A stretch of DNA of 64,000 bases, taken from NCBI RefSeq assembly GCF_002095435.2, contig NZ_MJEJ02000052.1:62001-126000 (forward strand). The letters run 5' to 3'. How positions within the stretch are numbered: position 1 is the first letter of the stretch; the number at the start of each line of letters is the position of its first letter. Below, in pieces: positions 1-64,000 of this stretch. The notes beneath the pieces are model-generated. The model was not told the origin of the DNA. It saw only the letters and a program-made list of their open reading frames with translations, and did not search any database. The DNA is from Williamsia sp. 1138 (GTDB taxonomy: Bacteria; Actinomycetota; Actinomycetes; Mycobacteriales; Mycobacteriaceae). The position numbers and the translations under genes are program-made.

Positions 1-159
1 CCACCGAACTGGCCTCCCGCTCCTGCCGGCTGGACACCCGCGCCGGGGTGGCAGCCGGACGCGCACTGGCCTCCCGCTCCGGCCGGCTGGCCGTTGTGGG
101 TCCCGGAACCCGAGACCGGTGATCCAATGGCGCCGCCGTCGTTCCCGCCTCGTGGCTGA
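1..159 (+). CDS. C-terminal end of a Pro/Trp-rich protein (partial)
   Basis: Only the last 52 codons are in the window, read in frame 1 from base 1 to TGA at 157-159. The tail reads PPNWPPAPAGWTPAPGWQ, then a second PDAHWPPAPAGWPLWV unit, and ends PSFPPRG. This Pro/Trp repeat style is common in actinobacterial membrane or cell-envelope proteins, where it usually flanks a short membrane or DUF domain. The repeat is visible in the DNA: 10-33 and 67-90 are the same 24-mer with one mismatch. The rest of the protein lies upstream, so its function cannot be stated. The next gene starts inside or just after this tail. Confidence 0.6.
   Translation, partial: PPNWPPAPAGWTPAPGWQPDAHWPPAPAGWPLWVPEPETGDPMAPPSFPPRG
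10..90 (+). repeat. Two copies of a 24-bp coding repeat
   Basis: Bases 10-33 and 67-90 are identical except for one base (t/g at the fifteenth position). They encode WPPAPAGW twice. This is a coding repeat of the Pro/Trp-rich tail and shows no sign of being a mobile element. Confidence 0.7.
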
Positions 160-247
160 CGCCCGGCACCGCAGCAAAGTTCGCACCGTCGCAGTTGACC
201 AGGCTACCGGGCGAAGCGTGTTACGGCCGGTTGATTCGACAGTTCCG

Positions 248-1180
248 GTGAACGGCACGCATTCACGCACAGCGGCGCTGAGCATCCTCGTGCTGGCGAT
301 CGCCGCTGTGCTGGTGGCGGGATGTGGGAGCACCGGGTCGGGAGGGTTCCGCGGTCTCGGGTTCGACGGCGTCCGAGGTGCTTTCGTCGGTGGTGGCTGC
401 GCGACCTATGACGGGCCGAACCCGTCCGTCGAGGAGTTCACGGCCACCCGCATCGAGTTCGCGAACAAACAATTCGACCTGACCGAGAAGTACGAATCCG
501 ACTCCACCGGCACGTCGCGCGAGGATTTCGTCGATCTGATGGTTGCCGAGGACTATGCGGATGTCATCGCCCGAGTTCCCAGCGGCGGCTTCGCGGAGTA
601 CACAGAATTGCTGTGTGACATGGCGAAGTCTCAGGAAGGGTTGACCACTGACGTTCAAGCCGCTGCCCTGGAAAACCTCGAGGCCCTCAAGTCGAATCCC
701 GAGTACGCCGACGTCGACTTCGAGGCGCTGGGCAGGGACGTAGGCGCACTGTTCAACAGATACCCGATTGTCTCCGTGGTGAATCCGCTGATGCTCTGCG
801 ATCTGACCCAGCAGAGCGGCTCGACGATGACCGAGGTCCTCGAAGACATGGCGGTCAGTCAACCGGAGATGGCAGAACTCAACGCCAAGAGCCTGCAGAT
901 CATCTGCCCAGATCTGGTCGGTGACATCGATACCGACTACTCCTCCGAGTCCGGCGCGTGCGTGGCAGAAGTCGATGGGGTGACCGGACGAGTGACGATC
1001 ACCGGCGGCGACATCGACTGCGCCTTCGCGAAAGCGATGATCGCCGAACGAGACGGCGACATCGGGTACTTCAAGGGTCCGAACGGGCAATCCTGGGCAT
1101 GCGGCAGCGGCGACATCCTCGCCGACTACGAGTGCTACTCAACGGCAGGCCCAGAGCGGTTCAAGTGGGAGTCCAGCTGA
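248..1180 (+). CDS. Predicted lipoprotein of unknown function
   Basis: From the GTG at 248 the protein begins with a short polar segment, then a hydrophobic stretch ending in the lipobox LVAGC (Cys at residue 26), so it should be exported and lipid-anchored. The mature part (about 285 residues) is acidic, contains six further Cys residues in its second half and matches no family I recognise. The frame is open to an upstream GTG at 119, but that would place 43 Arg-rich residues before the signal peptide and overlap the preceding gene, so the later start is preferred; no clear ribosome site decides it. It is convergent with the next gene, only 38 bp away. Confidence 0.65.
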   Translation: MNGTHSRTAALSILVLAIAAVLVAGCGSTGSGGFRGLGFDGVRGAFVGGGCATYDGPNPSVEEFTATRIEFANKQFDLTEKYESDSTGTSREDFVDLMVAEDYADVIARVPSGGFAEYTELLCDMAKSQEGLTTDVQAAALENLEALKSNPEYADVDFEALGRDVGALFNRYPIVSVVNPLMLCDLTQQSGSTMTEVLEDMAVSQPEMAELNAKSLQIICPDLVGDIDTDYSSESGACVAEVDGVTGRVTITGGDIDCAFAKAMIAERDGDIGYFKGPNGQSWACGSGDILADYECYSTAGPERFKWESS

Positions 1181-1218
1181 TTTCCACCACGTGGGCCAGG
1201 ATCTGCTAACAGTTCGAG

Positions 1219-3384
1219 CTACCAGCCGCCTTGGAGAAGGCATAGCACCACCACGGAACTGCCACTGCCCGTTCGGATCCATTGCCCCGCGCACGTTGAC
1301 GGATCGTCGGTGATACTCGAGACCTTGTTGGTGGCGTAACTGGTCGAACACGTGGCCGTTGTCGCCTTGAGTGCGCGCGAGCCGTCTGTGTTCGTCGTTC
1401 CGAGATACTCAACGTGCAAACAATCTCCGACCTCGGCATTCCGGATCACCCCAGAGGTACCGACTGCTGTCGTCAGCGGCGGGGTGTACACCGTCGTCGT
1501 GGGAGTTGACGTCTCGTAGTCGGCGCTCGCGATGCTGTCGTTGGTCGAATTGAACGCTGCGATGAGAACGATCCAGGTCGCCACCGCAATCGCGGTCAGT
1601 GTGTACCCGATGACCAACCCGCTGACGGCGAGTCCACGACCGCGCTGACCGGTCCTCGCGATCTGATGGATTGCGAGGTGGCCGAACACGACACCGAGTG
1701 GTGCGAACACGAAGCTGCTGAACAGCGCCGAGATGGCCAGCGGGTTGTTTCCTTCTGAGTGTGGAGCCTGGGGATACAGGCCGCCGGCGCCGGGCGGGCC
1801 TGAAGCTGCGAGTTGCCCAGGGCCGGAGTAACTGTGGGGCGGCGTCGGGAAGTATCCGCCGGTCTGGAAGGCCGCGTCAGGTCGCGAGCGGGTGCTCGCA
1901 TCGAGAATCCAGGCGAGCAGGATTCCCATCATCACCGGCCAGAGATCAGAGATGGCGAAACCCCACCAGTGCCGAAGCATCGGATATGCCCAGTCGTTGC
2001 CCTCGTCTGAAATCCAGATGATCCAGGTCCACAGGGCAGATGCGCCCGTCGAGAGCGGAACGGCCAACAACCAGAGCGCGCCCCGGCGTCGAGCGATGCC
2101 CCACGCGGTTACCGCACCTACGGGTGGTACGACTGCCATCGCGTACAGCCACACGTCGTATCCGATTGACGAGAGGTCCGCGAAAGTGACGAGATAGTTC
2201 ATCCCGATCATGAGCGCCAGGGTGAGAACCGCGATGAGGGTGGCAGCGAGTCGACGCCCTGGTCGGGCTCGTACAAGAACAGCGACGACCAGCACCAAGG
2301 TCGGGAGCGACCAGAGCAGTGGCCCGAATACGTCTTGTGCAGTCCCTGCCAGATGCTGCGACGCAGTGTCGTTGATCCAGTACACGCCTATGACAGGGAG
2401 CAGAAACGCGGCACTGGCGAGTGCCCCGAGAATGCCATTCGGATTGGCGGTGGACCCAGGAGGCTGTTGTTGCCAACCGGTGGGCGGCTGCGATGGCCAG
2501 ATCGGTGGCGGCGGTGCCTGGTGAAACGGGATCGGGGCCTGGCCGGGCGGGTTGTTCGGTGCCTCGTGCACTGGCGACGCCGACTCTGCGCGCGGCGGCG
2601 CGCCACCCTCGACGGGTGTCCTCGGCTGCGGTATCGGAGGAACCACCATTGTGCGGGTGGGCGATTCGGCCGCGCGGGTCTGCGGGGCAACTGGTTGAGC
2701 CGGTTGTGCGGCAGGAGATGATTGTGGCGGTGACGACTTCAGCAGGCTGAACGGCGCTGGATCGCCGCCTGGGCTCGCTGGAGGCGGTGCGGCCGGAGGT
2801 GGCGCGAATGAGCCAGGCGGACTCGGTGCCGGGGCGTGGTGCTGCAGCGGGCCCGGCGGAGGGAAATATGGCGAGCCCGGCGGCGCCGGCGCGAACGCGA
2901 CGGTGCTCGACATCCGGATTACGAATCGTGCCATCACGACAGTGATGAATCCGTACGCGGCAACGAGTGCCACGAAGATGAGCAGTTGCAGTGCGAGGAC
3001 GCCGGGACTTTCGAGGTGCTCACCGGTCCATCTCTTAGCGGCTTGGTCAGTGGACAGTCGTGCGATTGACCCCCAGACGCCACCCAGGGACATCAGCGTG
3101 GCCACCAACGCGATACCCCACGTCGCGAAGTTGTGGGCGAGTTTGGTTCCGAGAGCGATGAAGACGTAACCCAGCAGGGTCCACAGACCATAGAGGATCA
3201 AGGTGATCGCGAACGAGGACGTCGTGAGATTGAGGATGACGCTCACCACGAAGACCGCGGCATAGGAGAAGTAGACGAAGATGTCGGCCTGGGTGGCCCG
3301 CAGGTGCGCGAAACCCGGCCCCCGGATCAGATCACCGCCCATGCCTCGAAACATCAATCGTTCGACACCACGACCCGGATTCAT
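1219..3384 (-). CDS. Multi-pass membrane protein with Pro-rich linkers and DUF4190 domain
   Basis: About 721 residues. The N-terminal part has four hydrophobic segments. It is followed by a long Pro/Ala-rich linker, a second block of about six membrane helices, another Pro/Gly linker, and a DUF4190-type pair of helices (NPLAISALFSSFVFAPLG, then HLAIHQIARTGQRGRGLA). An extracytoplasmic tail carries GDCLHVEYLG and several Cys. DUF4190 proteins are small membrane proteins of unknown function common in actinobacteria; the Cys-containing tail resembles LppU-like lipoprotein domains. I chose ATG 3384 because AGGTAGG lies eight bases upstream; an upstream start at 3417 is also open. A second, minimal DUF4190 protein occurs at 49152. 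Function unknown. Confidence 0.75.
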   Translation of the reverse strand: MNPGRGVERLMFRGMGGDLIRGPGFAHLRATQADIFVYFSYAAVFVVSVILNLTTSSFAITLILYGLWTLLGYVFIALGTKLAHNFATWGIALVATLMSLGGVWGSIARLSTDQAAKRWTGEHLESPGVLALQLLIFVALVAAYGFITVVMARFVIRMSSTVAFAPAPPGSPYFPPPGPLQHHAPAPSPPGSFAPPPAAPPPASPGGDPAPFSLLKSSPPQSSPAAQPAQPVAPQTRAAESPTRTMVVPPIPQPRTPVEGGAPPRAESASPVHEAPNNPPGQAPIPFHQAPPPPIWPSQPPTGWQQQPPGSTANPNGILGALASAAFLLPVIGVYWINDTASQHLAGTAQDVFGPLLWSLPTLVLVVAVLVRARPGRRLAATLIAVLTLALMIGMNYLVTFADLSSIGYDVWLYAMAVVPPVGAVTAWGIARRRGALWLLAVPLSTGASALWTWIIWISDEGNDWAYPMLRHWWGFAISDLWPVMMGILLAWILDASTRSRPDAAFQTGGYFPTPPHSYSGPGQLAASGPPGAGGLYPQAPHSEGNNPLAISALFSSFVFAPLGVVFGHLAIHQIARTGQRGRGLAVSGLVIGYTLTAIAVATWIVLIAAFNSTNDSIASADYETSTPTTTVYTPPLTTAVGTSGVIRNAEVGDCLHVEYLGTTNTDGSRALKATTATCSTSYATNKVSSITDDPSTCAGQWIRTGSGSSVVVLCLLQGGW

Positions 3385-3417
3385 CGCACCTACCTGAGCT
3401 GAGCCACAATCCGGCAC

Positions 3418-3721
3418 GGCGCCGGTGGTTGCATGGTCTCAGAGAAGGTCACGGCTATTCGTACTCCGAACGTATGGCTTTGTGTAGTACGAACATACGA
3501 ATGATCCGGCGTGACTGAATTCGGCCCCCGAGCACCTGAGTACCGGGCTTCGAGTTCCATATGTTCGCATTACACAACACAGCGAGAGATCGTGCGAGCC
3601 TGTAATAGTCCCTCCGGTGCAGGTGAAAACCTGGACAGTGAACGCTATTGCGGCCAAATAGCGCGTTTTCTGTGGCTGTAGGTCAGAATGTGCAGATGCA
3701 TTGTGGTGGGCGGCCTGCTCG
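3418..3721. promoter_or_regulatory. Divergent intergenic region with repeated CGAACATA motifs
   Basis: The gap between the DUF4190 protein and the response-regulator operon is AT-richer than its surroundings. It holds CGAACATAC at 3490-3498, its exact 8-base inverse TATGTTCG at 3560-3567, and a variant CGAACGTAT at 3468-3476. TTCGTACT and AGTACGAA around 3458-3493 form a further inverted pair. This looks like an operator region for the adjacent two-component system or another regulator, but no regulator can be assigned from sequence alone. Confidence 0.4.
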
Positions 3722-4375
3722 GTGAGCGGTCGTGGAATTCTTCGGGTGGGTGTGATCGACGACCATGAGTCGGTCGTCGAGGGGTTGCGCACGATCATCG
3801 AGGAGGGCGACAACATGACCTTCGTCGGGGGTGCGGAGACGGTGGAGCAGTTGTTGCAGAAGGTCGATCGCATGGATCTGGCGGTACTGGACCTGAGGTT
3901 GGCGGATGGATCGTCGCCGCATTCCAATGTGACGCGTCTACGGAAGGCGCGGATCGAGTCCCTGGTGTACACGTCGGGCGATGAGCCCTTTCTGGTACGC
4001 GAAGCCGCGGCGGCGGGTGTACTCGGGGTCATCCGGAAATCGGCTCGCAAGGCCGAGATCCAGGAAGCGATCCGGGTCGCCGGGTCCGGACGGCAAGTGG
4101 CGTCAGTGGATTGGGCCGCCGCGCTGGATTCCGATCCGGGATTCGTCGATCTGTCGCCGCGGCTACGTCAGGTGCTGGAGTTGTACGCATCAGGCGAACC
4201 GACCGCACGGGTGGCGAAAGAAACAGGCTTATCGGCAGACACCGTCAGCGATTACGTCGACCGCATCCGCCGCAAGTACCGCGATGCCGGACGGCCGGCA
4301 CCGACAAAGACAGATCTGTACAAACGAGCGATTGAGGACGGATGGTTACCGCTTCCGCGTCGTTTCCGTCGGTAG
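3722..4375 (+). CDS. NarL/LuxR-type response regulator
   Basis: Two-domain response regulator of about 217 residues. The receiver domain shows the acidic pair in VGVIDDHE, the phospho-acceptor Asp in LAVLDLRLADG and the conserved Lys in VIRKSA. The C-terminal HTH (LSPRLRQVLELYASGEP ... TVSDYVDRIRRKYRDAGRPA) is a divergent LuxR-type DNA-binding domain. It overlaps the following kinase gene by 34 bp, so the two are translationally coupled and presumably form a pair. The start is uncertain: TTG 3701, GTG 3722 and GTG 3746 are all in frame. Its HTH strongly resembles two stand-alone 87-residue HTH proteins at 6731 and 51709. Confidence 0.85.
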   Translation: MSGRGILRVGVIDDHESVVEGLRTIIEEGDNMTFVGGAETVEQLLQKVDRMDLAVLDLRLADGSSPHSNVTRLRKARIESLVYTSGDEPFLVREAAAAGVLGVIRKSARKAEIQEAIRVAGSGRQVASVDWAAALDSDPGFVDLSPRLRQVLELYASGEPTARVAKETGLSADTVSDYVDRIRRKYRDAGRPAPTKTDLYKRAIEDGWLPLPRRFRR

Positions 4376-5553
4376 TCGAGACCGGCGACGATGCGCAGCC
4401 GGCCGGACACCGCATTCTTCAGCTGTTCTCGCTCTTCGTCGGCGGCGGCTACCTGTTCTATCTCGTGCTGGTCGTCGGCAACATCGGCCAGTCGCTGGAT
4501 GTCATGGCCGCCTGGTGGACGATCACTGCGCTCATCCTGATCTTCGGGACGGGCCTGGCCATGGGGGCGTTCGCCCTCCGGAGCAGCACCGCGGTCCTGC
4601 GGAGAACGGCGGCGATCGCAGCGATCGGATACGTGATCGCGTTGGCGTTGTGGCCGCTGGCTTGGAATGGCGGACTGATCGCCAGCGAGCGGGGCATGTG
4701 GTTCTCCCAGTTCAGTGGACTGCCGGCAATCGTCGCGGCGGCCGCGTGGCGGGCGCGGTGGGCGTTCGCCTATCTCGCGGGCGTCACCGTCGTCGTTCAG
4801 CTGATCAACCACGAGGTGCGGGCGCCGGAGTTGAATGGCCCGGTGTTGCCGGAGATCGCCTGGTCTTTCGCCTTCTGCATGATCCCGTTCGCCGCGGCGG
4901 TGATGGGTATCCGTACTGCGGGGATCCTCGACGCCACCAGGGAATCGGCCTACGCCGCGGCAGCCCAGGCGGCGGCGACGCAGGCGAGGGCGTTGGAGCG
5001 AACACGGTTCGATGCCCTCACCCACGACGGCGTGATGTCGACGTTGCTCGGCGCCTCACGCCAGGGCGCCTCCGCGCGACTGGCGCAGCAAGCCGAACGC
5101 ACCATGGCCGACATGGACAACTACGACGGCCAACCGTCTGGGGAGGATGCCCCGTCGGCGAATGCGACGGTCGCTCAGTTGCGTGGTGCGGTCGTTGACG
5201 CCGATCCGACTGTGACCCTGGACGTCACCCGCTCCGACGACGCGGAGTCGTATCCGCTGGAGGTGGTTCTCACGATCGCGGCGGCCACCTCAGAAGCGGT
5301 CCGCAACAGTGTCCACCACGCCGGCGACAACGCCGGCCGAGTGGTCATGGCCGTTCTCGAGGCCGACTCGCTTCGCGTCGACGTCATCGACGACGGCGTC
5401 GGGTTCGACCCCCGCAGCGTGCCCCCACAGCGCCTGGGAATTGCCGTGAGCATCCGGGGGCGGCTCGCCGTACTCGACGGGGGAAGCGCGACGGTCGACT
5501 CCCACCCCGGACGCGGAACCCGGATAGGCATCTCCTGGACGCGGCCCCGATGA
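4342..5553 (+). CDS. Membrane histidine kinase-like sensor
   Basis: 403 residues. About six membrane helices fill residues 20-205. A dimerisation segment with the candidate phospho-acceptor His follows (FDALTHDGVMSTLLGASRQ, near residue 228), then a GHKL ATPase domain with N box AVRNSVHHAG (around 320), G1 DDGVGFD (around 355) and terminal GRGTRIGISW. This layout is a known actinobacterial class of sensor paired with NarL-like regulators whose HTH is divergent. ATG 4342 follows a GAGG-like site and lies inside the regulator gene; the stop overlaps the next start by 4 bp (ATGA). The signal is unknown. Confidence 0.85.
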   Translation: MVTASASFPSVVETGDDAQPAGHRILQLFSLFVGGGYLFYLVLVVGNIGQSLDVMAAWWTITALILIFGTGLAMGAFALRSSTAVLRRTAAIAAIGYVIALALWPLAWNGGLIASERGMWFSQFSGLPAIVAAAAWRARWAFAYLAGVTVVVQLINHEVRAPELNGPVLPEIAWSFAFCMIPFAAAVMGIRTAGILDATRESAYAAAAQAAATQARALERTRFDALTHDGVMSTLLGASRQGASARLAQQAERTMADMDNYDGQPSGEDAPSANATVAQLRGAVVDADPTVTLDVTRSDDAESYPLEVVLTIAAATSEAVRNSVHHAGDNAGRVVMAVLEADSLRVDVIDDGVGFDPRSVPPQRLGIAVSIRGRLAVLDGGSATVDSHPGRGTRIGISWTRPR

Positions 5554-6584
5554 CCACCACCAGTCGCGAGGCGCCTCGCGACATCACGGCGATCCTGGGC
5601 ATGCACACCCCGGCAGCCAAAGGTGTTGTCGCGGTCTATATCGTCGCCATCACGATCGTGGCTTTCGAAACACGGCAGGGGATAACGACGTTCTGGCCGA
5701 TCGCGCTTGGGCTCGTCGTACTGGCAGCCGGCACCATCGGACTCATCACCGTCCCCGGCGATCCGCTGCCCGTACCCGCAACGATCTGCATGGCCTCGGC
5801 CGGTGCGATCGCCTCGGCCCTGATGCTGTGGGTGATGCCCGTGCCGCTCGAGGTTCCGCTGCAGGCGTGGACCCACGGAGCCGGCACCACGATCCTGTGC
5901 TTCATGTCAGTGCGGGGACGGTGGATCAGCGCGTGGTGGGGGCTGCTGGCCATGGCAATGGTCTACGGGCTGTGGGGCGCTTTGACAGACCAGGGTTTCG
6001 TGTTCGGCGCAGTCATGGTCGCCATCGATGGCGGGCCGCTGGCAATGGCCACGCTGCTCTCATTCACGTTGCGGCCCAGCGGAAAAGCGGTCTTTGCGCT
6101 GCGTGACGCGGCCACCGCACGCATTTCGGCTCTGTCGGCGGCCCAAGCGGCAGCAGAGGAGCGCGACGCTCGGCTGCGGCAACTCGACGAAGTTGCGCGT
6201 CCACTGCTGGAACGCATCGCAACCGCCGAACAGTTCACCGCCGAGGAGTCCGAGGCCTTTGAATTGGTGGAGGCCAACCTCCGTGACCGGCTGCGGGCGC
6301 CCGCGCTGACCACCCCGGACATCGATGTCGCAGCCCGCGTCGCGAGAACCCGCGGGGTCGAGGTCATCCTCATCGATGACCGCGGCATGGACGCGACGCC
6401 GGAGGAAGTCAAGGGCGCGGTTCGTGCCAGAATCGCTGAGACTCTCAGCGCCGCAGAGAACGGCGACGTCTGTGTCCGAGTGCTTCCACCGGGCCGCGCG
6501 GCACTGGCGTCGATCTACATCCACGACAGCATCGGAACGCGTCGCATCACTTTCGATCACGATGGTGCCGAAGTGCAGAACTAG
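5550..6584 (+). CDS. Membrane protein with coiled coil, third gene of the two-component operon
   Basis: 344 residues. Four or five membrane helices occupy residues 25-175. They are followed by an Ala/Glu-rich coiled coil (around 185-245) and a soluble C-terminal part containing VARTRGVEVILIDDRG. There is no His box, no ATPase motif and no receiver domain. Its start overlaps the kinase stop by 4 bp, so it is almost certainly co-translated with it and may act as an accessory sensor or as a modulator of the kinase. Similar membrane proteins accompany this type of kinase in actinobacteria, but I do not know of a characterised one. Confidence 0.7.
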   Translation: MTTTSREAPRDITAILGMHTPAAKGVVAVYIVAITIVAFETRQGITTFWPIALGLVVLAAGTIGLITVPGDPLPVPATICMASAGAIASALMLWVMPVPLEVPLQAWTHGAGTTILCFMSVRGRWISAWWGLLAMAMVYGLWGALTDQGFVFGAVMVAIDGGPLAMATLLSFTLRPSGKAVFALRDAATARISALSAAQAAAEERDARLRQLDEVARPLLERIATAEQFTAEESEAFELVEANLRDRLRAPALTTPDIDVAARVARTRGVEVILIDDRGMDATPEEVKGAVRARIAETLSAAENGDVCVRVLPPGRAALASIYIHDSIGTRRITFDHDGAEVQN

Positions 6585-6730
6585 CCGCTTCTTGTTTCCG
6601 CGGCTAACGGTGCCCCCATCTCTAGTGGCCCCCGAGTGCCCGTCTATCGGATGCCGGCAAATGGCAATAACTTCGAGGTCAGACCGACAGTCGATCTGGC
6701 GGCTGTCGACCACAACGATCGGACCCCACC

Positions 6731-6994
6731 GTGCACACGATGAACGACACTGTTGCCGACCCCGCGACGGTACCCACGCTGAGCGCCAGGGAAGTCGAAG
6801 TGCTCCGCACCTGGTTGATCTGCGACTCAAAGGAAGCCACTGCGCGGACCCTGTTCATCAGCGGGGCAACGGTCAGCACACACATCACCCGGATACGTGA
6901 CAAATACGATGCAGTCGGACGTCCGGCGGCCACCAAGGCGTCGCTTCTTGCCAGGGCACTACAGGATGGGCTGATCGGGGTCGACGAGCTCTGA
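6731..6994 (+). CDS. Stand-alone LuxR-type HTH protein (87 aa, copy 1)
   Basis: Essentially only a LuxR/NarL DNA-binding domain: TLSAREVEVLRTW, an acidic turn, the recognition region SGATVSTHITRIRDKYDAVGR and a C-terminal ATKASLLARALQDGL. No receiver or sensor domain is attached. It starts at GTG 6731 (ATG 6740 is also possible; the paralogue at 51709 has both codons in the same places). The two copies align over their full length without gaps, with 62 of 87 identical residues by hand count, and both are preceded by GATCGGACCC. The gene follows the two-component operon, whose regulator has a closely similar HTH. A transcription factor is the likely role; its targets are unknown. Confidence 0.8.
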   Translation: MHTMNDTVADPATVPTLSAREVEVLRTWLICDSKEATARTLFISGATVSTHITRIRDKYDAVGRPAATKASLLARALQDGLIGVDEL

Positions 6995-7081
6995 TCGGAC
7001 TGGACAAGCCCCAGATCCAAATCCCCTCGTCGGCTGTTCGGCCGAGCTCTCGGCCTCTTGTTCCCGCGGGAGACGACGCGC

Positions 7082-7900
7082 TCACACCAAGAACCGCCGC
7101 CGATACGCCGCCGGTGTCAGCCCGAAGTTATTGCGGAACGTCTCGATGAACGAACTCGTCGTCCGATACCCGACACCGGCTGCGACGTCTTCGACAGTGT
7201 GACCCTGCTTCAACAGCGTGAGCGAATGGTTGAGCCGGGCTCTGTTGCGCCACTTGCCCAGTGACGCACCTGTCTCGTTGATGAAGATCCGGGCGAGGGT
7301 CCTGGGACTGATCTGCACGAACTCCGCGAGTTCGACGAGCGTGCGCTGATCGGCGGGATCGGCGAGAAGCGCATCCGCGACTGTGGCGGCCCGACGGTCC
7401 CGGGGGAGGGCGAGGGTGTCTTCGCGGACATCGGACGTCGCGATGATCTCGGTCAACAACTCGCGGGTTTTCCGTCGCTCCGCCCGCGGACGGTCCAGAT
7501 CGCGAAGGTGATGGACCAGGGTGCCCATCAGTGGGCTGGCAGCGACCACGTGCGGCTGGTCCCATCGATCACCGGTCGGCCGGAGCCGAGTGTCCGCGAA
7601 CAAGCACATCAGCTCGCCGTCGCCGAGCAGGGTTGCCTCGTGCGTCACCTGCGCGGGGATCCAGGCCATGTGCCCGTGATGCAGACTCAGATTGCGCCCG
7701 CCGAACCGCACGTCGAGCCGTCCCTCGCGGGCCCACATGAGCTCGTCGGTGTCGTGGCGATGTGGCTCGAAGTGCAGCCCGTCGTTGGACACGTCGCGCG
7801 TGACGAAAAAATCTTCACTTGACTCGTTTGCCGTATCGGGTGCGGCGGTCGCGGTATTCGCGGCCAAACGATACGGATTTTCGGTCATCGAGGTGTCCAT
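7082..7900 (-). CDS. AraC-family regulator with N-terminal cupin
   Basis: 272 residues. An N-terminal cupin segment (FEPHRHDTDELMWAREGRL, around residues 40-60) is followed by a C-terminal AraC-type double HTH (LVELAEFVQISPRTLARIF ... TVEDVAAGVGYRTTSSFIETF). ATG 7900 begins MDTSMTENPYRL. It is divergent from the siderophore-binding lipoprotein gene, and an IdeR/DtxR-like box lies between them. That context suggests an iron- or siderophore-responsive activator, comparable in role to the DtxR-controlled AraC regulator RipA of corynebacteria. This role is inference from neighbourhood. It is convergent with the HTH gene across an 87-bp gap. Confidence 0.85.
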   Translation of the reverse strand: MDTSMTENPYRLAANTATAAPDTANESSEDFFVTRDVSNDGLHFEPHRHDTDELMWAREGRLDVRFGGRNLSLHHGHMAWIPAQVTHEATLLGDGELMCLFADTRLRPTGDRWDQPHVVAASPLMGTLVHHLRDLDRPRAERRKTRELLTEIIATSDVREDTLALPRDRRAATVADALLADPADQRTLVELAEFVQISPRTLARIFINETGASLGKWRNRARLNHSLTLLKQGHTVEDVAAGVGYRTTSSFIETFRNNFGLTPAAYRRRFLV

Positions 7901-7946
7901 TTACCCATCTCCACGGCCGGATTGCCGTATTTCTCTGCAGCGGAAG

Positions 7947-7965
7947 TTAGGTTAGCCTCATCCCC
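7947..7965 (+). promoter_or_regulatory. IdeR/DtxR-like iron box
   Basis: TTAGGTTAGCCTCATCCCC matches the 19-bp mycobacterial IdeR consensus TTAGGTTAGGCTAACCTAA at 13 positions, with a perfect left half of nine bases and a degenerate right half. It lies in the divergent promoter region between the AraC regulator (start 7900) and the siderophore-binding protein (start 8010), as expected for iron repression of one or both genes. Confidence 0.6.
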
Positions 7966-8009
7966 TGAGCCGGGCAACAGAACCGCCTCGAAACGATGAG
8001 GAGTCACCA

Positions 8010-9044
8010 GTGTTCAGCACCCGGAGAAGGCCCTACTACGTGTTCGCAGCGCTCATTGTCGCTGTCGTGATGGCGCTGGTGGGATGCAGTTCATCCAGCG
8101 ACGACGATGGCGGTCCGTCGGGGGCGAGCGATGGCACCTTCCCTGTGGTTGTCGAGCACTCTCTCGGTGAGACGGCCATTCCGCAGCGCCCGGAGCGGAT
8201 CGTCGCTCTCGGAGCCGGCACCGCCGGCGAGATCCTGTACGCGCTCGGTGTCGAACCTGTCGGGCTCGAGGTGTTTCCCGGCTTCGGCGCGGCCAATGAG
8301 GACGGCGTGCAGCCGTGGGTCGAGCCGCTGCTCGACACCGACGTCACCACCCTGCTGCCGTCCGGAGCCAAAGGCATTGAACAGGTGGCGGCGCTCGAAC
8401 CGGATCTGATCCTGCTCACCTACGGCGAGCTCGACGAGGCCACCTACAAGCAACTCAGCCAGATCGCACCGACGGTTGCATCCCCGCAGGGGCAGTGGGA
8501 ACTGGATTGGCGGCTCGAGCTCGAAACCATCGCTCGCGCAATCGGTATGACCGACGAAGCGGTCGCCCTGGAGGCGAAATTGACCGATGGCATCGAGCAG
8601 GTCAAGGCCGATCATCCGGAGCTCGCGGGGGTGAACTACACCTTCGTCGAGGTTCACGACGCGGGGCTGTGGCCGTACCTGACCGCCGATCCTCGCAACC
8701 AGCTGATTCAGGAGCTCGGGTTGGTGTCCTCGCCGGGTGTCGTGGCACTGGACAAGAGCACCGACGGCGCCTTTGTCGGCGACATCTCCCTCGAACGCGC
8801 CGGCGACATCGATGCCAACGTCATCATCGCCTACCCGTCGGCGGGTGACGCTCAGTCCCTCTACTCGGTACCGGTCTTCAAGGACCTCAATGCCGTGCGC
8901 CGCGGATCGGTTGCCTTCTACGGCCAAGAGCAGGACATCGTCTTCCTGGCCTCGCTGCAACCGTCACCGTTGACCATTCCGATCTCGCTCGAGCGGGTGG
9001 CGACCGACGTGTCGGCCGCGCTCAGCTCGGCGTCGAATCAATAG
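8010..9044 (+). CDS. Iron-siderophore ABC transporter substrate-binding lipoprotein
   Basis: 344 residues with a lipoprotein signal ending in MALVGC (Cys near residue 19). The mature part is a FecB/FepB-type periplasmic-binding fold: GETAIPQRPERIVALG, YALGVEPVG, LEPDLILLTYG and a C-terminal SLERAGDIDANVIIAY. It would bind a ferric siderophore outside the membrane and pass it to an ABC permease. No permease or ATPase genes are adjacent, so the transporter must lie elsewhere. GTG 8010 is supported by AGGAG seven bases upstream. The IdeR-like box upstream suggests iron repression. Confidence 0.9.
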   Translation: MFSTRRRPYYVFAALIVAVVMALVGCSSSSDDDGGPSGASDGTFPVVVEHSLGETAIPQRPERIVALGAGTAGEILYALGVEPVGLEVFPGFGAANEDGVQPWVEPLLDTDVTTLLPSGAKGIEQVAALEPDLILLTYGELDEATYKQLSQIAPTVASPQGQWELDWRLELETIARAIGMTDEAVALEAKLTDGIEQVKADHPELAGVNYTFVEVHDAGLWPYLTADPRNQLIQELGLVSSPGVVALDKSTDGAFVGDISLERAGDIDANVIIAYPSAGDAQSLYSVPVFKDLNAVRRGSVAFYGQEQDIVFLASLQPSPLTIPISLERVATDVSAALSSASNQ

Positions 9045-9217
9045 GGTTCAGCCAGAGCTGATTGTCCGCAATTAATCCGCTCCGGAAATTGCCGACCACC
9101 GTGTGGAACCCGTTGCCCGCCCCCGACGTCCTAGTTGTCGGAGGTGGGCAGTGGGAGGTGATTCGGTTGTCAGGCGGTGCAACTTGGTCGGGCGCTGAGT
9201 GTGGCCTCAACGCCGGT

Positions 9218-10360
9218 CTACGTTTCGCAGGCCACCCCGTCGCCATCGCGATCTAGTTTGCTGCTGTACCCGGGTTGGCCCGCGTAAATAGGCGCTGCAC
9301 CCGCAGCGCGGACGGCGGAACAGTTGGCATACGAAACCGACGGAGCATCCACGACGGCCGGCGGGGTGTAGACCGGCTCGGGCGGCGGGGTGTAGGCGGG
9401 CGCCGGGGGAGGCGTGTTCGCTGGACGAACCGGTGCCGGAGTCGACGTTCTCGGAATCGGGGTGGCGGTCTCGGTTGTGGCCACGGCAGGTGTTTCGGGC
9501 ATCGTCGCACCGCAGGAGCTGAGAACGCGTGCGATGGCGTCCTTCTCGGCCTGCGTGACCCACAGCTGGTACGCGGACTTCACGTCGACCTGCCGGGCCA
9601 CGTACGTGCAGCGGTACGACTTGCTCGGCGGCAACCACGTCGCGGCGTCGCCGTCGCTCTTCTGCTGATTGGTCGGTCCGTCGGTGGCCTGCAGGTTGCG
9701 GGGGTCGTTGGCGAAGTCGATCCGCTTAGCGGGCGTCAGCTGTTGGGCACCCTTCTGCCAGGCGTCCGACAGCGCGACGACGTGGTCGATCTGTACAGCG
9801 CTGGACGTGTCTTGGCCGCGGAGGAAGTCGATCGACGTGCCGGTATACGGGTCAGCGAGGACGCCGGTCTGCACCGCGCACCCCTGCGATCCCGCCTTGA
9901 AGGCGATCTGTGTCAGGTCGCGGCGCAGGATGTCGTTGCGGGTGTCGCACCCGTTGCGTCCACCTTCGACGGAGACGGCGTCGGTCCAGGCTTCGCCGAA
10001 TTGGGCGCGGTCGTACCCGGTCTTCGGGGCGCGGCCTTTGACCTCCAACGCATTCAGCTTGGTCATCGCGGCGTTGGCGCCGGGAGCAGCGGTCACCTGC
10101 GCGACGGGAGTGGCCACCGGGAGCGCCTTCTCGGTCGTTGTCGCCGGTGCGGTGACCGTCATCGTGGTTGTGCTGGGTGGAGCAGGCGCCGTGTCGGCGA
10201 CCGTGGCCGGCTTCTCGTCCTCTGTCACCGCGCCGATTGCACCGAACGCCAACACGACTGCGACCAACCCTCCGGCCACCCACGGCCACCTGCGCTTCTT
10301 CGGGGGCTGCGGGGCCGGTGGACGGTCCCAATTGGTGGGCATGGCAAATGGATCAGACAT
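9218..10360 (-). CDS. Membrane-anchored DUF1524 (HNH-like) protein with excalibur domain
   Basis: 380 residues. A cytoplasmic Pro-rich tail and one membrane helix (RRWPWVAGGLVAVVLAFG) place the rest outside. A DUF1524 domain follows, with RNGCDTRNDILRRDL, the HNH-like core QIDHVVALSDAWQKGA and NDPRNLQATDGPTNQQKSD. After a Pro/Thr linker, the C-terminus is an excalibur calcium-binding motif (YSSKLDRDGDGVACE). DUF1524 relates to the GmrSD nuclease C-terminal part, and secreted forms are presumed nucleases; the excalibur motif may localise the protein or bind calcium. I prefer ATG 10360 (MSDPFAMPTNW) over GTG 10411. The N-terminus is divergent from the methyltransferase gene. Confidence 0.85.
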   Translation of the reverse strand: MSDPFAMPTNWDRPPAPQPPKKRRWPWVAGGLVAVVLAFGAIGAVTEDEKPATVADTAPAPPSTTTMTVTAPATTTEKALPVATPVAQVTAAPGANAAMTKLNALEVKGRAPKTGYDRAQFGEAWTDAVSVEGGRNGCDTRNDILRRDLTQIAFKAGSQGCAVQTGVLADPYTGTSIDFLRGQDTSSAVQIDHVVALSDAWQKGAQQLTPAKRIDFANDPRNLQATDGPTNQQKSDGDAATWLPPSKSYRCTYVARQVDVKSAYQLWVTQAEKDAIARVLSSCGATMPETPAVATTETATPIPRTSTPAPVRPANTPPPAPAYTPPPEPVYTPPAVVDAPSVSYANCSAVRAAGAAPIYAGQPGYSSKLDRDGDGVACET

Positions 10361-10452
10361 GGCGGAGGGGGCGGCCTTTCGGGTGGGAGCCGCGAGGGGG
10401 AGTTGCGGCACTCAGCCGGATATAGCCGTCCGGGCACGGAGCGTTACCAAAG

Positions 10453-10468
10453 TCCATCGTTCGATGGA
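10453..10468. promoter_or_regulatory. Palindrome upstream of the SABATH methyltransferase
   Basis: TCCATCGTTCGATGGA has perfect 7-bp arms around a 2-bp centre and ends 11 bp before the methyltransferase ATG, inside the divergent promoter region shared with the DUF1524 gene. It could be an operator; no dedicated regulator is adjacent. Confidence 0.45.
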
Positions 10469-10479
10469 CAATCGAACTC

Positions 10480-11508
10480 ATGACGCACCCAGAGACGATG
10501 TCCGGCGGCGGGCAGTACAACGAGAACTCGACGGCGCAGTTGAGCGCCGCGGCCCGTGCCTTCCCGCTGCTCCGCCAGGCAGCCGCAGTGGCGCCACCGA
10601 CCTCTGGCGGACTACTGACGATCGCCGACTACGGATGCTCGGAGGGACGAAACTCTCTGGCCCCCATGCGCGCCGCGATCGAGGAAATGCGCCGTGTCCA
10701 CTCGGCCGATACGCCGATCAGTGTGGTCCACACCGACCTCCCACAGAACGACTTCAGCTCGCTGTTCGCCACCGTCGCAGACGATCCCGGCACCTATACC
10801 GGACCCGGTGTCTACACCAGCGCGGTCGGGGAATCGTTCTACCAACACATTCTTCCGCCGCACTCGGTCTCGCTCGGGTGGAGCTCGATTGCCCTGCACT
10901 GGCTCAGCGCAGCTCCGGGGCCGCTCGACGGCATCTGGTACACCGGCGGGTCGCAATCCCAGCGTGACCACTGGGCTCAGCAGGCGGCCGACGACTGGGC
11001 CCGGTTCCTCGACGCGAGGGGCCGTGAGTTGGTGCCGGGAGCGCAGCTGATCATCGTGGTCGGGTCAGCTGATTCGGCCGGCAACAGCGGGGCCGAGAGT
11101 GTGATGACGACCCTGCGGCGCGTCGCCGGCGACATGGTTGAGGCCGGTCGTCTGCCCGCGACATTGCTCACCCCCATCCCGGCGTGGTACCGCACGGCCG
11201 CCGAGTGGCAGGCACCGTTTCCGCACGCCGACTTCACACTTGACCACCTCGACGAAGTTGTCCTAGGCGATCCGATCGCCAAGCAGAACGTGGATGGCGA
11301 CCGTGCGCAGTACGCCCGCGACGTCGCTGAAGCCATCCGGGTGTCGTTCGGTCCGTCCCTGCTTGCTGTCATCCCGCGAGAAGACCGCGCGGAGACCGAG
11401 CACGAACTGTTCACCGAACGACTGACTGCCGCCATCGCAGAGGACACCGCAATCGGCTTCAACTGGCGGCTGGCAATCATGATGCTCCGCAGGAGCGCCG
11501 CCGACTAA
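10480..11508 (+). CDS. SABATH-family SAM-dependent carboxyl methyltransferase
   Basis: 342 residues with the hallmarks of the plant salicylate/jasmonate/IAA carboxyl methyltransferase family: GQYNENSTAQ (plant SYAxNSxxQ), the SAM site IADYGCSEGRNS (plant DLGCSSGPN), DLPQNDFSSLF, SFYQHILPP and VSLGWSSIALHWLS. It should transfer a methyl group from SAM to the carboxylate of a small acid; the substrate cannot be read from sequence. Bacterial SABATH homologues occur in actinobacteria but few are characterised. The stop overlaps by 4 bp the end of the convergent AlbA_2 gene. A perfect palindrome lies just upstream. Confidence 0.85.
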   Translation: MTHPETMSGGGQYNENSTAQLSAAARAFPLLRQAAAVAPPTSGGLLTIADYGCSEGRNSLAPMRAAIEEMRRVHSADTPISVVHTDLPQNDFSSLFATVADDPGTYTGPGVYTSAVGESFYQHILPPHSVSLGWSSIALHWLSAAPGPLDGIWYTGGSQSQRDHWAQQAADDWARFLDARGRELVPGAQLIIVVGSADSAGNSGAESVMTTLRRVAGDMVEAGRLPATLLTPIPAWYRTAAEWQAPFPHADFTLDHLDEVVLGDPIAKQNVDGDRAQYARDVAEAIRVSFGPSLLAVIPREDRAETEHELFTERLTAAIAEDTAIGFNWRLAIMMLRRSAAD

Positions 11509-12401
11509 CGGTCCGCCGAGAACCGCACCGCCGCCCGAATCTGCGCGGCCACCGACCGTCCGGCCCCGAGCGGCCACCGATGCATCACGTACTCCGCCGC
11601 TTGATCGACGCTGAGCTGGCGGCTCGAATTGCCGGTGCGCAACCAGAACTCGGTCGTCGCGTTCTTCGTCGCCGGCTTCAGATACACCGGCCGCGGCGAC
11701 GGGGAACAAGTGACCCGGCAGACTTGCCGGTCCCCGTCATCGGTGGGCACAGCCTCGATCGCGACTCCGACGATGGCCGCGGTGCTCTGCCCCAGCGTCG
11801 TGGTCAACAGGTCGCGGAGCCAGAGCTCGAAGCGGTCGGCGTCGGGGTGCCGCAGGGTGCCGAAGTCGGGGTCGAGACCAAGAGGGTTGCCCTCGTCGTC
11901 GACGCCGATGAGCAGGTTGCCGCCGTCGCCGTTGAGGAACGCCGAGACGGTCTTGACGATGACCTGCTCCATCTTGGCGTCGCGCTCGCCGGTGTGGAGG
12001 TTGACCCTGGCTGTCGATTTGAACTCCACCTGAGCGGACTCGCCGGCTGCGAGCAGCGAGCTGACGGTCGCGTGTTCCGGCCTCTGGAAGTGCGCCGCAA
12101 CGGCGGCGTACACCGTGACGCTGAGAATCGACGACACCAGCGCGAGCACCACGGTGAGCACGCTCCACACCTTCAGATCCGGATCGATCGCGCCGGCGAT
12201 GAACAGGCCGACCGCCGAGCCGAGAATTGACAGGAACATCCCGGTGGTGGCGTTCAACCGGGCCCGATGCCGCACCAGCCAGCGGGCCACGGAACTGAAA
12301 CCCCACGCCAGCACCAACACGATCACCAACGCCGCCGCGGTAGCCCACACAGGGGTGGCGATGTGGAGCGTGGTGTCGATCGGAGCATTGGACTGGTGCA
12401 C
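11505..12401 (-). CDS. Membrane-anchored AlbA_2 (Schlafen-like) domain protein
   Basis: About 298 residues. Three hydrophobic segments in the first 100 residues (for example VWATAAALVIVLVLAWGF) are followed by an AlbA_2 domain: ESAQVEFKSTARVN, then VSAFLNGDGGNLLIGVDDEGN. AlbA_2 domains are putative DNA/RNA-binding or ATP-dependent modules found with regulators and Schlafen-like proteins; the membrane-anchored form is of unknown function. I chose GTG 12401 (VHQSNAPID) because the preceding open frame is Arg-rich, lacks features and overlaps the divergent DUF6745 gene. It is convergent with the methyltransferase gene. Confidence 0.7.
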   Translation of the reverse strand: MHQSNAPIDTTLHIATPVWATAAALVIVLVLAWGFSSVARWLVRHRARLNATTGMFLSILGSAVGLFIAGAIDPDLKVWSVLTVVLALVSSILSVTVYAAVAAHFQRPEHATVSSLLAAGESAQVEFKSTARVNLHTGERDAKMEQVIVKTVSAFLNGDGGNLLIGVDDEGNPLGLDPDFGTLRHPDADRFELWLRDLLTTTLGQSTAAIVGVAIEAVPTDDGDRQVCRVTCSPSPRPVYLKPATKNATTEFWLRTGNSSRQLSVDQAAEYVMHRWPLGAGRSVAAQIRAAVRFSADR

Positions 12402-12526
12402 GGTGGACAGTATCCCTGAGTCGCGCCGGAGTGCAGCGAAGACACTCGTACCCTCTTGCGATCTCGGCCCGCGCCTGTCACTCTGGGAAACATGACTACA
12501 GGAAAGGCGGATTCCGCCACGCATCC

Positions 12527-13723
12527 GTGAGCGCCGCATTCGGGTCTCCGACTCTTGGGGACCATGAGCATGTCGAGTTCGATTCCGATCACCACCGCAC
12601 CATCGCTGCCGTGCACGCGGAGTGGCTGGCCGCTGCGTTGGCCACCGGGCCGAGTGATCGGACCACAGCGGAAGCCGCTGTCTCCCAGCTGTATCGGCTG
12701 GCCGGACACCCACAACCCGAGTTCGCATGGGTACCGTCCCCGCCTTCGGCGTCGGAATTGATCTCGACCAGCGGACTCTCCGAGGGCGGCCCCTTCTTCA
12801 CCGGCGATCGACAATCGGCACACGCCGGCATCGCGGCCGTCGTCAACGCGTCGAAGCGACGCATGGAAGCTCGAGTCAGCCCTCCACGACCCCCACGACG
12901 ACACGGATGGTGGCAACCGCCGCCGCCTCCTGAAGAGGAGTCCGAACCGAGAGCGCAAGCACGCCAACAGATCCGCGACCCGTTGAAGACCACGGTGAAC
13001 GACGCAATCGCGGTAGGAATCCGCAAGATCACCCCGTCGATCTCCGGCTACGTCACCTGGTATGGCCAACACGAGGCACCCTGGATCGCACATTGCGACG
13101 CTGGCCGCCGACTCGGTCTGGCGCGGTACTCTCCCGAAGACGTGGAAGTGCTCGATATCCACTGTGCCATAGCGAAAGCCACCGGTTGGTGGTGGCCGTT
13201 CGACCAAGTCTGCGTGATGGCCGAGCGACCGATCGCGCTGCACACAGAACCCACTCCGGACGCTCGGTTCGGCCAGCGTCGGCTGCACCACCGAAATGAC
13301 CCGGCGATCGCATTCGCCGACGGGCACGAGGTGTATGCGGTCAGCGGCACCATCATTCCGAAATGGGTGATCACGGACCCAACCGTCGAGCGCATCAATC
13401 GCGAACGCAACGTCGAGATACGACGGACCGCCATCGAGCGGATCGGCTGGGAAACCTACATTTCCGAGTCCAACCTCGAACTGATCGACCGCGCCGACGA
13501 TCCCGGGAACGACGCGGGCACGTTAGCGCTGTATGCAACCCCGCCCAGGGTGCGACCGCACGGACGAATACTGCTCGTCCTGAACGGATCCCGAGAACGC
13601 GACGGCACCCGCCGGCGCTACGGGCTGCCGGTACCCGACGGTGCGTCCTCCGCGCTCGACGCCGCCGGCTGGACCTACGGCATCAGCGGGTCCGACTACG
13701 CGCGGCTGGTGCGCCGCACATGA
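12527..13723 (+). CDS. DUF6745-like protein
   Basis: About 398 residues. The pattern matches DUF6745 proteins as I know them: an N-terminal HAEWLAAALATGPSDRTTAE segment, a middle region, then WWWPFDQVCVMAERP, RRLHHRNDPAIAFADGHEVY and TVERINRERNVEIRRTAIER. Function is unknown; the repeated histidine and Asp-Gly patterns recall an antitoxin-like or beta-rich fold, but nothing is established. GTG 12527 is the best start I can see, with GGAAAGG somewhat far upstream. The stop overlaps the next start by 4 bp (ATGA), so the two genes form a pair. Confidence 0.7.
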   Translation: MSAAFGSPTLGDHEHVEFDSDHHRTIAAVHAEWLAAALATGPSDRTTAEAAVSQLYRLAGHPQPEFAWVPSPPSASELISTSGLSEGGPFFTGDRQSAHAGIAAVVNASKRRMEARVSPPRPPRRHGWWQPPPPPEEESEPRAQARQQIRDPLKTTVNDAIAVGIRKITPSISGYVTWYGQHEAPWIAHCDAGRRLGLARYSPEDVEVLDIHCAIAKATGWWWPFDQVCVMAERPIALHTEPTPDARFGQRRLHHRNDPAIAFADGHEVYAVSGTIIPKWVITDPTVERINRERNVEIRRTAIERIGWETYISESNLELIDRADDPGNDAGTLALYATPPRVRPHGRILLVLNGSRERDGTRRRYGLPVPDGASSALDAAGWTYGISGSDYARLVRRT

Positions 13724-14250
13724 GCCACAACCATTTTCCGACAACACAACCCAAGGTGACCACAATGAACTCCACCATGACCCTGTCCGATCTCACTGCC
13801 TACACCGGCCTCGACGTCTTCGACTACCTGGACAAAGAAGTGTCGATCTCGGTGGTCGACGGTCTGCAAGCCCAAGGCGACCTCATCGTCGTCCCCGCAG
13901 ACCTTCTCCCGATGGTCGCGGCGTTCACTGACGCTCGACCCGAGCAGGTGCCGCGATCAGGAGTCGAGTTGCTCCGCAGCGCAGCTGGTGGCAATCCCCA
14001 CAGCCTCGTTGCCGACGAGGGCCGCTGCACGTGGACGTCAAAACTCTACGATCCTCGACGTCTGGCGCTCGGCATCGTCGACACCGAGGTGGTCGCGTAC
14101 CTGATCCACCCCGAGCACGGCGCCACCGGATTGGCACCCGGGCGCTACGTGATCGGACGGCAGCGCGAGTTCGACATGAGCATCCCGCAGACGAGGTATC
14201 GCGCGATTGCCGACCTTTCCACGTCGGGTGCGCGCTACGTCGCGGATTAG
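13720..14250 (+). CDS. Hypothetical protein co-translated with the DUF6745 gene
   Basis: 176 residues from ATG 13720, which overlaps the preceding stop; ATG 13765 (MNSTMTLSDL) is an alternative. No signal peptide or membrane segment. It has a mixed alpha/beta composition with VYVIG-like beta strands (YVIGRQREFDMSIPQTRYRAIAD near the end). I do not recognise a family. The tight coupling suggests it works with the DUF6745 protein. Convergent with the PadR gene. Confidence 0.6.
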   Translation: MSHNHFPTTQPKVTTMNSTMTLSDLTAYTGLDVFDYLDKEVSISVVDGLQAQGDLIVVPADLLPMVAAFTDARPEQVPRSGVELLRSAAGGNPHSLVADEGRCTWTSKLYDPRRLALGIVDTEVVAYLIHPEHGATGLAPGRYVIGRQREFDMSIPQTRYRAIADLSTSGARYVAD

Positions 14251-14409
14251 CGACACCTGCGCCAGGCCGCGGAGTCCCGCACGGTCTGGCGCACCGCGCA
14301 CCGGAGTGAACCGATGCGCGAGGCACCGGACGGTGCGCGACGACGGCACGGTGACGCCTGGGTTCGCCGATGGGTTCGTCTATGGGTTCGCGACGGGGCG
14401 GGGGACCGA

Positions 14410-15066
14410 TCACTCCTGCGCCGGGCCGCTGTCCCCGTACTCCTCGATGATTCCGTCGAGGATGGCTTGGATGCGGTCGGCGTGGGTCTCGACGGGGGTG
14501 ACGGTGTCGGGCCAGTCCTCGACTTCGGTGAGCATCCAGTCGACCCACGAGATGATGTGGGTGAAGTGCCCGACCATGAACTTCGCCGACATCGCCAGTA
14601 CGTGCTGGCGTCCGGGGAAGGACCCGGCGCCGGGTGTCTTGATCAGCCGGGCGTTGGCGACGAACACCTGGCGTTTCATCTCGGCCTGCGCTCGGATCGT
14701 GCGCAGCGTGTTCCGGAGGTCGTCGACGGATCCCAGGTCCGCGACACAGACCCGCAGCAGGCCTTCGAACTCCATGGTCGAGGCCTTGGTCTCGGTCGCC
14801 ATCCACTCGGTGATGGCGGCGCGGCCTTCCGGGGTGATTGAGTAGATGGTCCTGCTGCGTTTTGTCCCCGTGGGCTCGGTGCGGGCTGTCACCAGGCCGC
14901 GTTCCACCAGCTTCTTGGGGGCGTTGTAGCGCTGGCGGTCGGCCCGGGGGACGATTTCGGACATGCCTCGGCCGATTTGTTCGGCCACTTCGTATGCCGA
15001 CCAGTCCCGGGCCGCCAAGATGCCCAGAATGGCGTACGACATCGTGTTGAGGTCGCCTTGTGGCAC
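14410..15066 (-). CDS. PadR-family transcriptional regulator
   Basis: 218 residues. N-terminal winged helix of the PadR type (MSYAILGILAARDWSAYEVAEQI, RYNAPKKLVERGLVTAR, RTIYSITPEGRAAITEWM), then a Vir_C-like helical dimerisation domain. GTG 15066 is chosen because AGAGAGG lies five bases upstream; an earlier GTG at 15087 is in frame. It follows the two serine hydrolase genes on the same strand and may control them, as PadR repressors often control neighbouring envelope genes. Confidence 0.85.
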   Translation of the reverse strand: MPQGDLNTMSYAILGILAARDWSAYEVAEQIGRGMSEIVPRADRQRYNAPKKLVERGLVTARTEPTGTKRSRTIYSITPEGRAAITEWMATETKASTMEFEGLLRVCVADLGSVDDLRNTLRTIRAQAEMKRQVFVANARLIKTPGAGSFPGRQHVLAMSAKFMVGHFTHIISWVDWMLTEVEDWPDTVTPVETHADRIQAILDGIIEEYGDSGPAQE

Positions 15067-15179
15067 AGCAACCTCTCTTCCTAACACTGCGACAACATGA
15101 ATGCGGCCGACAGTTTAGCAACGGTGATGATGGGTGCCGACAGGGTGTCGGGCACCCACCATCACCGGTCGAACGAGTG

Positions 15180-16529
15180 CTATCCGCCGCTGGTGTCCTC
15201 GGCGACTTCGTCGACGTCACTCGCGGTGTCTGGGGCCGGAACGTTGTATACGAACGGCACGAGCTTCGAGGCGACCGCGGCAGCGGCGGCGTTGCCGTCG
15301 ATGGTGGGCGCGAGGTTTGCCCACACCACCATCGTCACGTCGTTGACGGGGTCGTAACCCATGAACGAGTTGTAGCCGGGCATCTCGCCGATGTGTCCGT
15401 ACATCGGACCCATCTGCGCGATCCCGTAGCCATAGCCGGCGCCATCCGGCTTGGTCGGATCAGTCGGTTGCACACTGTCGAGCCGCAGCTTCTGCGTCGC
15501 CTCGTTGAGCAGTTCGCCGTCACCCATGGCCTTGACCCAGGTGGCGAGATCGTTGGCGGTGGCGATGCCCTGGCCGGCCGACCACGTCCACGACGGGTTG
15601 TCGTTCGTGGTCACCCGCGGCTTCACCGTCCCGGCCTCGATGGCCGCGATCCGCTCCGGGGACAGCGCCGGTTCGTCGAGTGTCTCGACGTTGCCGCTGT
15701 AGGAGTAGCCGCTGGCATACGGCGCCGGGATGGACGTGTCGGTGTTGGCGGGGAACGAGCTGCCCGTCATGTTCAGCTTGCTGAAGAACCGGTCCTGGAA
15801 GATCTGGGCGATCGGTTTGCCGTCGAGCTGTTCGGCGATGAGTCCGAGCAAGACCGTGTTGGTGTTGGAGTAGTGGTAGCCGCCGCCCGGTGGGAAGTAC
15901 GGGGGATTGGCGAATGCCAGTCCGAGCAATTGCTCTGGCGTCCAGACCTTCTGGGGATCGTTGTCGAGGGCCTCGTTGAGCGTGACGGTCTCGGTGTAGT
16001 TGTACAACCCGCTGCGCATATCGAGGAGCTGACCGATGGTGATGTTCGCGCCGTTGGGGACGTCGGGGCGGTACTTGCTGACCGGGTCGTCGATGGAGAT
16101 CTTGCCTTCCTGCACCAACTGCATGATGGCGGTGCCGGTCCAGGTCTTCGTGTTCGAGCCGATGCGCACCTTGGTGTCGAGATTGGGCGCGTCTTTGGAA
16201 TCGCTGGAGACGGTGCCGAACGACTTGACGTACTCGCCCTGCGGGGTGCGGATCAGCACCATCATTCCGATCTCACGGAACTCCGTCGCCATGTCGTCGA
16301 CGAGCTTGTCCATGGCGGCGGTGTCGAAGGGGACGAGAGCGCTGGACGAGGATGCCCCTGAACTCGGCGAACCACTCGCTGTCGACGAACTCGCCGAATC
16401 CGACGAATCATCGGACGAGCAGGCGGTGGCGACCAGCGCCGCCGACAGCATCACGGCCAGCGCTGCCGACCGAACGCCACGTGGCGTGCGCCGACGTCCG
16501 GCTCGGGGGACTGCTCCACCTGGTGACAT
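15180..16529 (-). CDS. Lipoprotein serine hydrolase, beta-lactamase class C / D-Ala carboxypeptidase type (1)
   Basis: 449 residues. Lipoprotein signal ending LVATACSS, then a Ser/Asp-rich linker. The penicillin-binding fold carries the catalytic SxxK as SNTK (IGSNTKTWTG), YxN as YSNTNT and a C-terminal HIG motif (GHIGEMPGYNS). It is expected to act outside the membrane on D-Ala-D-Ala peptides or esters; the substrate is unknown. ATG 16529 is fixed by AAGGAG seven bases upstream, although the frame continues to 16589. It lies 56 bp after a second hydrolase gene on the same strand and is probably co-transcribed with it. Confidence 0.88.
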   Translation of the reverse strand: MSPGGAVPRAGRRRTPRGVRSAALAVMLSAALVATACSSDDSSDSASSSTASGSPSSGASSSSALVPFDTAAMDKLVDDMATEFREIGMMVLIRTPQGEYVKSFGTVSSDSKDAPNLDTKVRIGSNTKTWTGTAIMQLVQEGKISIDDPVSKYRPDVPNGANITIGQLLDMRSGLYNYTETVTLNEALDNDPQKVWTPEQLLGLAFANPPYFPPGGGYHYSNTNTVLLGLIAEQLDGKPIAQIFQDRFFSKLNMTGSSFPANTDTSIPAPYASGYSYSGNVETLDEPALSPERIAAIEAGTVKPRVTTNDNPSWTWSAGQGIATANDLATWVKAMGDGELLNEATQKLRLDSVQPTDPTKPDGAGYGYGIAQMGPMYGHIGEMPGYNSFMGYDPVNDVTMVVWANLAPTIDGNAAAAAVASKLVPFVYNVPAPDTASDVDEVAEDTSGG

Positions 16530-16585
16530 GGCATTTCTCCTTGACAATGGTTGTGCTGCATCTTCTGACATGGCAATTTCCGACA

Positions 16586-18226
16586 TCATTGGGGCGCCCG
16601 GGTGAACGTGCCGAGGCCATCTCGGTCGAAGTATTCGATGGTCATCGTCGACGCCGGACCGTCGGTCACCGTGAACTCGGCACCGGTTGGGCCTGCGGCG
16701 TTTTCACCCTCTGGTTCGAACCAGTAGGTGTCGCCCTGGTAGTGGGTGAGCGGGTAGCTCTGCTGCAGATCTTTGCCGATCTTGAGGACCAGGTTGTTGC
16801 CCTCGGCGACCACCTCGGCCGAACCGTAGAACGGGCTGGTGTATCTGCCGATGTAGTCGCCGGCCGCTCGGGCAGGGGGCGCATCGGCGGGCGGATTGGC
16901 GTAATCGACCTCGGAACGTCCGGCGTTGATGACCATCTCGAACTGGCCGGCGATGAACGGGGCCCAATCGACCGTCAGCTTGCCATTGCTCACGTAGTCC
17001 AGGAACTGGGCCGTGATGGTTTCGGCGACCCCGACGGGCGCGGTGTTGGCCAGGACGACGATGCCGAGCTGTTCGCTGGGCAGCATCTTGACGTCGGTGC
17101 TGGCGCCGAGCGCAAAAGCGCCGGCGTGCCCGATCTGTACCCGGCCATGGGCATCGGTGTCGACGTTGAATCCGATCCCGTAGAAACCATCTCGAGCACC
17201 GGGCGTTGTGGACGGGTGAGCGAACGAGTGGGCCTGGTGCGTGAACTGCAGCTCCTCGGCGTCGACGACCTGCTGCCCGTTGAACATGCCGTCGGCCAGT
17301 TCCATCTGGACCCACGTGGCCATATCGTCGACCGACGACATCGCGCCGCCCGCAGGAGCCTGCTCCGCGGGATTGCTGACGTACTCCGCCGCCCAGGTCT
17401 TGGCGTCGGCGTCGGCGAGCTGATGGTTGTACGCGCGGTTGGGGGAGTTCAGCCACTCGTCGTACCGGGACGTGGTGTTCTCCATCCCGAGAGGGTCGTA
17501 GATTGCCTGCTCCGACAGATCCGCCCACGACATCCCTGAGGCGTTGGCCGCAGCATTGCCCGCAATCGAGAATCCGTAGTTGGTGTAGTCGTAGTGGTCG
17601 CGGAAGGGGTAGAGCGGAAACTGGTTGAGTCGGCTGATCGTTTCGGGGTACGAATAGCCCAGATCCTCGAGCAGGTCGCCGGCATGGTCGGGCAGGCCCG
17701 AGCGGTGCGACATCAGGTCGGTGTAGGTCGCATTGGCGGTCACGTACGGATCTGCGACGGCAAATCCTGGCTCATACGTCTTCACCGGGTCGTCCCAGTT
17801 GATCTTCCCGTCGCCGACGACCGTTGCCACCACACTCGAGGCCAGCGGCTTCGACACCGACGCCAGCTGGAACATGGTGCTGGTGTCGACCTTGCCTGAT
17901 TCGCCGACCTTCTTGACTCCGAACCCCTTGGCGTAGAGAACTTCACCTTCGTAGACCACCGCGACCGCTACTCCGGGCGCTCCGGTGTCGGTCATGATCT
18001 TCTCGACGTAGCCGTCGAGCTGATCGATGGCCGAGTCGACGCCGGCGCGGTCGATCTGCGGGGCCGGCACGCTCGGTGGAACCTCGGCCAACGAGGTCGA
18101 CGACGAGTCGTCAGACGATGAGCACCCCGAGAACACCAGTGCGACTGCCGTGCCGACAGCCACTGCAGTCGTGGCGTATGTACGTGCTCGCCGCCTTGGT
18201 CGGGAGGTGGTGCGCGGTGAGACCAT
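16586..18226 (-). CDS. Lipoprotein serine hydrolase, beta-lactamase class C type (2)
   Basis: 546 residues. Signal ending VFSGCSSSDDSS, then a class-C fold with SxxK as SVSK (LASVSKPLASS), YxN as YTNYGFSIAG and HAG (IGHAGAFALGAS). An extra C-terminal domain of about 120 residues (GDYIGRYTSPFYGSAEVVAEGN) resembles the lipocalin-like DUF3471-type extension of such hydrolases. First gene of the hydrolase-hydrolase-PadR run and divergent from the DacB-like gene, with a 228-bp intergenic region between them. Confidence 0.88.
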   Translation of the reverse strand: MVSPRTTSRPRRRARTYATTAVAVGTAVALVFSGCSSSDDSSSTSLAEVPPSVPAPQIDRAGVDSAIDQLDGYVEKIMTDTGAPGVAVAVVYEGEVLYAKGFGVKKVGESGKVDTSTMFQLASVSKPLASSVVATVVGDGKINWDDPVKTYEPGFAVADPYVTANATYTDLMSHRSGLPDHAGDLLEDLGYSYPETISRLNQFPLYPFRDHYDYTNYGFSIAGNAAANASGMSWADLSEQAIYDPLGMENTTSRYDEWLNSPNRAYNHQLADADAKTWAAEYVSNPAEQAPAGGAMSSVDDMATWVQMELADGMFNGQQVVDAEELQFTHQAHSFAHPSTTPGARDGFYGIGFNVDTDAHGRVQIGHAGAFALGASTDVKMLPSEQLGIVVLANTAPVGVAETITAQFLDYVSNGKLTVDWAPFIAGQFEMVINAGRSEVDYANPPADAPPARAAGDYIGRYTSPFYGSAEVVAEGNNLVLKIGKDLQQSYPLTHYQGDTYWFEPEGENAAGPTGAEFTVTDGPASTMTIEYFDRDGLGTFTRAPQ

Positions 18227-18454
18227 GACGCTCCGTCTGAGCTGATCCAGAGGCTGACCGGCGTTCGGACTTTGCCCGGCGCTTGTCGATCCTTTGGTGA
18301 AGGATTAGTGAAACGATAGTAGCGCTTCTGAATGCAAAGTACAGTATGCAAGTTGCACCAAGCCTTTCGGGTAGATTGCTGTGGTGCCGACATGCCCGCC
18401 GGGGGCCCGGCAAGCGCGGCGCGGCAGAGCGCCGAACACTCGAAGGTGGTTCTC
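18227..18454. promoter_or_regulatory. Divergent promoter region between two envelope hydrolase genes
   Basis: Gene-free 228 bp that must hold promoters in both directions. Around 18331-18357 there is a direct repeat of ATGCAA and a perfect TGCAAGTTGCA palindrome (about 18347-18357), which would suit a winged-helix repressor such as the nearby PadR. No binding site can be proven from sequence. Confidence 0.35.
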
Positions 18455-20068
18455 ATGCCCAAGCGACATCTGCAGACACGCGCAGTCAAGACGCTCATCG
18501 CGGTTGCAACGGTCTCCGGGCTGCTGCTGGCCGCCGGCTGCTCCGGTGACTCGTCGGACGACTCGGACTCCAAAAAGACGCAGGGACAGCAGATCCCGGC
18601 CGAGGCCACCGCGATCATGGAGACCGATCCGTACACGGCAGCGCGGTGGTCGTACCTGGTGGTCGACCCCGAGACCGACGAGGTCATCTACAGCAATCAG
18701 GCCGACTCGTTCATGTTCCTGGCTTCGCAGACCAAGCACTTCACCGTCGGAACGGTGTTCAACGATCTGGGAGTGGACCGTAAGGTCACCACTCCCGTCT
18801 ACGCGACGGCAGCGCCCGCGAACGGGACCCTCACCGGCGATCTGGTGCTCGTCGGATCGGGCGATCTGGCGCTCGGCGGTCGCAACGCAGATCAAGGCAA
18901 GTTCGTCTTCGCCACCGACGGCATCGACCACGTCTACGCCGACGCCCTGCCCGGCGCGGTGCTGGCACCCGGCAATCCCCTGGCCGGACTCGACGCGATG
19001 GCCGAACAGGTCGCCGCCTCCGGAGTCACCCGCGTCGACGGCGACGTCCTCGTCGACCCGCGGCTGTGGGAAACCTACGACACCGTCGAGGGACTGGTGC
19101 CGTCGATCTTCGTCAACGACAACCTCGTCGACATCCAGGCATCACCGGGCGAGCCCGGACAGCCGGCCACGATCCAGATGCTGCCGGGCAACGGACTGTT
19201 CACCATCGACAACCAGGTGACCACTGGCGCCGCCGACAGCGACTCCACCCTGAAAGTGGCTGCCGACGAAGCCAATCCGACGCTGCTGCACGTCACCGGC
19301 TCAGTCCCGGCGGGTAAGACCTCGCTGACCGTCTACCGCATCACAGACGCGTCGAGCTGGGCTCGCCAGCTGTTCATCGAAGCACTGCAGCGCAAAGGCA
19401 TCACGGTGGCCTCGACGTCGAAGGCGAACAATGACGCCGCGCTGCCGGCCACCGGCAGCTATCAGGACAACCTGCGGCTGGCATCCCTCGAGTCGGCGCC
19501 ACTCGGCGAATCCGGCGGCATGATCCTCGCGACCAGCTACAACACCGGCGCCAACACGTTCGTCTGCCTGCTGGCCGTCGAGGCGGGTTCTGACCAGTGC
19601 GAGGACGGCCTGCCCGCAATCCGCGATCTGGCTGCCGAAGCGGGCGTCCCGGCGTCGGACTTCGTGATCATGGACGGCCAGGGCGGCGATCCCTCCTCGG
19701 CGACACCCACCGCAGTGGCGACCTGGCTCAAGTGGGTCAGCGACCAGCCGTGGGCCGACACCTTCTGGAGCGGCCAGCCCATCCTCGGCGAGCGCGGGTC
19801 GCTGTCCGGGGTCGGTGTCGACAGCCCGGCGAAGGGCAAGGTGATCGGTAAGACGTCGACCTCCGCCGATGTCGAACCGGGCACCGAACGGCTCATCATC
19901 ACCACCCAGGGCCTGTCGGGTTACCTGGACGTCGGCGACGGCAAGCGACTCCTGTTCGTGACCGCAGTCAGCAACGCGGTGTTCCCAGATCTGCCGCGCG
20001 GAGTGTTCCAGGTCGGCGACGACGTTGGCATGGTGGCTGCGGCGTTCCAGCAGGCGCAGGAGAAGTAG
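18455..20068 (+). CDS. dacB: DacB-like (PBP4/S13) D-alanyl-D-alanine carboxypeptidase lipoprotein
   Basis: 537 residues. Signal ending LLLAAGCSGDSS. The S13 layout is visible: SxxK as SQTK (FLASQTKHFTVG, near residue 90), the large insert with DLALGGR and RVDGDVLVDPRLWE, the second motif as SYN (ATSYNTGANTFVC, near 361; usually SxN with SNN or SDN) and the third as KTS (IGKTSTSADVEPG, near 465; usually KTG). It would trim cell-wall peptides outside the membrane. The atypical second and third motifs could mean altered substrate use. ATG 18455 has GAAGGTGG upstream. Transcribed away from the serine hydrolase pair. Confidence 0.82.
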   Translation: MPKRHLQTRAVKTLIAVATVSGLLLAAGCSGDSSDDSDSKKTQGQQIPAEATAIMETDPYTAARWSYLVVDPETDEVIYSNQADSFMFLASQTKHFTVGTVFNDLGVDRKVTTPVYATAAPANGTLTGDLVLVGSGDLALGGRNADQGKFVFATDGIDHVYADALPGAVLAPGNPLAGLDAMAEQVAASGVTRVDGDVLVDPRLWETYDTVEGLVPSIFVNDNLVDIQASPGEPGQPATIQMLPGNGLFTIDNQVTTGAADSDSTLKVAADEANPTLLHVTGSVPAGKTSLTVYRITDASSWARQLFIEALQRKGITVASTSKANNDAALPATGSYQDNLRLASLESAPLGESGGMILATSYNTGANTFVCLLAVEAGSDQCEDGLPAIRDLAAEAGVPASDFVIMDGQGGDPSSATPTAVATWLKWVSDQPWADTFWSGQPILGERGSLSGVGVDSPAKGKVIGKTSTSADVEPGTERLIITTQGLSGYLDVGDGKRLLFVTAVSNAVFPDLPRGVFQVGDDVGMVAAAFQQAQEK

Positions 20069-20075
20069 CCGTCTC

Positions 20076-20146
20076 TGCAAACCCACCCGTTCCGGTCAAA
20101 CCCACGAGGCGCAAACCCTTGGGTTTGACCGGAACGAGTGGGTTTG
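20076..20146. terminator. 28-bp inverted repeat between convergent genes
   Basis: Arms 20076-20103 and 20119-20146 are complementary over 28 bp with one mismatch, around a 15-bp loop. The core is CCGTTCCGGTCAAACCCA and its inverse. It sits between the ends of the DacB-like gene and vapC, so it can terminate transcription from both sides. The stem is longer than needed for termination and has no T run, so it may also be a dispersed palindromic element. Confidence 0.6.
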
Positions 20147-20173
20147 CGGGAAGGAACACCCGCGGAAGTCACT

Positions 20174-20566
20174 TCAGACTGCGACGACCTCGAGTAGGTC
20201 ATCGAGCCCCGCGAAATTCGAGGGATTGCGAGTGAAGAGGCGCGCATCGTGCGCATGGGCGGTGGCGGCGATGAATAGATCCATGGATCGCGCGCGCGGC
20301 TTGCGTCCCGCGTCGACCACTGCGGCGGCGATCTGTCCATAGCTGGCGGCCACTGCTGCGTCCACAGAGAGCGCCGTGAACGTCTTCTGAATGAACAGAA
20401 GTCGTCGCAACCTCTCGGCACGGGCTGAATGGGACTTTGCGACGAGGACTCCGAAGTGCAGCTCCGCCAGCGTGATCGAGCTCAAGGCCAGTTGGCCGGG
20501 TAAGGGCTCGACATCGGACGCCAGCACCACGCTCGTGTCGAGGATTCCCCTCACGTGCGGCTCCAC
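20174..20566 (-). CDS. vapC: VapC-type PIN-domain toxin
   Basis: 130 residues. PIN fold with the N-terminal acidic residue in GILDTSVVLAS, the middle Glu in ITLAELHFGV, and the C-terminal acids in RSMDLFIAATAHAH followed by LFTRNPSNFAGL. PIN toxins of this type cleave RNA in a Mg-dependent way and are neutralised by the upstream antitoxin. The start overlaps the antitoxin stop by 16 bp, the usual coupling. All expected acidic residues are present, so the toxin looks intact. Confidence 0.88.
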   Translation of the reverse strand: MEPHVRGILDTSVVLASDVEPLPGQLALSSITLAELHFGVLVAKSHSARAERLRRLLFIQKTFTALSVDAAVAASYGQIAAAVVDAGRKPRARSMDLFIAATAHAHDARLFTRNPSNFAGLDDLLEVVAV

Positions 20567-20799
20567 GGATCGATGATGTGGTCATCGATCTCGGCACGGT
20601 CGGCGTCCCAGTCGGAGTCTGCGGGTCCGGCAAACAGTTCCTGCACCTCGACCCATGAGCGCCAGGTGTTCGGCGACGCAGGCACGAGTCGCGCGCTGGG
20701 ACGACCGGACACCGTGATCGTGATCTCCTCGCCGGCTTCCACTCGTCGAACCAGATCTGACGCATCCTGGCGTAGTTCCCGCAGACCCACACTCTCCAT
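20551..20799 (-). CDS. vapB: Phd/VapB-type antitoxin
   Basis: 82 residues. N-terminal Phd/YefM fold, MESVGLRELRQDASDLVRRV, then EEITITVSGRPSARLVP, and an acidic C-terminal tail (DSDWDADRAEIDDHIIDPW) typical of the toxin-binding part. It should repress its own promoter and neutralise the PIN toxin encoded immediately downstream. Confidence 0.88.
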   Translation of the reverse strand: MESVGLRELRQDASDLVRRVEAGEEITITVSGRPSARLVPASPNTWRSWVEVQELFAGPADSDWDADRAEIDDHIIDPWSRT

Positions 20800-20941
20800 G
20801 CAGCGAGTGTAGCGCTTGTGCTACCGCGTCACCTTTCCCAAAGATAGGAGTATTGCTGCAACCCCTCGACATCATCTTTGTTATGGTTCGGTCATATAGG
20901 ACAGTCCAGGCCCGCGCTGTCGAGGTTTCTCCACTCGGGGG

Positions 20942-21601
20942 ATGGGTGTGTTCGATCGTCGTCGATTTCTGACCGGGCTGGCTGCTGTCGGGGCCGGGTT
21001 CACTGCGCTCACCGTGGTGCCGAGTGTGTTCACCGGCGCGCGCACGTACGCCAACTCTTTGCCGCCCGTGCGTGAGACCGTCTGTGGGGTACTGGCGTTC
21101 GTCGTCCCCGGCAATGATCGCTACTCGCGGGCACAAGGTATGGCCACCGGTCGTGCGGGCGGTGTCACGCCCGGCACCGCAGATTCGTTGACCCGTACGC
21201 TCGACCGGGCGGTGCCGTTCCCGGTACTCGGCCCGGCATTCGGAATCACCCTGCCTGGCGCCGCCGCGATCGCGGCGCTGCTGAACGTGATTGCACTGTC
21301 CGTCGAACCGAACTCGGTGCGCGGCCCGTTCTCTGCGCCGTTCGCCAACCTATCGCATGCGCGTAAGGCCCAGGTGTTCGACGTTCTCGATACCCACCCG
21401 TTGATCCCGGGTCTGCCGATCAAGTTCGCTGTCAACGCAATTCCGACCCTTGCCGCCTTCGCGGCGTACTCCGAGACCTCTGCCTTCGACCCCCGGACAC
21501 GTACGCTCACCGGCCGCCCTGTCGGCTGGGAGCTGAGCAGATACGACGGCGTCAGCGACGGGTGGGACGAGTTCCGCGGCTACTACCGAGGGGTCCAGTA
21601 G
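20942..21601 (+). CDS. Tat-signal small subunit of a GMC dehydrogenase
   Basis: 219 residues beginning with a twin-arginine signal (DRRRFLTGLAAVGAGFTAL). The body resembles the small (gamma, subunit 3) partner of membrane-bound FAD dehydrogenases such as gluconate 2-dehydrogenase. It lies 28 bp upstream of the GMC oxidoreductase gene, which lacks a signal peptide, so the pair is probably exported together by the Tat pathway. The substrate is unknown. Confidence 0.7.
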   Translation: MGVFDRRRFLTGLAAVGAGFTALTVVPSVFTGARTYANSLPPVRETVCGVLAFVVPGNDRYSRAQGMATGRAGGVTPGTADSLTRTLDRAVPFPVLGPAFGITLPGAAAIAALLNVIALSVEPNSVRGPFSAPFANLSHARKAQVFDVLDTHPLIPGLPIKFAVNAIPTLAAFAAYSETSAFDPRTRTLTGRPVGWELSRYDGVSDGWDEFRGYYRGVQ

Positions 21602-21629
21602 TGACGTTGCGACAGAACAGGAGTCAGCC

Positions 21630-23402
21630 ATGACCGACGTCATCGTGATCGGCGCCGGCGGCGGCGGACCCGTCGCGGCCAAGGAACTCGCAGCCCGCGG
21701 ACTCGACGTACTGGTGATCGAATCCGGCCCCCGGTTCGGCGACCCGGAGAACGAATGGACTCATTTCGAGGACGACGCCAACAATCCCATCACCGGCTTT
21801 CTGCGCGTCGGTCCAGGTGACCGCAGCCGCGGACCCTGGTTGCGTGATCTGCCGCAGAGTTCGTTCATCTGGCAGGTCAACGGCGTCGGCGGCACCACGC
21901 TGCACTACTTCGGCAACTGCCCGCGGCCGGCACCCGGAGTGTTCAACGACTACACCGGCGCGGACCGCGCCATGTACGACACCGCGCACCTGTTCCCGCT
22001 CGGATACGAAGATCTGCGGCCCTACTTCGAGTGGTGCGAGGCGACACTGCCGATCATGGCCGCCCCGATGGGAGCCAAGGAAGAAGTGTTTCTGCGCGGT
22101 GCAGCGGCGATGGGCCTGCCCCACCAGACCTCTCTCGACACCACAGGCCCTGCCCATCGCGCCCAGCAAAACGCCATCCTCCAGCCCGGCGGAACCGCCG
22201 GCAGAACGAGCGATCCGGCGCGGCTGCGTCACCCAGAAGCGCAGGGCTGCACCATGTGCGGGCACTGCTATCAGGGGTGCTACCTGCCCAAAGGTGCGCC
22301 GCGCAACCTCAAGGCCAAGCGGTCGACGGACAACTCGTACGTCCCGATGATGCTCACCGCAGACGCCTGGTCACCGGGTGGGCGCGCAGCCAGGCTCGTC
22401 ACCGACGCCACGGTCACCCGCATTCTCGCTGCCGAACGCGGGGGTGAGATGACCGCGTACGGAGTGCAATTCCGAAGTTCCGACGGCGCGATGCACGAGG
22501 AGACCGCGAAGGTCGTCGTCCTCGCAGCGGGGTGCATCGAGTCCCCGAGGTTGTGGTTGCAGTCGTTGCTGCCCAACCCGAATGGTTGGGTGGGCAGGGG
22601 CCTGACCGACCACCACATGGACGTCGTGTTCGGAGTGTTCGACGAGTACACCGGCCAAACGAAGGGCGCCGGGTCCAACGCGCGCGTCGACCTCCCCGGC
22701 TACGGCGGCATCGAACAGGTCTGCCTGCCGCCGGCCCTGCAGGCCTACGCGATGAACTTCAGCGACTCCGGCTTCCAGGGCTATGGCCGCGCCGGCGGCG
22801 TGGTGGGCTCGGCAGGCGCGGACACCTACGGCCGCCTCGTCGGACGTGACCTGCTGACCACCCTCGACGATGCCGACAAGACGCTGGCCGCCTTGGTCAT
22901 CACCGATGACGACGTCGAGTACGGCAACTCCGTGACAGTGCCGGGCATCTTGCCCCCGGACGAGCACGGGCTGGCGCCGCGGGTGACCATGCAGCACCGC
23001 AACCGATCGGCGCGCACCCGCCGGAACCGTGAATACTGCAGCCGCAAGGCTGTCGAACTCATGCGGGCCGCCGGTGCGCGGACCGTACATCGGTCGGATT
23101 GGCCGCCGCTCATCCTGCATTCGCAGTCGAGCATGCGGATGGGCGAGCAGGAGTCGAACTCGGTGCTGGACGCCAACGCCGAAGCACGGTGGGTCAACAA
23201 CCTGTTCATCACCGACAACTCGGCGTTGGCGAACTCGCTCGGTGGGCCCAATCCGACCCTGACAACGCAGGCGATCGCCACTCGCACCGCCGAAGTGATC
23301 TTCTCCAAGTACTTCGGCGGCGATCCCTGGGTCGGGCGCGAGAACCCGGTGTCGTCGATCGACGATCGGGTCACCGAGGCTGTGGTGCGGCGAGGGTTAT
23401 AG
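21630..23402 (+). CDS. GMC-family FAD oxidoreductase with Cys-rich motif
   Basis: 590 residues. Rossmann FAD site VIVIGAGGGGPVAAKELAARG at the N-terminus. The GMC C-terminal region contains MRMGEQESNSVLDANAEA and NNLFITDNSALANSLGG with NPTLTTQAIATRTAE. Near residue 207, CTMCGHCYQGC follows the ferredoxin-like spacing C-x2-C-x2-C-x3-C. GMC enzymes oxidise alcohols or sugars with FAD. The Cys motif, also seen in some alcohol oxidases and FAD-glucose dehydrogenases, may hold an Fe-S cluster for electron transfer. ATG 21630 is preceded by AGGAG. It pairs with the Tat-signal subunit. Confidence 0.85.
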   Translation: MTDVIVIGAGGGGPVAAKELAARGLDVLVIESGPRFGDPENEWTHFEDDANNPITGFLRVGPGDRSRGPWLRDLPQSSFIWQVNGVGGTTLHYFGNCPRPAPGVFNDYTGADRAMYDTAHLFPLGYEDLRPYFEWCEATLPIMAAPMGAKEEVFLRGAAAMGLPHQTSLDTTGPAHRAQQNAILQPGGTAGRTSDPARLRHPEAQGCTMCGHCYQGCYLPKGAPRNLKAKRSTDNSYVPMMLTADAWSPGGRAARLVTDATVTRILAAERGGEMTAYGVQFRSSDGAMHEETAKVVVLAAGCIESPRLWLQSLLPNPNGWVGRGLTDHHMDVVFGVFDEYTGQTKGAGSNARVDLPGYGGIEQVCLPPALQAYAMNFSDSGFQGYGRAGGVVGSAGADTYGRLVGRDLLTTLDDADKTLAALVITDDDVEYGNSVTVPGILPPDEHGLAPRVTMQHRNRSARTRRNREYCSRKAVELMRAAGARTVHRSDWPPLILHSQSSMRMGEQESNSVLDANAEARWVNNLFITDNSALANSLGGPNPTLTTQAIATRTAEVIFSKYFGGDPWVGRENPVSSIDDRVTEAVVRRGL

Positions 23403-23411
23403 CCCGGGGCG

Positions 23412-24365
23412 TCAGTGTGCGGTGGCGGCGGTCTTCTTCTTGCGCTTCGGGATCACGTGCATGATCGCCACGATGATCGCGCCCAGGATCAGGCCGACGA
23501 CCGCGGAGGCGGTGGTGCCGAGAATCCAGGAGAGCACTCCGCCGAACCAGCCGTGGACGAGTTCTTTGCCCCAGTGCTCCAGATGGTGGAGTTGATCGGC
23601 GGGCCAGTGGAAGCCCGCCTCGCCGAGGTTGACGAGCAGAATGTGGCCGCCCACCCACAGCATCGCCGCGATACCGACGATGGTGAGGACGTTCATCAGT
23701 TTCGGCATCGCCGAGACCAGTCCGCGACCGATCTTCTGGCTCACGGCCGAATCGCGTTTCGCGAGTGCGAGACCGATGTCGTCCATCTTGACGATCAACG
23801 CGACCACGCCGTAGACGAGCGCGGTGATGAGAAACGCCACGGCAATGAGTACCAGCAGGCGGGTGACAAACGGTTCTTCTTCGACCGACGACAGCGAGAT
23901 GATCATGATCTCCGCCGACAGGATCAGGTCGGTGCGGATGGCGCCGCTGACCATCGTCTTCTCGAACTCAGGCCCACGCTCGGTGGGCTCCTCCGAGGCA
24001 GCGTGCCCGCCGCCGAGTGCTTCGTAGACCTTTTCGGCGCCCTCGTAGCAGAGGAACGCGCCGCCCACGATCAGCAGGTACGGCAGTGCCCCCGGCAGGA
24101 ACTGGCTCAGCAGCATGGCCACCGGAAGGATGATCAGCAGTTTGTTGCGGATCGATCCGAGTGCGATCTTCCAGATGATCGGGAGTTCGCGGTCGGGGGA
24201 GAAGCCGTGGACGTAGCGGGGAGTGACCGCGGCGTCGTCGACCACCACGCCCGTCGCCTTCACGCTCGCCTTACCTGCAGCGGCTGCGACGTCGTCGAGG
24301 GTTGCCGCGGCAGCCCTCGTGATCGCGGCGACATCGTCGAGTAGTGCGACGAGACCTCCAGCCAT
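23412..24365 (-). CDS. DUF808 (YedI-like) membrane protein
   Basis: 317 residues. N-terminal MAGGLVALLDDVAAITRAAA with a repeated DDVAAAAGKASVKATGVVVDD segment, GFSPDRELPIIWKIALGSIRNK and several membrane helices, matching the DUF808/YedI family. Function is unknown in any organism I know. It is convergent with the GMC gene and divergent from the TetR gene. Confidence 0.85.
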   Translation of the reverse strand: MAGGLVALLDDVAAITRAAAATLDDVAAAAGKASVKATGVVVDDAAVTPRYVHGFSPDRELPIIWKIALGSIRNKLLIILPVAMLLSQFLPGALPYLLIVGGAFLCYEGAEKVYEALGGGHAASEEPTERGPEFEKTMVSGAIRTDLILSAEIMIISLSSVEEEPFVTRLLVLIAVAFLITALVYGVVALIVKMDDIGLALAKRDSAVSQKIGRGLVSAMPKLMNVLTIVGIAAMLWVGGHILLVNLGEAGFHWPADQLHHLEHWGKELVHGWFGGVLSWILGTTASAVVGLILGAIIVAIMHVIPKRKKKTAATAH

Positions 24366-24536
24366 GGCGACGCTCCCTCAGATCGGCGGGTGTGTGTTCC
24401 TTGGAACTGTACTTCGTGGTGGTGGGGGTGTCGGGGCTAAGTGGTGTCCCGGGCCATGTGCGGCCAGATAGGAGGATCCACATAGTGGCCGGGCGCCCGA
24501 CCGTCGGTACCGTCACGAATTGGCAGGGAGGCGTGG

Positions 24537-25175
24537 TTGATACAGTCGCGCGAGATCGCCAAGGGGCAGGAGACGGTCATTCCGAGACTGGTCAATCATG
24601 ACGAGCGTCGCCACGCCATCATCGCGGCGGCCTGGCGAATCATCGCTGCGCGCGGAATCGACGGCATCAACATGCGCGACCTCGCGGCGGAGGCCGGCTA
24701 CACCAATGGCGCACTGAGCCACTACTTCGCGGGCAAGGACGAGATCTTGCGGACCTCGTTCGAACATGTGCTGGACACGACCAACGTCCGCATCGACCGC
24801 TCGGTGGGAAAAGCCACCGGAGTGAAGGCATTACGAAAGATGTGTGCCGAAATCATGCCGCTGACCGAGGAGGCACGGCTCGAAGCCCGTATCGCGGTGT
24901 CGTTGTGGCAACGCGCGTTGACGGACCGGGCCATGGAGTCGGTGAACAACGAAGCCGTCGCGGCATGGAAGTCACGATTGCGGCAGTACTGGCATGAGGC
25001 CATCGACAACGATGAACTTCCGCCGAACGACGTGGCGACCGGAGTCGAGGCGTTGATGACCATGATGATCGGTCTCCAGGTCACTGCGGCGCTGGATCCG
25101 GCCGCGACCTCGCGCCGTGCCCAGCTGGCGATGCTCGATGCGGTCTTGACGCCTGTGGAGAGCTCAGACCGCTGA
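24537..25175 (+). CDS. TetR-family regulator
   Basis: 212 residues. N-terminal TetR HTH (HAIIAAAWRIIAARGIDGINMRDLAAEAGYTNGALSHYF) and a BetI-like ligand domain. TTG 24537 is supported by AGGGAGG six bases upstream. It is convergent with, and overlaps by 12 bp, the amine oxidase gene, so it is a candidate repressor of the amine-oxidation operon. A perfect palindrome upstream of that operon (29546-29561) is a plausible operator. Confidence 0.85.
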   Translation: MIQSREIAKGQETVIPRLVNHDERRHAIIAAAWRIIAARGIDGINMRDLAAEAGYTNGALSHYFAGKDEILRTSFEHVLDTTNVRIDRSVGKATGVKALRKMCAEIMPLTEEARLEARIAVSLWQRALTDRAMESVNNEAVAAWKSRLRQYWHEAIDNDELPPNDVATGVEALMTMMIGLQVTAALDPAATSRRAQLAMLDAVLTPVESSDR

Positions 25176-26522
25176 CCTCGCGACGAACTCGTTGATCAAC
25201 GCGCGGGCGGTGACGATGCCTGACTCGATGGCGCCGTCGACAACGACACCGTTCCACCCGCGGGCGTAGTCGGCGCCGGCGAATCGGAGCCGCGAGTCGG
25301 TCGAGAGAAAGTTGCTCCATCCGTCGAAGAACTGACCAGACCTCAGGGTTGCCCAGGTCTGACCGGACCACTTGTCGGCGACCCAGTCGTGCCCGCCGCA
25401 GTCCAGCACTGTCAGATCATCACTCCAGACGTTGATCGCCTTCTGTGCCGAGGCCACATCCTGGAGGTCCATGGCGTTGTGGTCGGATCCGAAACCCACC
25501 AGGATGGTGGCGTCCTCATCGTCGAGGAAGTACTCGCTGCGCAGAAGCGAAATCGGGTTGTCTCCGGGGGCGCCTGCGATGATCGAATGTCGGCCGGACA
25601 CCTTCACCCAGATTTTGAAGCCGGTCGAGTTGGTGCCCTCTGAAATGACCTTCTGCTGACCGTCGGCCAACGGGGGTTCGAAATGGATCTGGGAGAGCGC
25701 GCCGATGGGTGCGGTGACGATGACTGCGTCTGCTGACACGATGGTGCCGTCGGCCAGCTCGACCTCGACCGCGGACGGCGAGTGGTTGATGCGGACCACC
25801 GGGGTGTCGAGTGAGATGTCGGCCCGTAGGTCTCCAGCGATCGACTCGTACAACCCGCGCATGCCGTCGACCAGCTTGAAGCGCAGCGTTTGTTCGTCCA
25901 TCAGCGAGCTCCGGTGATCGCTGAGGGCCGCCCAATGCTTCGCCATCAGTGGCGAGGCGGTGGCCGTCGACCCCTGGTAACCGGCGGACCAGTAGGAATC
26001 CGCAAGGTCGATGTCCATCTGGCTGAACTCACCCTCGCGCAGGCAGTCGAGCACGCTGCCGGTGTCCGCACGGAGAAATCGTTCGCGCAACGACGGATCG
26101 GTGTCGGCATCGCTCAGAAGGGCAAGTGGGTCATGCGGATTCGGGAAGAACTCACGCGAACCTTCGAAGATCTTCTCTTGCACCCGGGAGAGCGCGACGT
26201 CGAGATCGTGCTCGGTGCCACGATGTACGATCCCGCCGCTCACCCAATACGCGTCGTCGATGTCGGGGCTGGGGTAGATCTTCTGTCCGTAGCGCGTGAT
26301 CTCGGTCCAAACGAACGGTTGCATCCAGTGCACCCACGTCGCGCCCATCTCCAGCGTGTGTCCTCCCAGCCGTTCGTCGGTCCAGGCGCGTCCACCGATG
26401 CGGTCTCGGGCTTCGACGATCCGGACGTCGAAGCCGGCGAATTCGAGTTCTCGCGCTGCGATCAGACCGGAGAATCCCGCTCCGACGATGACCACTGACG
26501 GTCTGGTTGTGCTGTCGGACAT
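25164..26522 (-). CDS. Flavin-containing amine oxidase
   Basis: 452 residues. FAD site VVIVGAGFSGLIAAREL and ARDRIGGRAWTDE at the N-terminus, followed by GATWVHWMQPFVW. The C-terminal FAD motif is RFAGADYARGWNGVVVDGAIESG. The family (monoamine, putrescine and tyramine oxidases) oxidatively deaminates primary amines to aldehydes with release of ammonia and H2O2. ATG 26522 has AGGAGG five bases upstream, so the longer open frame is ignored. It is the last gene of an operon with an amino acid/amine permease and an aldehyde dehydrogenase, which fits uptake and two-step oxidation of an amine to an acid. An aromatic amine is plausible because iac genes follow. Confidence 0.88.
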   Translation of the reverse strand: MSDSTTRPSVVIVGAGFSGLIAARELEFAGFDVRIVEARDRIGGRAWTDERLGGHTLEMGATWVHWMQPFVWTEITRYGQKIYPSPDIDDAYWVSGGIVHRGTEHDLDVALSRVQEKIFEGSREFFPNPHDPLALLSDADTDPSLRERFLRADTGSVLDCLREGEFSQMDIDLADSYWSAGYQGSTATASPLMAKHWAALSDHRSSLMDEQTLRFKLVDGMRGLYESIAGDLRADISLDTPVVRINHSPSAVEVELADGTIVSADAVIVTAPIGALSQIHFEPPLADGQQKVISEGTNSTGFKIWVKVSGRHSIIAGAPGDNPISLLRSEYFLDDEDATILVGFGSDHNAMDLQDVASAQKAINVWSDDLTVLDCGGHDWVADKWSGQTWATLRSGQFFDGWSNFLSTDSRLRFAGADYARGWNGVVVDGAIESGIVTARALINEFVARSAV

Positions 26523-26578
26523 AAGTCCTCCTGTCGTTTGGGGTTTGCACGTGGTGGTGTGAAAGGCCGGCCGCCGGG

Positions 26579-28033
26579 TCAGGGATGTGGCGAACCCGAC
26601 GTCTGGTCCATGGCAGTACCGCGTCGTGAACGGACCACGAAATGTCCCACTGCCCAACCGATCACGAATGTGCACACGATGATTGCGAGAAAGATGTTCG
26701 CGAGAGTCCGGGAACCGCCGATGAGTGTCGTGAAGTTGGCGATGACCAGTGCCGTGATGCCGGCAAGGCCGAGGCCGCCGAGTATTGGCGCGATCTTGGT
26801 GTGCCACAGCCGAGTGTCGGCGCCGGAGCGGGTGAAGTAGACAACGATGGCGACACTGGTGAGCACCATCACGACCAGGATCGACACGGTCGCGACGCCC
26901 GCCATCCAGGTGAACAGTTCGAGCACGGGATCAGCGCCCGCCAGCGCGAAGATTCCGACCAGAACAAATGCGGTCACGGTCTGGAACAAGGAACCGAGAT
27001 GTGGTGAACCGTGGCGAGGGTGCACGGCCATCAGGGAGCGAGGAGCGAAACCACCGCGCGAGAGTACGTGGGTATATCGGGCAATGGCGTTGTGGAATGC
27101 GAGCAGAGCAGCGAACAGGCTCGTGACCAGCATGACCATCAAAACGTCGGAGGAGACGCCTCCGAGGTACTCGTCTGCGGCGATGAAGGTCAGGTCTGCG
27201 GTGTGCTCTGTTGCGATGGCTTGAACGTCGTCGGCCCCGAAGGCGAGAACGATTGCCCAGCTGGCAACCGCGTACAACACACCGATGATGATCACAGCGA
27301 CGTAGGTGGCGATCGGTACCGTTCGACGCGGGTTCTTCGTCTCCTCGCCGTAGATGGCCGTCGCTTCGAATCCGATGAACGATCCGACCGCGAACATCAG
27401 GGCGATGCCGGGCGAGCCCGACATGAAAGTCGATGGGCTGAAGGACGATACCTCGATGCCCTGCGCACCGCCCTGTCCGAGAATGGATACCGACAGGACC
27501 ACGATCAAGAGCATCTCTGCGACCAGCAGGACGCCGAGAACCTTCGCTCCCACGTTGATGCTGCGGTAGCCCAGCACGGCCACCAACGCCATCAACGCAA
27601 ATGCCCACACCCACCACGGCAGATCCGGTCCGCCGAACCGCACCACGACGCTACCCAGGGTCGAGGCGGCGAGACCGTAGATCGCGGCCTGCACCGTCGT
27701 GTAGGCGAGAAGTGCGAGTGATGCCGCACCGAGGCCGGGTCCCCTCCCCAATCCTTTGGTGACATAGGCATAGAACGCGCCTGACTCGGTGACATGACCA
27801 CTCATCGTCGCGTAGCCGACACTGAAGACCAGCAGGACGGCGGCGACGACTATGTAGGTCAGAGGCGCGCCCGCCCCGTTGCCCAGTGCGATCATCACCG
27901 GCAGTGAGCCGGCAACGGCGGTGAGAGGCGCGGCGGCCGCGATCACCAGGAAAACGATACCGGGGACACCGATGGATCCGCGGAGCCTGTGTTCGGATCC
28001 CGAAGTTGTTGAAGAGAATGTTTTTTCGACCAT
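26579..28033 (-). CDS. APC-family amino acid/amine permease
   Basis: 484 residues with about twelve membrane helices. The N-terminus GSIGVPGIVFLVIAAAAPLTAV and the later FIGFEATAIYGEETKNPRRTVP are typical of the APC superfamily. It lies 28 bp downstream of the aldehyde dehydrogenase gene and 56 bp upstream of the amine oxidase gene, so it is the probable importer of the amine substrate. Confidence 0.88.
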   Translation of the reverse strand: MVEKTFSSTTSGSEHRLRGSIGVPGIVFLVIAAAAPLTAVAGSLPVMIALGNGAGAPLTYIVVAAVLLVFSVGYATMSGHVTESGAFYAYVTKGLGRGPGLGAASLALLAYTTVQAAIYGLAASTLGSVVVRFGGPDLPWWVWAFALMALVAVLGYRSINVGAKVLGVLLVAEMLLIVVLSVSILGQGGAQGIEVSSFSPSTFMSGSPGIALMFAVGSFIGFEATAIYGEETKNPRRTVPIATYVAVIIIGVLYAVASWAIVLAFGADDVQAIATEHTADLTFIAADEYLGGVSSDVLMVMLVTSLFAALLAFHNAIARYTHVLSRGGFAPRSLMAVHPRHGSPHLGSLFQTVTAFVLVGIFALAGADPVLELFTWMAGVATVSILVVMVLTSVAIVVYFTRSGADTRLWHTKIAPILGGLGLAGITALVIANFTTLIGGSRTLANIFLAIIVCTFVIGWAVGHFVVRSRRGTAMDQTSGSPHP

Positions 28034-28060
28034 GATCGACCTTTTCTTTCCGTGCTCAGG

Positions 28061-29515
28061 TCACAGGATGACGGTGATCGTCTTGGGTTCTGTGTAGGAG
28101 AGGATTCCTTCGTATCCGAGTTCGCGACCCACTCCGCTGGCTTTGACGCCGCCCCACGGCAGTTGGGGGGCGAGCGGCGACCAGCCGTTGACGCCGATCG
28201 CACCGGCGTCGATGCGTGCCGAGATGCCATGCGCGCGGCTCACATCGGTGGTCCAGATCGTCGCCGACAATCCGTACTGGTTGTCGTTGGCCAGTTCGAC
28301 GGCCTCGTCGTCGGAATCGAACGGGATCACGACGCCGACAGGGCCGAAGATCTCCTCACGGGACACCACCATGTCGTTGCGACCGGCCAGGACAGTCGGA
28401 TTGACGAAGAAGCCGGGGCCGTCCGGCGCGTTTCCGCCCGCAATGACATCGGCGCCTTCATCGGCGCCCTTGCGCAGGTAGCCGACCACACGGTCCCGCT
28501 GCCGTGCGTTGACCAGCGGCCCCATGGTGGTGGCAGGGTCGAACGGGTCGCCCACGATCTGGGCCTCGGCGGCGGCCTTGAGCCCCTCGAGTACGGCCTC
28601 ATACACTTTGCGGTGGGCAAGGATTCGCGTACCCGCAGCGCATACCTCTCCCTGGTTGAAGAACAGTCCCATTGCCGAACCCTGGATCGCGGCGTCGAGG
28701 TCGGCATCGTCGAAGATGACCTGTGGCGCCTTGCCTCCCAGTTCGAGGGCGGTGCGCTTGAAGTTGACGGCGGAGTTGCGCACGATACTGCGCCCGACCT
28801 CGGTGGAACCGGTGAAGGAGATCTTGTGGATTCCGGGGTGCAAGGCCAGTGCCTCACCCGCAACCTTTCCCACTCCGGTGAGCACGTTCACCGTTCCCGG
28901 TGGAAAGCCGGCTTCATCGACGAGTTCGGCCAGCCGAAGGATCGACAACGAGGCGTCTTCCGAAGGTTTGACGATCACCGCATTGCCACACGCGAGCGCG
29001 GGGGCCAGCTTCCAGCCGAGAATCATCAGCGGCGCATTCCACGGCACAATGGCGGCCACCACGCCGATCGGATCGCGACGTGTGTAGGCGTGGGTGGGCA
29101 CCGGCCCACCGAGGTAACCGTCGTTGGCGATCAATTCGCCATTGATCTTGTCGGCCCAGCCCGCGTAGTACCGGAGCGTGCCGATGAGATTGGGAATCAT
29201 CATGGCCGCGCCCATGCCGACAGGGCGGCCCATGTCGATCGATTCCAGCGCCGCCAGCTGCTCCAGGTCGCGCTCGACGAGATCGGCCAGACGGTGAAGC
29301 AGAGCGCCCCGACGTGACGGGGCCAGCGCACCCCAGTCGCCGCGGTACGCCGACGTCGCCGCGGTGACCGCGGCGTCGACGTCGGCAGACCCGGCGGCTG
29401 CGAGTTCGGCCAACGGTTGGCCGGTTGCGGGATTGAGGGTGGTGAAGGTTTCGCCGGCGTCGCGCCATCCACCGCCGATGAACAGGCCGGTGTGCAAGTT
29501 CGAGATGTCGATCAT
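28061..29515 (-). CDS. NAD(P)-dependent aldehyde dehydrogenase
   Basis: 484 residues, full length for the family. Catalytic Glu in LELGGKAPQVIFDDADLD and catalytic Cys in FFNQGEVCAAGTRI; the cofactor-binding region carries IVPWNAPLMILGWKLAPALACG and SFTGSTEVGR. It should oxidise the aldehyde made by the amine oxidase to a carboxylate, for example indole-3-acetaldehyde to indole-3-acetate if tryptamine is the substrate. First gene of the operon; AGGAG precedes ATG 29515. Confidence 0.9.
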   Translation of the reverse strand: MIDISNLHTGLFIGGGWRDAGETFTTLNPATGQPLAELAAAGSADVDAAVTAATSAYRGDWGALAPSRRGALLHRLADLVERDLEQLAALESIDMGRPVGMGAAMMIPNLIGTLRYYAGWADKINGELIANDGYLGGPVPTHAYTRRDPIGVVAAIVPWNAPLMILGWKLAPALACGNAVIVKPSEDASLSILRLAELVDEAGFPPGTVNVLTGVGKVAGEALALHPGIHKISFTGSTEVGRSIVRNSAVNFKRTALELGGKAPQVIFDDADLDAAIQGSAMGLFFNQGEVCAAGTRILAHRKVYEAVLEGLKAAAEAQIVGDPFDPATTMGPLVNARQRDRVVGYLRKGADEGADVIAGGNAPDGPGFFVNPTVLAGRNDMVVSREEIFGPVGVVIPFDSDDEAVELANDNQYGLSATIWTTDVSRAHGISARIDAGAIGVNGWSPLAPQLPWGGVKASGVGRELGYEGILSYTEPKTITVIL

Positions 29516-29545
29516 GGTCCAGTTGCTCCTGAGGCTGAGCTGTGA

Positions 29546-29561
29546 TTCTACGTCTGTAGAA
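29546..29561. promoter_or_regulatory. Perfect 6-4-6 palindrome upstream of the amine operon
   Basis: TTCTACGTCTGTAGAA has perfect 6-bp arms around a 4-bp centre, 31 bp upstream of the aldehyde dehydrogenase start. Size and placement suit a TetR-type operator, and a TetR gene (24537) lies at the far end of the operon. Assignment is inference. Confidence 0.5.
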
Positions 29562-29688
29562 CCATCGGGTGTGGCGTACGTTACACCTCAACGGTTCGCG
29601 CCGGAAGATGCCCAGCGTGAAGAAACCTTTACCCGAGGACTGCCGTCAGAATGCCCTGTGCAAAAACAGGACTCGCGCGAGAATGTCG

Positions 29689-31230
29689 CTACTGTGCGCT
29701 GAGGGGGAGGGTGAACTCGAACACGGCCCCGCGTGGTGTGTTCTCCCGGGCGGTGAGCGTGCCGCCTTGGCGACTGATGATGCGATAACTCAATGCCAGG
29801 CCGATACCGTTGCCTGCGGCCTTGTCCGTGAACGCCCCGTAGAATACCTGGTCGGATGGCATGTGGGAGATACCTTTTCCGCAGTCGGTGACCGTGACGA
29901 CGCCGTATCCGCCGTCGTATCCGACCGAGACCGATACCGGCTGCCGGACATCAGGCTGCCCCGCCAATTCTTCGATGGCGTTGAAGCACAGATTCAGCAA
30001 CACCTGACCGGTGAGTACCTTCTCGCACACGACGGTGACGGGTTCGTCGGCAAGCACATACTCCACCGACACGCCGCTCTGCTGTGCGCGCAGATCGACG
30101 AAGTACGAACACTCTTCGACGATCTCGTTGAGGTCCGCGTGCTGCTGAGAATCCTCGAGTGTCGTCACGTACTCGCGCAAACTCCGCACGATGTGGTTGG
30201 CACGGTCCAATTGCCGGCGGGCGCTCTCCAGACCGCGCTGGATGTCGTCGTATCCGGCCGGCGGTTCGGTGGGTTGATCGGATGCCTGGGCCCGGTCTTG
30301 GGTTCCGGCGAGCCGGCTCTGCGTCCCGGCCAGGTAATTCGTGGCCGCCGCCAGCGGCTGGGCGAGTTCGTGAGCGATGGCCATTGCCATGTCACCCATC
30401 GCGTTGTACCGCGCCAGATAGTTCAGGTACTGCACATCGCGGCGATGCGCCTGCTCGGTCAGTACATGATCGGTGACGTCGTGACACAGCAGCAGTGACC
30501 CGCTGAGATCGTTTTCGATCTCGATGTGCTGGCAACTACCTGCATGCCAACGTACCCGGCCACTGGGCAGCTTGATCTCGTACCGCAGCCCTTCTGACCC
30601 GCCGTGTTCGGCAGTACGCTCGAGGGCCGCGACAACGTTGGAGCGAGACTGACCGGGCGTGCACAAATCCGTGAACCGGATGCCGGGCAGGCGATCGAGC
30701 GGTGAATCGAGCAGCGCGGCCGCCGCTTCGGTGGCGTATGTGATGCGGCCGGTCTCGTCGAGGACCAGAATCCCCTCACTCATGTTGTCCAGGAACGCCG
30801 ACAGCCGCGCCTCGGTGCGGTTGAGGTCTGCCTCGGTACGCAGGAGGTCCCGCCGGACCAGGGCCTCGCGTTCGATGTCGCGGAACTGCACCATGACCAC
30901 CTGGCGCGCGGCCAGCTCGACCCTGATCGCGATGGCCTCGGTGAGGATGACCCGGCCACTCTTGGCCCGATATGCCCACTCGGTCACCGCAACACCATTG
31001 TCCACCGCGTTCTGCAACCACTGCCGCCCCACGGACCTGCGGTATCGCTGCTCCTGGGCGCTCATCTGGTGCGCTTTGAGGGGGCGCAGCTCCTCGACGC
31101 TGAACTCCAGGAGATCTGCCGCAGCCTGATTTGCCCAGAGGATGTCTTTCGACGCGGCGTCATGAATCAGGACGCAGTACCGCAGTGCCTGAACCAGCTG
31201 CTCGTAGTCGTCGTCGGCGAGATAGGGCAC
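29689..31230 (-). CDS. FixL-like PAS sensor histidine kinase, candidate iac regulator
   Basis: 513 residues, no membrane segments. PAS domain 1 spans about residues 5-125 (DILWANQAAADLLEFSVEEL) and PAS 2 about 145-265 (GILVLDETGRITYATEAAAALL). The FixL-type His box is MAIAHELAQPLAAATNYLAG, followed by an ATPase domain with DCGKGIS and AGNGIGLALS. Cytosolic PAS kinases of this type sense small ligands or redox state. GTG 31230 is fixed by AAGGAGG six bases upstream. It is divergent from iacA, and the only FixJ-like regulator nearby lies beyond iacE, so the two probably form one system controlling the iac genes. Confidence 0.88.
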   Translation of the reverse strand: MPYLADDDYEQLVQALRYCVLIHDAASKDILWANQAAADLLEFSVEELRPLKAHQMSAQEQRYRRSVGRQWLQNAVDNGVAVTEWAYRAKSGRVILTEAIAIRVELAARQVVMVQFRDIEREALVRRDLLRTEADLNRTEARLSAFLDNMSEGILVLDETGRITYATEAAAALLDSPLDRLPGIRFTDLCTPGQSRSNVVAALERTAEHGGSEGLRYEIKLPSGRVRWHAGSCQHIEIENDLSGSLLLCHDVTDHVLTEQAHRRDVQYLNYLARYNAMGDMAMAIAHELAQPLAAATNYLAGTQSRLAGTQDRAQASDQPTEPPAGYDDIQRGLESARRQLDRANHIVRSLREYVTTLEDSQQHADLNEIVEECSYFVDLRAQQSGVSVEYVLADEPVTVVCEKVLTGQVLLNLCFNAIEELAGQPDVRQPVSVSVGYDGGYGVVTVTDCGKGISHMPSDQVFYGAFTDKAAGNGIGLALSYRIISRQGGTLTARENTPRGAVFEFTLPLSAQ

Positions 31231-31279
31231 GGACGCCTCCTTCTGACTGAAGACTGCACCGCCTGGGTGCGGGCCGCAA

Positions 31280-31295
31280 GTAAGGAATTGCTTAG
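31280..31295 (+). promoter_or_regulatory. Candidate response-regulator box in the iacA promoter
   Basis: GTAAGGAATTGCTTAG is an imperfect 6-4-6 palindrome, similar in layout to TodT/StyR boxes (ATAAAC-N4-GTTTAT) bound by FixJ-family regulators. A related sequence lies upstream of iacC (38091). It sits between the kinase and iacA, which are divergent. Confidence 0.45.
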
Positions 31296-31385
31296 TCGCG
31301 ACGCGGGAAGTCCCGATACCGGCGGCCCGCCCACAGTCCATAGCGTCATCGTCGAAGCTTTCGATGAAATGCGAATGGAGACGTG

Positions 31386-32555
31386 ATGACGACGGAGAGC
31401 ATGACCAGGGTGTCCGCCGAACCAGCGGGGCCGGCTCGCGCAGCGGCGTTCGAAGACGCCCTGGACGTGCTCCGGGAACGCCGAGACGAGTTCAGTGCCC
31501 AACGCTTCGTTCCACGCGACTTCGTTGCACTTCTCAAGCGGGCCGGCATGTACCGGGCATCGACGCCCGCCGCATTCGGTGGCGAGCCCATGGCCCCCTC
31601 TGACTTCATGAAGCTGGTCGAGCGGTTGTCTGCTGTCGACCCGGCCACCGGATGGGTTGCGAGTTTCGGCTCGTCGCTGGTCTATTTCGCGGCATTGCCG
31701 GTCGCATCGCAACAGCAGATCTACGCGGACGGCCCCGATGTCGCCTACGCCGGTGGTCTGTTTCCCATGCAGGAGGCCCAGCGTGTCGCCGGTGGATATT
31801 TGTGCACCGGCACTTGGCAATTCGCCAGTGGATGCCGCGGCGCCGACATCATCGGAATAGGGTTGGTCGGCGGGCCGGAGACGAACGGTAAGCCCCTCAC
31901 CGCGCTGGTGAATCCCGACGACGTCGAGATCGTCGACAACTGGGGTGTCGCCGGGATGAAGGCGACGGGATCACATGCCGTGCGTGCCGATCGGCTGTTC
32001 GTGCCGGAGGAGATGACGTTCGTCCGAGGCGGCGAGCCTCAGATCGACGAGCCGTTGAATCGGTACCCGGCGCTGTCGTATGCCGCTCAGGTGTTGGCGG
32101 TGGTGACCCTCGGTGCAGCTCGTGGCGCCCTCGACCACGTGATCGAGGTCGGCGCGGCGAAGGCATCGATCACCGGGGGCGCGGCCAAGGGCAACCGGCC
32201 TGCCTACAAGACGGGGCTGGCGCAGGCGGAGGCGGAGTTGCGTGCGGCGAGGGCGTTCTTCTATCAGACCACTGACGACGTGTGGGCCAAAGCCTTTGAC
32301 GGCGAGGCGATCACCACTGAAGACCAAGCGATACTCCGCCTCAGCGCCACGCATGCGGCCCACGCCGGTCGCTCCGTGGTGCTCAGGGCCTTCGATCTCG
32401 CCGGAACCGGCGCAATCTACGAGAATCACCCGTTGCAACGGTACGTCCAGGACGCTCTGGTGCCCGCCCAGCACGCGATGTTGCAGACCCATACCTACGA
32501 GGCGGTCGGAGCGCTGCTGCTCGGCCTCGACGCCGGCATCCCGAGCTTTCCCTGA
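31386..32555 (+). CDS. iacA: IacA-like flavin-dependent monooxygenase (acyl-CoA dehydrogenase fold)
   Basis: 389 residues with an acyl-CoA dehydrogenase/HsaA-type fold (YRASTPAAFGGEPMAP, DPATGWVASFGSSLVYFAAL, WQFASGCRGADIIGIG). In iac clusters IacA oxygenates the indole ring of indole-3-acetate using reduced flavin supplied by IacG, the first committed step, acting with the reductase IacE. ATG 31386 has GGAG five bases upstream; a GTG at 31383 is also open. The identification rests on this fold together with adjacent iacB and iacE and all the other iac genes within 10 kb. Confidence 0.85.
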   Translation: MTTESMTRVSAEPAGPARAAAFEDALDVLRERRDEFSAQRFVPRDFVALLKRAGMYRASTPAAFGGEPMAPSDFMKLVERLSAVDPATGWVASFGSSLVYFAALPVASQQQIYADGPDVAYAGGLFPMQEAQRVAGGYLCTGTWQFASGCRGADIIGIGLVGGPETNGKPLTALVNPDDVEIVDNWGVAGMKATGSHAVRADRLFVPEEMTFVRGGEPQIDEPLNRYPALSYAAQVLAVVTLGAARGALDHVIEVGAAKASITGGAAKGNRPAYKTGLAQAEAELRAARAFFYQTTDDVWAKAFDGEAITTEDQAILRLSATHAAHAGRSVVLRAFDLAGTGAIYENHPLQRYVQDALVPAQHAMLQTHTYEAVGALLLGLDAGIPSFP

Positions 32556-32597
32556 GCTGAAAAATCAAGACCTGCAACTACTCACGAGGAGAATCAT

Positions 32598-32960
32598 ATG
32601 GCCAACGAACCGCTGCGCACGCTGTTCTGCATCGGCAACAATCAGAACTTCTTCGACCTCCCCAAGGCTGACATCGGTCCCGTCTGGGTGGGGATCCAAG
32701 AGATGCTGTCGAACCTCAAGAACATGGACGGTGTCGACGTGATCGGGACGTTCGATGACGACGCCCACATGGTCGGGCCGTCCGACGGCTGGCCGTGGAC
32801 GTGCTACGTCCTCGCCGACGTCCGAGATCAGCCGACTGTGAAAGCGGCGTGCAATCTTCTGCGAACAACGATGATCGGTGAGTTCGCCCTGTGGAAGTAC
32901 TTCAAGATGGAAGCCCGCATGGGCCGCGAGCTCGCGATCCGCGACGACGTCAAACTCTGA
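32598..32960 (+). CDS. iacB: IacB-like small protein
   Basis: 120 residues, no signal or membrane segment, with NQNFFDLPKADIGPVW, FDDDAHMVGPSDGWPWTCYVLAD and YFKMEARMGRELAIR. It fits the small IacB proteins that follow iacA in indole-3-acetate clusters; their exact catalytic role is unsettled. AGGAG lies upstream of ATG 32598. The stop shares a base with the start of iacE (TGATG), so the two are translationally coupled. Confidence 0.82.
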   Translation: MANEPLRTLFCIGNNQNFFDLPKADIGPVWVGIQEMLSNLKNMDGVDVIGTFDDDAHMVGPSDGWPWTCYVLADVRDQPTVKAACNLLRTTMIGEFALWKYFKMEARMGRELAIRDDVKL

Positions 32961-33718
32961 TGGCGAACGCGCAGCAGAGTCAGGGCGTGGCAGTGGTCAC
33001 CGGTGCGGCAGGCGGGATGGGCAGCCATATCGCGCGGGCATTGCACGCCGACGGAGCGCACGTGCTGCTGGCCGATATCGCACTCGACGCCGCGCAGGAG
33101 CTGGCATCCGAGCTGTCGCCCGACGGATCAAGCGCGCGGGCGGTTGCGCTCGACGTGGCACACCGCGAGCCCTTTGTGCAGGCCCTGGACGTCTGCCGAC
33201 AGACCTGGGGAAGACCGACGATCCTGGTCAACAACGCGGCGGTGACCCAGGGCGCCGAGCTGATGGACATCGGTGAAGAGGATTTCACCCGGGTCCTCAA
33301 CACGAACGTGAACAGCATCTTCTTCGGTTGTCAGGTCTTCGGGGCGGCGATGGCCGACGCAGGCTACGGCCGCATCATCAACATGGCATCCCTTGCGGGC
33401 CAAAACGGCGGGACGGCCACCGGCGGCCACTACGCGTCCTCGAAGGGTGCGATCCTCACGGCGACAAAGGTCTTCGCTCGCGAGCTCGCTCCGCATGGGG
33501 TCACCGTCAACGCCATCGCCCCCGGCCCTCACGACCTCCCGGTCGTCCACGCGACCGTGCCGCCCGAGAAACTCGGTGCCGTGGTCGCGAACATTCCGGT
33601 GGGCACGCTCGGGGATCCGTCATTCATCGGGGATGTGGTGTCTCTACTGGCTTCGCCGAAGGCCGGGTTCGTCACCGGAGCCTGCTGGGACGTCAACGGC
33701 GGTCTGTACCTCCGCTGA
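32960..33718 (+). CDS. iacE: IacE-like short-chain dehydrogenase/reductase
   Basis: 252 residues. Classical SDR: cofactor motif VVTGAAGGMGSHIARAL, LVNNAAV, catalytic Ser in INMASLAGQNGG and Tyr-Lys in HYASSKGAIL. In iac pathways the SDR IacE acts with IacA on the oxidised indole acetate intermediate. ATG 32960 overlaps the iacB stop. Convergent with the FixJ-like regulator, 11 bp away. Confidence 0.85.
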   Translation: MANAQQSQGVAVVTGAAGGMGSHIARALHADGAHVLLADIALDAAQELASELSPDGSSARAVALDVAHREPFVQALDVCRQTWGRPTILVNNAAVTQGAELMDIGEEDFTRVLNTNVNSIFFGCQVFGAAMADAGYGRIINMASLAGQNGGTATGGHYASSKGAILTATKVFARELAPHGVTVNAIAPGPHDLPVVHATVPPEKLGAVVANIPVGTLGDPSFIGDVVSLLASPKAGFVTGACWDVNGGLYLR

Positions 33719-33729
33719 CCCCGCCGGCA

Positions 33730-34386
33730 TCAGCCCTCTGAATCGGCGACGGGCACCTCGGCATCAAACCGGAGGATGTCGCGGACCAGGGTGCTGATGC
33801 TGTCGGCGTCGGTCTTGCTCTTGATCCGCGCACGGTGAACGTCGACCGTCTTGACACTCATGCCGAGCCTGCGCGCGATGTTCTGGCTGGGCATGCCCTC
33901 GACCACCAGGGCGAGGATCTGTCGTTCCCGTGGAGTCAGCGACGAGACCTTGGACTGCACGGCCTGTTTGAGGCGATACTGACGGAATCGGATCTCTGCC
34001 TGCTCGACGCCGCTCTGTACCGCATCCAGAAGGCGCTGCGGTTCATACGGCTTCTCCAGGAAGTCGAGCGCGCCCGCCTGTAGCGCCGACACCGACATCC
34101 GGATGTCCCCGTGCGCGGATACGAAGATGATCCCGACAAACGGCGCAAATGTGTTGAGGCGCTCCTGCAACCGGGTGCCGCTGAGATGCGGCATTCGCAC
34201 ATCCAGGACCAGACACGCGGCATGGTCACCCTGATACATCTCGAGGAACTCGTCCGCGCTGTGGCAGATCCGTGGTCTGATACCGATGCTCTCGAGAAGC
34301 CACTCCACCGATTCGCAGACCTCGGGGTCGTCGTCGATGACGTACACCGTGGCCGGTGCACTGTCCTCACTCAGCTGTTCGGACAT
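33730..34386 (-). CDS. FixJ-like response regulator, candidate iac regulator
   Basis: 218 residues. Receiver domain with acidic pair YVIDDDPEVC, phospho-acceptor Asp in CLVLDVRMPHLSG and Lys in FLEKPYEPQRLL. LuxR-type HTH: LTPRERQILALVVEGMPSQNIARRLGMSVKTVDVHRARI. ATG 34386 has GAGGAG five bases upstream. It lies between iacE and iacH, on the same strand as the kinase at 29689 but separated from it by iacABE. FixJ-family regulators such as TodT and StyR activate aromatic degradation operons. Confidence 0.88.
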   Translation of the reverse strand: MSEQLSEDSAPATVYVIDDDPEVCESVEWLLESIGIRPRICHSADEFLEMYQGDHAACLVLDVRMPHLSGTRLQERLNTFAPFVGIIFVSAHGDIRMSVSALQAGALDFLEKPYEPQRLLDAVQSGVEQAEIRFRQYRLKQAVQSKVSSLTPRERQILALVVEGMPSQNIARRLGMSVKTVDVHRARIKSKTDADSISTLVRDILRFDAEVPVADSEG

Positions 34387-34454
34387 GTCTCCTCGCGTAT
34401 CGTGGCCCCCGATCACGAAGAGTCTACGCGCCGAGGGGAGTACACAGCCGGACT

Positions 34455-35783
34455 TCAGTTCACTCGCCCTACGACCGGGCCCTTGACCGGCGGCATCGCA
34501 CGCAGCGTGGATTCGAGTTTCTTCGCGACGGCGAACAGGGTGCTTTCACATCCGGGTTGTCCGATGAGCTGCAGACCCAGTGGTAGTCCATCGACATCTT
34601 CGGCGCCGGGGACCACCACGACGGGTGCGCCGAGCAATTGCCACGGCCTGCTCAGGACAGGTGATCCGGTAGCGGACAGGCCCGCGGGCGCCGGGCCCAG
34701 TGCGGCGGGGCCGACCACCACGGCCTCACCGGCAAGCAACGCCTCGAAGTGTGCACGCCGCTGATCCCGCCGCTCCAATGCCGCCGCTCTGTCGCCCGCC
34801 GACACCTCAGAACCTTCAAGCACCAGCTCACGCAACGGCGGACTCAACCGTTCCCCGTGCTCAGCGACGACATCCCGCAGTGTCTCTGCTGCCTCGTGAG
34901 CCATGACCGTGCGGTGGTCGTCGGCGAGGGCGCGAATGTCCTGGTCCCAGTGCAGGCCGGCGCTGCTGATGCCGCGATCGGCGAGGATGCCGGGGACCGC
35001 ATCGAGAAGCGCAACCATCGCCGGATCCAGGCTGTCCAGCTCACTACCCGACCACACCAACACCTTCGGTGTGATCGGGGCAGACTCGGCAGACCGGCCG
35101 GTGAACGCGTTGAAGACGTACTCGAGATCTGCGATGGTGCGAGTCAGCACACCCAATGAATCGAGTGACTCGCTGAGTCCACAGACGCCGTCCAGGCTCA
35201 CAGTTCCCTGGGCCAGAACCATTCCAGCGGTCCCGCAGAACGATGCCGGCCGGGTCAGAGAGCCTGCCGTCTGAGTCCCCAGGGCCACAGCAATGGTCCC
35301 CGCACCCACCGCTGCCGCCGACCCGCTGGATGAGCCTCCCGGAGTGCGGTCTGGTGCCTTGGGGTTTCGGGTCGGACCGGGGGAGAAGTAGCCGAATTCG
35401 GTGGTGACGGTCTTTCCTTGGACCACGGCCCCGAGATCACGAAAACGGGCGACGCATGCGGCGTCCCGGGTGGCCGGGGCCTGCTCGGTGACCGATGATC
35501 CTGCCCGGGTCGGCAGGCCCGCGACGTCGATCAGATCCTTGACGGCGAGCGAGATCCCCCGAAGCGGTGCATCGGTGACCTGGTGGTCCTGACTGCGCGC
35601 CTCGTCGATCACGCGAGGGTTCAACTCGACCCATGCCGACAACATGCTCTCCGCGGCGTCGATGTCACCACGGACTCCACGGGTGAGTCGTACCGCCGTG
35701 TCCGCTCCGGAGTTGATGGCGGCTACTTGGTCCGGAATCGGACGGTGCCACCCTGCGGATCCCGCGAGGTCTCTTTCGATCAT
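34455..35783 (-). CDS. iacH: IacH-like amidase
   Basis: About 442 residues, amidase-signature family. Catalytic Lys in ISLAVKDLIDVAGLPTRAGS, then the Gly/Ser-rich GGSSSGSAAAVGAG and the nucleophile region GTQTAGSLTRPASFCG. In iac clusters IacH is an amidase thought to act on an amide-containing late intermediate. I use ATG 35783 (MIERDLAGSAG); the open frame runs further to 35930 but would overlap the divergent iacG gene. No strong ribosome site is visible. Confidence 0.85.
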   Translation of the reverse strand: MIERDLAGSAGWHRPIPDQVAAINSGADTAVRLTRGVRGDIDAAESMLSAWVELNPRVIDEARSQDHQVTDAPLRGISLAVKDLIDVAGLPTRAGSSVTEQAPATRDAACVARFRDLGAVVQGKTVTTEFGYFSPGPTRNPKAPDRTPGGSSSGSAAAVGAGTIAVALGTQTAGSLTRPASFCGTAGMVLAQGTVSLDGVCGLSESLDSLGVLTRTIADLEYVFNAFTGRSAESAPITPKVLVWSGSELDSLDPAMVALLDAVPGILADRGISSAGLHWDQDIRALADDHRTVMAHEAAETLRDVVAEHGERLSPPLRELVLEGSEVSAGDRAAALERRDQRRAHFEALLAGEAVVVGPAALGPAPAGLSATGSPVLSRPWQLLGAPVVVVPGAEDVDGLPLGLQLIGQPGCESTLFAVAKKLESTLRAMPPVKGPVVGRVN

Positions 35784-35818
35784 GGATCGAGTGTGCGGCT
35801 TCTCGCTCGCGAACGACA

Positions 35819-35834
35819 GTAAAGATTTCTCTGC
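35819..35834. promoter_or_regulatory. Weak candidate regulator box between iacH and iacG
   Basis: GTAAAGATTTCTCTGC shares the GTAA(A/G)GA start of the boxes at 31280 and 38091 but is less palindromic. A perfect CGAAATAGTTTCG palindrome lies close by at about 35853-35865. Both fall in the 87-bp divergent gap between iacH and iacG, which must hold two promoters. Confidence 0.25.
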
Positions 35835-35870
35835 TACCGCCGTAGGACGATACGAAATAGTTTCGCAGAC

Positions 35871-37061
35871 ATGGCTATCACCGCAACTGCCCAGTTCGAA
35901 GCATCCGTATTTCGGGAAGTGATGGGCCACTATCCTACGGGCGTCGTGGTGGTCACCGGTCGCGACCGCGATGGCGACGTGTTGGCGATGGTCGTCGGCA
36001 CGTTCAATTCGGTGTCGCTGGACCCGCCGCTGGTGTCGTTCATGCCGATGAAGACGTCCCGGACCTTCGCGAAGATGTTGGAGTGTGACTCACTGTGCAT
36101 CAACATCCTCGGTGGTGAGCAAGAGGACGTCGTGCTGACCATCGCGCAGCGCTGGGAGAACAAGCTCGACGGTATCGAATGGTTCGCCTCACCCAGCGGT
36201 AATCCGGTGCTGGCGGACTCGGTCGCGTGGATCGACAGCACGATCTACAACACTGTGGAGGCCGGCGACCACTGGATCGTGCTCTGCGCGGTCACGGACC
36301 TGGCCGTCACGAACCCGGTCTCGCCCCTCATCTTCTTCCAAGGTGGCTACGGCAGCTTCGTCACCACCTCGTTGATGGCACGGATGGATCACGAGATACT
36401 CCCTGCCATCCATGCTGCGCATGGTGCTCGCAGCAGAATCGAGGAGTTGGCAAATGCGATCGGTTGTGAGGTAACAGTTTTCACCGCCGTCAGTTGCGAT
36501 GAGATGGCGACTGTGTTGTCCGCGACATCGCCCGGAGTCGCCAGGGAAGGCGGGCTGGCGTTGCGGGTGCCGATGGTGCCGCCGATCGGGGACTCGTATG
36601 TGTTCGCCCGCTCGAGTGACGAGCAGAAGCGGTGGATCGGCAGGCTTCGCGGCGCGTCGGATGAGGTAAAAGCAGTGCATCTCGAGCGTCTGGATTTCGT
36701 CCGAGAACACGGGTACCTGATCGCCTTCCTGCCACCGCAGACCGCCGATGCCTATGCTGAGATGCGTGACGCGGCTGAGCGTTACGGACGTGGTCGACTG
36801 ACTCCAGCCCAGGAACGAAGCATCCGGGAGTCGATCGGACGGTCTCCTGTCGACTATCGGGTCCAGCACGTCGAGGACTCGTCCACCTATGACGTGGGAT
36901 CGCTGGTGCTGCCCGTCCGAGACCCGGGTGGTGGCTACTCGTTGACGTTGCGGTTGGCGCAGCTGCCTCCGCAGGCATCGGGTGCGACGATCCGCGGATG
37001 GCTCCGCCAGGCGCGTGAGGTCGTCGCCGCCCTCGAGAACAACCGAGAGGTGCAGCCGTGA
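35871..37061 (+). CDS. iacG: IacG-like flavin reductase fused to an IclR-like effector domain
   Basis: 396 residues, more than twice the usual flavin reductase length. Residues 1-165 are the FMN-binding reductase (MGHYPTGVVVVTGRD, GTFNSVSLDPPLVSF, ILGGEQEDVVL), which should supply reduced flavin to IacA. Residues from about 175 onward match the IclR effector-binding pattern without any HTH: RIEELANAIGCEVTVFTAVS, a middle ASDEVKAVHLERLDFVREHG, and LVLPVRDPGGGYSLTLRL. Some two-component monooxygenase reductases, such as the HpaH (C1) reductase of Acinetobacter with its MarR-like C-terminal domain, are stimulated by substrate, and a similar control is plausible here. Its stop overlaps iacI by 4 bp. 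Confidence 0.82.
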   Translation: MAITATAQFEASVFREVMGHYPTGVVVVTGRDRDGDVLAMVVGTFNSVSLDPPLVSFMPMKTSRTFAKMLECDSLCINILGGEQEDVVLTIAQRWENKLDGIEWFASPSGNPVLADSVAWIDSTIYNTVEAGDHWIVLCAVTDLAVTNPVSPLIFFQGGYGSFVTTSLMARMDHEILPAIHAAHGARSRIEELANAIGCEVTVFTAVSCDEMATVLSATSPGVAREGGLALRVPMVPPIGDSYVFARSSDEQKRWIGRLRGASDEVKAVHLERLDFVREHGYLIAFLPPQTADAYAEMRDAAERYGRGRLTPAQERSIRESIGRSPVDYRVQHVEDSSTYDVGSLVLPVRDPGGGYSLTLRLAQLPPQASGATIRGWLRQAREVVAALENNREVQP

Positions 37062-37621
37062 CCGAGGCCATGGAAGACACCGTTGCAGGGTTGGTTGCCC
37101 GAATCGAGACGTTGGAGGCCGAGGCCGACATCCGTCGGCTGCAGGCCCGCTATATGTTCCTCTGCGACACACCGTGTCCCGAATTCGGCGTACGCGACGA
37201 TCAGCACCGGATCGACCTGATCGTCGGGCTCTACTCGGACGACGCGGTGTGGGAGGGCGTCGGCGAATACTACGACGGTCAGTTCGGGCGTGCGCAGGGT
37301 CATGCGGAGATCCGGGCGCACTTCGAGCGGTTCTGGGGGACCAAGCGTGATCCGGAGCTGTTGCTCAACGCCCACTATCTGACGTCTGAGCAGATCCACG
37401 TGGCGGGCTCCGGCGCCTCAGGGCAGTGGATTCACATGCAGCCCTGGCTCTTTGCGGACGGTAGTGGACTCTTGCGGTCGAGTCGCCTGAACAATGAGTT
37501 CCGAAAGGTCGACGGGGTCTGGAAGATCACCCGGACGAGAACCGAGAATGTGTTCATAGCCCCTCTGCCCACGCGTTTCGCAAGCGACCACCCGCGCGCA
37601 TCGGTACTCATGCGGCCGTAG
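37058..37621 (+). CDS. iacI: IacI-like NTF2-fold protein
   Basis: 187 residues with the SnoaL/NTF2-like fold (RLQARYMFLCDTPCPEF, DDAVWEGVGEYYDGQ, GHAEIRAHFERFWG, NEFRKVDGVWKITRTR). An IacI-type protein of this fold occurs in iac clusters; its catalytic role is not settled. It is co-translated with iacG (ATGA overlap). Confidence 0.8.
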   Translation: MTEAMEDTVAGLVARIETLEAEADIRRLQARYMFLCDTPCPEFGVRDDQHRIDLIVGLYSDDAVWEGVGEYYDGQFGRAQGHAEIRAHFERFWGTKRDPELLLNAHYLTSEQIHVAGSGASGQWIHMQPWLFADGSGLLRSSRLNNEFRKVDGVWKITRTRTENVFIAPLPTRFASDHPRASVLMRP

Positions 37622-37665
37622 TCCGGCGCGTGCAGTCAACAAGCCGACCCGCGCGCCACGGTCGG

Positions 37666-37980
37666 TCAGTCGTCGCTCCAAGCGGCATCTGCCTCCCAGT
37701 AGTCCATACCAGCGGCGCTGACCCGGTGCCGCCACGGCGACGTTCGGCGAAGTGTCGGCTCGATGCGTGCAGTGGCCTCGTCGGCCACCTCCGGGCCGTC
37801 ACCGGTGACGGTCCAGTGCACCCAGTTCACTTCGTTGCCCGCACTGTCGTGGGTGAACAGGTCCACATGCCGCCACCCGTAGCCGAAGGTGTCGGTGTAG
37901 CAGGTCAGTGTCATCCGCCGGTCATCGGTGACCGAGGCGCTTGAATCAGGGGTCATTTCGAATCCGTATGTCGGTGGCAT
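37666..37980 (-). CDS. Small hypothetical protein inside the iac region
   Basis: 104 residues (or 96 from ATG 37956), encoded on the strand opposite to the flanking iacI and iacC. It is rich in aromatic residues and Asp (YTDTFGYGWRHVDLFTHDSAG, NWVHWTVTGDGPE, DYWEADAAWSDD), with no signal, membrane segment or family that I recognise. The composition looks like a real soluble beta-rich protein rather than a shadow frame, and no overlapping gene competes for the space. No convincing ribosome site. Possibly an accessory iac protein. Confidence 0.5.
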   Translation of the reverse strand: MPPTYGFEMTPDSSASVTDDRRMTLTCYTDTFGYGWRHVDLFTHDSAGNEVNWVHWTVTGDGPEVADEATARIEPTLRRTSPWRHRVSAAGMDYWEADAAWSDD

Positions 37981-38277
37981 GATTTCGGAGCGGTGGTGTC
38001 GCGGACACGATGGGTCGGCGCGACGAGATCTGCGGTCACCGTCTCGCCATGATGTTACCGCTGCCGAGGCACCCAGGTTGTGTTCTACGGGTAAGGAAAT
38101 TACCTATCAGGCGGTGTACCTTCTCTGATTCTCAGCGGCCGCGCATATCCGTACCGTGAGGGTCGACAGTGCTGAACGAGCAAGTCCGGGCGCCACAGCC
38201 CTGGCGGCCGGGACCCGGTTTCGATTGTCCCGGTTGACCTTGCGATTCACATCACCTATGTATCTGGAGCCATCACG
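37981..38277. promoter_or_regulatory. iacC upstream region
   Basis: 297 bp between the small minus-strand gene and iacC. It must hold the promoter for iacCDF and possibly for the minus-strand gene. The only clear structure is the GGTAAGGAAATTACC palindrome described separately; GGAG lies about ten bases before the iacC ATG. Confidence 0.5.
38091..38107 (+). promoter_or_regulatory. Candidate response-regulator box upstream of iacC
   Basis: GGTAAGGAAATTACCTA contains a perfect GGTAA-N5-TTACC palindrome and shares GTAAGGAA with the box in the iacA promoter at 31280. It lies about 170 bp upstream of iacC. Similar placement at two iac promoters supports a shared regulator, probably the FixJ-like protein. 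Confidence 0.45.
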
Positions 38278-39576
38278 ATGACCGTCGACTTCAACGCAGA
38301 GAAGGTCTACGACCTCCCACCCTCCGACCTGGTGCGCCCCGATCGCGTTGCGGGGCGGATGTACACAGACCCTGACATCTTCGAACTCGAGATGTCGCGC
38401 ATCTTCGAGCGCGCCTGGGTCTGGGTTGCTCACGAGAGTGAGTTGCCGAAGGCCGGCAGTTTCAAGTCGACACACGTCGGGCACCAGCCGGTGATCGTCA
38501 CACGTGATCGCAAAGGCAACATCAACACTCTGCTGAACAGGTGCCGGCACCGTGGGGCGAGCGTGTGCGAGCAGCGCGCCGGTAACGCCAATGGGTTCAC
38601 GTGCCCGTACCACGCGTGGTCATACGGTCTCGACGGCACCTTGCGAGGGATCCCGTACCCCGATGGCTACGAGGATGTCATGGGCAAAGAGGGAATGGGC
38701 CTGAAGAAGGCGCGCACCGAATCATACGGCGGCATGATCTTTGCGACGTTCAACCCTGACGCTGAGCCACTCGACGAGTTCTTGGGCGACACCAAACTCT
38801 GGATCGATCGATTCTTCAAGCAGGGCGGCGGATATCCCGTCAAAGTGCTCGGCACGCACCGGTTCAAGTTCCGCGGCAACTGGAAGATCCAGCTGGAGAA
38901 CACCACTGACGGCTACCACTTCCCGATCGTGCACCGGTCCTGGATGGCGTCGGTGGACGCCGAGACCTCCGACATGATGAGTTTCATGACAGATCCGTCC
39001 GCGATCACCCATGACCTCGGTAACGGACACTCGGTGATGCAGATGGTCCCCGAACATTCAGACCTCGATGCCGACGACGGCAGCGAGCCGCTGCAGCCAC
39101 GCTTCGACGGTCTGGTCGCGGAACTGACCGAGGCCGGGTTGGATGAGCCCGCCGTCCGCAAGCTGGTACGCGCTGTCCATGGCACGGGGTTCAATCTCAA
39201 CCTGTTCCCGAACGTGTCGATGTCCATCTCGTTCTTCCGGGTACTGCGTCCGATCTCGGTCAACGAGACGTGGATCGAGCACGTTGCCCTGGGGTCGGAC
39301 GGACCGGAGGACATCGTCGGACCGGTCAATCGGGAACGGTTGCGGGCTCACGAACACTTCCAGGGCCCCTTCGGTTTCGGCACACCTGATGATGCCGAGG
39401 GCTGGGACCGCGTGCAGAGGGGCGCCGTGGGTGGACCTGAACTGCCCATCATGGTCAATCGTGGCCTGGGCCGTGAGGCTCGCTCGGCGCAGGGATGGCC
39501 CACTTCTCACGTCACAGATGAAACGGGTATGCGCGCTGCATACGGAAAATGGAAGGAGATGATGAGCGATGACTGA
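38278..39576 (+). CDS. iacC: IacC-like Rieske oxygenase large subunit
   Basis: 432 residues. Rieske [2Fe-2S] site CRHRGASVC followed by CPYHAW (C-x-H-x17-C-x2-H) at residues 87-110, and the mononuclear iron site DGYHFPIVH. This is the alpha subunit of a ring-hydroxylating dioxygenase. In the iac pathway IacC/IacD with reductase IacF acts on the oxidised indole intermediate on the way to catechol. GGAG lies about ten bases before ATG 38278. The 3' end overlaps iacD by 8 bp. Confidence 0.88.
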   Translation: MTVDFNAEKVYDLPPSDLVRPDRVAGRMYTDPDIFELEMSRIFERAWVWVAHESELPKAGSFKSTHVGHQPVIVTRDRKGNINTLLNRCRHRGASVCEQRAGNANGFTCPYHAWSYGLDGTLRGIPYPDGYEDVMGKEGMGLKKARTESYGGMIFATFNPDAEPLDEFLGDTKLWIDRFFKQGGGYPVKVLGTHRFKFRGNWKIQLENTTDGYHFPIVHRSWMASVDAETSDMMSFMTDPSAITHDLGNGHSVMQMVPEHSDLDADDGSEPLQPRFDGLVAELTEAGLDEPAVRKLVRAVHGTGFNLNLFPNVSMSISFFRVLRPISVNETWIEHVALGSDGPEDIVGPVNRERLRAHEHFQGPFGFGTPDDAEGWDRVQRGAVGGPELPIMVNRGLGREARSAQGWPTSHVTDETGMRAAYGKWKEMMSDD

Positions 39577-40153
39577 CACCGTCCAGGCTCGCAAACCGAA
39601 ACCAGGTGCATGGGCGGCGGAAGCCGTTGCCCGTGAGCTGCCGGTGTCGTTTGTACCCACCACCGACACCCGGGTGGTGCGAGCCATCGATCTCATCAGT
39701 CGTGAGGCCGAGTTGCTCGACAACAAAGACTACGAAGCATGGCAGCAGCTCTACTCCGAAGACGCAAAGTACATCATCCCGATCGATCCTGATTGCGAAG
39801 ACTTCGCCAACACCCTGAACATGGTGTACGACGACGCTCACATGCGTGGTCTGCGGGTCACCCGGATGACCGAGGGATATGCGATCGCCGCGGTCGACTC
39901 AGCAAAGACGCTCCGAACCATCGGACGGTTCGTCCCTGCCGACGTGGTCGATCGTGACCACGGTGCCACTGTCAAGATCCGCGCGGCACAGACGCTGATC
40001 GCCTACAAGCGCGGACACCACGATATCTGGGCTGCAAACGTCGACTACACGATTGATCTGGGCGCCACTGCTGCCGACGACCGCCTATCCCTCAAAGTCA
40101 TTCGACTCATCGACGGCCGGGACGAGGTACCTGCGGCGGGGTTCCTGCTGTGA
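39569..40153 (+). CDS. iacD: IacD-like Rieske oxygenase small subunit
   Basis: 194 residues with the ring-hydroxylating beta-subunit fold (LISREAELLDNKDYEAWQQL, YIIPIDPDCEDF, HMRGLRVTRMTEGYA, YTIDLG). It forms the oxygenase with IacC. ATG 39569 lies inside the end of iacC, and its stop overlaps the GTG of iacF by 4 bp, so all three genes are coupled. Confidence 0.87.
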   Translation: MTDTVQARKPKPGAWAAEAVARELPVSFVPTTDTRVVRAIDLISREAELLDNKDYEAWQQLYSEDAKYIIPIDPDCEDFANTLNMVYDDAHMRGLRVTRMTEGYAIAAVDSAKTLRTIGRFVPADVVDRDHGATVKIRAAQTLIAYKRGHHDIWAANVDYTIDLGATAADDRLSLKVIRLIDGRDEVPAAGFLL

Positions 40154-41103
40154 CGCTCCAGGTGCAGGTTGCCGAGGTCGTCTCCGAGACACCGGCTATA
40201 CGTACGCTAAGGCTGGTGCGTGAAGACGGCGCGCAGTTCACCCCCTATGATGCGGGTGCACACATCGACGTCGTCGGCCCGACCGGTGTGCTCCGGCAAT
40301 ACTCGCTGTGTAGTCCACCCCGCGACCCGTCGTCCCTCCTGATCGCGGTGAAACGCGAGGAGGACTCGCGTGGAGGTTCAGCTGCGCTGCACGAGGTGCA
40401 ACCGGGCGACCGTGTGACGATCTCGCCACCGCGTAACCTCCTGACCCTCGCCGAGGATGCCGACCGGCACGTGCTGATCGCAGGTGGTATCGGAGTGACC
40501 CCGCTGCTCAGCTTGGCGTATGAAATGAGCTCGCGAGCAGTCGACTTCGAACTCCACTACTTCGTGCGTAGTCGGGACCAGGCGGCCTTCATCGACCTGT
40601 TGGAGAACCGCGTGGAGTTCGCTGACCGGGTTCATCTCTATTTCGGTACTCCACGTAGCGATCTGGCCGGCATCCTCGAGGAGCTGGCGGGCCGGGCAGA
40701 CAAAGCCTCCCATGTCTACACCTGTGGGCCGGTCGGATTCATGGACCTGGTGGCGGCCACCTTCGCACCCGCGGTGGGTGCCGATCAGGTCCACAGCGAG
40801 CATTTTGTCGCAACGACCGTCGACACCAGTGCGGACTCCGCCTTCGAGATCGAACTCGACACCGGCGAGGAGTTCACTGTCCCGGCCGACCAGTCGATCC
40901 TGGAAGTCCTGGAAGAGAACGGGATCGAGGTCTTCAAGTCCTGCGAGGAAGGGATCTGCGGGTCGTGCATCTCGGGTGTGCTGGAAGGCACACCGGACCA
41001 CCGCGACAACTGCCTGTCGAACGCTGACAAAGCGGCCGGCAACCAGATGGCTCTATGCGTGAGCCGGGCACAGTCATCCAAGCTGGTCATCGAACTGTAC
41101 TGA
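40150..41103 (+). CDS. iacF: IacF-like oxygenase reductase (FMN, plant-type 2Fe-2S)
   Basis: 317 residues, VanB-type. Flavin-binding RQYSLCSPPRD near residue 50, nucleotide-binding LIAGGIGVTPLLSLA and TCGPVGFMDLV, then a C-terminal ferredoxin domain with CEEGICGSCISGV and a fourth Cys in RDNCLS. It passes electrons from NAD(P)H to the IacC/IacD Rieske oxygenase. GTG 40150 overlaps the iacD stop. It ends just before a good terminator. Confidence 0.88.
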   Translation: MTLQVQVAEVVSETPAIRTLRLVREDGAQFTPYDAGAHIDVVGPTGVLRQYSLCSPPRDPSSLLIAVKREEDSRGGSAALHEVQPGDRVTISPPRNLLTLAEDADRHVLIAGGIGVTPLLSLAYEMSSRAVDFELHYFVRSRDQAAFIDLLENRVEFADRVHLYFGTPRSDLAGILEELAGRADKASHVYTCGPVGFMDLVAATFAPAVGADQVHSEHFVATTVDTSADSAFEIELDTGEEFTVPADQSILEVLEENGIEVFKSCEEGICGSCISGVLEGTPDHRDNCLSNADKAAGNQMALCVSRAQSSKLVIELY

Positions 41104-41119
41104 GCGCCAACGCCGGATC

Positions 41120-41160
41120 ACGGGCATCGACATCGCTGAAGCGGTGGCGGTGCCCGTTTT
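41120..41160 (+). terminator. Intrinsic terminator after iacCDF
   Basis: ACGGGCA at 41120-41126 pairs with TGCCCGT at 41151-41157 and is followed by TTTTCTT, the expected layout of a Rho-independent terminator 17 bp after the iacF stop. Confidence 0.65.
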
Positions 41161-41207
41161 CTTGTAGGCCCCTGTCGGCACAAGTGCGCACATGAGCACA
41201 GCAGAAA

Positions 41208-41252
41208 GCGCCTCCCGGGCACCGAACGTGGTGTTCGATGCCCGGGAGGCGC
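41208..41252. terminator. Strong hairpin between convergent iacF and symporter genes
   Basis: Arms 41208-41227 and 41233-41252 are complementary over 20 bp with one mismatch, around GTGGT. The core is CTCCCGGGCA with its inverse. It lies 22 bp past the symporter stop (minus strand) and serves as its terminator and as a barrier to read-through from either side. Confidence 0.7.
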
Positions 41253-41274
41253 CGGGTATTCGTCAGTTGCTGCC

Positions 41275-42822
41275 TCAGCTGCGAGTGGCAGCACCACCGA
41301 CTTTCTCCGCGGCCCGGCCGGTCAGCGCGGTGATGCGCATCGCGTCGAACGTCTCCTCGGCCTCGGCGGCGGCACCGCCGCGCGGCGATGTCATCAAGGC
41401 GACCACGATCGAGATGAGTAGGGCCACAGGGGCAGCGACGAGCGCGGGATTCGAGAAGCCCAGTGGCGCATCATCACCGTGTATGGCGGGGCTCGCGAGA
41501 ATGATCGCGAGGGACAGCGTGAGGCCGGCAACGATCCCGGCGATCACAGCCTGCGCGGTCATCCGGCGCCAGTACATGGTCAGCAACAGCGACGGCAGGT
41601 TGGCGCACGCGGCAATGGACATGCCGAGTGAGGCCAGGAACGCCACGTTCTGCTTTTCTGCCGCCAGGGCGATGACCACACCGATCGCACAGGTCAGCAC
41701 GGTCGCGACGCGGGCGGCGCGATGCTGTCCAACCTCCGATACCTTCCCCTTTCGAAACACCTGACCGTAGAGGTCGTGTGCGATAGCGCCGGACGTCGCG
41801 ATGACCAGGCCCGACAACGCGGCCAGGATGGTCACGAAGGCAACCGCCGCCACGAAGGCCAACAGCAAAGAGCCACCCAAGGATTCGGCAAGTTGGGCCA
41901 CCGCAAGGTTTCCGCCCTTGTTCTCCTGTGCGATCTCCTTCTGTCCGACGATGTACGCAGCTCCGTAACCCAGGACCGGGATCATGAGGTAGAAGCCGAA
42001 AAACACCCAGATGGCTGTGTATGCCGACGACCGGGCCTGCTTGGAGTCGGGAACCGTCAGGAAGCGGATCATGACGTGCGGCAACCCCAGCACACCGAAC
42101 ACCAGCCCGACGATCTGCGACAGCTGATCGAAGGAGGCAAGGTCCGAGGTGCGGTTCGGCCCGACGAAGGACTCACCGAACTCAGAGAGGGCAGTGGAGA
42201 ACGGCCCGAAGAGATTGAAGTCGTATTTGATGAGCACAAGGACGAAGAGGACCACCGCACAGACGATCAGCAGCACGGTCTTGATGATCTGGATCCAGCT
42301 GGTGGCCAGCATTCCACCGACCATTGTGTAGGTGGTGGTCAGCACGCCGATGATCAGTACCGCCACCCAGTATTTGAGGTCGAACAGGAGCGAGACGATC
42401 AGCGCGGCCCCGACGAGTTGGGCTACCAGGTATACAACGCTGATGACGACGGTGCTGGTGGCCATCGCGGTTCGCACCGGCGAGCCGGTGAAACGTGTTG
42501 CCAGCACATCGGCGAGAGTGAACCGTCCCAGGTTACGAAGTGGTTCGGCGACGATCAGCATGGCGAGCAGGAACGCAATGGGTACGAAGACCGCAAGGTA
42601 GAAGCCGTTGAACCCGGTCAGGGCGATGGCGCCGGTGACACCGAGAAACGATGCCGCCGAGATGAAGTCGCCCGCGATCGCGACGCCGTTCTGACGGCCG
42701 GTCAGTCGCCCTCCGGCAACGTAGTGGTCGGCGGCCGTCTTGTTTTTCTTGGCCGCCCACCACGTGATGAAGAGCGTGACCACGACAAGCGATGCGAACA
42801 GGATTGCTGAGGAAAGAGTCAT
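41275..42822 (-). CDS. Sodium:solute symporter (ActP/MctC/PaaL type)
   Basis: 515 residues with about thirteen membrane helices. SSS-family features: GGRLTGRQNGVAIAGDFISAASFLG near residue 40, YTMVGGMLATSWIQIIKT and a carboxylate-transporter-like C-terminal half. Together with its DUF485 partner this matches acetate, monocarboxylate or phenylacetate permeases. Because it directly follows the iac genes, import of indole-3-acetate is plausible but not shown; short monocarboxylates are the main alternative. The start overlaps the DUF485 stop by 4 bp. Confidence 0.85.
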   Translation of the reverse strand: MTLSSAILFASLVVVTLFITWWAAKKNKTAADHYVAGGRLTGRQNGVAIAGDFISAASFLGVTGAIALTGFNGFYLAVFVPIAFLLAMLIVAEPLRNLGRFTLADVLATRFTGSPVRTAMATSTVVISVVYLVAQLVGAALIVSLLFDLKYWVAVLIIGVLTTTYTMVGGMLATSWIQIIKTVLLIVCAVVLFVLVLIKYDFNLFGPFSTALSEFGESFVGPNRTSDLASFDQLSQIVGLVFGVLGLPHVMIRFLTVPDSKQARSSAYTAIWVFFGFYLMIPVLGYGAAYIVGQKEIAQENKGGNLAVAQLAESLGGSLLLAFVAAVAFVTILAALSGLVIATSGAIAHDLYGQVFRKGKVSEVGQHRAARVATVLTCAIGVVIALAAEKQNVAFLASLGMSIAACANLPSLLLTMYWRRMTAQAVIAGIVAGLTLSLAIILASPAIHGDDAPLGFSNPALVAAPVALLISIVVALMTSPRGGAAAEAEETFDAMRITALTGRAAEKVGGAATRS

Positions 42823-43115
42823 CGGTCGCGTCCCCCTGTGACCACAGCGTCCAGCCGACGGTCGAAGTCACTGGCCCAAGTCGAATACCAGCGCGCACCC
42901 GCGATGGCGACGACAAACTGGGCGAAGGCGTACACCCACGCCACGGTGACGCCCTGGAAGAGGACTCCGTCGAGCAATGAGGTGAAGCCACCGAGGATCG
43001 GTAACGGTAAAAAGAAGGCGAGCACGGCGGCGCTCATGCCGAGCGTCAGTCTCGTTCGCTCGCGGCTGAGAGCATAGAGAGCAGTGACGTCCGGTCCTTC
43101 GTTGAGTGCGGTCAT
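42819..43115 (-). CDS. DUF485 membrane protein
   Basis: 98 residues from ATG 43115 (MTALNEGPDVTALYAL); the longer open frame upstream looks non-coding. Two membrane helices (TLGMSAAVLAFFLPLPIL and VTVAWVYAFAQFVVAIAG) with a short C-terminal RWYSTWASDFD, the DUF485/YjcH pattern. Such proteins are nearly always encoded just before ActP-type symporters and are thought to assist them. Confidence 0.85.
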   Translation of the reverse strand: MTALNEGPDVTALYALSRERTRLTLGMSAAVLAFFLPLPILGGFTSLLDGVLFQGVTVAWVYAFAQFVVAIAGARWYSTWASDFDRRLDAVVTGGRDR

Positions 43116-43285
43116 CGGCGTACCCCCGTTTCGGGTACTTGTGGTCTCGTGGCGTCGGCTGCAGGCATGGACTACTCCAAAGGTTGGTACGCAGGGCGTA
43201 CAGGCAAATCGGGCTGCGTACACCATCGTTGAACCTCTGGATCGGCAGGACAATCGGGAATTCCCTTACCGACGCAGTTCTGACT

Positions 43286-43314
43286 GTCGGGGCGCGACAA
43301 TTCGCCCCGCCGAC
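43286..43314 (-). terminator. Hairpin after the methyltransferase gene
   Basis: CGGGGCG (43288-43294) pairs with CGCCCCG (43303-43309), with further GTC/GAC pairing outside. It lies about 25 bp downstream of the minus-strand methyltransferase stop. There is no T run, so function as a terminator is only likely. The rest of the 221-bp gap 43116-43336 should hold the symporter operon promoter; I see no clear operator in it. Confidence 0.4.
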
Positions 43315-43336
43315 TACCCTCTGATTCGGCGCTCGG

Positions 43337-44182
43337 TCAGGCCTGGGCGCTGAACAGCCAGCACGCGGCGGGGTAGCGCGCGTCGGGTCCGTCGGCGAAC
43401 GCCGTGAGAGTCTTTGACACCTGGTCGAGCACGCGCGATCGGGTCGTCTCGTCGAGCAGTGGCAGCTGAACTCCCACTCGACCGAACGTCGTGATGTATC
43501 GCAGCATGTCGTCGGTGGGCAGGCTGAGTTCGACGTCGAGCGGTTCGACGGTGATGTCCCGCCAGCCGCCTGCTTCGAGGATGGGCGTGACGAGTTCAGG
43601 GTCGGCGAAGGCGAACTGACCAGGTGTCGTGGGAACACTCGGCGGCCGCGGCGGTAGGTCCGGCAACAGAGACGCAGTCGCGCGTTCGGCGGCCACCATT
43701 ACGTCGCTGGCGCCGGGTGTGCGCCACACGATCATTCGCAGGTGTGCGCTCCTCGCGCAGGCCTGATGCAGGTTGCGGAACGCCGCGACCGGATCGCTGA
43801 AGAACATCACCCCGAAACGGGAGATGACGGTGTCGAACTGCGCATCTGAGAACTGATGGGTCTGGACGTCGGCGGCGACGAAGTTCGCAGACACACCTTC
43901 GGCGGCTGCACGGGCACGCGCCACGGCGATCATCGGTTCGGAGATGTCGACGCCGACCGCTGTGCCGGTGGCGGCCCGGCTCACCGCCAAGGTCGTGCTG
44001 CCCGTGCCACATCCGACGTCAAGAACCCGGCTTCCGGACACGTCGGTCACATAGCCGACCAGCAGATCCTCGAACGGCCGATACAAGCGATCGAGCAGAT
44101 CCTGATTCTCGATCCACGCCCGCCCCGACGGACCGTTCCAGCGCGTCGCCTGCTCGGCGGCGATCTGCTCGCTCTGATCCAT
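43337..44182 (-). CDS. Class I SAM-dependent methyltransferase
   Basis: 281 residues. SAM site RVLDVGCGTGSTTLAVSR, acidic VGVDISEPMIAVARARA, then VAADVQTHQF and DTVISRFGVMFFSDPVAAF. This is a UbiE/Methyltransf_11-like enzyme whose substrate is not evident. ATG 44182 (MDQSEQIAAEQ) has AGGAAG upstream; the open frame runs to 44221 into a palindromic repeat. It stands between the symporter and OPT transporter genes. Confidence 0.82.
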   Translation of the reverse strand: MDQSEQIAAEQATRWNGPSGRAWIENQDLLDRLYRPFEDLLVGYVTDVSGSRVLDVGCGTGSTTLAVSRAATGTAVGVDISEPMIAVARARAAAEGVSANFVAADVQTHQFSDAQFDTVISRFGVMFFSDPVAAFRNLHQACARSAHLRMIVWRTPGASDVMVAAERATASLLPDLPPRPPSVPTTPGQFAFADPELVTPILEAGGWRDITVEPLDVELSLPTDDMLRYITTFGRVGVQLPLLDETTRSRVLDQVSKTLTAFADGPDARYPAACWLFSAQA

Positions 44183-44200
44183 AGGCACTTCCTGTGGTCG

Positions 44201-44278
44201 AATCTGCTCCACTTCTGGCAATCCGCTCCACGTTCAGTGTGCTGGAAGCGGAGCAGATTCCTGGAAGTGGAGCAGATT
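44201..44278. repeat. 78-nt palindromic element, copy A
   Basis: The two 38-nt halves are inverse repeats of each other (30 of 38 positions by hand alignment), and each half is itself a tandem of an 18-20 nt unit of the form AATCTGCTCCACTTCCAG, so four copies in all. It lies between the OPT transporter 3' end and the methyltransferase start. An element of the same length and with a clearly related right half occurs at 53563-53640, also directly after a minus-strand stop codon. Confidence 0.6.
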
Positions 44279-44287
44279 GAGGCTCAG

Positions 44288-46297
44288 CTACGACTTGGTC
44301 AGGTCCGCCGGTTCGTCCTCGACCGGCCGGCTCGCGATCTGCTGGGTCTTCTTGTACAGCCAAGCGACAAGGAGGACGAAGAGGATGACGCCCAGATATT
44401 CGGAGGTCTTCAAGAAGTTGTCGCCGACGATCGCCAGCGGACTGTCGTCGCTGGTCGCCGCGACAATGCCGGCGAACACCACCCCGAACAAGCTCTCGCC
44501 GACGATCAAACCGGTCGCGAGCAGGACGCCCATGCGTTTCTTGCGTTCGACATCGCCGCCGGACTTGTCGGCCCACTTGTTGTAGGCCAGGCCCACGACC
44601 GAGCCGATGGCGATCATCAAAACCAGGGAGATCGGCAGATACATACCCATTCCGACAGCTAACGGGGGTAGCCGGAACTTGCCTGTGCGGGTGAGTATCT
44701 CGTCGATCACGATGACCGCGACACCGATCAGGGCGCCGATCCCGATGAGGTTCCAGTCGAGGTCGCCGCCGAAGACACCTTTGGCCAGCGATGAGATCAG
44801 GGCTGCCTGAGGTGCGGCCAACGCGTCGTCGGTGGCGCCGGGGGCTCCGACGAAGCCGAAGGCGGTCTGCATGAGCTGCAGGATCGGCGGGATGACCGCG
44901 GACCCGAAGATGACGCCGATGATCAACGCCACCTGCTGTTTCCACGGTGTGGCGCCGACGAGTTGGCCGGTCTTGAGGTCTTGCAGGTTGTCGTTGGAGA
45001 TGGTCGCGACACCGAAGATCACTGCGGACACGAACAGTGTGAATGCGATCAGGGCGGTGTTCTGGGCGTCGTCGGCGTCGCCGTAGACCATCTTGATCAG
45101 CAGCGCGGCGATGATGACCACGAGGATGCCAACACCGGAGATCGGGCTGTTGGACGAACCGATGAGGCCGGCCATGTAGCCACAGACCGCCGCGACGACC
45201 AGGCCGATCACGAACACCAGGATGATGCTGACGGCGATGATGCCGGTCGCTGTGCCGTGCAACGCGGTGTCGTGGACGAAGTCCCAGAGCAGTAGGCCGA
45301 TGGGGATGAGTGCGACAACGATCACGAGGCCGACGTACTGGATCGGGATGTCCTGCTCGGTGATGTCGACCGATTTCCCGCCCTTACGCGCACGGGCGGA
45401 CACCATGGCGTTCTTGATGCCCTTGATGATCGGGCCGATGATCTTGAGAAGGGTCCAGATCGCCGCGACAGCGATCGCACCGGCGCCGACGAAGCGGACA
45501 TCGGAGGAGAAGATGCTGCTGACCCCGTCGAGGAGGTCTTCTCCGGCGGGCAACGCACCGTTGGTCTGGATGGGCAGGATGATGCCGTACGAGATGATCA
45601 GGCCGACGAACATCGCGATACCGACCGTGATGCCGACCAGGTGTCCGACACCGATCAGCGCCATCGACAGGCTCGCGCCCCACATCGTTCCGCCCGCACC
45701 GACCTTGATGGCACCGGCGAGCGAGTTGCTGATCACCTTCAGGGCCGCGAGCAGTGAGTAGGCCGCGGCGACGACGGAGCCGATCAAGATGATCCGCAGG
45801 CCGCCCTTGTTCTCGTTGGCGCCTGCGGTCGTGTCGCCGACGCGCAGGACCTCTGCGGCCGCGACACCTTCGGGGTAGGGCAGATCAGATCCCGTCACCA
45901 GCGCTCGGCGCAGGGGGATCGAGTACATGACGCCGAGGATGCCGCCGATGGCGCAGACGGCGACGGTGATCCAGTAGGGGAAACCGGTCCACCAGCCGAC
46001 CATGATCAGGCCGGGGAGCACGAAGATGATGGCCGAGAGCGTGCCTGCCGCGGACGCGATGGTCTGGACGATGTTGTTCTCGACGATCGAGTGGTTCTTG
46101 AAGTACCGCAGGATGCTCATCGAGATGACCGCAGCGGGAATGGCGGTGGCGAACGTCAGACCGACTTTGAGGCCGAGGTACACGTTTGCTGCGGTGAAGA
46201 CCAGGGTTATCAACCCGCCGAGGATGACCCCTCGCACGGTCAGCTCCCGCAGACCGGGTGCCCTCTTCTCCACCTTGACCGAGCCGTCTGTAGTCAT
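44288..46297 (-). CDS. OPT-family oligopeptide transporter
   Basis: 669 residues with about fifteen membrane helices. Conserved OPT features include ELTVRGVILGGLITLVFTAAN, YLGLKVGLTFATAIPAAVIS, PYPEGVAAAEVLRVG and DLKTGQLVGATPWKQQVA. OPT proteins move peptides or metal chelates into the cell. It is a single gene with no obvious partner; a small membrane protein follows upstream on the same strand. Confidence 0.88.
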   Translation of the reverse strand: MTTDGSVKVEKRAPGLRELTVRGVILGGLITLVFTAANVYLGLKVGLTFATAIPAAVISMSILRYFKNHSIVENNIVQTIASAAGTLSAIIFVLPGLIMVGWWTGFPYWITVAVCAIGGILGVMYSIPLRRALVTGSDLPYPEGVAAAEVLRVGDTTAGANENKGGLRIILIGSVVAAAYSLLAALKVISNSLAGAIKVGAGGTMWGASLSMALIGVGHLVGITVGIAMFVGLIISYGIILPIQTNGALPAGEDLLDGVSSIFSSDVRFVGAGAIAVAAIWTLLKIIGPIIKGIKNAMVSARARKGGKSVDITEQDIPIQYVGLVIVVALIPIGLLLWDFVHDTALHGTATGIIAVSIILVFVIGLVVAAVCGYMAGLIGSSNSPISGVGILVVIIAALLIKMVYGDADDAQNTALIAFTLFVSAVIFGVATISNDNLQDLKTGQLVGATPWKQQVALIIGVIFGSAVIPPILQLMQTAFGFVGAPGATDDALAAPQAALISSLAKGVFGGDLDWNLIGIGALIGVAVIVIDEILTRTGKFRLPPLAVGMGMYLPISLVLMIAIGSVVGLAYNKWADKSGGDVERKKRMGVLLATGLIVGESLFGVVFAGIVAATSDDSPLAIVGDNFLKTSEYLGVILFVLLVAWLYKKTQQIASRPVEDEPADLTKS

Positions 46298-46473
46298 TGC
46301 GGTAACCCCTCACCCCGAACGGGACTCGTGCCTGGCGCCGTCGGGATCCGGCGGTTGTTGACTTCGATTACTTTAGGACCGACCCGTCACACCGCGCATC
46401 AATTCGACCCGCTGGCCGTGTCGAAGCAGGTGAAATCGGACATTTCTGTGTGCGAAGCCAACTTACGGCGGGA

Positions 46474-46701
46474 TCAATGCGGATTGTGGGTGCTGCTCAA
46501 GATCGCGACGACCACCCCGGCGATGACCAAGACCGTGACGAGCACAGCCATGATGACGGCCAGGCGGCGTCGGTGCTTGGCCGCGGCATTGATGCCCACG
46601 CCGATACCTACCAGGATCGCCGCGGAATACAGCGAGATCCCGAGGGTGAGCGCCTCCGGCGAGATGTCCAGGCCGGCAGCGAGAGGCGTGGGTGTGGTCA
46701 T
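46474..46701 (-). CDS. Small membrane protein
   Basis: 75 residues with two predicted membrane helices (ALTLGISLYSAAILVGIGVGI and LAVIMAVLVTVLVIAGVVVAIL) separated by a basic turn AAAKHRRR. No family recognised and only a weak ribosome site. It lies 176 bp upstream of the OPT gene on the same strand. Confidence 0.5.
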   Translation of the reverse strand: MTTPTPLAAGLDISPEALTLGISLYSAAILVGIGVGINAAAKHRRRLAVIMAVLVTVLVIAGVVVAILSSTHNPH

Positions 46702-46874
46702 GAGGCCAGTAGATCATTGTGGCCGTTGTGGGCCGGAGCACGCTGTATCCGGCCCCAGATCGGTCCGACGACTACTCGTTGCTTGCGCCGACCTCGCTGC
46801 GGGAACCGGCTACTAACGTCCCGAATTTCTGACACCCCTGGGAAATTTTAGTCGCAGTTGCTAAACTGTTCTGC

Positions 46875-47495
46875 ATGCCCAGTGCGAAAGCCTCGCGGCC
46901 CACCCCCACATTCATTCAGACTGCCCGGCGCGCGCAGTTGATCGAGTGCGCGATCGAGGTCATTGCCGAGGTGGGCGTCGAGAAGGCGAGTTTGGTCGCC
47001 ATCGCTGAGCGTGCCGGAATCAGCAGAGGCGTGATCTCCTACCATTTCGACTCCCGCGCAGCGCTTCTGGACAGCATCGTCGCCGAGGTGTACCAACTGG
47101 GCGCCACGGCCATGGCGGACCGTGTGGCCGACGCACCGTCGCCACGGGCCGCGCTGGCGGCGTTCATCACCGGGAGTGTGCAGTTCTACGCGGCCTACCC
47201 ACGCCAGATGGCCGCGTTGTCAGCAATTTTCGCGTCGGGACACGTGCCTGAGGCGCTCGCACGCGACAGCCGGGTGGAGCACGCGGCAGAGATGCTGGAG
47301 GTCGACACCATCTTGGCTGATGGACAGGCCCGAAGCGACTTCCGCGAGTTCGACACCCGCGTCATGACGATGACCATTCGAGCCGCACTCGACGCAGCGT
47401 TGCAACGTATCCGCGCCGGAGACGACCCGAAGCAGTTGGGCTCGGAATTGGCGACCACGTTCGACATCGCAACCCGGGCGGGAGGCCCATCATGA
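46875..47495 (+). CDS. TetR-family regulator
   Basis: 206 residues. HTH region QLIECAIEVIAEVGVEKASLVAIAERAGISRGVISYHF, then a helical ligand domain. Its stop overlaps the carboxylesterase start by 4 bp, so it probably controls that operon. The promoter region 46702-46874 contains the imperfect inverted repeat TTAGTCGCAGTTGCTAA just before the gene, a possible autoregulatory operator. Confidence 0.87.
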   Translation: MPSAKASRPTPTFIQTARRAQLIECAIEVIAEVGVEKASLVAIAERAGISRGVISYHFDSRAALLDSIVAEVYQLGATAMADRVADAPSPRAALAAFITGSVQFYAAYPRQMAALSAIFASGHVPEALARDSRVEHAAEMLEVDTILADGQARSDFREFDTRVMTMTIRAALDAALQRIRAGDDPKQLGSELATTFDIATRAGGPS

Positions 47496-49099
47496 CCGTT
47501 CGCAGCCCGATCACCCCATTCACATTGCTGGTGGCGGCGCTGGCGCTGATCGTGACCGGATGTGGCACGTCGCAGGTCGACAACTCCGACGCCCCGCTCG
47601 AGGTGGGCACCACGTCCGGCGAGCTGCAGGGTTCGGCGACCGAGACCACCCGCGAGTTTCTCGGTGTCCGCTACGCGCAACCGCCGACGGGCGACCGCAG
47701 ATGGACGTTGCCGCAACCTGTTTCAACGCCAGACGAGCAGGTGGACGCAACGAAGGTCGGATCCCGGTGCGCGCAGCAGGCCGTTCAGCCCGGCGCTGCG
47801 TCGTCGACGGAGGAAGATTGCCTGTTCCTCAATGTCACCACCCCACGCGCGCACTCCGAGAAGCCACTGCCGGTGCTGGTCTGGTGGCACGGCGGCGGAT
47901 TCACCCACGACGCGGGCTCGGACTACGACCCGACCAGGATCGCTGCCGAGGGCAACGTCATCGTGGTGACGGTGAACTACCGGCTCGGCATGTTCGGCTA
48001 CCTCGGTCTGCCGGGCCTGGAGGGGTCGGGAAACTTCGGATTTGCCGACCAAATCGCTTCCCTGCGTTGGGTCGATGACAACGCCGCAGCATTCGGCGGT
48101 GACCCCGACAACGTGACCGTCTTCGGTCAATCTGCCGGCGGAATGTCCACGTGTGCTGTGCTCAGCTCACCTGCGGCGACTGGACTCGTCGACAAAGCCG
48201 CGATCATGTCGGGAGCCTGTGGGCTGCGCTGGCCGAACGGTGTCCTCTTCCCGGGTGTCCCGGAGCAAACCCCGTACACATCTCTCGCCGCCAGCGAGAA
48301 TAACGGCGCCGACGTCGCGACCGGATTGGGTTGCGTCGGTGCAGATCAGATCGATTGCCTGCGTAGGCTTCCCGCTGATCGGCTGGTGCCGCTGGGGGAG
48401 AACTTCTCGAATGTGCTTGCGTACGGAACCGATCTGTTGCCCACAGATCCGGACAAGGCAGCCCGCGACGGTGACACGACGCCGATTCCGGTGATGATCG
48501 GGTCGACCCGTGTTGAGCAGCGATCATTCGTGGGAGCAGCGATGCTGGTCGATCCTGCGTCTGTCACCGCCGACTCCTATCCGACGTTGCTGTCCGACGC
48601 GTTCGGTCCCTCCGCGACGCGAATCGCCGAACGATATCCGTTGGTGGATTACCCCTCTGCAGGCGTCGCCTGGTCCACGGTGACCACCGATGCCGCTTGG
48701 TCCTGTCCCACCGCCCGCACCGCACGAGAGCTGGCGAAGACCGCGCCGGTGTACACATACGAGTTTGCCGACCCGACTGCCCCGAACGTCAACGGGATCA
48801 CACTGCCCGACCTTCCGCAGGAGGCCGCGCACGCCACCGACCTGCCGTACCTGTTCAATCTGAACGGCCAGGACCTGCTCCGCACACCTGCACAGCACCA
48901 GTTGTCGAGCACGATGATCGACTATCTCGCAGGTTTCGCCCGGACCGGCACGCCGTCGAGTGATGGTTCGCCGACGTGGCAGGAGACCACCGGCACCGAG
49001 ACTCCGGTGATGCGATTCGAAGAGAGCGGTGCACGCGTCGCCGGCTCAGGCAGCGACCACCACTGCGACCTGTGGGACGCGGTCGCGATGGTGAGATAG
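47492..49099 (+). CDS. Type-B carboxylesterase lipoprotein
   Basis: 535 residues. Lipoprotein signal ending ALIVTGC, then the carboxylesterase type-B fold: EFLGVRYAQPPTGDRRW, EDCLFLNVTTP, oxyanion WWHGGGFTHDAGS, nucleophile elbow VFGQSAGGMST, and a C-terminal YLAGFARTGTPSSDGSPTW. It should hydrolyse esters outside the membrane; the substrate is unknown. Translationally coupled to the TetR gene. Confidence 0.88.
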   Translation: MTVRSPITPFTLLVAALALIVTGCGTSQVDNSDAPLEVGTTSGELQGSATETTREFLGVRYAQPPTGDRRWTLPQPVSTPDEQVDATKVGSRCAQQAVQPGAASSTEEDCLFLNVTTPRAHSEKPLPVLVWWHGGGFTHDAGSDYDPTRIAAEGNVIVVTVNYRLGMFGYLGLPGLEGSGNFGFADQIASLRWVDDNAAAFGGDPDNVTVFGQSAGGMSTCAVLSSPAATGLVDKAAIMSGACGLRWPNGVLFPGVPEQTPYTSLAASENNGADVATGLGCVGADQIDCLRRLPADRLVPLGENFSNVLAYGTDLLPTDPDKAARDGDTTPIPVMIGSTRVEQRSFVGAAMLVDPASVTADSYPTLLSDAFGPSATRIAERYPLVDYPSAGVAWSTVTTDAAWSCPTARTARELAKTAPVYTYEFADPTAPNVNGITLPDLPQEAAHATDLPYLFNLNGQDLLRTPAQHQLSSTMIDYLAGFARTGTPSSDGSPTWQETTGTETPVMRFEESGARVAGSGSDHHCDLWDAVAMVR

Positions 49100-49151
49100 G
49101 CGGGGCGTTCGACAACAGTCCGCGGCGGCCATGCTGGCTATCGTGGATGAC

Positions 49152-49493
49152 ATGAACCCACCATCGAACGACCCCGGACAGCGTGGTCGGGGTCCACAGC
49201 GCCCGGAAACGGGGCCGATGAGCGGGCTGACGCTCTCTGCGATGGTCGCGAGCATCATCTTCGGGCCACTGGGCATCGTTCTCGGACACATGGCCCTGCG
49301 GCAGATCAAGAAGACCGGCGAAGAGGGGCGCGGAGTGGCACTGGCCGCGACGGTGATCGGTTACATCATGACTGCCGCGGGCATTCTCAGCATCGTGGTC
49401 GCACTCACGTTCTGGAACTCGCTCGACGATTACGACGCCCCGGCGAACGGGTCGACTCCGGCGTCAGAGTCCTGTGTCGGAGGCGCGCGCTAG
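49152..49493 (+). CDS. DUF4190 membrane protein
   Basis: 113 residues from ATG 49152; ATG 49131 is also open. Hydrophilic N-terminus, then the DUF4190 helix pair (SGLTLSAMVASIIFGPLGIV, LGHMALRQIKKTGEEGRGVA, TVIGYIMTAAGILSIVVALT) and a short tail. It matches the equivalent domain in the large membrane protein at 1219-3384. Function unknown. Confidence 0.78.
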   Translation: MNPPSNDPGQRGRGPQRPETGPMSGLTLSAMVASIIFGPLGIVLGHMALRQIKKTGEEGRGVALAATVIGYIMTAAGILSIVVALTFWNSLDDYDAPANGSTPASESCVGGAR

Positions 49494-49547
49494 CCTCCTG
49501 CGTGAGTTGCCCATGGGGAGTGGGCGGCCAACTTCATAGGGGGAAAC

Positions 49548-50255
49548 ATGTCAGCAGGGGTGGACGTACGGGTCGACGCGCTGGGGAGCGCCTTGCACTC
49601 GGACTTGGGGGATCATGCACTCTGGTTCAGGCCGCGCCGTTATCCGGATTCATTGGCACTGAGCATCATCGACGCGATCTTCTCGACCGGCGCGCGGTAT
49701 GCGACTGTCGAGAACATCCTCGATCGATACATTGCCTACCGCGACGGGCAGGGTGGTGACGTCGCCGTCGATGGCGCACCCGAACTGCTCACCACGTTCG
49801 CGGAGGTGGGAAGTCCGGGGGCCTGGGCGCAGGACATCGGCAATCGCCGGCCTACGTCCACCACACCCGGTGCGCCGCTCAAGGCGGAAGCTGTCAAAGA
49901 AGCCGCGACCAGACTGCTCGCGGCGGGTATCTCGACGGCGGAAGACTTTCGGAGTGCAGCAGATTCGGACGCGCTCCAGGTGGTGCGGTCCGTGTGGCGG
50001 GAAGTGCCCGGCCAGCGGTCGGGCTTCACGTGGGCCTACCTTCAGCTGCTGGTCGGCATTCCGGCGTTGAGGGTGGACGGTGTCGTCGCGACGTACATCG
50101 CGCGGGTCCTTGATGTTTCGGTGGACGACGTCGACGGAGATCTGGTGTCGGGGTTGATCGCGGAGGTAGCGCGCCGTAACGAGTGGGACGAGCGAGAGAT
50201 TCCGATGGCGATCTGGCGAGCCGAGCAAAGGGCCAGGAGTAGCGGTAGTCGCTGA
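49548..50255 (+). CDS. Hypothetical protein, helix-hairpin-helix-like
   Basis: 235 residues, no signal or membrane segment. AGGGGG lies just before ATG 49548. The layout (YPDSLALSIIDAIFSTGARYATVENILDRYIAY, LKAEAVKEAATRLLAAGI, GFTWAYLQLLVGIPALRVDGVVATYIARVL) recalls the HhH fold of endonuclease III-like proteins. I recall similar actinobacterial proteins being labelled heme peroxidase in databases, but no heme-peroxidase motif is visible here. Function unresolved. Confidence 0.65.
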   Translation: MSAGVDVRVDALGSALHSDLGDHALWFRPRRYPDSLALSIIDAIFSTGARYATVENILDRYIAYRDGQGGDVAVDGAPELLTTFAEVGSPGAWAQDIGNRRPTSTTPGAPLKAEAVKEAATRLLAAGISTAEDFRSAADSDALQVVRSVWREVPGQRSGFTWAYLQLLVGIPALRVDGVVATYIARVLDVSVDDVDGDLVSGLIAEVARRNEWDEREIPMAIWRAEQRARSSGSR

Positions 50256-50416
50256 GCCCGGGCTTCATCTCGCCGAGAGAGGGGTGACTGGCCGGGCGTC
50301 CTCGACGTCATAGAGATGCCCGGCCGGTGTCTCGGTAAAACCTGCGCTCGTCGTACAAAGATATGAACCTTCAAATCGAATGGGCATCAACGTCATTCCT
50401 GGCCCACAATGTCGAG

Positions 50417-51541
50417 GTGCCTACGACGTCCAAGAAACCTGATTCGGCGAGAAGACTGTTCGTCACCGTGATCGCCATCGCAGGCGTGGCAGTCACAGCG
50501 TCCTGTGGTGGCGCGGCCGCTGAGAATCCTGCCGCGTCGAGTTCTCGCGAAGTACCCTCGACCCCGGCGGTTCCCGTGCCGCAGGAGATCGTGCTCACGT
50601 TCGTCGGTGACAACATCCTCGGCACCGACGCCAACTTCGGGGCGGCGACGAGTCTGCCGACGCTGTGGGCCGAGAGTGGCAACGACCCCGCCTACTTCTT
50701 CCAGAACACCAAGAGTCTGTTCGCCTCCGACGATCTGACGGTCGCGAACCTCGAGGTCGCGTTCACGACGTCGTCGGACAAGATCGACAAGGGGCCGGGG
50801 GAGGTCTACCACTTCAAAGGTGATCCGGCCTTGGTGGGCACCCTCACCGCCGGCGACATCGAAGCTGTGACGGTGAGCAACAACCACACCGGCGACTTCG
50901 GGCAGCAAGGCTTCGACGACACCATCGCCACGTTGGAGGGCGCCGACATCGACTATTTCGGAGAAGGTTTCACATACCTCACGACGCTGAAGGGGCTCAC
51001 GATCGGCTTCGTCGGCTACCAGGCCTGGACGGATTCGGATGAATTGCGCGCCGAGATCGCACAGGACTTCGCCGACCTCCGCGCGCAGGGCGCTGACGCG
51101 ATCGTCCCGTACTTTCACTGGGGCATCGAATCGACGCCCGAACCCTACGATGTGCAAACCGCGCTGGCGCACTTCGCCATCGACTCCGGCGCAGCAATGG
51201 TCATCGGCAGCCACCCGCACGTCATCCAATCCATGGAGGTCTACAACGGAAAGCTGATCGCGTACTCGCTGGCGAACTTCGCGTTCGGCGGGAACAGCAA
51301 CCCGACCGACAAGCGCACCTTCATCTTGCAGACGCGGTTGCACACCCTAGGTAACCAGGTGAACAGCGTCGATTTCAGAGCGATACCGACCCGGATATCG
51401 CGCGCAGAGAGCTTCAATGACTACGTCCCCACGCCGTACCTGTCGCCCGAAAAGGAAGAGGTGCTCGGCTACCTGAACAGCCTGTCCCCGACCTTTGGCG
51501 GTCGTATCGCGACCGAGTTCGGCCCGGTCGCCGGAGGGTGA
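50417..51541 (+). CDS. CapA-family metallophosphatase lipoprotein
   Basis: 374 residues from GTG 50417, with a lipoprotein signal ending VAVTASC. The CapA/PgsA-type calcineurin-like fold is clear: LTFVGDNILGTDANFG, ANLEVAFTT, SNNHTGDFGQQGFDDT, YFHWGIE and GSHPHVIQSMEVYNG. In other bacteria CapA-type proteins are linked to poly-gamma-glutamate; no pgsBC-type genes are nearby, so the role is unknown. GTG 50417 is chosen so that the signal peptide begins the protein. Confidence 0.82.
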   Translation: MPTTSKKPDSARRLFVTVIAIAGVAVTASCGGAAAENPAASSSREVPSTPAVPVPQEIVLTFVGDNILGTDANFGAATSLPTLWAESGNDPAYFFQNTKSLFASDDLTVANLEVAFTTSSDKIDKGPGEVYHFKGDPALVGTLTAGDIEAVTVSNNHTGDFGQQGFDDTIATLEGADIDYFGEGFTYLTTLKGLTIGFVGYQAWTDSDELRAEIAQDFADLRAQGADAIVPYFHWGIESTPEPYDVQTALAHFAIDSGAAMVIGSHPHVIQSMEVYNGKLIAYSLANFAFGGNSNPTDKRTFILQTRLHTLGNQVNSVDFRAIPTRISRAESFNDYVPTPYLSPEKEEVLGYLNSLSPTFGGRIATEFGPVAGG

Positions 51542-51708
51542 TCGTCGAGCAAAACCGTTGCTTCGCAGGATATTCGGTTGCTAGTGCTAACGATGACCCC
51601 AGTGCTGGTGGCTTTGCGCGTTTCAGTTGGTGAGTGTCCGATTCCGCCGTTAAAGTTCCTTTGACGGGCAGTTAGCAGAAACTGCCGGCGAATGTAGATC
51701 GGACCCGC

Positions 51709-51972
51709 ATGTACACCATGAACCCGGCCCCTGTTGTTGTCGCACCTGTTCCGACCCTGAGTGCCCGCGAAATCGAAGTTCTCCGAGCCTGGTTCACCTG
51801 TGACTCGAAAAACGAAGCGGCCCGGGCATTGTTCATCACTGCTGCGACGGTCAACACGCACATTGCGCGAATCCGTGACAAGTACGACGCTGTAGGCCGG
51901 CCAGGCGCCACGAAGTCGGCGCTGCTGGCCCGCGCACTGCAAGACGGGCTCATCACCGTAGAGGAGCTGTAG
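51709..51972 (+). CDS. Stand-alone LuxR-type HTH protein (87 aa, copy 2)
   Basis: Same length as the protein at 6731, aligning without gaps; the HTH (TLSAREIEVLRAWF ... AATVNTHIARIRDKYDAVGR, then LLARALQDGLI) is nearly identical and the first twelve residues differ most. GATCGGACCC precedes the start in both copies. No sensor domain is attached. It is convergent with the glycosyltransferase gene, 4 bp apart. Confidence 0.8.
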   Translation: MYTMNPAPVVVAPVPTLSAREIEVLRAWFTCDSKNEAARALFITAATVNTHIARIRDKYDAVGRPGATKSALLARALQDGLITVEEL

Positions 51973-51976
51973 TCCG

Positions 51977-53512
51977 TCAGCGGACGGACTTGTTGAGCTG
52001 GCTGTAGTTGAACTGCCACCGCTCGACGATTCGGAAGCCCAGAGCGCTGGGCACCCCGAACGCGGGCGATGCGGCGAACTGTGCACCGGGGTCGAGGGCG
52101 GATCCCCGCTCGTGGTCCGGGACAGCGGGATTCTTGCCCGCAATCGTCCACAGCACATCGCAGTCGGCGATCCGATCGACCACGCGGTCCGGTGGCAGGC
52201 TGCGGTCCCACAGGAAGTTGGGGACGGTGGCGGGTTCGCGGAGCCCGACGTCGACGAGGTTCTCGAACGCCTCAGGTCGGGACGCCGGCAGCGCACGAAT
52301 CGGCCGCGGCCGCCACCGGACGGTCTCGTCGAGCAGGAAGCAGTCGCCAGGGGACGACTGTGCGGCGATGGTGTCGGCGACCTGGCTGTAGTCCGCGCCG
52401 AACTTGGCGTAGTCGCCGCGCTGGTGGACGTAGTTCGGTAGGACCGCGACGGCGAAGACAATCAGCACCACCTCGATGCGAACAAGCGACCGGGCGGCGA
52501 CCTGAACGGTGCACACCCCGAGCAGCAAAGCCATCGCCGGAGCAGTGAACGTCAGGTACCGGTCGACGTAAATCACTTTGACGAACACCGAATACAGCAG
52601 CATCCCCGCGGTCGGGACGATGATCCATGCTGCAGCGACGGCGACGGTCCGCCAGAAACCGGTGATGGCGGGCTTGCGGAGCAAGAGGACGACGATCACG
52701 CCGGCGATCACTGCGACGGCGCAACCCACCGCCCACACCGCGGTCTCGAAGTACTGGCCCTGGACAACGGTGAAGAGCACTCGCTTGTCGAGCGGCCGGA
52801 TCCAGTTGATCTGGTCGGCCTTCGACCTCATGAACTGGATGTACGGCAGTAGCACGGCCAGCGCCGCACCGGTTGCCAGAGCCCACGACAGGACAACCGG
52901 GCGCGGCGCGCGGATGATGCCGATCACGCACAGGTAGACGCACACCATCAGGAGCAGGTGGATGTTGACCAGAATCGCGAGCATCACGCCGACCGCGTAC
53001 AGCGCCCAGAACCCGACTTTCCGCCGCTCGACCGCCACGAGCAGTGCGACGGTCGCCCACACCGCGACCGCGGCGGCCAGCGCGTATGGCCGCGCCTCGA
53101 TTGCTGCCCACGTGACTCTGGGAAGGGCGGCGAAGAACAGTCCGGCGGTGATCCCAACCGCACGGGACGAGAGTTTCTTTCCGAGCACCACGACGCCGGC
53201 CGCACCCACACCGACCGCGAGCAGGCTCGGGACACGAGCCCAGAACTCGGTGGACGGGAAGATCGAGAACCAGCCGTGCATGAGCAGGTAGTAGAGGGAG
53301 TGGGCGGAGTCGTGCTGCGACACCAGCTCGAAGAGTTCGCGGGTCGATCGCGTCGAGGCCGCAATCGTGGCGGCTTCATCGAACCAAAACGACGGTCGTC
53401 CGGCGCCGATGACGCTGACCACGAACGCCACGACACCGATGATCGCGGGGTCGGTGCCGCGCGGCAGGGTGCGACGTCGGGCGGTGGCCTCCGGCGCGAT
53501 CGTCGTCGTCAG
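51977..53512 (-). CDS. GT39-like polytopic glycosyltransferase
   Basis: About 512 residues with roughly eleven membrane helices. It has the GT-C feature SFWFDEAATIAAS after the first helix (acidic catalytic loop) and the GT39-like YVDRYLTFTAPAMALLLG, ending in a soluble domain (GDCFLLDETVRWRPRP). It likely transfers a sugar from a polyprenyl-phosphate donor at the outer face of the membrane. No ATG, GTG or TTG lies at the expected N-terminus: the frame is open upstream to 53689 but passes through a palindromic repeat. CTG 53512 follows AAGGA at proper spacing and is my best start. Confidence 0.78.
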   Translation of the reverse strand: MTTTIAPEATARRRTLPRGTDPAIIGVVAFVVSVIGAGRPSFWFDEAATIAASTRSTRELFELVSQHDSAHSLYYLLMHGWFSIFPSTEFWARVPSLLAVGVGAAGVVVLGKKLSSRAVGITAGLFFAALPRVTWAAIEARPYALAAAVAVWATVALLVAVERRKVGFWALYAVGVMLAILVNIHLLLMVCVYLCVIGIIRAPRPVVLSWALATGAALAVLLPYIQFMRSKADQINWIRPLDKRVLFTVVQGQYFETAVWAVGCAVAVIAGVIVVLLLRKPAITGFWRTVAVAAAWIIVPTAGMLLYSVFVKVIYVDRYLTFTAPAMALLLGVCTVQVAARSLVRIEVVLIVFAVAVLPNYVHQRGDYAKFGADYSQVADTIAAQSSPGDCFLLDETVRWRPRPIRALPASRPEAFENLVDVGLREPATVPNFLWDRSLPPDRVVDRIADCDVLWTIAGKNPAVPDHERGSALDPGAQFAASPAFGVPSALGFRIVERWQFNYSQLNKSVR

Positions 53513-53562
53513 TGGATCGTCCTTGGTTCGGTCGAATGGCTGTAGAGAACCTATCGGACCAC

Positions 53563-53640
53563 AACTTGCTCCAGTTGTATGAAAATGCTCCGCCTCCAGT
53601 GCGCTGGAAGCGGAGCATGTCACTGCAGGTGGAGCAGATT
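53563..53640. repeat. 78-nt palindromic element, copy B
   Basis: Two 37-nt arms (27 of 37 complementary by hand) around TGCG. The right half agrees with copy A (44241-44278) at 32 of 38 positions, including GCTGGAAGCGGAGCA and GTGGAGCAGATT. It sits in the 5' region of the glycosyltransferase gene, ending at the stop codon of the minus-strand SDR gene. Confidence 0.6.
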
Positions 53641-54395
53641 CAAAAGTTGCCCTTGGCGGCCCAGCCGCCGTCGACCGGGTAGATCTCACCGGTGAGGAAG
53701 TCGCCTTCCCGCATCAGGTAGGCCACCATCGATGCGATCTCGGACGGCAGCCCGAGACGCTTGACGATGTGCGCGTTGGCGTTGGCCTGCCGCATCTCCT
53801 CGGTGATGTCGGCGAGGATCGGGGTGTCGATGGTGCCGGGCGCGATCGCGTTGATCAGGACGTTGTGCGGTCCGTACTCGTAGGCGGCCTGTTTGGTGAG
53901 TCCGACGACCCCGCCCTTGGCTGCCGAGTACGACGCGAGGTTGGGTAGTCCGCGCAACGCGGCCATCGACGAGATGTTGACGATGCGGCCGCCACCATCT
54001 TCGATCATCCCGGGAATGACGGCCTGCATGCCGAGCCAGACGCCTTTGAGGTCGGTGTTGATCACCACGTCCCAAGCGTCCTCGGTGAGCCCGACGACGG
54101 AGTCCTCGCTGATCATGTTGACCACACCGGCGACGTTGGCGAGTCGCTGGACAGGCTTGCCGTGTTCGGCTTTGAGGTCGGCGACCACGGCCGCCCAGTT
54201 CTCGGCCTCGCGGACGTCGAGGTGCACCGCCTGGATCGAGCCACCGGCACCGGAGACCTCTTTGACTGTGACGTCGCAGTCCTGAATATCGGCGGCGACG
54301 ACGTGGGCGCCATCGGAGGCGAGTTTTTTCGCGGTGGCCTGGCCGATGCCCTGTGCGGCCCCGGTGACGATGGCGAGTGTTCCGTCGAGCGACAT
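53640..54395 (-). CDS. Short-chain dehydrogenase/reductase (SDR)
   Basis: 251 residues. IVTGAAQGIGQATAKKL, LANVAGVVN, catalytic Ser in NISSMAALRG and YSAAKGG, and a C-terminal LTGEIYPVDGGWAAK. It oxidises or reduces a hydroxyl/keto group with NAD(P). Last gene of a ten-gene minus-strand cluster; 38 bp follow the acyl-CoA dehydrogenase gene. Confidence 0.88.
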   Translation of the reverse strand: MSLDGTLAIVTGAAQGIGQATAKKLASDGAHVVAADIQDCDVTVKEVSGAGGSIQAVHLDVREAENWAAVVADLKAEHGKPVQRLANVAGVVNMISEDSVVGLTEDAWDVVINTDLKGVWLGMQAVIPGMIEDGGGRIVNISSMAALRGLPNLASYSAAKGGVVGLTKQAAYEYGPHNVLINAIAPGTIDTPILADITEEMRQANANAHIVKRLGLPSEIASMVAYLMREGDFLTGEIYPVDGGWAAKGNF

Positions 54396-54433
54396 GATTG
54401 AACTCCTTTGTTCGAAACGTGTTGTCGGATGGA

Positions 54434-55720
54434 TCAGGCGATCTCGGCGAGCAGATCGGCGAACTTTTCGTGGGCTGCGGCGCGGCGGGTGGGGATGTGC
54501 TGGCTCGGTACGTTGCCGGCGGGCGGTGAGTAGGCCTTCAGGTAGGCCTTGGCGACGCTGTCGCGGTGCACTTCGTCAGGTCCGTCGTAGAGTCGTGCAG
54601 CCCGGGCAGCCCGGTACATCGACTCCAACGGGAGATCGGAGCTGAAGCCGAGAGACCCGTGGATCTGGATGGCACGATCGATGACGTCGTGCAACACCTT
54701 GCCGCCATAGAACTTGATCAGCGCGATGTCTTTGCGAGCCTTGGCGGTTCCTTCTTCGTCGATGACCCACGCCGCATGCAGGGTCATGAGTTTGAGTGCC
54801 TGGATCTCGGCGGCGGAGTCTGCGATCCAGTTGCGAATGGTCTGCTTCTCACCCAGCACCGAGCCCTGCGCGTACCGGTAGGTCGCCCGCTCGCAGAGCA
54901 TGTCGAAGGCGCGTTGTGACTGGCCGATCCATCGCATGCAGTGGTGAATACGGCCGGGACCCAAGCGCTTTTGTGCGATGAGAAATCCGTCGCCGATGTT
55001 GCCCAGGAGAGCGTCGGCGTCTACACGGACGTTCTCGAGCGTGACCTCGCAATGCGATCCGTAGGTGTTGGGCCTCGGTGCGGTGTTCTCCATGGACGCG
55101 ATGTCGCGGACCACCACGAGGCCCGGGGCGTCGATGGGCACGATGAATTGCGAGGTCCGGCGGTGCCGCTCGGCATCGGGGTCGGTGACGGCGACGACGA
55201 TGATGAAGTCAGACGTCGAGGCATTGCTGATGAACCACTTGTGGCCGTTGAGGATCCAGCCGTCGCCGTCGGCCACTGCACTGGTCGCGAGGTTGGTCGG
55301 ATCGGCGCCGGCATTGTCGAGTTCGGTCAGCGCGAATGCCGAGTAGAACTCGCCCGACAGCAGCGGTTCGAGCCACTTCTTCTTCTGGACGTCGGTACCT
55401 ACCGCGGCGAGGATCTCGCAATTGCCGGAATCGGGCGCCTGGCACCCGAATACCAGCGGACCCAGCGTCGACGACCCGAGAATCTCGTGCATCAGTCCCA
55501 ATTTGACCTGGCCATAGCCCTGGCCGCCGAGCTCTGGATCGAGATGTGCGGCCCACAGATCCTGATCTTTGACCTCCTGCTGCAGCGGCGCGATGGCCTT
55601 GCGCAGTTGATCCCAGTCGAGGCCCAGTGTTTCGAGTGGCCAGATCTCTTCGCGGACGAACTCGCCCATCCAGTCGAGTTTCTTCTGGAACTCCGGCTCA
55701 GTTGAAAAATCCCATGACAT
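54434..55720 (-). CDS. Acyl-CoA dehydrogenase
   Basis: 428 residues, full length. FALTELDNAGADPTN, IHGSLGFSSDLPLESMYRAARAARLYDGPDEVH and the FAD-binding features of the ACAD10/11-like class. It should oxidise an acyl-CoA at alpha-beta. ATG 55720 (MSWDFSTEP) is preferred to upstream codons in the same frame. It follows the APH-like kinase gene, a pairing also found in ACAD10-type systems. Confidence 0.88.
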   Translation of the reverse strand: MSWDFSTEPEFQKKLDWMGEFVREEIWPLETLGLDWDQLRKAIAPLQQEVKDQDLWAAHLDPELGGQGYGQVKLGLMHEILGSSTLGPLVFGCQAPDSGNCEILAAVGTDVQKKKWLEPLLSGEFYSAFALTELDNAGADPTNLATSAVADGDGWILNGHKWFISNASTSDFIIVVAVTDPDAERHRRTSQFIVPIDAPGLVVVRDIASMENTAPRPNTYGSHCEVTLENVRVDADALLGNIGDGFLIAQKRLGPGRIHHCMRWIGQSQRAFDMLCERATYRYAQGSVLGEKQTIRNWIADSAAEIQALKLMTLHAAWVIDEEGTAKARKDIALIKFYGGKVLHDVIDRAIQIHGSLGFSSDLPLESMYRAARAARLYDGPDEVHRDSVAKAYLKAYSPPAGNVPSQHIPTRRAAAHEKFADLLAEIA

Positions 55721-55760
55721 AGGGTTGTTCACTCCATTCGGTGATCGAGGGTCGTGGTGA

Positions 55761-56828
55761 TCACGCCCGGGCGATGAACGCTCCGGCGCGATCGAACAGC
55801 TTGATGGCATAGCCGTGCAGGCGATCACCTACATCGTGTGGTGCTTTGCCTGCGCAGGCCCGGGCGTAAGTGCCTTCGAGGATGAGGCCGAGTTTGAAGC
55901 AGGCGATCACCGAGTACCAGGTGATCGCAGAGAGATCGCGGGACGACGTCTGCGCGTAGCGGGCGATCAGCTCCTCTCGTGAGGGCAACCCGCCCGCGGC
56001 ACCTAGGGCACTGTCGAGGAGGTCCGGCTCGCCGGGCCCATCGGTCCACACCGCCAGCAATGCGCCGAGGTCGAGGAGAGGGTCGCCGATGGTGGCCATC
56101 TCCCAGTCGACGATGGCCGCGATGCGCGGTGCATCCGGCGCGTACATGACGTTGGCGATGTGGTAATCACCGTGCAGGACACCGGGTGTGAAGTCGGCGG
56201 GGCAGTGGCGTTGCAGCCAGCCGGCGACGGTGTCAAGGTTGGTGAACGGTGGCCCGGGGTAGCCGGGGGTGCTCGCGTAGCGCTCCAGTTCTCCGAGCCA
56301 CCGAGGTACCTGGCGTTCGAGGAAGCCGTCCGGGCGCCCGAAGTCGGACAGGCCTGCGGCCTGGTGGTCGACCTCGCCGAGCGTTGCAAGTGCGTCGACG
56401 AGCGCCAGTCCCATCGCATGTCTGCCGGCGGGCTCCGCTGTATAGGCCGCCGGCAGCGACACTGCGGCGTTGTATCCGTCGACCGGCTCCATCAGGTAGA
56501 AGACCGCGCCGAGGACATCGGTGTCGGTGCATCCTGCCACCAGACGCGGGTGGGGAACAGCAGTCGACGAGAGCGCGCCGAGGAGTTCGATCTCGCGGGT
56601 GATGACTTTGTTCGACTGTGGGCGCAGATGCTGCGGGCCTCGCCGAAGCACGTACGAGCGGTCGCCGCGGCTGAAGGCGATCATGATGTTCTGAGTGCCG
56701 CCGCCCAACGCCTGCGCATCCAGGATGTCGCCGCCGGGAAGGCCGTGGGTATCCATCCAGTCGCTGACGGCGCCGAGGTCCACGGCCATATCGGTGGTCG
56801 GCGTCGACGGTGTACCCATGTGTGCCAC
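55761..56828 (-). CDS. Aminoglycoside-phosphotransferase-fold kinase (ACAD-associated)
   Basis: 355 residues. APH kinase core: catalytic HGDYHIANV, metal-binding IVDWEMATIGDPLLDLG. Next to acyl-CoA dehydrogenases such kinases are thought to phosphorylate hydroxy-acyl-CoA so that it can be dehydrated and then reduced (the ACAD10/11 route); here that is inference from context. ATG 56828 or ATG 56819 could be the start. Confidence 0.85.
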   Translation of the reverse strand: MAHMGTPSTPTTDMAVDLGAVSDWMDTHGLPGGDILDAQALGGGTQNIMIAFSRGDRSYVLRRGPQHLRPQSNKVITREIELLGALSSTAVPHPRLVAGCTDTDVLGAVFYLMEPVDGYNAAVSLPAAYTAEPAGRHAMGLALVDALATLGEVDHQAAGLSDFGRPDGFLERQVPRWLGELERYASTPGYPGPPFTNLDTVAGWLQRHCPADFTPGVLHGDYHIANVMYAPDAPRIAAIVDWEMATIGDPLLDLGALLAVWTDGPGEPDLLDSALGAAGGLPSREELIARYAQTSSRDLSAITWYSVIACFKLGLILEGTYARACAGKAPHDVGDRLHGYAIKLFDRAGAFIARA

Positions 56829-56891
56829 GTTATTGCGGGTCGTTGCCGGTCAACAGGCCTCCGCCGCGAGCCATTGTGGTTTTCCCCAAAG

Positions 56892-56972
56892 CGCCCCTGC
56901 GATCGTCCGGTTCAGGGGTGGCCGAGGGCAATATGCCCTTGGGCCCACCTCAGACGGACGATCTCAGGGGCG
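56892..56972. repeat. 81-nt intergenic palindrome
   Basis: The 39-nt arms 56892-56930 and 56934-56972 are inverse repeats at 31 of 39 positions by hand, around ATA. The outer 18 bp pair with one mismatch, and the centre is GGGCAATATGCCC. It lies between the PucR-like regulator stop and the APH-kinase start on the same (minus) strand, so it can act on RNA as a long hairpin or on DNA as an operator. Confidence 0.6.
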
Positions 56973-56988
56973 ATAGAGCTGACGGGAG

Positions 56989-58893
56989 CTACTCACCGGC
57001 CAGATCCAGCACCTGAAAGGCCATCCGTGCCGACAGCAGACTGTCCAGACTCGTCGGATCCTTCTGGGTGATCTCTTTGATCTTCCCGAGCCGGTATCGG
57101 ATGGTGTTCTCGTGGACGCCCAGCGCAACGGCCGTGGCTTGCGCTTTGCCCTCCGCGGCGACGAAGGCCCGCCACGTCTCGAGCAGGGCGCCGTCGTCGT
57201 GGTCCCGGACCGCACGGACGAAGGTGTGCGCGAAGTGGACCGCCTCCTTCACGTGACCGCTGCTGATGACCACTCGGAACAGTCCTAGTTCGTCGAGAGT
57301 CAGGATGCGGCCATGCCAATCGAACGACCGCGCAATGGAACCGATCTCGCGTAGTTCGCGGTGCGCGTGCGGATAGTCGACGGACGTGTGGCAGGCGCTG
57401 GAGATGATGGTGGCGCCCAGGGCGAGCTGTCCACTCAACCGGTCGCGGACGGCGGTGACCTGTTGGCGGAGCGCCTCGATCTCGGCGTTGTCCCCAGTGG
57501 CCAGGGGAATGAGGACGATGACGGCGCCGGGAAGGCGTACCGCAGGCGGCGCGGGGATCTCCAGCACCTCCCGGAACGTACGGGTCACCAGGTTCTGAGT
57601 GGCCGACGCGGACAGCGTCCCGGGTGCGTCGTCGACCGAGAAGCGAACCAGCACGTGGGGGATGGACAGGTCGATGCCGAATTGGGGTCCGCGCCGGACC
57701 AGGTGTTCCTTGTCGCGGCTGTTGCGCAGCAGGTCGGAGAGGTAGTCGTCGCGGGCCTGCCCCTCCGTTTCGATCTGCCGCCGTTCCGAGAGCATCTGCA
57801 GCGCCAGCACCATGGCGCCGCGCTCGGCGATGTTCGCGTCGATGGGTTCGAGACTGCGTCCCACCTCGACGATCCCGAGGAATCCGCTGGGTTTTCCTTC
57901 GATCACCATGCGGCACAGCAGATGCCGACGACCCAAGCCCACGGCCAGACTTGCCGGGACCACCGCTGATGGCGTCGACACGCTCAACTCGCTCAAGGTC
58001 TGGCGCACGGACGCCATTGACCGCACCTTCTCCGTCAGCACCGGGGGCGCGTCGAACGCCAGGGCCGGCGGTGCGGCCCAGGTCAAGACTTCGAAGCTGT
58101 TGTTGTACAACACGACCGGCTTCGCCGACAGCTCGCTGAGGAGCCGGACGACGGTGGTGATGTCGGCGCCTTCGAGCACGGCGCTCGTCAGTTTGTGGTG
58201 GACGTCGCCGAGGTAGGCCAGCGTCGCATTGTTGCGGGCGATCTCGGCGGCCTGACCGCGGAGCCGCGCGTTGAGCATCGCCTGGCTGATGAACAGTGCA
58301 CTCAACTTCGCGAAGAGTCGTGCGACCTCGATATCCTCGTCGGTGTAGCGATGTTCGCGTCCGCGGGTGTCGACGAAGATCAGGCCGATGACCTCGTCGT
58401 CGAAGATCAGCGGGACCCCGAGCATCGCGCGGACGTCCCAGTGGGCCATCGTCCGGTGATGGGGTCGGGGATCGTTCAGCGCGTCGTGGATCACGACGGG
58501 TTGCTTGGTGGAGATGACTTCCTGGCTGAAGAGGTCGTCGGCGAAACCCGATTCCTGCCGTTTGACGGCCTCACTGATGTTGCCGGTCTCTTCGCAGTAC
58601 CCGGCAGCGCCGCGGTACTTGCCGCCGGCGTGGCGCAGGTACAGCGAGCACCGGGTCACGCCCATCAGCTGGCACAACTTTTGGCCGACCAGGCAGAGCA
58701 GATCCTCGAGTTTGGCGTCGGTGATGGCCTCGGTGGTGATCTCGCTGAACGCCGCGATGACCTCGCGCTCCCGCGTCGACGTCGAGTCGGCAAGCGTCGC
58801 CGCGGCCTGTGGAGACAGGCCGTCGCGACGGTCCTCGTCGTCGAGGGTCGCCGTACTCGCGGTTCGCTCTACGGTCATCTCCGCCATTCGCAT
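56989..58893 (-). CDS. GAF-domain PucR/CdaR-type transcriptional regulator
   Basis: 634 residues. A GAF domain occupies about residues 40-205 (VTRCSLYLRHAGGKYRGAAG, VISTKQPVVIHDALNDPR, MLGVPLIFDDEVIGLIFVD). A middle region of unclear fold follows, and the C-terminus is a PucR-type HTH (AVALGVHENTIRYRLGKIKEI). Such regulators control purine, sugar or aromatic catabolic operons, and this one lies inside the catabolic cluster, so it is its likely regulator. An alternative start is ATG 58887. Confidence 0.85.
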   Translation of the reverse strand: MRMAEMTVERTASTATLDDEDRRDGLSPQAAATLADSTSTREREVIAAFSEITTEAITDAKLEDLLCLVGQKLCQLMGVTRCSLYLRHAGGKYRGAAGYCEETGNISEAVKRQESGFADDLFSQEVISTKQPVVIHDALNDPRPHHRTMAHWDVRAMLGVPLIFDDEVIGLIFVDTRGREHRYTDEDIEVARLFAKLSALFISQAMLNARLRGQAAEIARNNATLAYLGDVHHKLTSAVLEGADITTVVRLLSELSAKPVVLYNNSFEVLTWAAPPALAFDAPPVLTEKVRSMASVRQTLSELSVSTPSAVVPASLAVGLGRRHLLCRMVIEGKPSGFLGIVEVGRSLEPIDANIAERGAMVLALQMLSERRQIETEGQARDDYLSDLLRNSRDKEHLVRRGPQFGIDLSIPHVLVRFSVDDAPGTLSASATQNLVTRTFREVLEIPAPPAVRLPGAVIVLIPLATGDNAEIEALRQQVTAVRDRLSGQLALGATIISSACHTSVDYPHAHRELREIGSIARSFDWHGRILTLDELGLFRVVISSGHVKEAVHFAHTFVRAVRDHDDGALLETWRAFVAAEGKAQATAVALGVHENTIRYRLGKIKEITQKDPTSLDSLLSARMAFQVLDLAGE

Positions 58894-58924
58894 CGGCCGG
58901 CTATGCTCCAGATCACACTACCGG

Positions 58925-60190
58925 CTATCTGTTGAGGCTCTCAAGTTTCCCGGGTTCGGCTTCCGGTGTTTCGATACCGAATAACTCATGGCCCATCCGG
59001 TCGCGCTTGGTGCGCAGGTAGCGGAGGTTCTGCTCGGTGGGCTGCGCGGGGAGACCGACGCGATCGACGATCTCCAACGGGTACCCATCGAGGCCGCCGT
59101 ACTTGGCCGGATTGTTGGTGATCAGGCGCAGGCGCCGGATGCCGAGGTCGGCGAGGATGTGAGCGCCGACGCCGTAGTTGCGGGAGTCGACCGGCAGGCC
59201 CTGCGCGAGGTTCGCCTCGATGGTGTCCAGACCATCTTCTTGCAGCGCGTACGCCCGGATCTTGTGGGCGAGTCCGATGCCGCGGCCCTCGTGTCCACGC
59301 AGGTAGACCACGGCTCCGACGCCTTCGGCGGCGATGGCGGCCATGGCCTGCTCGAACTGTTCGCCGCAGTCGCAGCGCAGCGACCCGATGATGTCGCCGG
59401 TGAGACATTCGCTGTGCACCCGGACCAGCGCACCGGCCTCGGTCGCGCCCGCCTCGGCGACGTCGCCCATGACGAGGGCGAGGTGTTCTGTCCCGTCCAC
59501 CACCGAGCGATACGCCACCGCTCGGAACTCTCCGAACAGTGTCGGCATGGCGGAGGTGGCGATGCGCTCGACCATCGATTCGGTGGCGTTGCGATGGCGG
59601 ACGAGGTCGGCGATCTCGAGCACCGGAAGATCATGCTCGGCGGCGAAACGCATCAGCGCCTCGCCGCGCATCATGCTGCCGTCGTCGGCGACCAGTTCGC
59701 TGATCACCCCCACATCACCGGCACCGGCCAGACTGACCAGGTCGACTGCGGCCTCGGTGTGGCCGGCGCGGGTCAACACTCCGCCGGCACGAGCTTGCAA
59801 GGGAAAGAGGTGTCCCGGTCTGCGCAGCTCCTCGGGGGAGGTCGCGTCGTCGGCGAGAGCCCGGACCGTGCGGGTCCGGTCGTGAGCCGAGACGCCGGTG
59901 CTGACACCCATGTGGTCGACGCTGACAGTGAACGCGGTGCCGTGGGAATCGGTGTTGTGCTGCACCATCTGGGGCAGCTGCAACCGCGCGGCGCGCTCGG
60001 CGGACATCGGCACGCAGACGATGCCGGTGGTGTGGCGCACCATGAACGCCATCTGCTCGGCGGTGATCGTTGAGGCGCAAGCGATCAGGTCGCCTTCGTT
60101 CTCACGGTCGGCGTCGTCGATGACGACGATCATCCGGCCCTCGGCCAGGGCGGCAACCGCGTGCGCGACAGCTTCGCTCGGCGTCCTCAT
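58925..60190 (-). CDS. ribBA: Bifunctional RibBA (3,4-DHBP synthase / GTP cyclohydrolase II)
   Basis: 421 residues. The N-terminal 3,4-dihydroxy-2-butanone 4-phosphate synthase carries DDADRENEGDL and RAGHTEAAVDL. The C-terminal GTP cyclohydrolase II has the zinc site SECLTGDIIGSLRCDCGEQ and RGHEGRGIG. Together they start riboflavin synthesis from Ru5P and GTP. ATG 60190 overlaps the flavin reductase stop by 4 bp, so it is co-translated with it. Its placement in a flavin-dependent cluster suggests a second copy that raises FMN supply for the LLM monooxygenase. Confidence 0.92.
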   Translation of the reverse strand: MRTPSEAVAHAVAALAEGRMIVVIDDADRENEGDLIACASTITAEQMAFMVRHTTGIVCVPMSAERAARLQLPQMVQHNTDSHGTAFTVSVDHMGVSTGVSAHDRTRTVRALADDATSPEELRRPGHLFPLQARAGGVLTRAGHTEAAVDLVSLAGAGDVGVISELVADDGSMMRGEALMRFAAEHDLPVLEIADLVRHRNATESMVERIATSAMPTLFGEFRAVAYRSVVDGTEHLALVMGDVAEAGATEAGALVRVHSECLTGDIIGSLRCDCGEQFEQAMAAIAAEGVGAVVYLRGHEGRGIGLAHKIRAYALQEDGLDTIEANLAQGLPVDSRNYGVGAHILADLGIRRLRLITNNPAKYGGLDGYPLEIVDRVGLPAQPTEQNLRYLRTKRDRMGHELFGIETPEAEPGKLESLNR

Positions 60191-60687
60191 CGCGCGCACA
60201 CCTCCAGGGCGCGGTGGGTGCCGAAGGCCCGATCGTGGTAGGTCAGTGGGGGAGCGGTGTTCGACTCGGACGCGAGCACCGAACCAAGGACCACGATGTG
60301 GTCACCGCCTTCGACGAGAGTCGAGACCGAGCAGGCCAAGAATCCTGAGACGTCGGGCAGCCGTGGCACGTCCGACGAGACCTGCCAGTCGACACCCGAG
60401 AACTTGTCGGAACCTTTGCGGGCGAACGTCATCGCCAGCTCGGATTGGTTGTGGGCCAGGATGTTCATCCCGAATCGCCCGCTGTCTCGGACGATGGCCA
60501 GCAGGTCGGAGCCGCGGTCCAGCGATACGAGCACCATCGGCGGATCCATCGAAAGGGACGCGAACGCACTCACGGTGGTTCCGTGGGGCCGGGTGCCGTC
60601 GAGTGAGGTGATCACCGACACCGGCGTACACACCCGGGACATCACGTCGCGGAACTGGGCGGCTACGGATTCGTGGCTGGTATTCAC
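60187..60687 (-). CDS. HpaC-like flavin reductase
   Basis: 166 residues. FMN-binding split-barrel: RVCTPVSVITSLDGTRPHG, SAFASLSMDPPMVLVSLD, FGMNILAHNQ and GDHIVVLGSVL. It supplies reduced FMN, most likely to the LLM monooxygenase encoded immediately upstream on the same strand. The stop overlaps ribBA by 4 bp. Confidence 0.88.
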   Translation of the reverse strand: MNTSHESVAAQFRDVMSRVCTPVSVITSLDGTRPHGTTVSAFASLSMDPPMVLVSLDRGSDLLAIVRDSGRFGMNILAHNQSELAMTFARKGSDKFSGVDWQVSSDVPRLPDVSGFLACSVSTLVEGGDHIVVLGSVLASESNTAPPLTYHDRAFGTHRALEVCAR

Positions 60688-60726
60688 TGGCGACCTCTTC
60701 GCGGGTGGGGACGAACAGTTGGTGAA

Positions 60727-60765
60727 CGGTGACGCCAGGGGATGGCTCGCTCCCTGGCGTCACCG
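60727..60765 (-). terminator. 14-bp perfect hairpin between LLM and flavin reductase genes
   Basis: CGGTGACGCCAGGG (60727-60740) and its exact inverse (60752-60765) with an 11-nt loop. It lies just after the LLM monooxygenase stop, within the same-strand gene run, and lacks a T run. It may stabilise the upstream mRNA end or weaken expression of downstream genes. Confidence 0.55.
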
Positions 60766-60771
60766 CAGTCT

Positions 60772-61863
60772 CTAGACTCCGGCGGTCGCAGGAGCTTTCA
60801 TCTTGTGGAGTTCGGGAACAACTTTCTCGCCGAACAGCTTCAGGCTCGATTCGGCCGTCTCGAACGGAATGCCACCGAAGGAGAAGGCGGCGTTCGGCAG
60901 GAAGTCGCCGATCAGTTCGTGGCGATGCGCGTACTTCTCGACGCACTGCTCCGGTGTGCCGTAGATGTTGGCCTCGACGTACGCGTTGGCGGCGTTCTCC
61001 ATGCCGGCTTCGCGGATCATGTCGGCGCCGGCCTGATAGGTCTCGTAACCGGGGGTCTCGCGCCAGTGCTTGCCCGCGAAGTCGTAGTGCTTGATGACCG
61101 ACAGGAAGTAACGGTTGATGTGCTCGTAGGCCAGGCGACGGGCCTCTTCTTCGTCCTCGTGGCAGATCACGAAGTCCTGGATCACGGCGGGGCCGGGCTC
61201 GCGGCCCTGGGCCGCTCGGAACAGATCCTTCCAGCCGTTGATCGCTTCAGCATGCTTCTCGAAGGGGAACTGCATGAAGGTCATCATCTGTACGCCTAGA
61301 TCGGCGACGATGGGCACCGAGTCCGGCGACATGGCCGCGGCGAAAAGCCTGCCGTCCCAGTTGTTGTCGGGTCCGGGCGCGGGGCGCACGGCGGTGGGGA
61401 TCTGCGGATACATCGGGCCGTCGCTTTCGACGATGCCGGTGCGCAGGCCTCGCATGACCACTTCGGCGGACTCGTTGAAGCGTGCACGGGCCTCTTCCAT
61501 CGGAATGCCGAAGGCCTCGTATTCCATCTTGGCCAGGCCGCGACCCATGCCGAGAAGCACACGCCCACCGGACATCTGGTCGAGCATGATGACCTTCTCG
61601 ACCACGCGCAGCGGGTTGTTCCAGGGCAGGATCACCGCACCCAGGCCGAGCTTGATGCGAGAGGTCTGGCCCGCGAGGTAGGACATGATCTGCATGTTGT
61701 CCGGGCACATCGAGTAATCGTCGAAGTGGTGCTCGGCCGACCAGACCGAGTCGAATCCATGCTTTTCGGCAAGGAGACCGAGACCCAGATCGTGGGTGAA
61801 CACCTCCTGGTCGGTGGCGTTGGCGTGGTAATTCTGGAAGACGAGAAGGACTCCACATTCCAT
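60772..61863 (-). CDS. LLM-class flavin-dependent monooxygenase
   Basis: 363 residues from ATG 61863. Luciferase-like fold: MECGVLLVFQNYHANATDQEV, FDSVWSAEHHFDDYS, IKLGLGAVILPWNNPLRV, MLDQMSGGRVLLGMGRGLAK. It uses reduced FMN and oxygen to oxygenate an unknown substrate. A flavin reductase and RibBA are encoded directly downstream, and an NTF2-like protein upstream. The open frame continues to 62109 but the extension is Ser/Arg-rich and overlaps the previous gene. Confidence 0.88.
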   Translation of the reverse strand: MECGVLLVFQNYHANATDQEVFTHDLGLGLLAEKHGFDSVWSAEHHFDDYSMCPDNMQIMSYLAGQTSRIKLGLGAVILPWNNPLRVVEKVIMLDQMSGGRVLLGMGRGLAKMEYEAFGIPMEEARARFNESAEVVMRGLRTGIVESDGPMYPQIPTAVRPAPGPDNNWDGRLFAAAMSPDSVPIVADLGVQMMTFMQFPFEKHAEAINGWKDLFRAAQGREPGPAVIQDFVICHEDEEEARRLAYEHINRYFLSVIKHYDFAGKHWRETPGYETYQAGADMIREAGMENAANAYVEANIYGTPEQCVEKYAHRHELIGDFLPNAAFSFGGIPFETAESSLKLFGEKVVPELHKMKAPATAGV

Positions 61864-61909
61864 GGTGAAAACTCCTGAATCAGTTGTGAGTTGGTTGTTG
61901 TGGTCGGGG

Positions 61910-62332
61910 TCAGCCGAGAAAGACTGCGCGGGTGTGTTCGGTGTCGAGGAACTCCTTGATGGATTCGATCTCACCGTTCTTGATGACGAAGACGAAGTGG
62001 TAGAGGTTGTTGTAGGTGCGGCCGTTCTCCAGTTCGGCGTACGACTCGGTCTCGACGGCAACCCGCTCGCCTTCTGCGGTCCACGCCAACGGCTTGAGCG
62101 CAATCGCACCGTTCTTGGACGTCGACGACAAGCTGCTGAGCATCTCGCCGAACTCCTGCTTGTTCTTCGATCCGGAGATGCCGTCGATGGTGCCTGCCAC
62201 CCACCAGGTGGCGGTCGGCGAGAGGAAGCTCAGAATCTTGTCGACGTCACCGGCGGAGAAGACCTTCATGAACTCGGCGACGAGCTCCTTGTTCTTCTCC
62301 TCGATGCTGACGGTGGTGGCGGTGGTGCTCAC
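61910..62332 (-). CDS. NTF2/SnoaL-like protein
   Basis: 140 residues with the SnoaL-like cone fold (ELVAEFMKVFSAGDVDKILS, ATWWVAGTIDG, NLYHFVFVIKNGEIESIKEF). It may be an isomerase, hydrolase or accessory protein. The Asp/Arg/Asp triad of limonene-epoxide hydrolase is not evident in its expected places, so I do not call it that enzyme. It lies 46 bp upstream of the LLM gene. Confidence 0.82.
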   Translation of the reverse strand: MSTTATTVSIEEKNKELVAEFMKVFSAGDVDKILSFLSPTATWWVAGTIDGISGSKNKQEFGEMLSSLSSTSKNGAIALKPLAWTAEGERVAVETESYAELENGRTYNNLYHFVFVIKNGEIESIKEFLDTEHTRAVFLG

Positions 62333-62484
62333 TGGCAGACTCCTCGAATCTAGACTCGGCTACCGAATACGTTGTGTCCGGTGCGATTTGGGATAACTGT
62401 TCGTTGCACCCTCACGTTAACGGCCCTGTGGTCCCGGTCACTATCGGTGATTTCCGTGCCATTGTGGGTTGCCACAACGCCCGG

Positions 62485-63213
62485 TTACTGGCCTCCGCTG
62501 AACGAGTTCATCAGTCCGCCGTCCGCGGGCACGATCGCGCCATACATGTAGGTTGCGGCGGCCACATCGACGATCACCTGGGCCACTTCCTGCGCTGTTC
62601 CGGTGCGCCCGGCCGGGATCGACCGGACGATCTTGGCGCGGGCCCGTTCGCTCAACCCCGACGTCATGTCGGTATCCACAAAACCGGGAATGACCAGGTT
62701 GACCCGGATGTTTTTCGGGGCGAGTTCAGCGGCGAGGACCTGGGTCAGTCCGCTGAGGCCTGCCTTGGCCGATCCGTACGCAACGTCACCCGGAAACCCG
62801 CGAAAACCGACGACGGCTCCGACGTTCACGATCGACCCGCCGCCGCCGAGAAGGGGCAGGGTGGCCCGGCACATCTCGAACGCTGCGGTGAGGTTGGTGC
62901 CCAGCACCAAGTCCCAGGAGTCGCGGCTCAGATCTTCGACGCGACCCCCGCGGTGGACGCCGGCCCCGTTGACGAGAACGTCGCAGGTGCCGAACTCCTC
63001 GGTGATGGTTGCCATCGCGCGATCGATCGAATCCCGGTCGGTGATATCGGTCTTCAACTCGAGGACCTGGTCAGGGAAGGAATAGGGGTTGGACGACACG
63101 CCGCGGGCCAGCGACGCCACCCGATCGCCGTTTGCGGTGGCCCGTTCGACCACCGCCCGGCCGATGCCGCGCGATCCGCCCGTGACGATCCACGTTTTCG
63201 GGGAGGTGCTCAT
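62485..63213 (-). CDS. Short-chain dehydrogenase/reductase (SDR)
   Basis: 242 residues. IVTGGSRGIGRAVVERA, LVNGAGVHRGG, catalytic AYGSAKAGL and a C-terminal IVPADGGLMNSFSGG. The N-terminal ATG lies within the end of the alpha/beta hydrolase gene (4-bp overlap), so the two are translationally coupled. The 152-bp gap downstream (62333-62484) shows no clear signal. Confidence 0.88.
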   Translation of the reverse strand: MSTSPKTWIVTGGSRGIGRAVVERATANGDRVASLARGVSSNPYSFPDQVLELKTDITDRDSIDRAMATITEEFGTCDVLVNGAGVHRGGRVEDLSRDSWDLVLGTNLTAAFEMCRATLPLLGGGGSIVNVGAVVGFRGFPGDVAYGSAKAGLSGLTQVLAAELAPKNIRVNLVIPGFVDTDMTSGLSERARAKIVRSIPAGRTGTAQEVAQVIVDVAAATYMYGAIVPADGGLMNSFSGGQ

Positions 63214-64000
63214 GCGGACAGGAATCCTGTCAGCTCGGCGAGGTACTTGTCTCTGTGCTCGAGGAACGGCGCGTGGCCGCAGTCGGCGAACTCGACGACT
63301 CTGGCATTCGCGTTCAGTGACGGGATCGCCTCGGCATTGGAGAAGGGCACAAATCCGTCTTCGCGACCGTGCAGCACCAGGATCGGGATATCGAGGGAGG
63401 TCAGGGGCTTGCGCAGGTCGATGGTGGCGAGGTCACGAAGCGAATCGTCGCCGCGGGGTCCCATCTCCATGAACATGCCCCAGATCCAGTTCAGGGTGTC
63501 GTCACTCGGTGCGGTGGCACACACGGCGCCGGCAACGGCCCGAAAGGTGTCGGCGCGGTTGCCTGCGGCACCGGCCAGGACGCCTTCGACGTCCTCGACT
63601 GTGCTGCCGTGCGGCCAGTCGTCTGTTCGGGTGTATCGGGGCGAAGCGCCGCCGGTGAGGACGAGTCCGCCTGCCTTCTCGCCCAACGCGGCCACTGCCT
63701 CGGTGGCAACACCGCCACCGAGCGACCAGCCGTTGATGACCGGGTTGTCCAGGTTCAGATGTTCCGCGAGCTTGGCCACATCCGCGCCGAGGGTGGCGAT
63801 GGAGACGTCGTCGAAGTCCTTGTCCGAGCGGCCACAAGCGCGCAGATCCACGAGCACGACCTCGTGGCCCGCGGCGCGGAGCGCGGGCGCGGTGGTGTCC
63901 CAGCACCGGGTGTTCGCGCCCCACCCGTGTACCAGCATGATGGGCCTGCCCTCACCGGCGTGGTGTTCGAAGTAGATCCGCTTGTCATTCTCTACCGCGA
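63210..64000 (-). CDS. Alpha/beta hydrolase, partial at the window end
   Basis: The 3' 263 codons are present. An internal ATG at 63938 is not the start: the frame continues to the window edge with VENDKRIYFEHHAGEGRP before MLVHGWGANTRCW, a normal alpha/beta hydrolase N-terminus. The nucleophile elbow is NGWSLGGGVA, with the acid in HGREDGFVPF and the His in FADCGHAPFLEH. It should cleave an ester, lactone or C-C bond; the substrate is unknown. The downstream SDR start overlaps its stop by 4 bp. Confidence 0.88.
   Translation of the reverse strand, partial: AVENDKRIYFEHHAGEGRPIMLVHGWGANTRCWDTTAPALRAAGHEVVLVDLRACGRSDKDFDDVSIATLGADVAKLAEHLNLDNPVINGWSLGGGVATEAVAALGEKAGGLVLTGGASPRYTRTDDWPHGSTVEDVEGVLAGAAGNRADTFRAVAGAVCATAPSDDTLNWIWGMFMEMGPRGDDSLRDLATIDLRKPLTSLDIPILVLHGREDGFVPFSNAEAIPSLNANARVVEFADCGHAPFLEHRDKYLAELTGFLSA

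Follow-up and report, generated by a model that had tools for sequence, protein, structure and literature searches.

The described systems closest to the locus reported here are the iac loci of Pseudomonas putida 1290, Paraburkholderia phytofirmans PsJN and Caballeronia glathei, which carry nine catabolic genes and whose products IacA-I are known for the degradation of indole-3-acetate (IAA). IacA of C. glathei oxidises IAA, not tryptamine, and indole-3-acetaldehyde supports growth of P. putida 1290 (PMC7225977), so that an amine oxidase combined with an aldehyde dehydrogenase is the expected bridge for growth on tryptamine. For PsJN and some Pseudomonas, a two-component regulator of iac has been reported (PMC11630574, PMC9613470). 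At the level of single enzymes, the nearest points of comparison are the flavin monoamine oxidase (MAO) of Corynebacterium ammoniagenes and the phenylacetaldehyde dehydrogenase StyD of Rhodococcus. Here we describe a 64,000-nucleotide stretch of Williamsia sp. 1138 (the window) that, like those loci, holds nine catabolic iac homologs, and that differs from them by an adjacent set of amine oxidase, permease and aldehyde dehydrogenase genes with its own TetR-type regulator, which would act as a feeder.

Organization of the locus

The amine-related genes are all intact open reading frames:

24537..25175, plus strand, TetR/BetI-type repressor gene (TetR_N, TetR_C_6); the true start is perhaps later than the TTG
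25164..26522, minus strand, flavin monoamine oxidase (AO), ATG at 26522, 452 aa (Pfam Amino_oxidase, 213 bits)
26579..28033, minus strand, APC-family permease (Pfam AA_permease_2, 102 bits; AA_permease)
28061..29515, minus strand, aldehyde dehydrogenase (ALDH), operon gene 1 (Pfam Aldedh, 546 bits)
29546..29561, no strand, palindromic candidate operator TTCTACNNNNGTAGAA / TTCTACGTCTGTAGAA, a dyad 31 bp upstream of the ALDH start
29689..31341, minus strand, PAS-domain sensor histidine kinase, iac-linked (PAS, HATPase_c)

On the minus strand the transcription order is ALDH, APC permease, AO, with gaps of 27 bp (ALDH/permease) and 56 bp (permease/AO), while the TetR gene is convergent with AO and overlaps its 3' end by 12 bp. 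The kinase gene lies upstream of the operon on the same strand, in tandem orientation. No terminator-like site was seen in a scan of the intergenic region between them, and neither a sigma-70-like promoter nor a terminator was seen upstream of ALDH. A preliminary description of this DNA had named an ALDH, a permease and an amine oxidase, and the reading frames together with Pfam and NCBIfam matches bear out all three. Its single operon spanning 24537-29515 has to be narrowed to the three genes, since 24537 is the start of the convergent TetR gene. Likewise, the 173 bp that it gave between the end of the operon and the kinase gene are correct as a distance (kinase stop at 29689, ALDH start at 29515), and belong to the operon's 5' end. 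It also read the gene order as uptake, deamination and aldehyde oxidation: these three functions are indeed predicted, the order of transcription being the one given above.

The neighbouring iac locus comprises the following genes:

31383..32555, plus strand, iacA homolog, acyl-CoA dehydrogenase-fold flavin monooxygenase (HsaA-type family match, Acyl-CoA_dh_2)
32598..32960, plus strand, iacB-position small protein, 120 aa (same-position ortholog in locus L076; its family, c6, occurs in 11 iac loci)
32891..33718, plus strand, iacE homolog (SDR), true start probably after 32960 (adh_short families)
33730..34416, minus strand, FixJ/LuxR-type response regulator (Response_reg and GerE)
34455..35930, minus strand, iacH homolog (Amidase)
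35871..37061, plus strand, iacG homolog, flavin reductase (Flavin_Reduct; StyB/HpaC-type matches)
37058..37621, plus strand, iacI homolog, without NCBIfam match
38278..39576, plus strand, iacC homolog, Rieske dioxygenase alpha (60-62% identity to Burkholderiales sequences)
39569..40153, plus strand, iacD homolog, dioxygenase beta (adjacent to iacC)
40150..41103, plus strand, iacF homolog, ferredoxin reductase

Homologs of all nine catabolic genes iacA-I thus lie beside the module with a FixL/FixJ-type pair, the names resting on family and gene content instead of a one-by-one alignment with a characterised iac locus. A 74% ortholog of iacI on a plasmid of Rhodococcus YL-1 overlaps a gene annotated as a nuclear transport factor 2 family protein. 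A MarR-type IacR is missing from the genes that we examined in 24537-42822, where the kinase/response-regulator pair is found instead and probably runs the iac genes. We rejected a skatole (ska) cluster identity for these genes, as SkaA belongs to the Group E flavoprotein monooxygenases (PMC13101512) and the first oxygenase of the window has an acyl-CoA dehydrogenase fold. The Caballeronia SBC1 locus was discarded as an iac reference, the genes round its iacA match not being an iac cluster. Next to iac, as in L009 and L076, lies a cation/acetate-type (SSF) symporter (41275-42822), possibly an arylacetate (IAA) importer; a small minus-strand ORF upstream of it (approximately 42819-43253) may be a DUF485 partner. 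Downstream of the iac region, 44288-46297 encodes an OPT-family oligopeptide transporter (TIGR00733, 807 bits).

The predicted functions of the module

In phmmer searches AO scores 518 bits against the C. ammoniagenes MAO, followed by 205 bits for the next family and only 74 bits for putrescine oxidase. Its AlphaFold2 model (mean pLDDT 91.8) matches the structures of the C. ammoniagenes enzyme with Z-scores of 55-56 and a whole-chain identity of 54-55% over 437 residues, compared to Z 36 and 24% for putrescine oxidase (2yg5). AO is a full-length, same-fold homologue of the C. ammoniagenes MAO-type flavin monoamine oxidases, and its domain is Amino_oxidase (PF01593), not PF01179, which sets it apart from the copper amine oxidases. 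Residues G14, G16 and G19 of the FAD dinucleotide motif, and likewise K303 and W390, are invariant across 36 relatives; by analogy with MAO, we take K303 and W390 to be the active-site lysine and tryptophan. A strong grouping with putrescine oxidases, the outcome that the preliminary description had held against its own proposal, did not occur in either sequence or structure. On both comparisons we rejected a putrescine oxidase identity. A tryptophan monooxygenase identity also seems unlikely, as none is found among the best PDB matches of AO, and as it would leave the ALDH unexplained.

According to their PDB titles, the C. ammoniagenes MAO entries include a complex with tryptamine (8eeh), next to complexes with tyramine, dopamine, octopamine, norepinephrine and cadaverine. 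Presumably, the source paper of 8EEF-8EEO is Muellers et al. 2023 (cited in PMC12062150). Since this enzyme binds several amines, AO may be promiscuous as well; tryptamine is the best-supported single substrate, and AO is therefore best described as a predicted tryptamine oxidase. Unlike the C. ammoniagenes MAO, AO belongs to a separate lineage that we found only in genomes with iac, and the genome of a Corynebacterium relative that is 97% identical to the former (L061) has no iacA or iacC matches.

For ALDH, the best NCBIfam model is that of StyD (NF045736), matched over its full length; its 717.6 bits fall short of the 800-bit equivalog cut-off. We predict ALDH to be an indole-3-acetaldehyde dehydrogenase, and the APC permease, judged by its family and its neighbours, to be an aromatic amine importer. 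The permease is kept beside AO in loci of Gordonia, Williamsia, Nocardioides and Tsukamurella, and TetR orthologs adjoin the module in relatives, often divergent from the permease.

Distribution of the module

Relatives of AO form two groups by identity, an upper group at 71-87% and a lower group at 51-68%. We surveyed 251 sampled genomes of the family with a completeness of at least 90%. Upper-group orthologs occur in 11 of these and iacC in 27, with all 11 carriers among the 27 (P = 2.6e-12, or 2.8e-7 without the window's genus, treating genomes as independent and ignoring phylogeny). Orthologs of ALDH (76% or more identity) are present in exactly those 11 genomes. Lower-group oxidases were found in two genomes of the survey, both lacking iacC. 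Of the nine genomes of the genus, five have module and iac together and four have neither (5/5 versus 0/4). The module is absent from 16 of the 27 iac genomes, and is therefore optional to the pathway.

Most upper-group loci have iacA, iacC or iacE within approximately 10 kb, whereas none of the lower-group loci do. At least six distinct gene arrangements show this linkage, spread over Gordonia, Mycolicibacterium/Mycobacterium, Rhodococcus (plasmid pYLL1 among them), Tsukamurella and Williamsia, and where upper-group loci have no iac nearby, two Nocardioides among them, the genomes hold iac elsewhere. In the tree, all 22 sampled oxidases of the clade come from iac genomes and lie on one side of a branch whose support, at 92/92, is not decisive, and the iac label changes once on the tree compared to 17 times in shuffles. 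Seven tested genomes with lower-group oxidases gave no match to iacA or iacC, and the sister of the iac-genome clade is a Nocardia panacis sequence, whose genome likewise lacks iac. Positions that set the iac clade apart include S205, G317, G320, S346 and G376 of AO. In two same-genus genomes the module lies approximately 245 kb (G003) and 225 kb (G008) from iacC, and in a third it is on another contig; the distances in G003 and G008 show that the association is not only one of physical linkage. One record in the comparison, L014, is titled Kitasatospora arboriphila; its match places equal those of the same-genus genome G006, and the public name may be wrong.

A candidate operator

Upstream of ALDH, the perfect dyad TTCTAC-N4-GTAGAA (29546-29561) is the sole exact match in the 6.08-Mb genome, compared to a chance expectation of 0.06 by base composition. 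Same-genus carriers have one or two exact dyads each, located at the module in four of five, and none was found in the four same-genus non-carriers. G003, G006 and G008 each have two, ahead of ALDH and of the APC permease, with one further exact copy in G006, and in G002 the sole exact dyad is on a different contig from the module. Most other carriers have near-copies, mostly with one mismatch, 24-115 bp upstream of the APC permease gene and divergent TetR gene, or of AO, and 18 sites yield the consensus aTGgTTCTACanncGTaGAatcAn. These near-copies before APC, AO and TetR genes make it probable that a TetR operator belongs to the module itself, and the TetR encoded next to it is the most obvious candidate for binding the dyad. 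Phylogenetic profiles, recurring linkage and the shared dyad support that AO, ALDH and permease are tied to one another and to iac.

Possible replacement modules and other entries

Beside the iac kinase, Rhodococcus-like iac genomes without AO have genes for a copper amine oxidase, a permease of the APC family (66%), a TetR and an ALDH (approximately 62%) (copper oxidases at L073:7499-9457 and L074:6559-8517), and the copper oxidase is at most approximately 15 kb from iacC in each of the six genomes of this kind in that genus. It is related to the phenylethylamine oxidase of Arthrobacter globiformis and non-homologous to AO, whose place it may take. While this module fits amine oxidation that feeds iac, the set is also found close to paa where iac is absent (L078; G151), and paaA lies near iac in several of those Rhodococcus-like genomes; these contexts weaken the support that it lends. 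A copper amine oxidase is also encoded in the window's own genome, on a separate contig (G000:C28), and it could act on other amines.

In three loci a GMC oxidoreductase gene adjoins ALDH and the iac kinase (L009:27849-29345, L015:4654-6183, L059:4672-6264), which suggests a second entry into iac, perhaps for tryptophol. In L009 (15561-17912), and at approximately 7.4-9.9 kb of L025 and L030, AO is separated from an APC permease of another kind by genes for two luciferase-like flavin oxidoreductases and a TIGR04076-family protein.

Fate of the product and alternative explanations

If the module were instead a general one for aromatic monoamines such as phenylethylamine, tyramine or dopamine-like compounds, its arylacetates would pass to the paa or homoprotocatechuate pathways, and its place next to iac would reflect mere clustering of catabolic genes. 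The broad range of amines bound by the C. ammoniagenes MAO, the resemblance of ALDH to StyD, and a distant AO relative located 7 kb from paaA in G024 all fit this explanation. Against it, PaaA is absent from the window's own genome and from three same-genus carriers, and with one family model no HpaD scores over the cut-off in any of these four, so that we rejected phenylacetate, and 4-hydroxyphenylacetate via HpaD, as sinks. As a control, PaaA occurs in 49 of the 251 genomes and in only four of the 11 AO carriers, compared to 11 of 11 for iacC, and the module follows iac even where the two are unlinked (G003, G008). We therefore regard a general monoamine module as unlikely, though the most serious of the alternatives.

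Amine oxidases release NH4+, and AO might thus serve to scavenge nitrogen, its carbon product being incidental; neither a dedicated ALDH that is confined to the same 11 genomes nor the strict co-occurrence of AO with iac would be expected in that case, which makes this quite improbable. Slightly less probable still is an indolic amine other than tryptamine, e.g. serotonin or N-methyltryptamine, since despite the several amines taken by the C. ammoniagenes MAO pocket and the two LLM flavin oxidoreductase genes preceding AO in Rhodococcus relatives, IacA-I are known for IAA and there is no sign of a substituted indole.

For the tryptamine route there is a candidate outlet: the contig carries an actinobacterial catA-type catechol 1,2-dioxygenase gene 27.5 kb after the window ends, and all 11 AO carriers have a catechol 1,2-dioxygenase. 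This is consistent with the predicted degradation of IAA to catechol by iac.

Discussion

Taken as a whole, a peripheral tryptamine module that feeds iac is in our judgement the probable, and the best, explanation of this locus. The APC permease would import an aromatic monoamine, most likely tryptamine, which the flavin oxidase would deaminate to indole-3-acetaldehyde, NH4+ and H2O2. ALDH would then oxidise the aldehyde to IAA, and IacA-I would convert this to catechol for ortho cleavage, while the module's own TetR would repress it at the TTCTACN4GTAGAA dyad. The flux would thereby run from amine to catechol. That the amine operon would feed the iac pathway, as the preliminary description had proposed, is well supported by the genome comparisons, with tryptamine as the inferred substrate.

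In a wider sense, iac in Mycobacteriales and Nocardioides may stand at the centre of an indole regulon built from modules, a generalization for which we consider the case evenly balanced. Here, the TetR/dyad tryptamine module of flavin oxidase, permease and ALDH would sometimes give way to a copper amine oxidase, or be accompanied by an alcohol-oxidising GMC/ADH enzyme with an ALDH, leading from tryptamine, and perhaps tryptophol, through auxin to catechol. In the literature searched, from which subscription journals were mostly absent, no iac-linked tryptamine module or regulon is described, and the iac papers name no such feeder. The chemistry and both enzyme families are known; an iac-dependent, separately regulated module appears to be undescribed in that literature.

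Substrate, regulator and operator of the module can each be tested, and its TetR is a candidate sensor that would respond to tryptamine. If our explanation is correct, soil- and plant-associated actinobacteria would grow on tryptamine, an indole amine of plants and microbes, by way of auxin. Such bacteria would then shift auxin from both sides, as IAA would be made from tryptamine and IAA would be destroyed.

Follow-up and report, generated by a model that had tools for sequence, protein, structure and literature searches.

Gene content and layout

The window considered here is a 64,000-nucleotide stretch of Williamsia sp. 1138 DNA. Inspection of its open reading frames (ORFs) reveals nine intact, uninterrupted homologs of the iac genes for degradation of the auxin indole-3-acetate, all at positions 31386–41103 (Table 1). 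A sequence-only reading of this DNA had placed counterparts of iacA, B, E, H, G, I, C, D, and F within 10 kb, split into four units (ABE, H, GI, and CDF) with regulators and a small gene inserted. ORF coordinates and strands bear out this arrangement, with the response regulator gene and the small gene, here called x104, standing between units. The iacE start codon, an ATG, shares one base with the iacB stop, and the G/I, C/D, and D/F pairs overlap by 4, 8, and 4 bases. Adjacent iacC and iacD (38278–40153) are a feature of iac clusters, as is the presence of iacB, E, F, G, H, and I. IacB matched no Pfam or NCBIfam family and was recognized via alignment.

Table 1. Features of the cluster and its flanks, numbered by position in the window
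Feature	Position	Strand	Basis or remark
TetR regulator beside, and often accompanying, the amine oxidase	24537-25175	+	neighborhood comparison
Flavin amine oxidase	ORF 25164-26807, homology from about residue 102	-	family, genome search
Amino-acid-permease-type transporter (APC)	26579-28033	-	family match
Aldehyde dehydrogenase	28061-29515	-	717.6 bits to the top NCBIfam model, phenylacetaldehyde dehydrogenase StyD (cut-off 800)
Sensor histidine kinase with a PAS domain; gene divergent from iacA	29689-31341	-	family match, homologs among the 80 loci
iacA homolog, acyl-CoA-dehydrogenase-like two-component flavin monooxygenase, oxygenase component	31386-32555	+	families, alignment, tree
iacB homolog	32598-32960	+	alignment, 55-81% identity to six other IacB
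iacE homolog, SDR short-chain dehydrogenase	32960-33718 (ORF listed from 32891)	+	families, alignment, tree
Response regulator, LuxR-type HTH	33730-34416	-	nearest NCBIfam models FixJ, TtrR, below cut-off
iacH homolog, amidase	ORF 34455-35930, likely start near 35783	-	families, alignment
iacG homolog, flavin reductase with IclR-type domain	35871-37061	+	family match, fold model
iacI homolog, SnoaL-like	37058-37621	+	family match, alignment
x104, small conserved protein, no Pfam or NCBIfam family	37666-37980	-	co-occurs with actinobacterial IacC
iacC homolog, Rieske oxygenase alpha subunit	38278-39576	+	families, alignment, tree
iacD homolog, oxygenase beta subunit	39569-40153	+	families, alignment, tree
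iacF homolog, ferredoxin reductase	40150-41103	+	families, alignment, tree
Sodium/solute symporter (SSS), acetate/monocarboxylate type	41275-42822	-	family match
DUF485 protein	42819-43253	-	presumed symporter partner

Four of the eight congeners searched carry the cluster with an identical gene set; the order is identical too, apart from a displaced iacI in one of them. Because these relatives carry equal genes in equal order, the cluster is not a chance assembly. Beyond the genus, we examined 80 actinobacterial loci, the best IacC matches among 530 confirmed relatives, a sample biased toward the window's relatives and with many loci that end at contig ends. In these best 80 of 530 loci, homologs were found of IacA (73), IacB (72), IacD (80), IacE (71), IacF (75), IacH (72), IacI (73), x104 (76), the histidine kinase (70), and the response regulator (68). 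The kinase is presumably the partner of the response regulator.

Relationship to known auxin degradation clusters

The whole set aligns gene by gene with iac-type clusters, as the sequence-only reading had proposed. The proteobacterial comparators were Klebsiella, Acinetobacter, Novosphingobium, and Caballeronia plasmid relatives. IacB is 55–58% identical to its counterparts in three proteobacterial clusters, IacC is 55–57% identical to the Klebsiella, Acinetobacter, and Novosphingobium proteins, and IacG, IacH, and IacI share about 28–36% with proteobacterial proteins. The possibility that the closest homologs belong to a different pathway found no support: IacA is 40–47% identical to four proteobacterial IacA-like proteins and 51–81% to three actinobacterial ones, versus only 29–31% for three further IacA-like matches in the genome.

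Like the iac systems of Pseudomonas putida 1290, Caballeronia glathei, and Paraburkholderia, the window's cluster comprises nine genes, with adjacent iacC and iacD and with catechol genes in the genome. Unlike them, it has another gene order, a long IacG with an IclR-type domain, x104, and an adjoining amine oxidase and aldehyde dehydrogenase. Regulation also differs. The P. putida, Enterobacter, and Acinetobacter type has the MarR repressor iacR; a scan of the window's cluster genes found no MarR regulator and instead a histidine kinase and a response regulator. Two-component systems are, however, known for iac in Paraburkholderia phytofirmans and some Pseudomonas (available text of PMC11630574), so a MarR-type iacR is not a strict criterion of membership. 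The iad cluster of Variovorax and Achromobacter likewise degrades auxin with a Rieske oxygenase, but, by its published description, it is without iacA and ends at anthranilate (available text of PMC9613470). We rejected an iad assignment: the window carries iacA and a catechol-type set, and its IacC is close to the iac type.

A flavin reductase fused to a putative ligand-binding fold

The long IacG consists of a flavin reductase (residues 18–162) fused to an IclR-type effector-binding domain (modeled residues 171–396). Against the PDB, the C-terminal model (pLDDT 89.5) gave a fold match at E 5e-7 and 58 chains at E <= 0.001, and the 50 listed are all IclR-family, with TM-scores of about 0.5–0.6; some of these (such as KdgR, PobR, PcaR, BlcR, and HmgR) we take to be IclR members. 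By sequence, one member of 21 reached E 0.019 against the Pfam family IclR_C; for the window's own domain, no Pfam family is listed. The resemblance of the modeled C terminus to IclR is one of fold.

A parallel exists in HpaC, the C1 reductase of Acinetobacter baumannii 4-hydroxyphenylacetate 3-hydroxylase. Like IacG, HpaC joins a flavin reductase to a C-terminal ligand-binding domain, and its oxygenase partner is related to IacA. The HpaC domain, in contrast to that of IacG, is MarR-type (available text of PMC10816480). By analogy with the response of the HpaC MarR domain to 4-hydroxyphenylacetate, the IclR-type domain would recognize auxin or one of its first products and thereby activate flavin reduction. 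If so gated, IacG would represent a second way of tying flavin supply to substrate and might also serve to sense auxin.

Probable mosaic origin of the gene order

The clusters of Gordonia sp. OPL2 (L080), Nocardia sienata (L030), and Rhodococcus sp. YL-1 plasmid pYLL1 (L003) have the window's gene set, including x104, histidine kinase, and response regulator, and L080 and L003 share its long IacG. What sets the window's type apart is ancestry. In quick trees, the method used throughout, the window's IacA falls in clade M (27 rows, support 100) and its IacC in clade S (39 rows, support 98). Alternative placements of IacA and IacC were rejected (AU p 0.0026 and 0.0057) for groupings chosen after the cluster layouts and trees had been seen. 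IacB, the response regulator, IacE, and IacH group with M; IacD and x104 group with S, as does IacF by nearest rows. The IacI and IacG trees contain no starred set holding the window's protein. Some rows were lost to proteins cut at an upstream stop: the IacE tree is without L103 and L039 and has L003 as a fragment, and the IacH tree is without L103. The histidine kinase tree, which is without all four congeners, was not used, and such cuts may affect further rows.

Judged from these trees, the window's cluster is a mosaic that combines M-lineage A/B/E/response regulator/H with S-lineage x104/C/D/F. The present order would have arisen when an x104-CDF block from one actinobacterial iac lineage took the place of the corresponding native block in a second lineage. 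The sequence-only reading had called the cluster "rearranged." The order does differ from that of proteobacterial iac, but the term hides a mosaic of two actinobacterial lineages whose layout is shared by members of the genus.

x104, a small gene linked to IacC

Among 301 family genomes, x104 occurs in 37, and the identical 37 have IacC at 776 bits or more. These genomes span nine genera and hold 40 copies each of x104 and strong IacC, 310–5,625 bp apart; three genomes have two copies of each (Fisher test 2.7e-48, relatedness ignored). The 301-genome set overlaps the 80 loci (G008 is the record of L021). Forty of the 301 passed E 1e-100 for IacC; the three excluded from the iac count (G493, G529, and G573, at only 343–371 bits) are without x104. 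The genome search scores top first-look candidates only (18 for x104), and distant relatives could escape. A phylum-wide sample of 296 genomes has x104 in the window's genome only, with IacC-like matches of at most 374 bits in eight others; it says little on co-occurrence. Among the best 80 of 530 loci, four (L072, L073, L082, and L087) showed no x104 in the vicinity of IacC; of these, L082 ends at a contig end. A tblastn search of 72,556 plasmid records located x104 in three, all actinobacterial and all with IacC, and in none of the 27 proteobacterial plasmid records with IacC. Six-frame translations of 11 proteobacterial and actinobacterial loci that lacked a tblastn match gave nothing with an x104 profile up to E 10.

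The x104 protein matches no Pfam family (best chance match across 48 members E 0.11) and no NCBIfam family. Fold searches gave no clear PDB match (Foldseek best E 0.14; VIA best Z 4.9), and the VIA-align rows, viral glycoprotein domains and KCTD, were taken as chance at Z < 5. We rejected the idea that x104 duplicates IacB or IacI, as both are already encoded beside it and no family links them.

What might x104 do? It could be a mere hitchhiker in actinobacterial iac clusters, as its shortness and unmatched fold would allow, but we regard this as very improbable: its distribution and copy number equal those of strong IacC, it is kept across several different cluster layouts, and 30 columns are invariant in an alignment of 48 sequences (48 of the 73 distinct ones of suitable length). 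A more serious contender, although one we would not favor outright, is a regulatory or signaling accessory of the two-component system that acts outside the catabolic steps. In 62 of the 76 x104 loci (from the best 80 of 530), the gene lies within 600 bp of iacH on the same strand, often beside the response regulator; it sits between the amidase and the response regulator, 36 kb from iacA, on plasmid pUSK13_1, and beside a response regulator, 12 kb from iacA, on a Streptomyces NBC_00564 plasmid; and the fold search gave no enzyme-like match. Against a regulatory role, x104 phylogeny in the window's genus follows IacC/D, not the response regulator, and in nine of the 76 x104 loci the DNA examined shows no response regulator, although contig ends cut several of these. 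Correlations of pairwise distances with x104 are 0.76 for IacC, 0.75 for IacF, and 0.72 for IacA (1,485 of 1,770 pairs), and no single partner stands out. In a third and rather doubtful scenario, x104 would be a new enzyme or obligatory partner in the steps from 3-hydroxy-2-oxindole-3-acetate (DOAA) to catechol and IacG an auxin-gated reductase whose IclR domain was recruited independently of HpaC, together making a distinct actinobacterial route. Those steps await resolution even in model strains (available text of PMC9613470), and IacB plus IacI in Escherichia coli did not convert DOAA (available text of PMC7225977). As a tenth, tightly linked actinobacterial gene, x104 offers a specific candidate for some of what these steps lack.

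Proposed pathway

We consider it highly probable that the locus encodes a working actinobacterial iac pathway of mosaic origin, with a proposed IacG gating and a possible amine feed. That the pathway works we infer from family and alignment data on the nine genes; the roles of IacA, IacE, and IacC are carried over from proteobacterial experiments. Indole-3-acetate would enter perhaps through the SSS symporter, a candidate for auxin uptake. IacA, with reduced flavin from IacG, would convert it to 2-oxindole-3-acetate, and IacE would convert that to DOAA. IacC/D/F, together with IacB, H, I, and perhaps x104, would carry DOAA to catechol, whose ring CatA and CatB would open and whose product they would process. 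The sequence-only reading had reported no ring-cleavage gene in the window, which holds for intradiol enzymes: PF00775 occurs at two places in the genome, neither in the window. The wider search that it had proposed located catA (482.6 bits, cut-off 404.4) and catB (565.4 bits, cut-off 334.95), again a feature of iac systems, about 28 kb beyond the window on the same contig.

The amine oxidase may feed this pathway. In the 301-genome sample, 13 of the 37 genomes with iac have it at a score of at least 737 bits, as against none of the 264 without (Fisher test 1.7e-13, relatedness ignored); within the genus, the figures are five of five and zero of four. In two genomes that lack iac, an amine oxidase scores 514–555 bits. 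With the permease and the aldehyde dehydrogenase, the enzyme may take tryptamine through indole-3-acetaldehyde to auxin. Phenethylamine or tyramine is as possible a substrate as tryptamine, and for the closest amine oxidase of solved structure (8een and its kin) our literature search did not find a substrate.

Auxin may not be the sole substrate. Caballeronia IacA and IacE also accept other indoles and oxidize several indole derivatives (available text of PMC7225977), and phenylacetaldehyde dehydrogenase is the closest match of the neighboring aldehyde dehydrogenase. Both observations would suit enzymes whose main substrate is a different indole or aryl-acetic compound (indole-3-propionate, indole-3-butyrate, or amines that enter through the amine oxidase), with auxin secondary. 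However, A–F and H are all found in 63 of the best 80 of 530 IacC-picked loci, and the kinship of IacB and IacC with proteobacterial iac-type clusters is close; we judge a mainly non-auxin role improbable. That the cluster is a broken, nonfunctional mosaic has next to nothing to commend it beyond the descent of its blocks from two lineages: every ORF is intact, and the four congeners have proteins 60–89% identical, in conserved order save for the moved iacI. Decay was rejected on these grounds.

The presence of iac in actinobacteria is already published (PMC12462448; available text of PMC9613470). The x104 linkage, the IacG fusion, the mosaic, and the iac-associated amine oxidase go beyond the earlier reading. 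In Rhodococcus PBTS1, PBTS2, and D188, a search for iac homologs reported none, though PBTS2 grows on auxin (available text of PMC7002392). Actinobacterial Iac profiles and x104 are markers with which genomes such as these can be rechecked at once.

Content and relationships of the cluster

ORFs were listed for 27-46 kb of the window (positions 62001-126000 of contig C26, in a genome of 6.08 Mb and 54 contigs) and scanned against Pfam and NCBIfam. All nine iac genes claimed by the sequence-only reading are intact and form the units ABE, H, GI, and CDF. With gene-by-gene identity to iac-type loci, this supports its complete but rearranged cluster of the type that degrades indole-3-acetate (auxin). 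By itself, an iac cluster in an actinomycete is of a kind already known, because loci resembling iac and iad have been described in five phyla, Actinobacteria among them (PMC9613470), and rhizoSMASH predicts an iac cluster in Nocardiaceae (PMC12462448). Specifically, the present cluster represents an actinobacterial variant of mosaic composition, in which a tenth gene, x104, is tightly linked and the reductase, IacG, is fused to a sensor-like domain. The roles of x104 and of that domain are proposed ones. The response regulator and the 104-residue ORF x104 lie between iac units, and a PAS-domain histidine kinase is divergent from iacA. In Pseudomonas and Paraburkholderia phytofirmans, a two-component system is described as replacing MarR (PMC11630574).

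Features in and beside the iac cluster
Feature	Position in window	Strand
Histidine kinase (HK)	29689-31341	-
iac cluster	31386-41103	
Response regulator (RR)	33730-34416	-
x104	37666-37980	-
Inverted repeat, 20 pairs, loop of 5, between iacF and symporter gene	41208-41252	
Sodium/solute symporter and DUF485 partner, adjoining iacF	41275-43253	

IacA is 81 and 66% identical to IacA-like proteins of two Rhodococcus, 51% to that of Streptomyces, and 40, 43, 45, and 47% to those of Klebsiella, Acinetobacter, Novosphingobium, and Caballeronia; three other IacA-like matches in the genome show 29-31%. The corresponding values for IacC are 83 and 68% (Rhodococcus), 68% (Streptomyces), 57% (Klebsiella), 55% (Acinetobacter), and 57% (Novosphingobium). 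IacB ranges from 81 down to 55% among its relatives, and IacI is 74% identical in Rhodococcus versus 31% in Klebsiella and 35% in Acinetobacter. Against the same proteobacterial loci, identities are 49-52% for IacE, 35-39% for IacD, 38-39% for IacF, 28-34% for IacH, and 28-31% for IacG. The gene order in the Klebsiella and Acinetobacter regions is H-A-B-I-C-D-E-F-G; one Klebsiella gene there is annotated "IacB protein." The 54 IacC matches in the plasmid collection split by identity: 30 records lie at 54-83%, and the other 24 do not exceed 38%.

Mosaic origin

Two main layouts, among further variants, characterize the related clusters. Layout M (HK-ABCDEF-RR-x104-H-G-I) occurs in Gordonia, Mycolicibacterium, Corynebacterium, Tsukamurella, and some Rhodococcus; layout S (H-x104-HK-ABCDEF) occurs in Nocardia, Amycolatopsis, Pseudonocardia, Saccharopolyspora, and others. 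The window's IacA falls within M (tree of 64 rows, support 100), and its IacC falls within S (tree of 69 rows, support 98). AU tests reject joining the genus's IacA with S (p 0.0026) and its IacC with M (p 0.0057). IacD and x104 are in starred sets with S, and the nearest IacF rows outside the genus are S; IacB, the response regulator, IacE, and IacH are in starred sets with M. The IacG and IacI trees give the window's proteins no clear placement with either. Four congeners share the window's layout, with IacI displaced in one. In Streptomyces loci L023-L026, I, x104, and C-D-F are present, with no A, B, E, or H within the locus DNA examined; a donor block could have had this form. C and D, but not F, appear to have been exchanged in plasmid pYLL1, Mycobacterium kyogaense, and Gordonia asplenii.

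A tenth gene

x104 matches nothing in Pfam or NCBIfam, and a search of largely open-access literature, founding iac papers excepted, returned no description of it. An alignment of 48 sequences has 30 invariant columns, including six tryptophans and two histidines. The confident AlphaFold model (pLDDT 92.2) has a single helix and six strands; none of the PDB chains matches it at E 0.001, and re-aligned chains all fall below Z 5.

Relatives were found by tblastn in 81 of 92 loci examined. Among actinobacterial IacC loci (the best 80 of 530), x104 is present in 76, which is as often as the iac genes are, C and D aside. IacC scores at least 776 bits in 37 of 301 sampled genomes of the family, all remaining IacC-like matches reaching 378 bits at most; x104 occurs in the identical 37, from 9 genera. 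Both genes are two-copy in three of these, and in each of the 40 x104-IacC pairs the two genes are on one contig, separated by 310 to 5,625 bp. x104 appears in 3 of 72,556 plasmid records. Of the 30 records whose IacC reaches 54% identity, these are the three from actinobacteria; the search did not find x104 in the other 27, all proteobacterial. Its distance from iacA is 12 kb in one of the three records and 36 kb in another, and there it adjoins an amidase or NTF2/SnoaL-type gene and a response regulator. On pUSK13_1 (loci L004 and L108), transposase genes come after the iac genes, and near the amidase-x104-response regulator part, 36 kb off, are an integrase gene and genes for a short SDR and a short oxygenase beta subunit.

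A fused reductase

IacG has 396 residues, versus 164-171 in the compared proteobacterial reductases. Residues 18-162 are a flavin reductase (Pfam). The remainder was modeled separately from 21 sequences (pLDDT 89.5), and all 50 PDB matches listed are IclR-family regulators (best E 5e-7; TM-scores mostly 0.5-0.6); its IclR sequence signal is weak. Forms of at least 380 residues occur in 20 of the 80 loci (best 80 of 530), one of which, in locus L062, is 34% identical. Acinetobacter HpaC is reported to join a flavin reductase to a MarR domain at its C-terminus, whose inhibition is relieved by binding of 4-hydroxyphenylacetate (PMC10816480). Its oxygenase partner is related to IacA, but its C-terminal domain is MarR whereas that of IacG has an IclR-type fold. 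From the HpaC parallel, we infer that auxin or an early product may gate IacG. Our literature search found no report of a flavin reductase-IclR combination.

Possible uptake and supply, and catechol

The inverted repeat after iacF is likely a terminator; its region holds 13 terminator-like sites versus 6.1 expected, and no promoter-like sites were found there. The symporter-DUF485 pair is a candidate auxin importer. Such a pair occurs in 16 of 91 other loci, and Nocardia, Prauserella, Rhodococcus jostii, and pYLL1 have one next to their iac genes.

Also beside iac are genes for an amine oxidase, an APC permease, and an aldehyde dehydrogenase. Amine oxidase matches of at least 737 bits occur in 13 of the 301 genomes, every one among the 37 with iac; three contain an in-frame stop. 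Two genomes without iac have matches at 514-555 bits. In the window's genus, the gene is in 5/5 genomes with iac and 0/4 without. It lies on iacC's contig within about 13 kb in eight of the 13; in the other five, it is more than 200 kb away or on a different contig, so the link is not positional alone. Tryptamine is a natural guess for the substrate, because its oxidation yields indole-3-acetaldehyde. Within the pYLL1 cluster (locus L003, 7157-10139), a GMC oxidoreductase and an aldehyde dehydrogenase could provide a feed from indole-3-ethanol.

Downstream, the IacA product is given as 2-oxindole-3-acetate, with IacE yielding 3-hydroxy-2-oxindole-3-acetate (DOAA) without IacB (PMC7225977); PMC9613470 describes the DOAA-to-catechol chemistry as undetermined. 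A genome search with PF00775 (intradiol type) placed both matches outside the window, in keeping with the earlier statement that it holds no ring-cleavage gene. One, weak, is on another contig. The other, a catechol 1,2-dioxygenase 27.8 kb past the window end, is the catA for which the sequence-only reading had suggested searching the rest of the genome (482.6 bits versus an actinobacterial catA equivalog cut-off of 404.4). A muconate cycloisomerase gene comes after it (565.4 versus 334.95), then, within 8 kb, genes for a 3-oxoacid CoA-transferase subunit, a PcaR/PcaU-family regulator, and a thiolase. Directly upstream of catA (locus L106, 7430-8380) is an AraC-type regulator gene, whose nearest match, at a score below cut-off, is AndR of anthranilate dioxygenase.

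Record names

R. ruber has a G+C content near 70%. The locus in NZ_JAPWIJ010000004.1 (L071), titled Rhodococcus ruber IEGM 1391, has 62.3%, and its iac genes cluster in trees with Rhodococcus sp. KRD162; thus, the name may be wrong. Record NZ_JNYV01000008.1 (L021), titled Kitasatospora arboriphila NRRL B-24581, is probably misnamed: 14,994 bp of it match exactly those of G008, a genome assigned to the same genus as the window, with 64% G+C.
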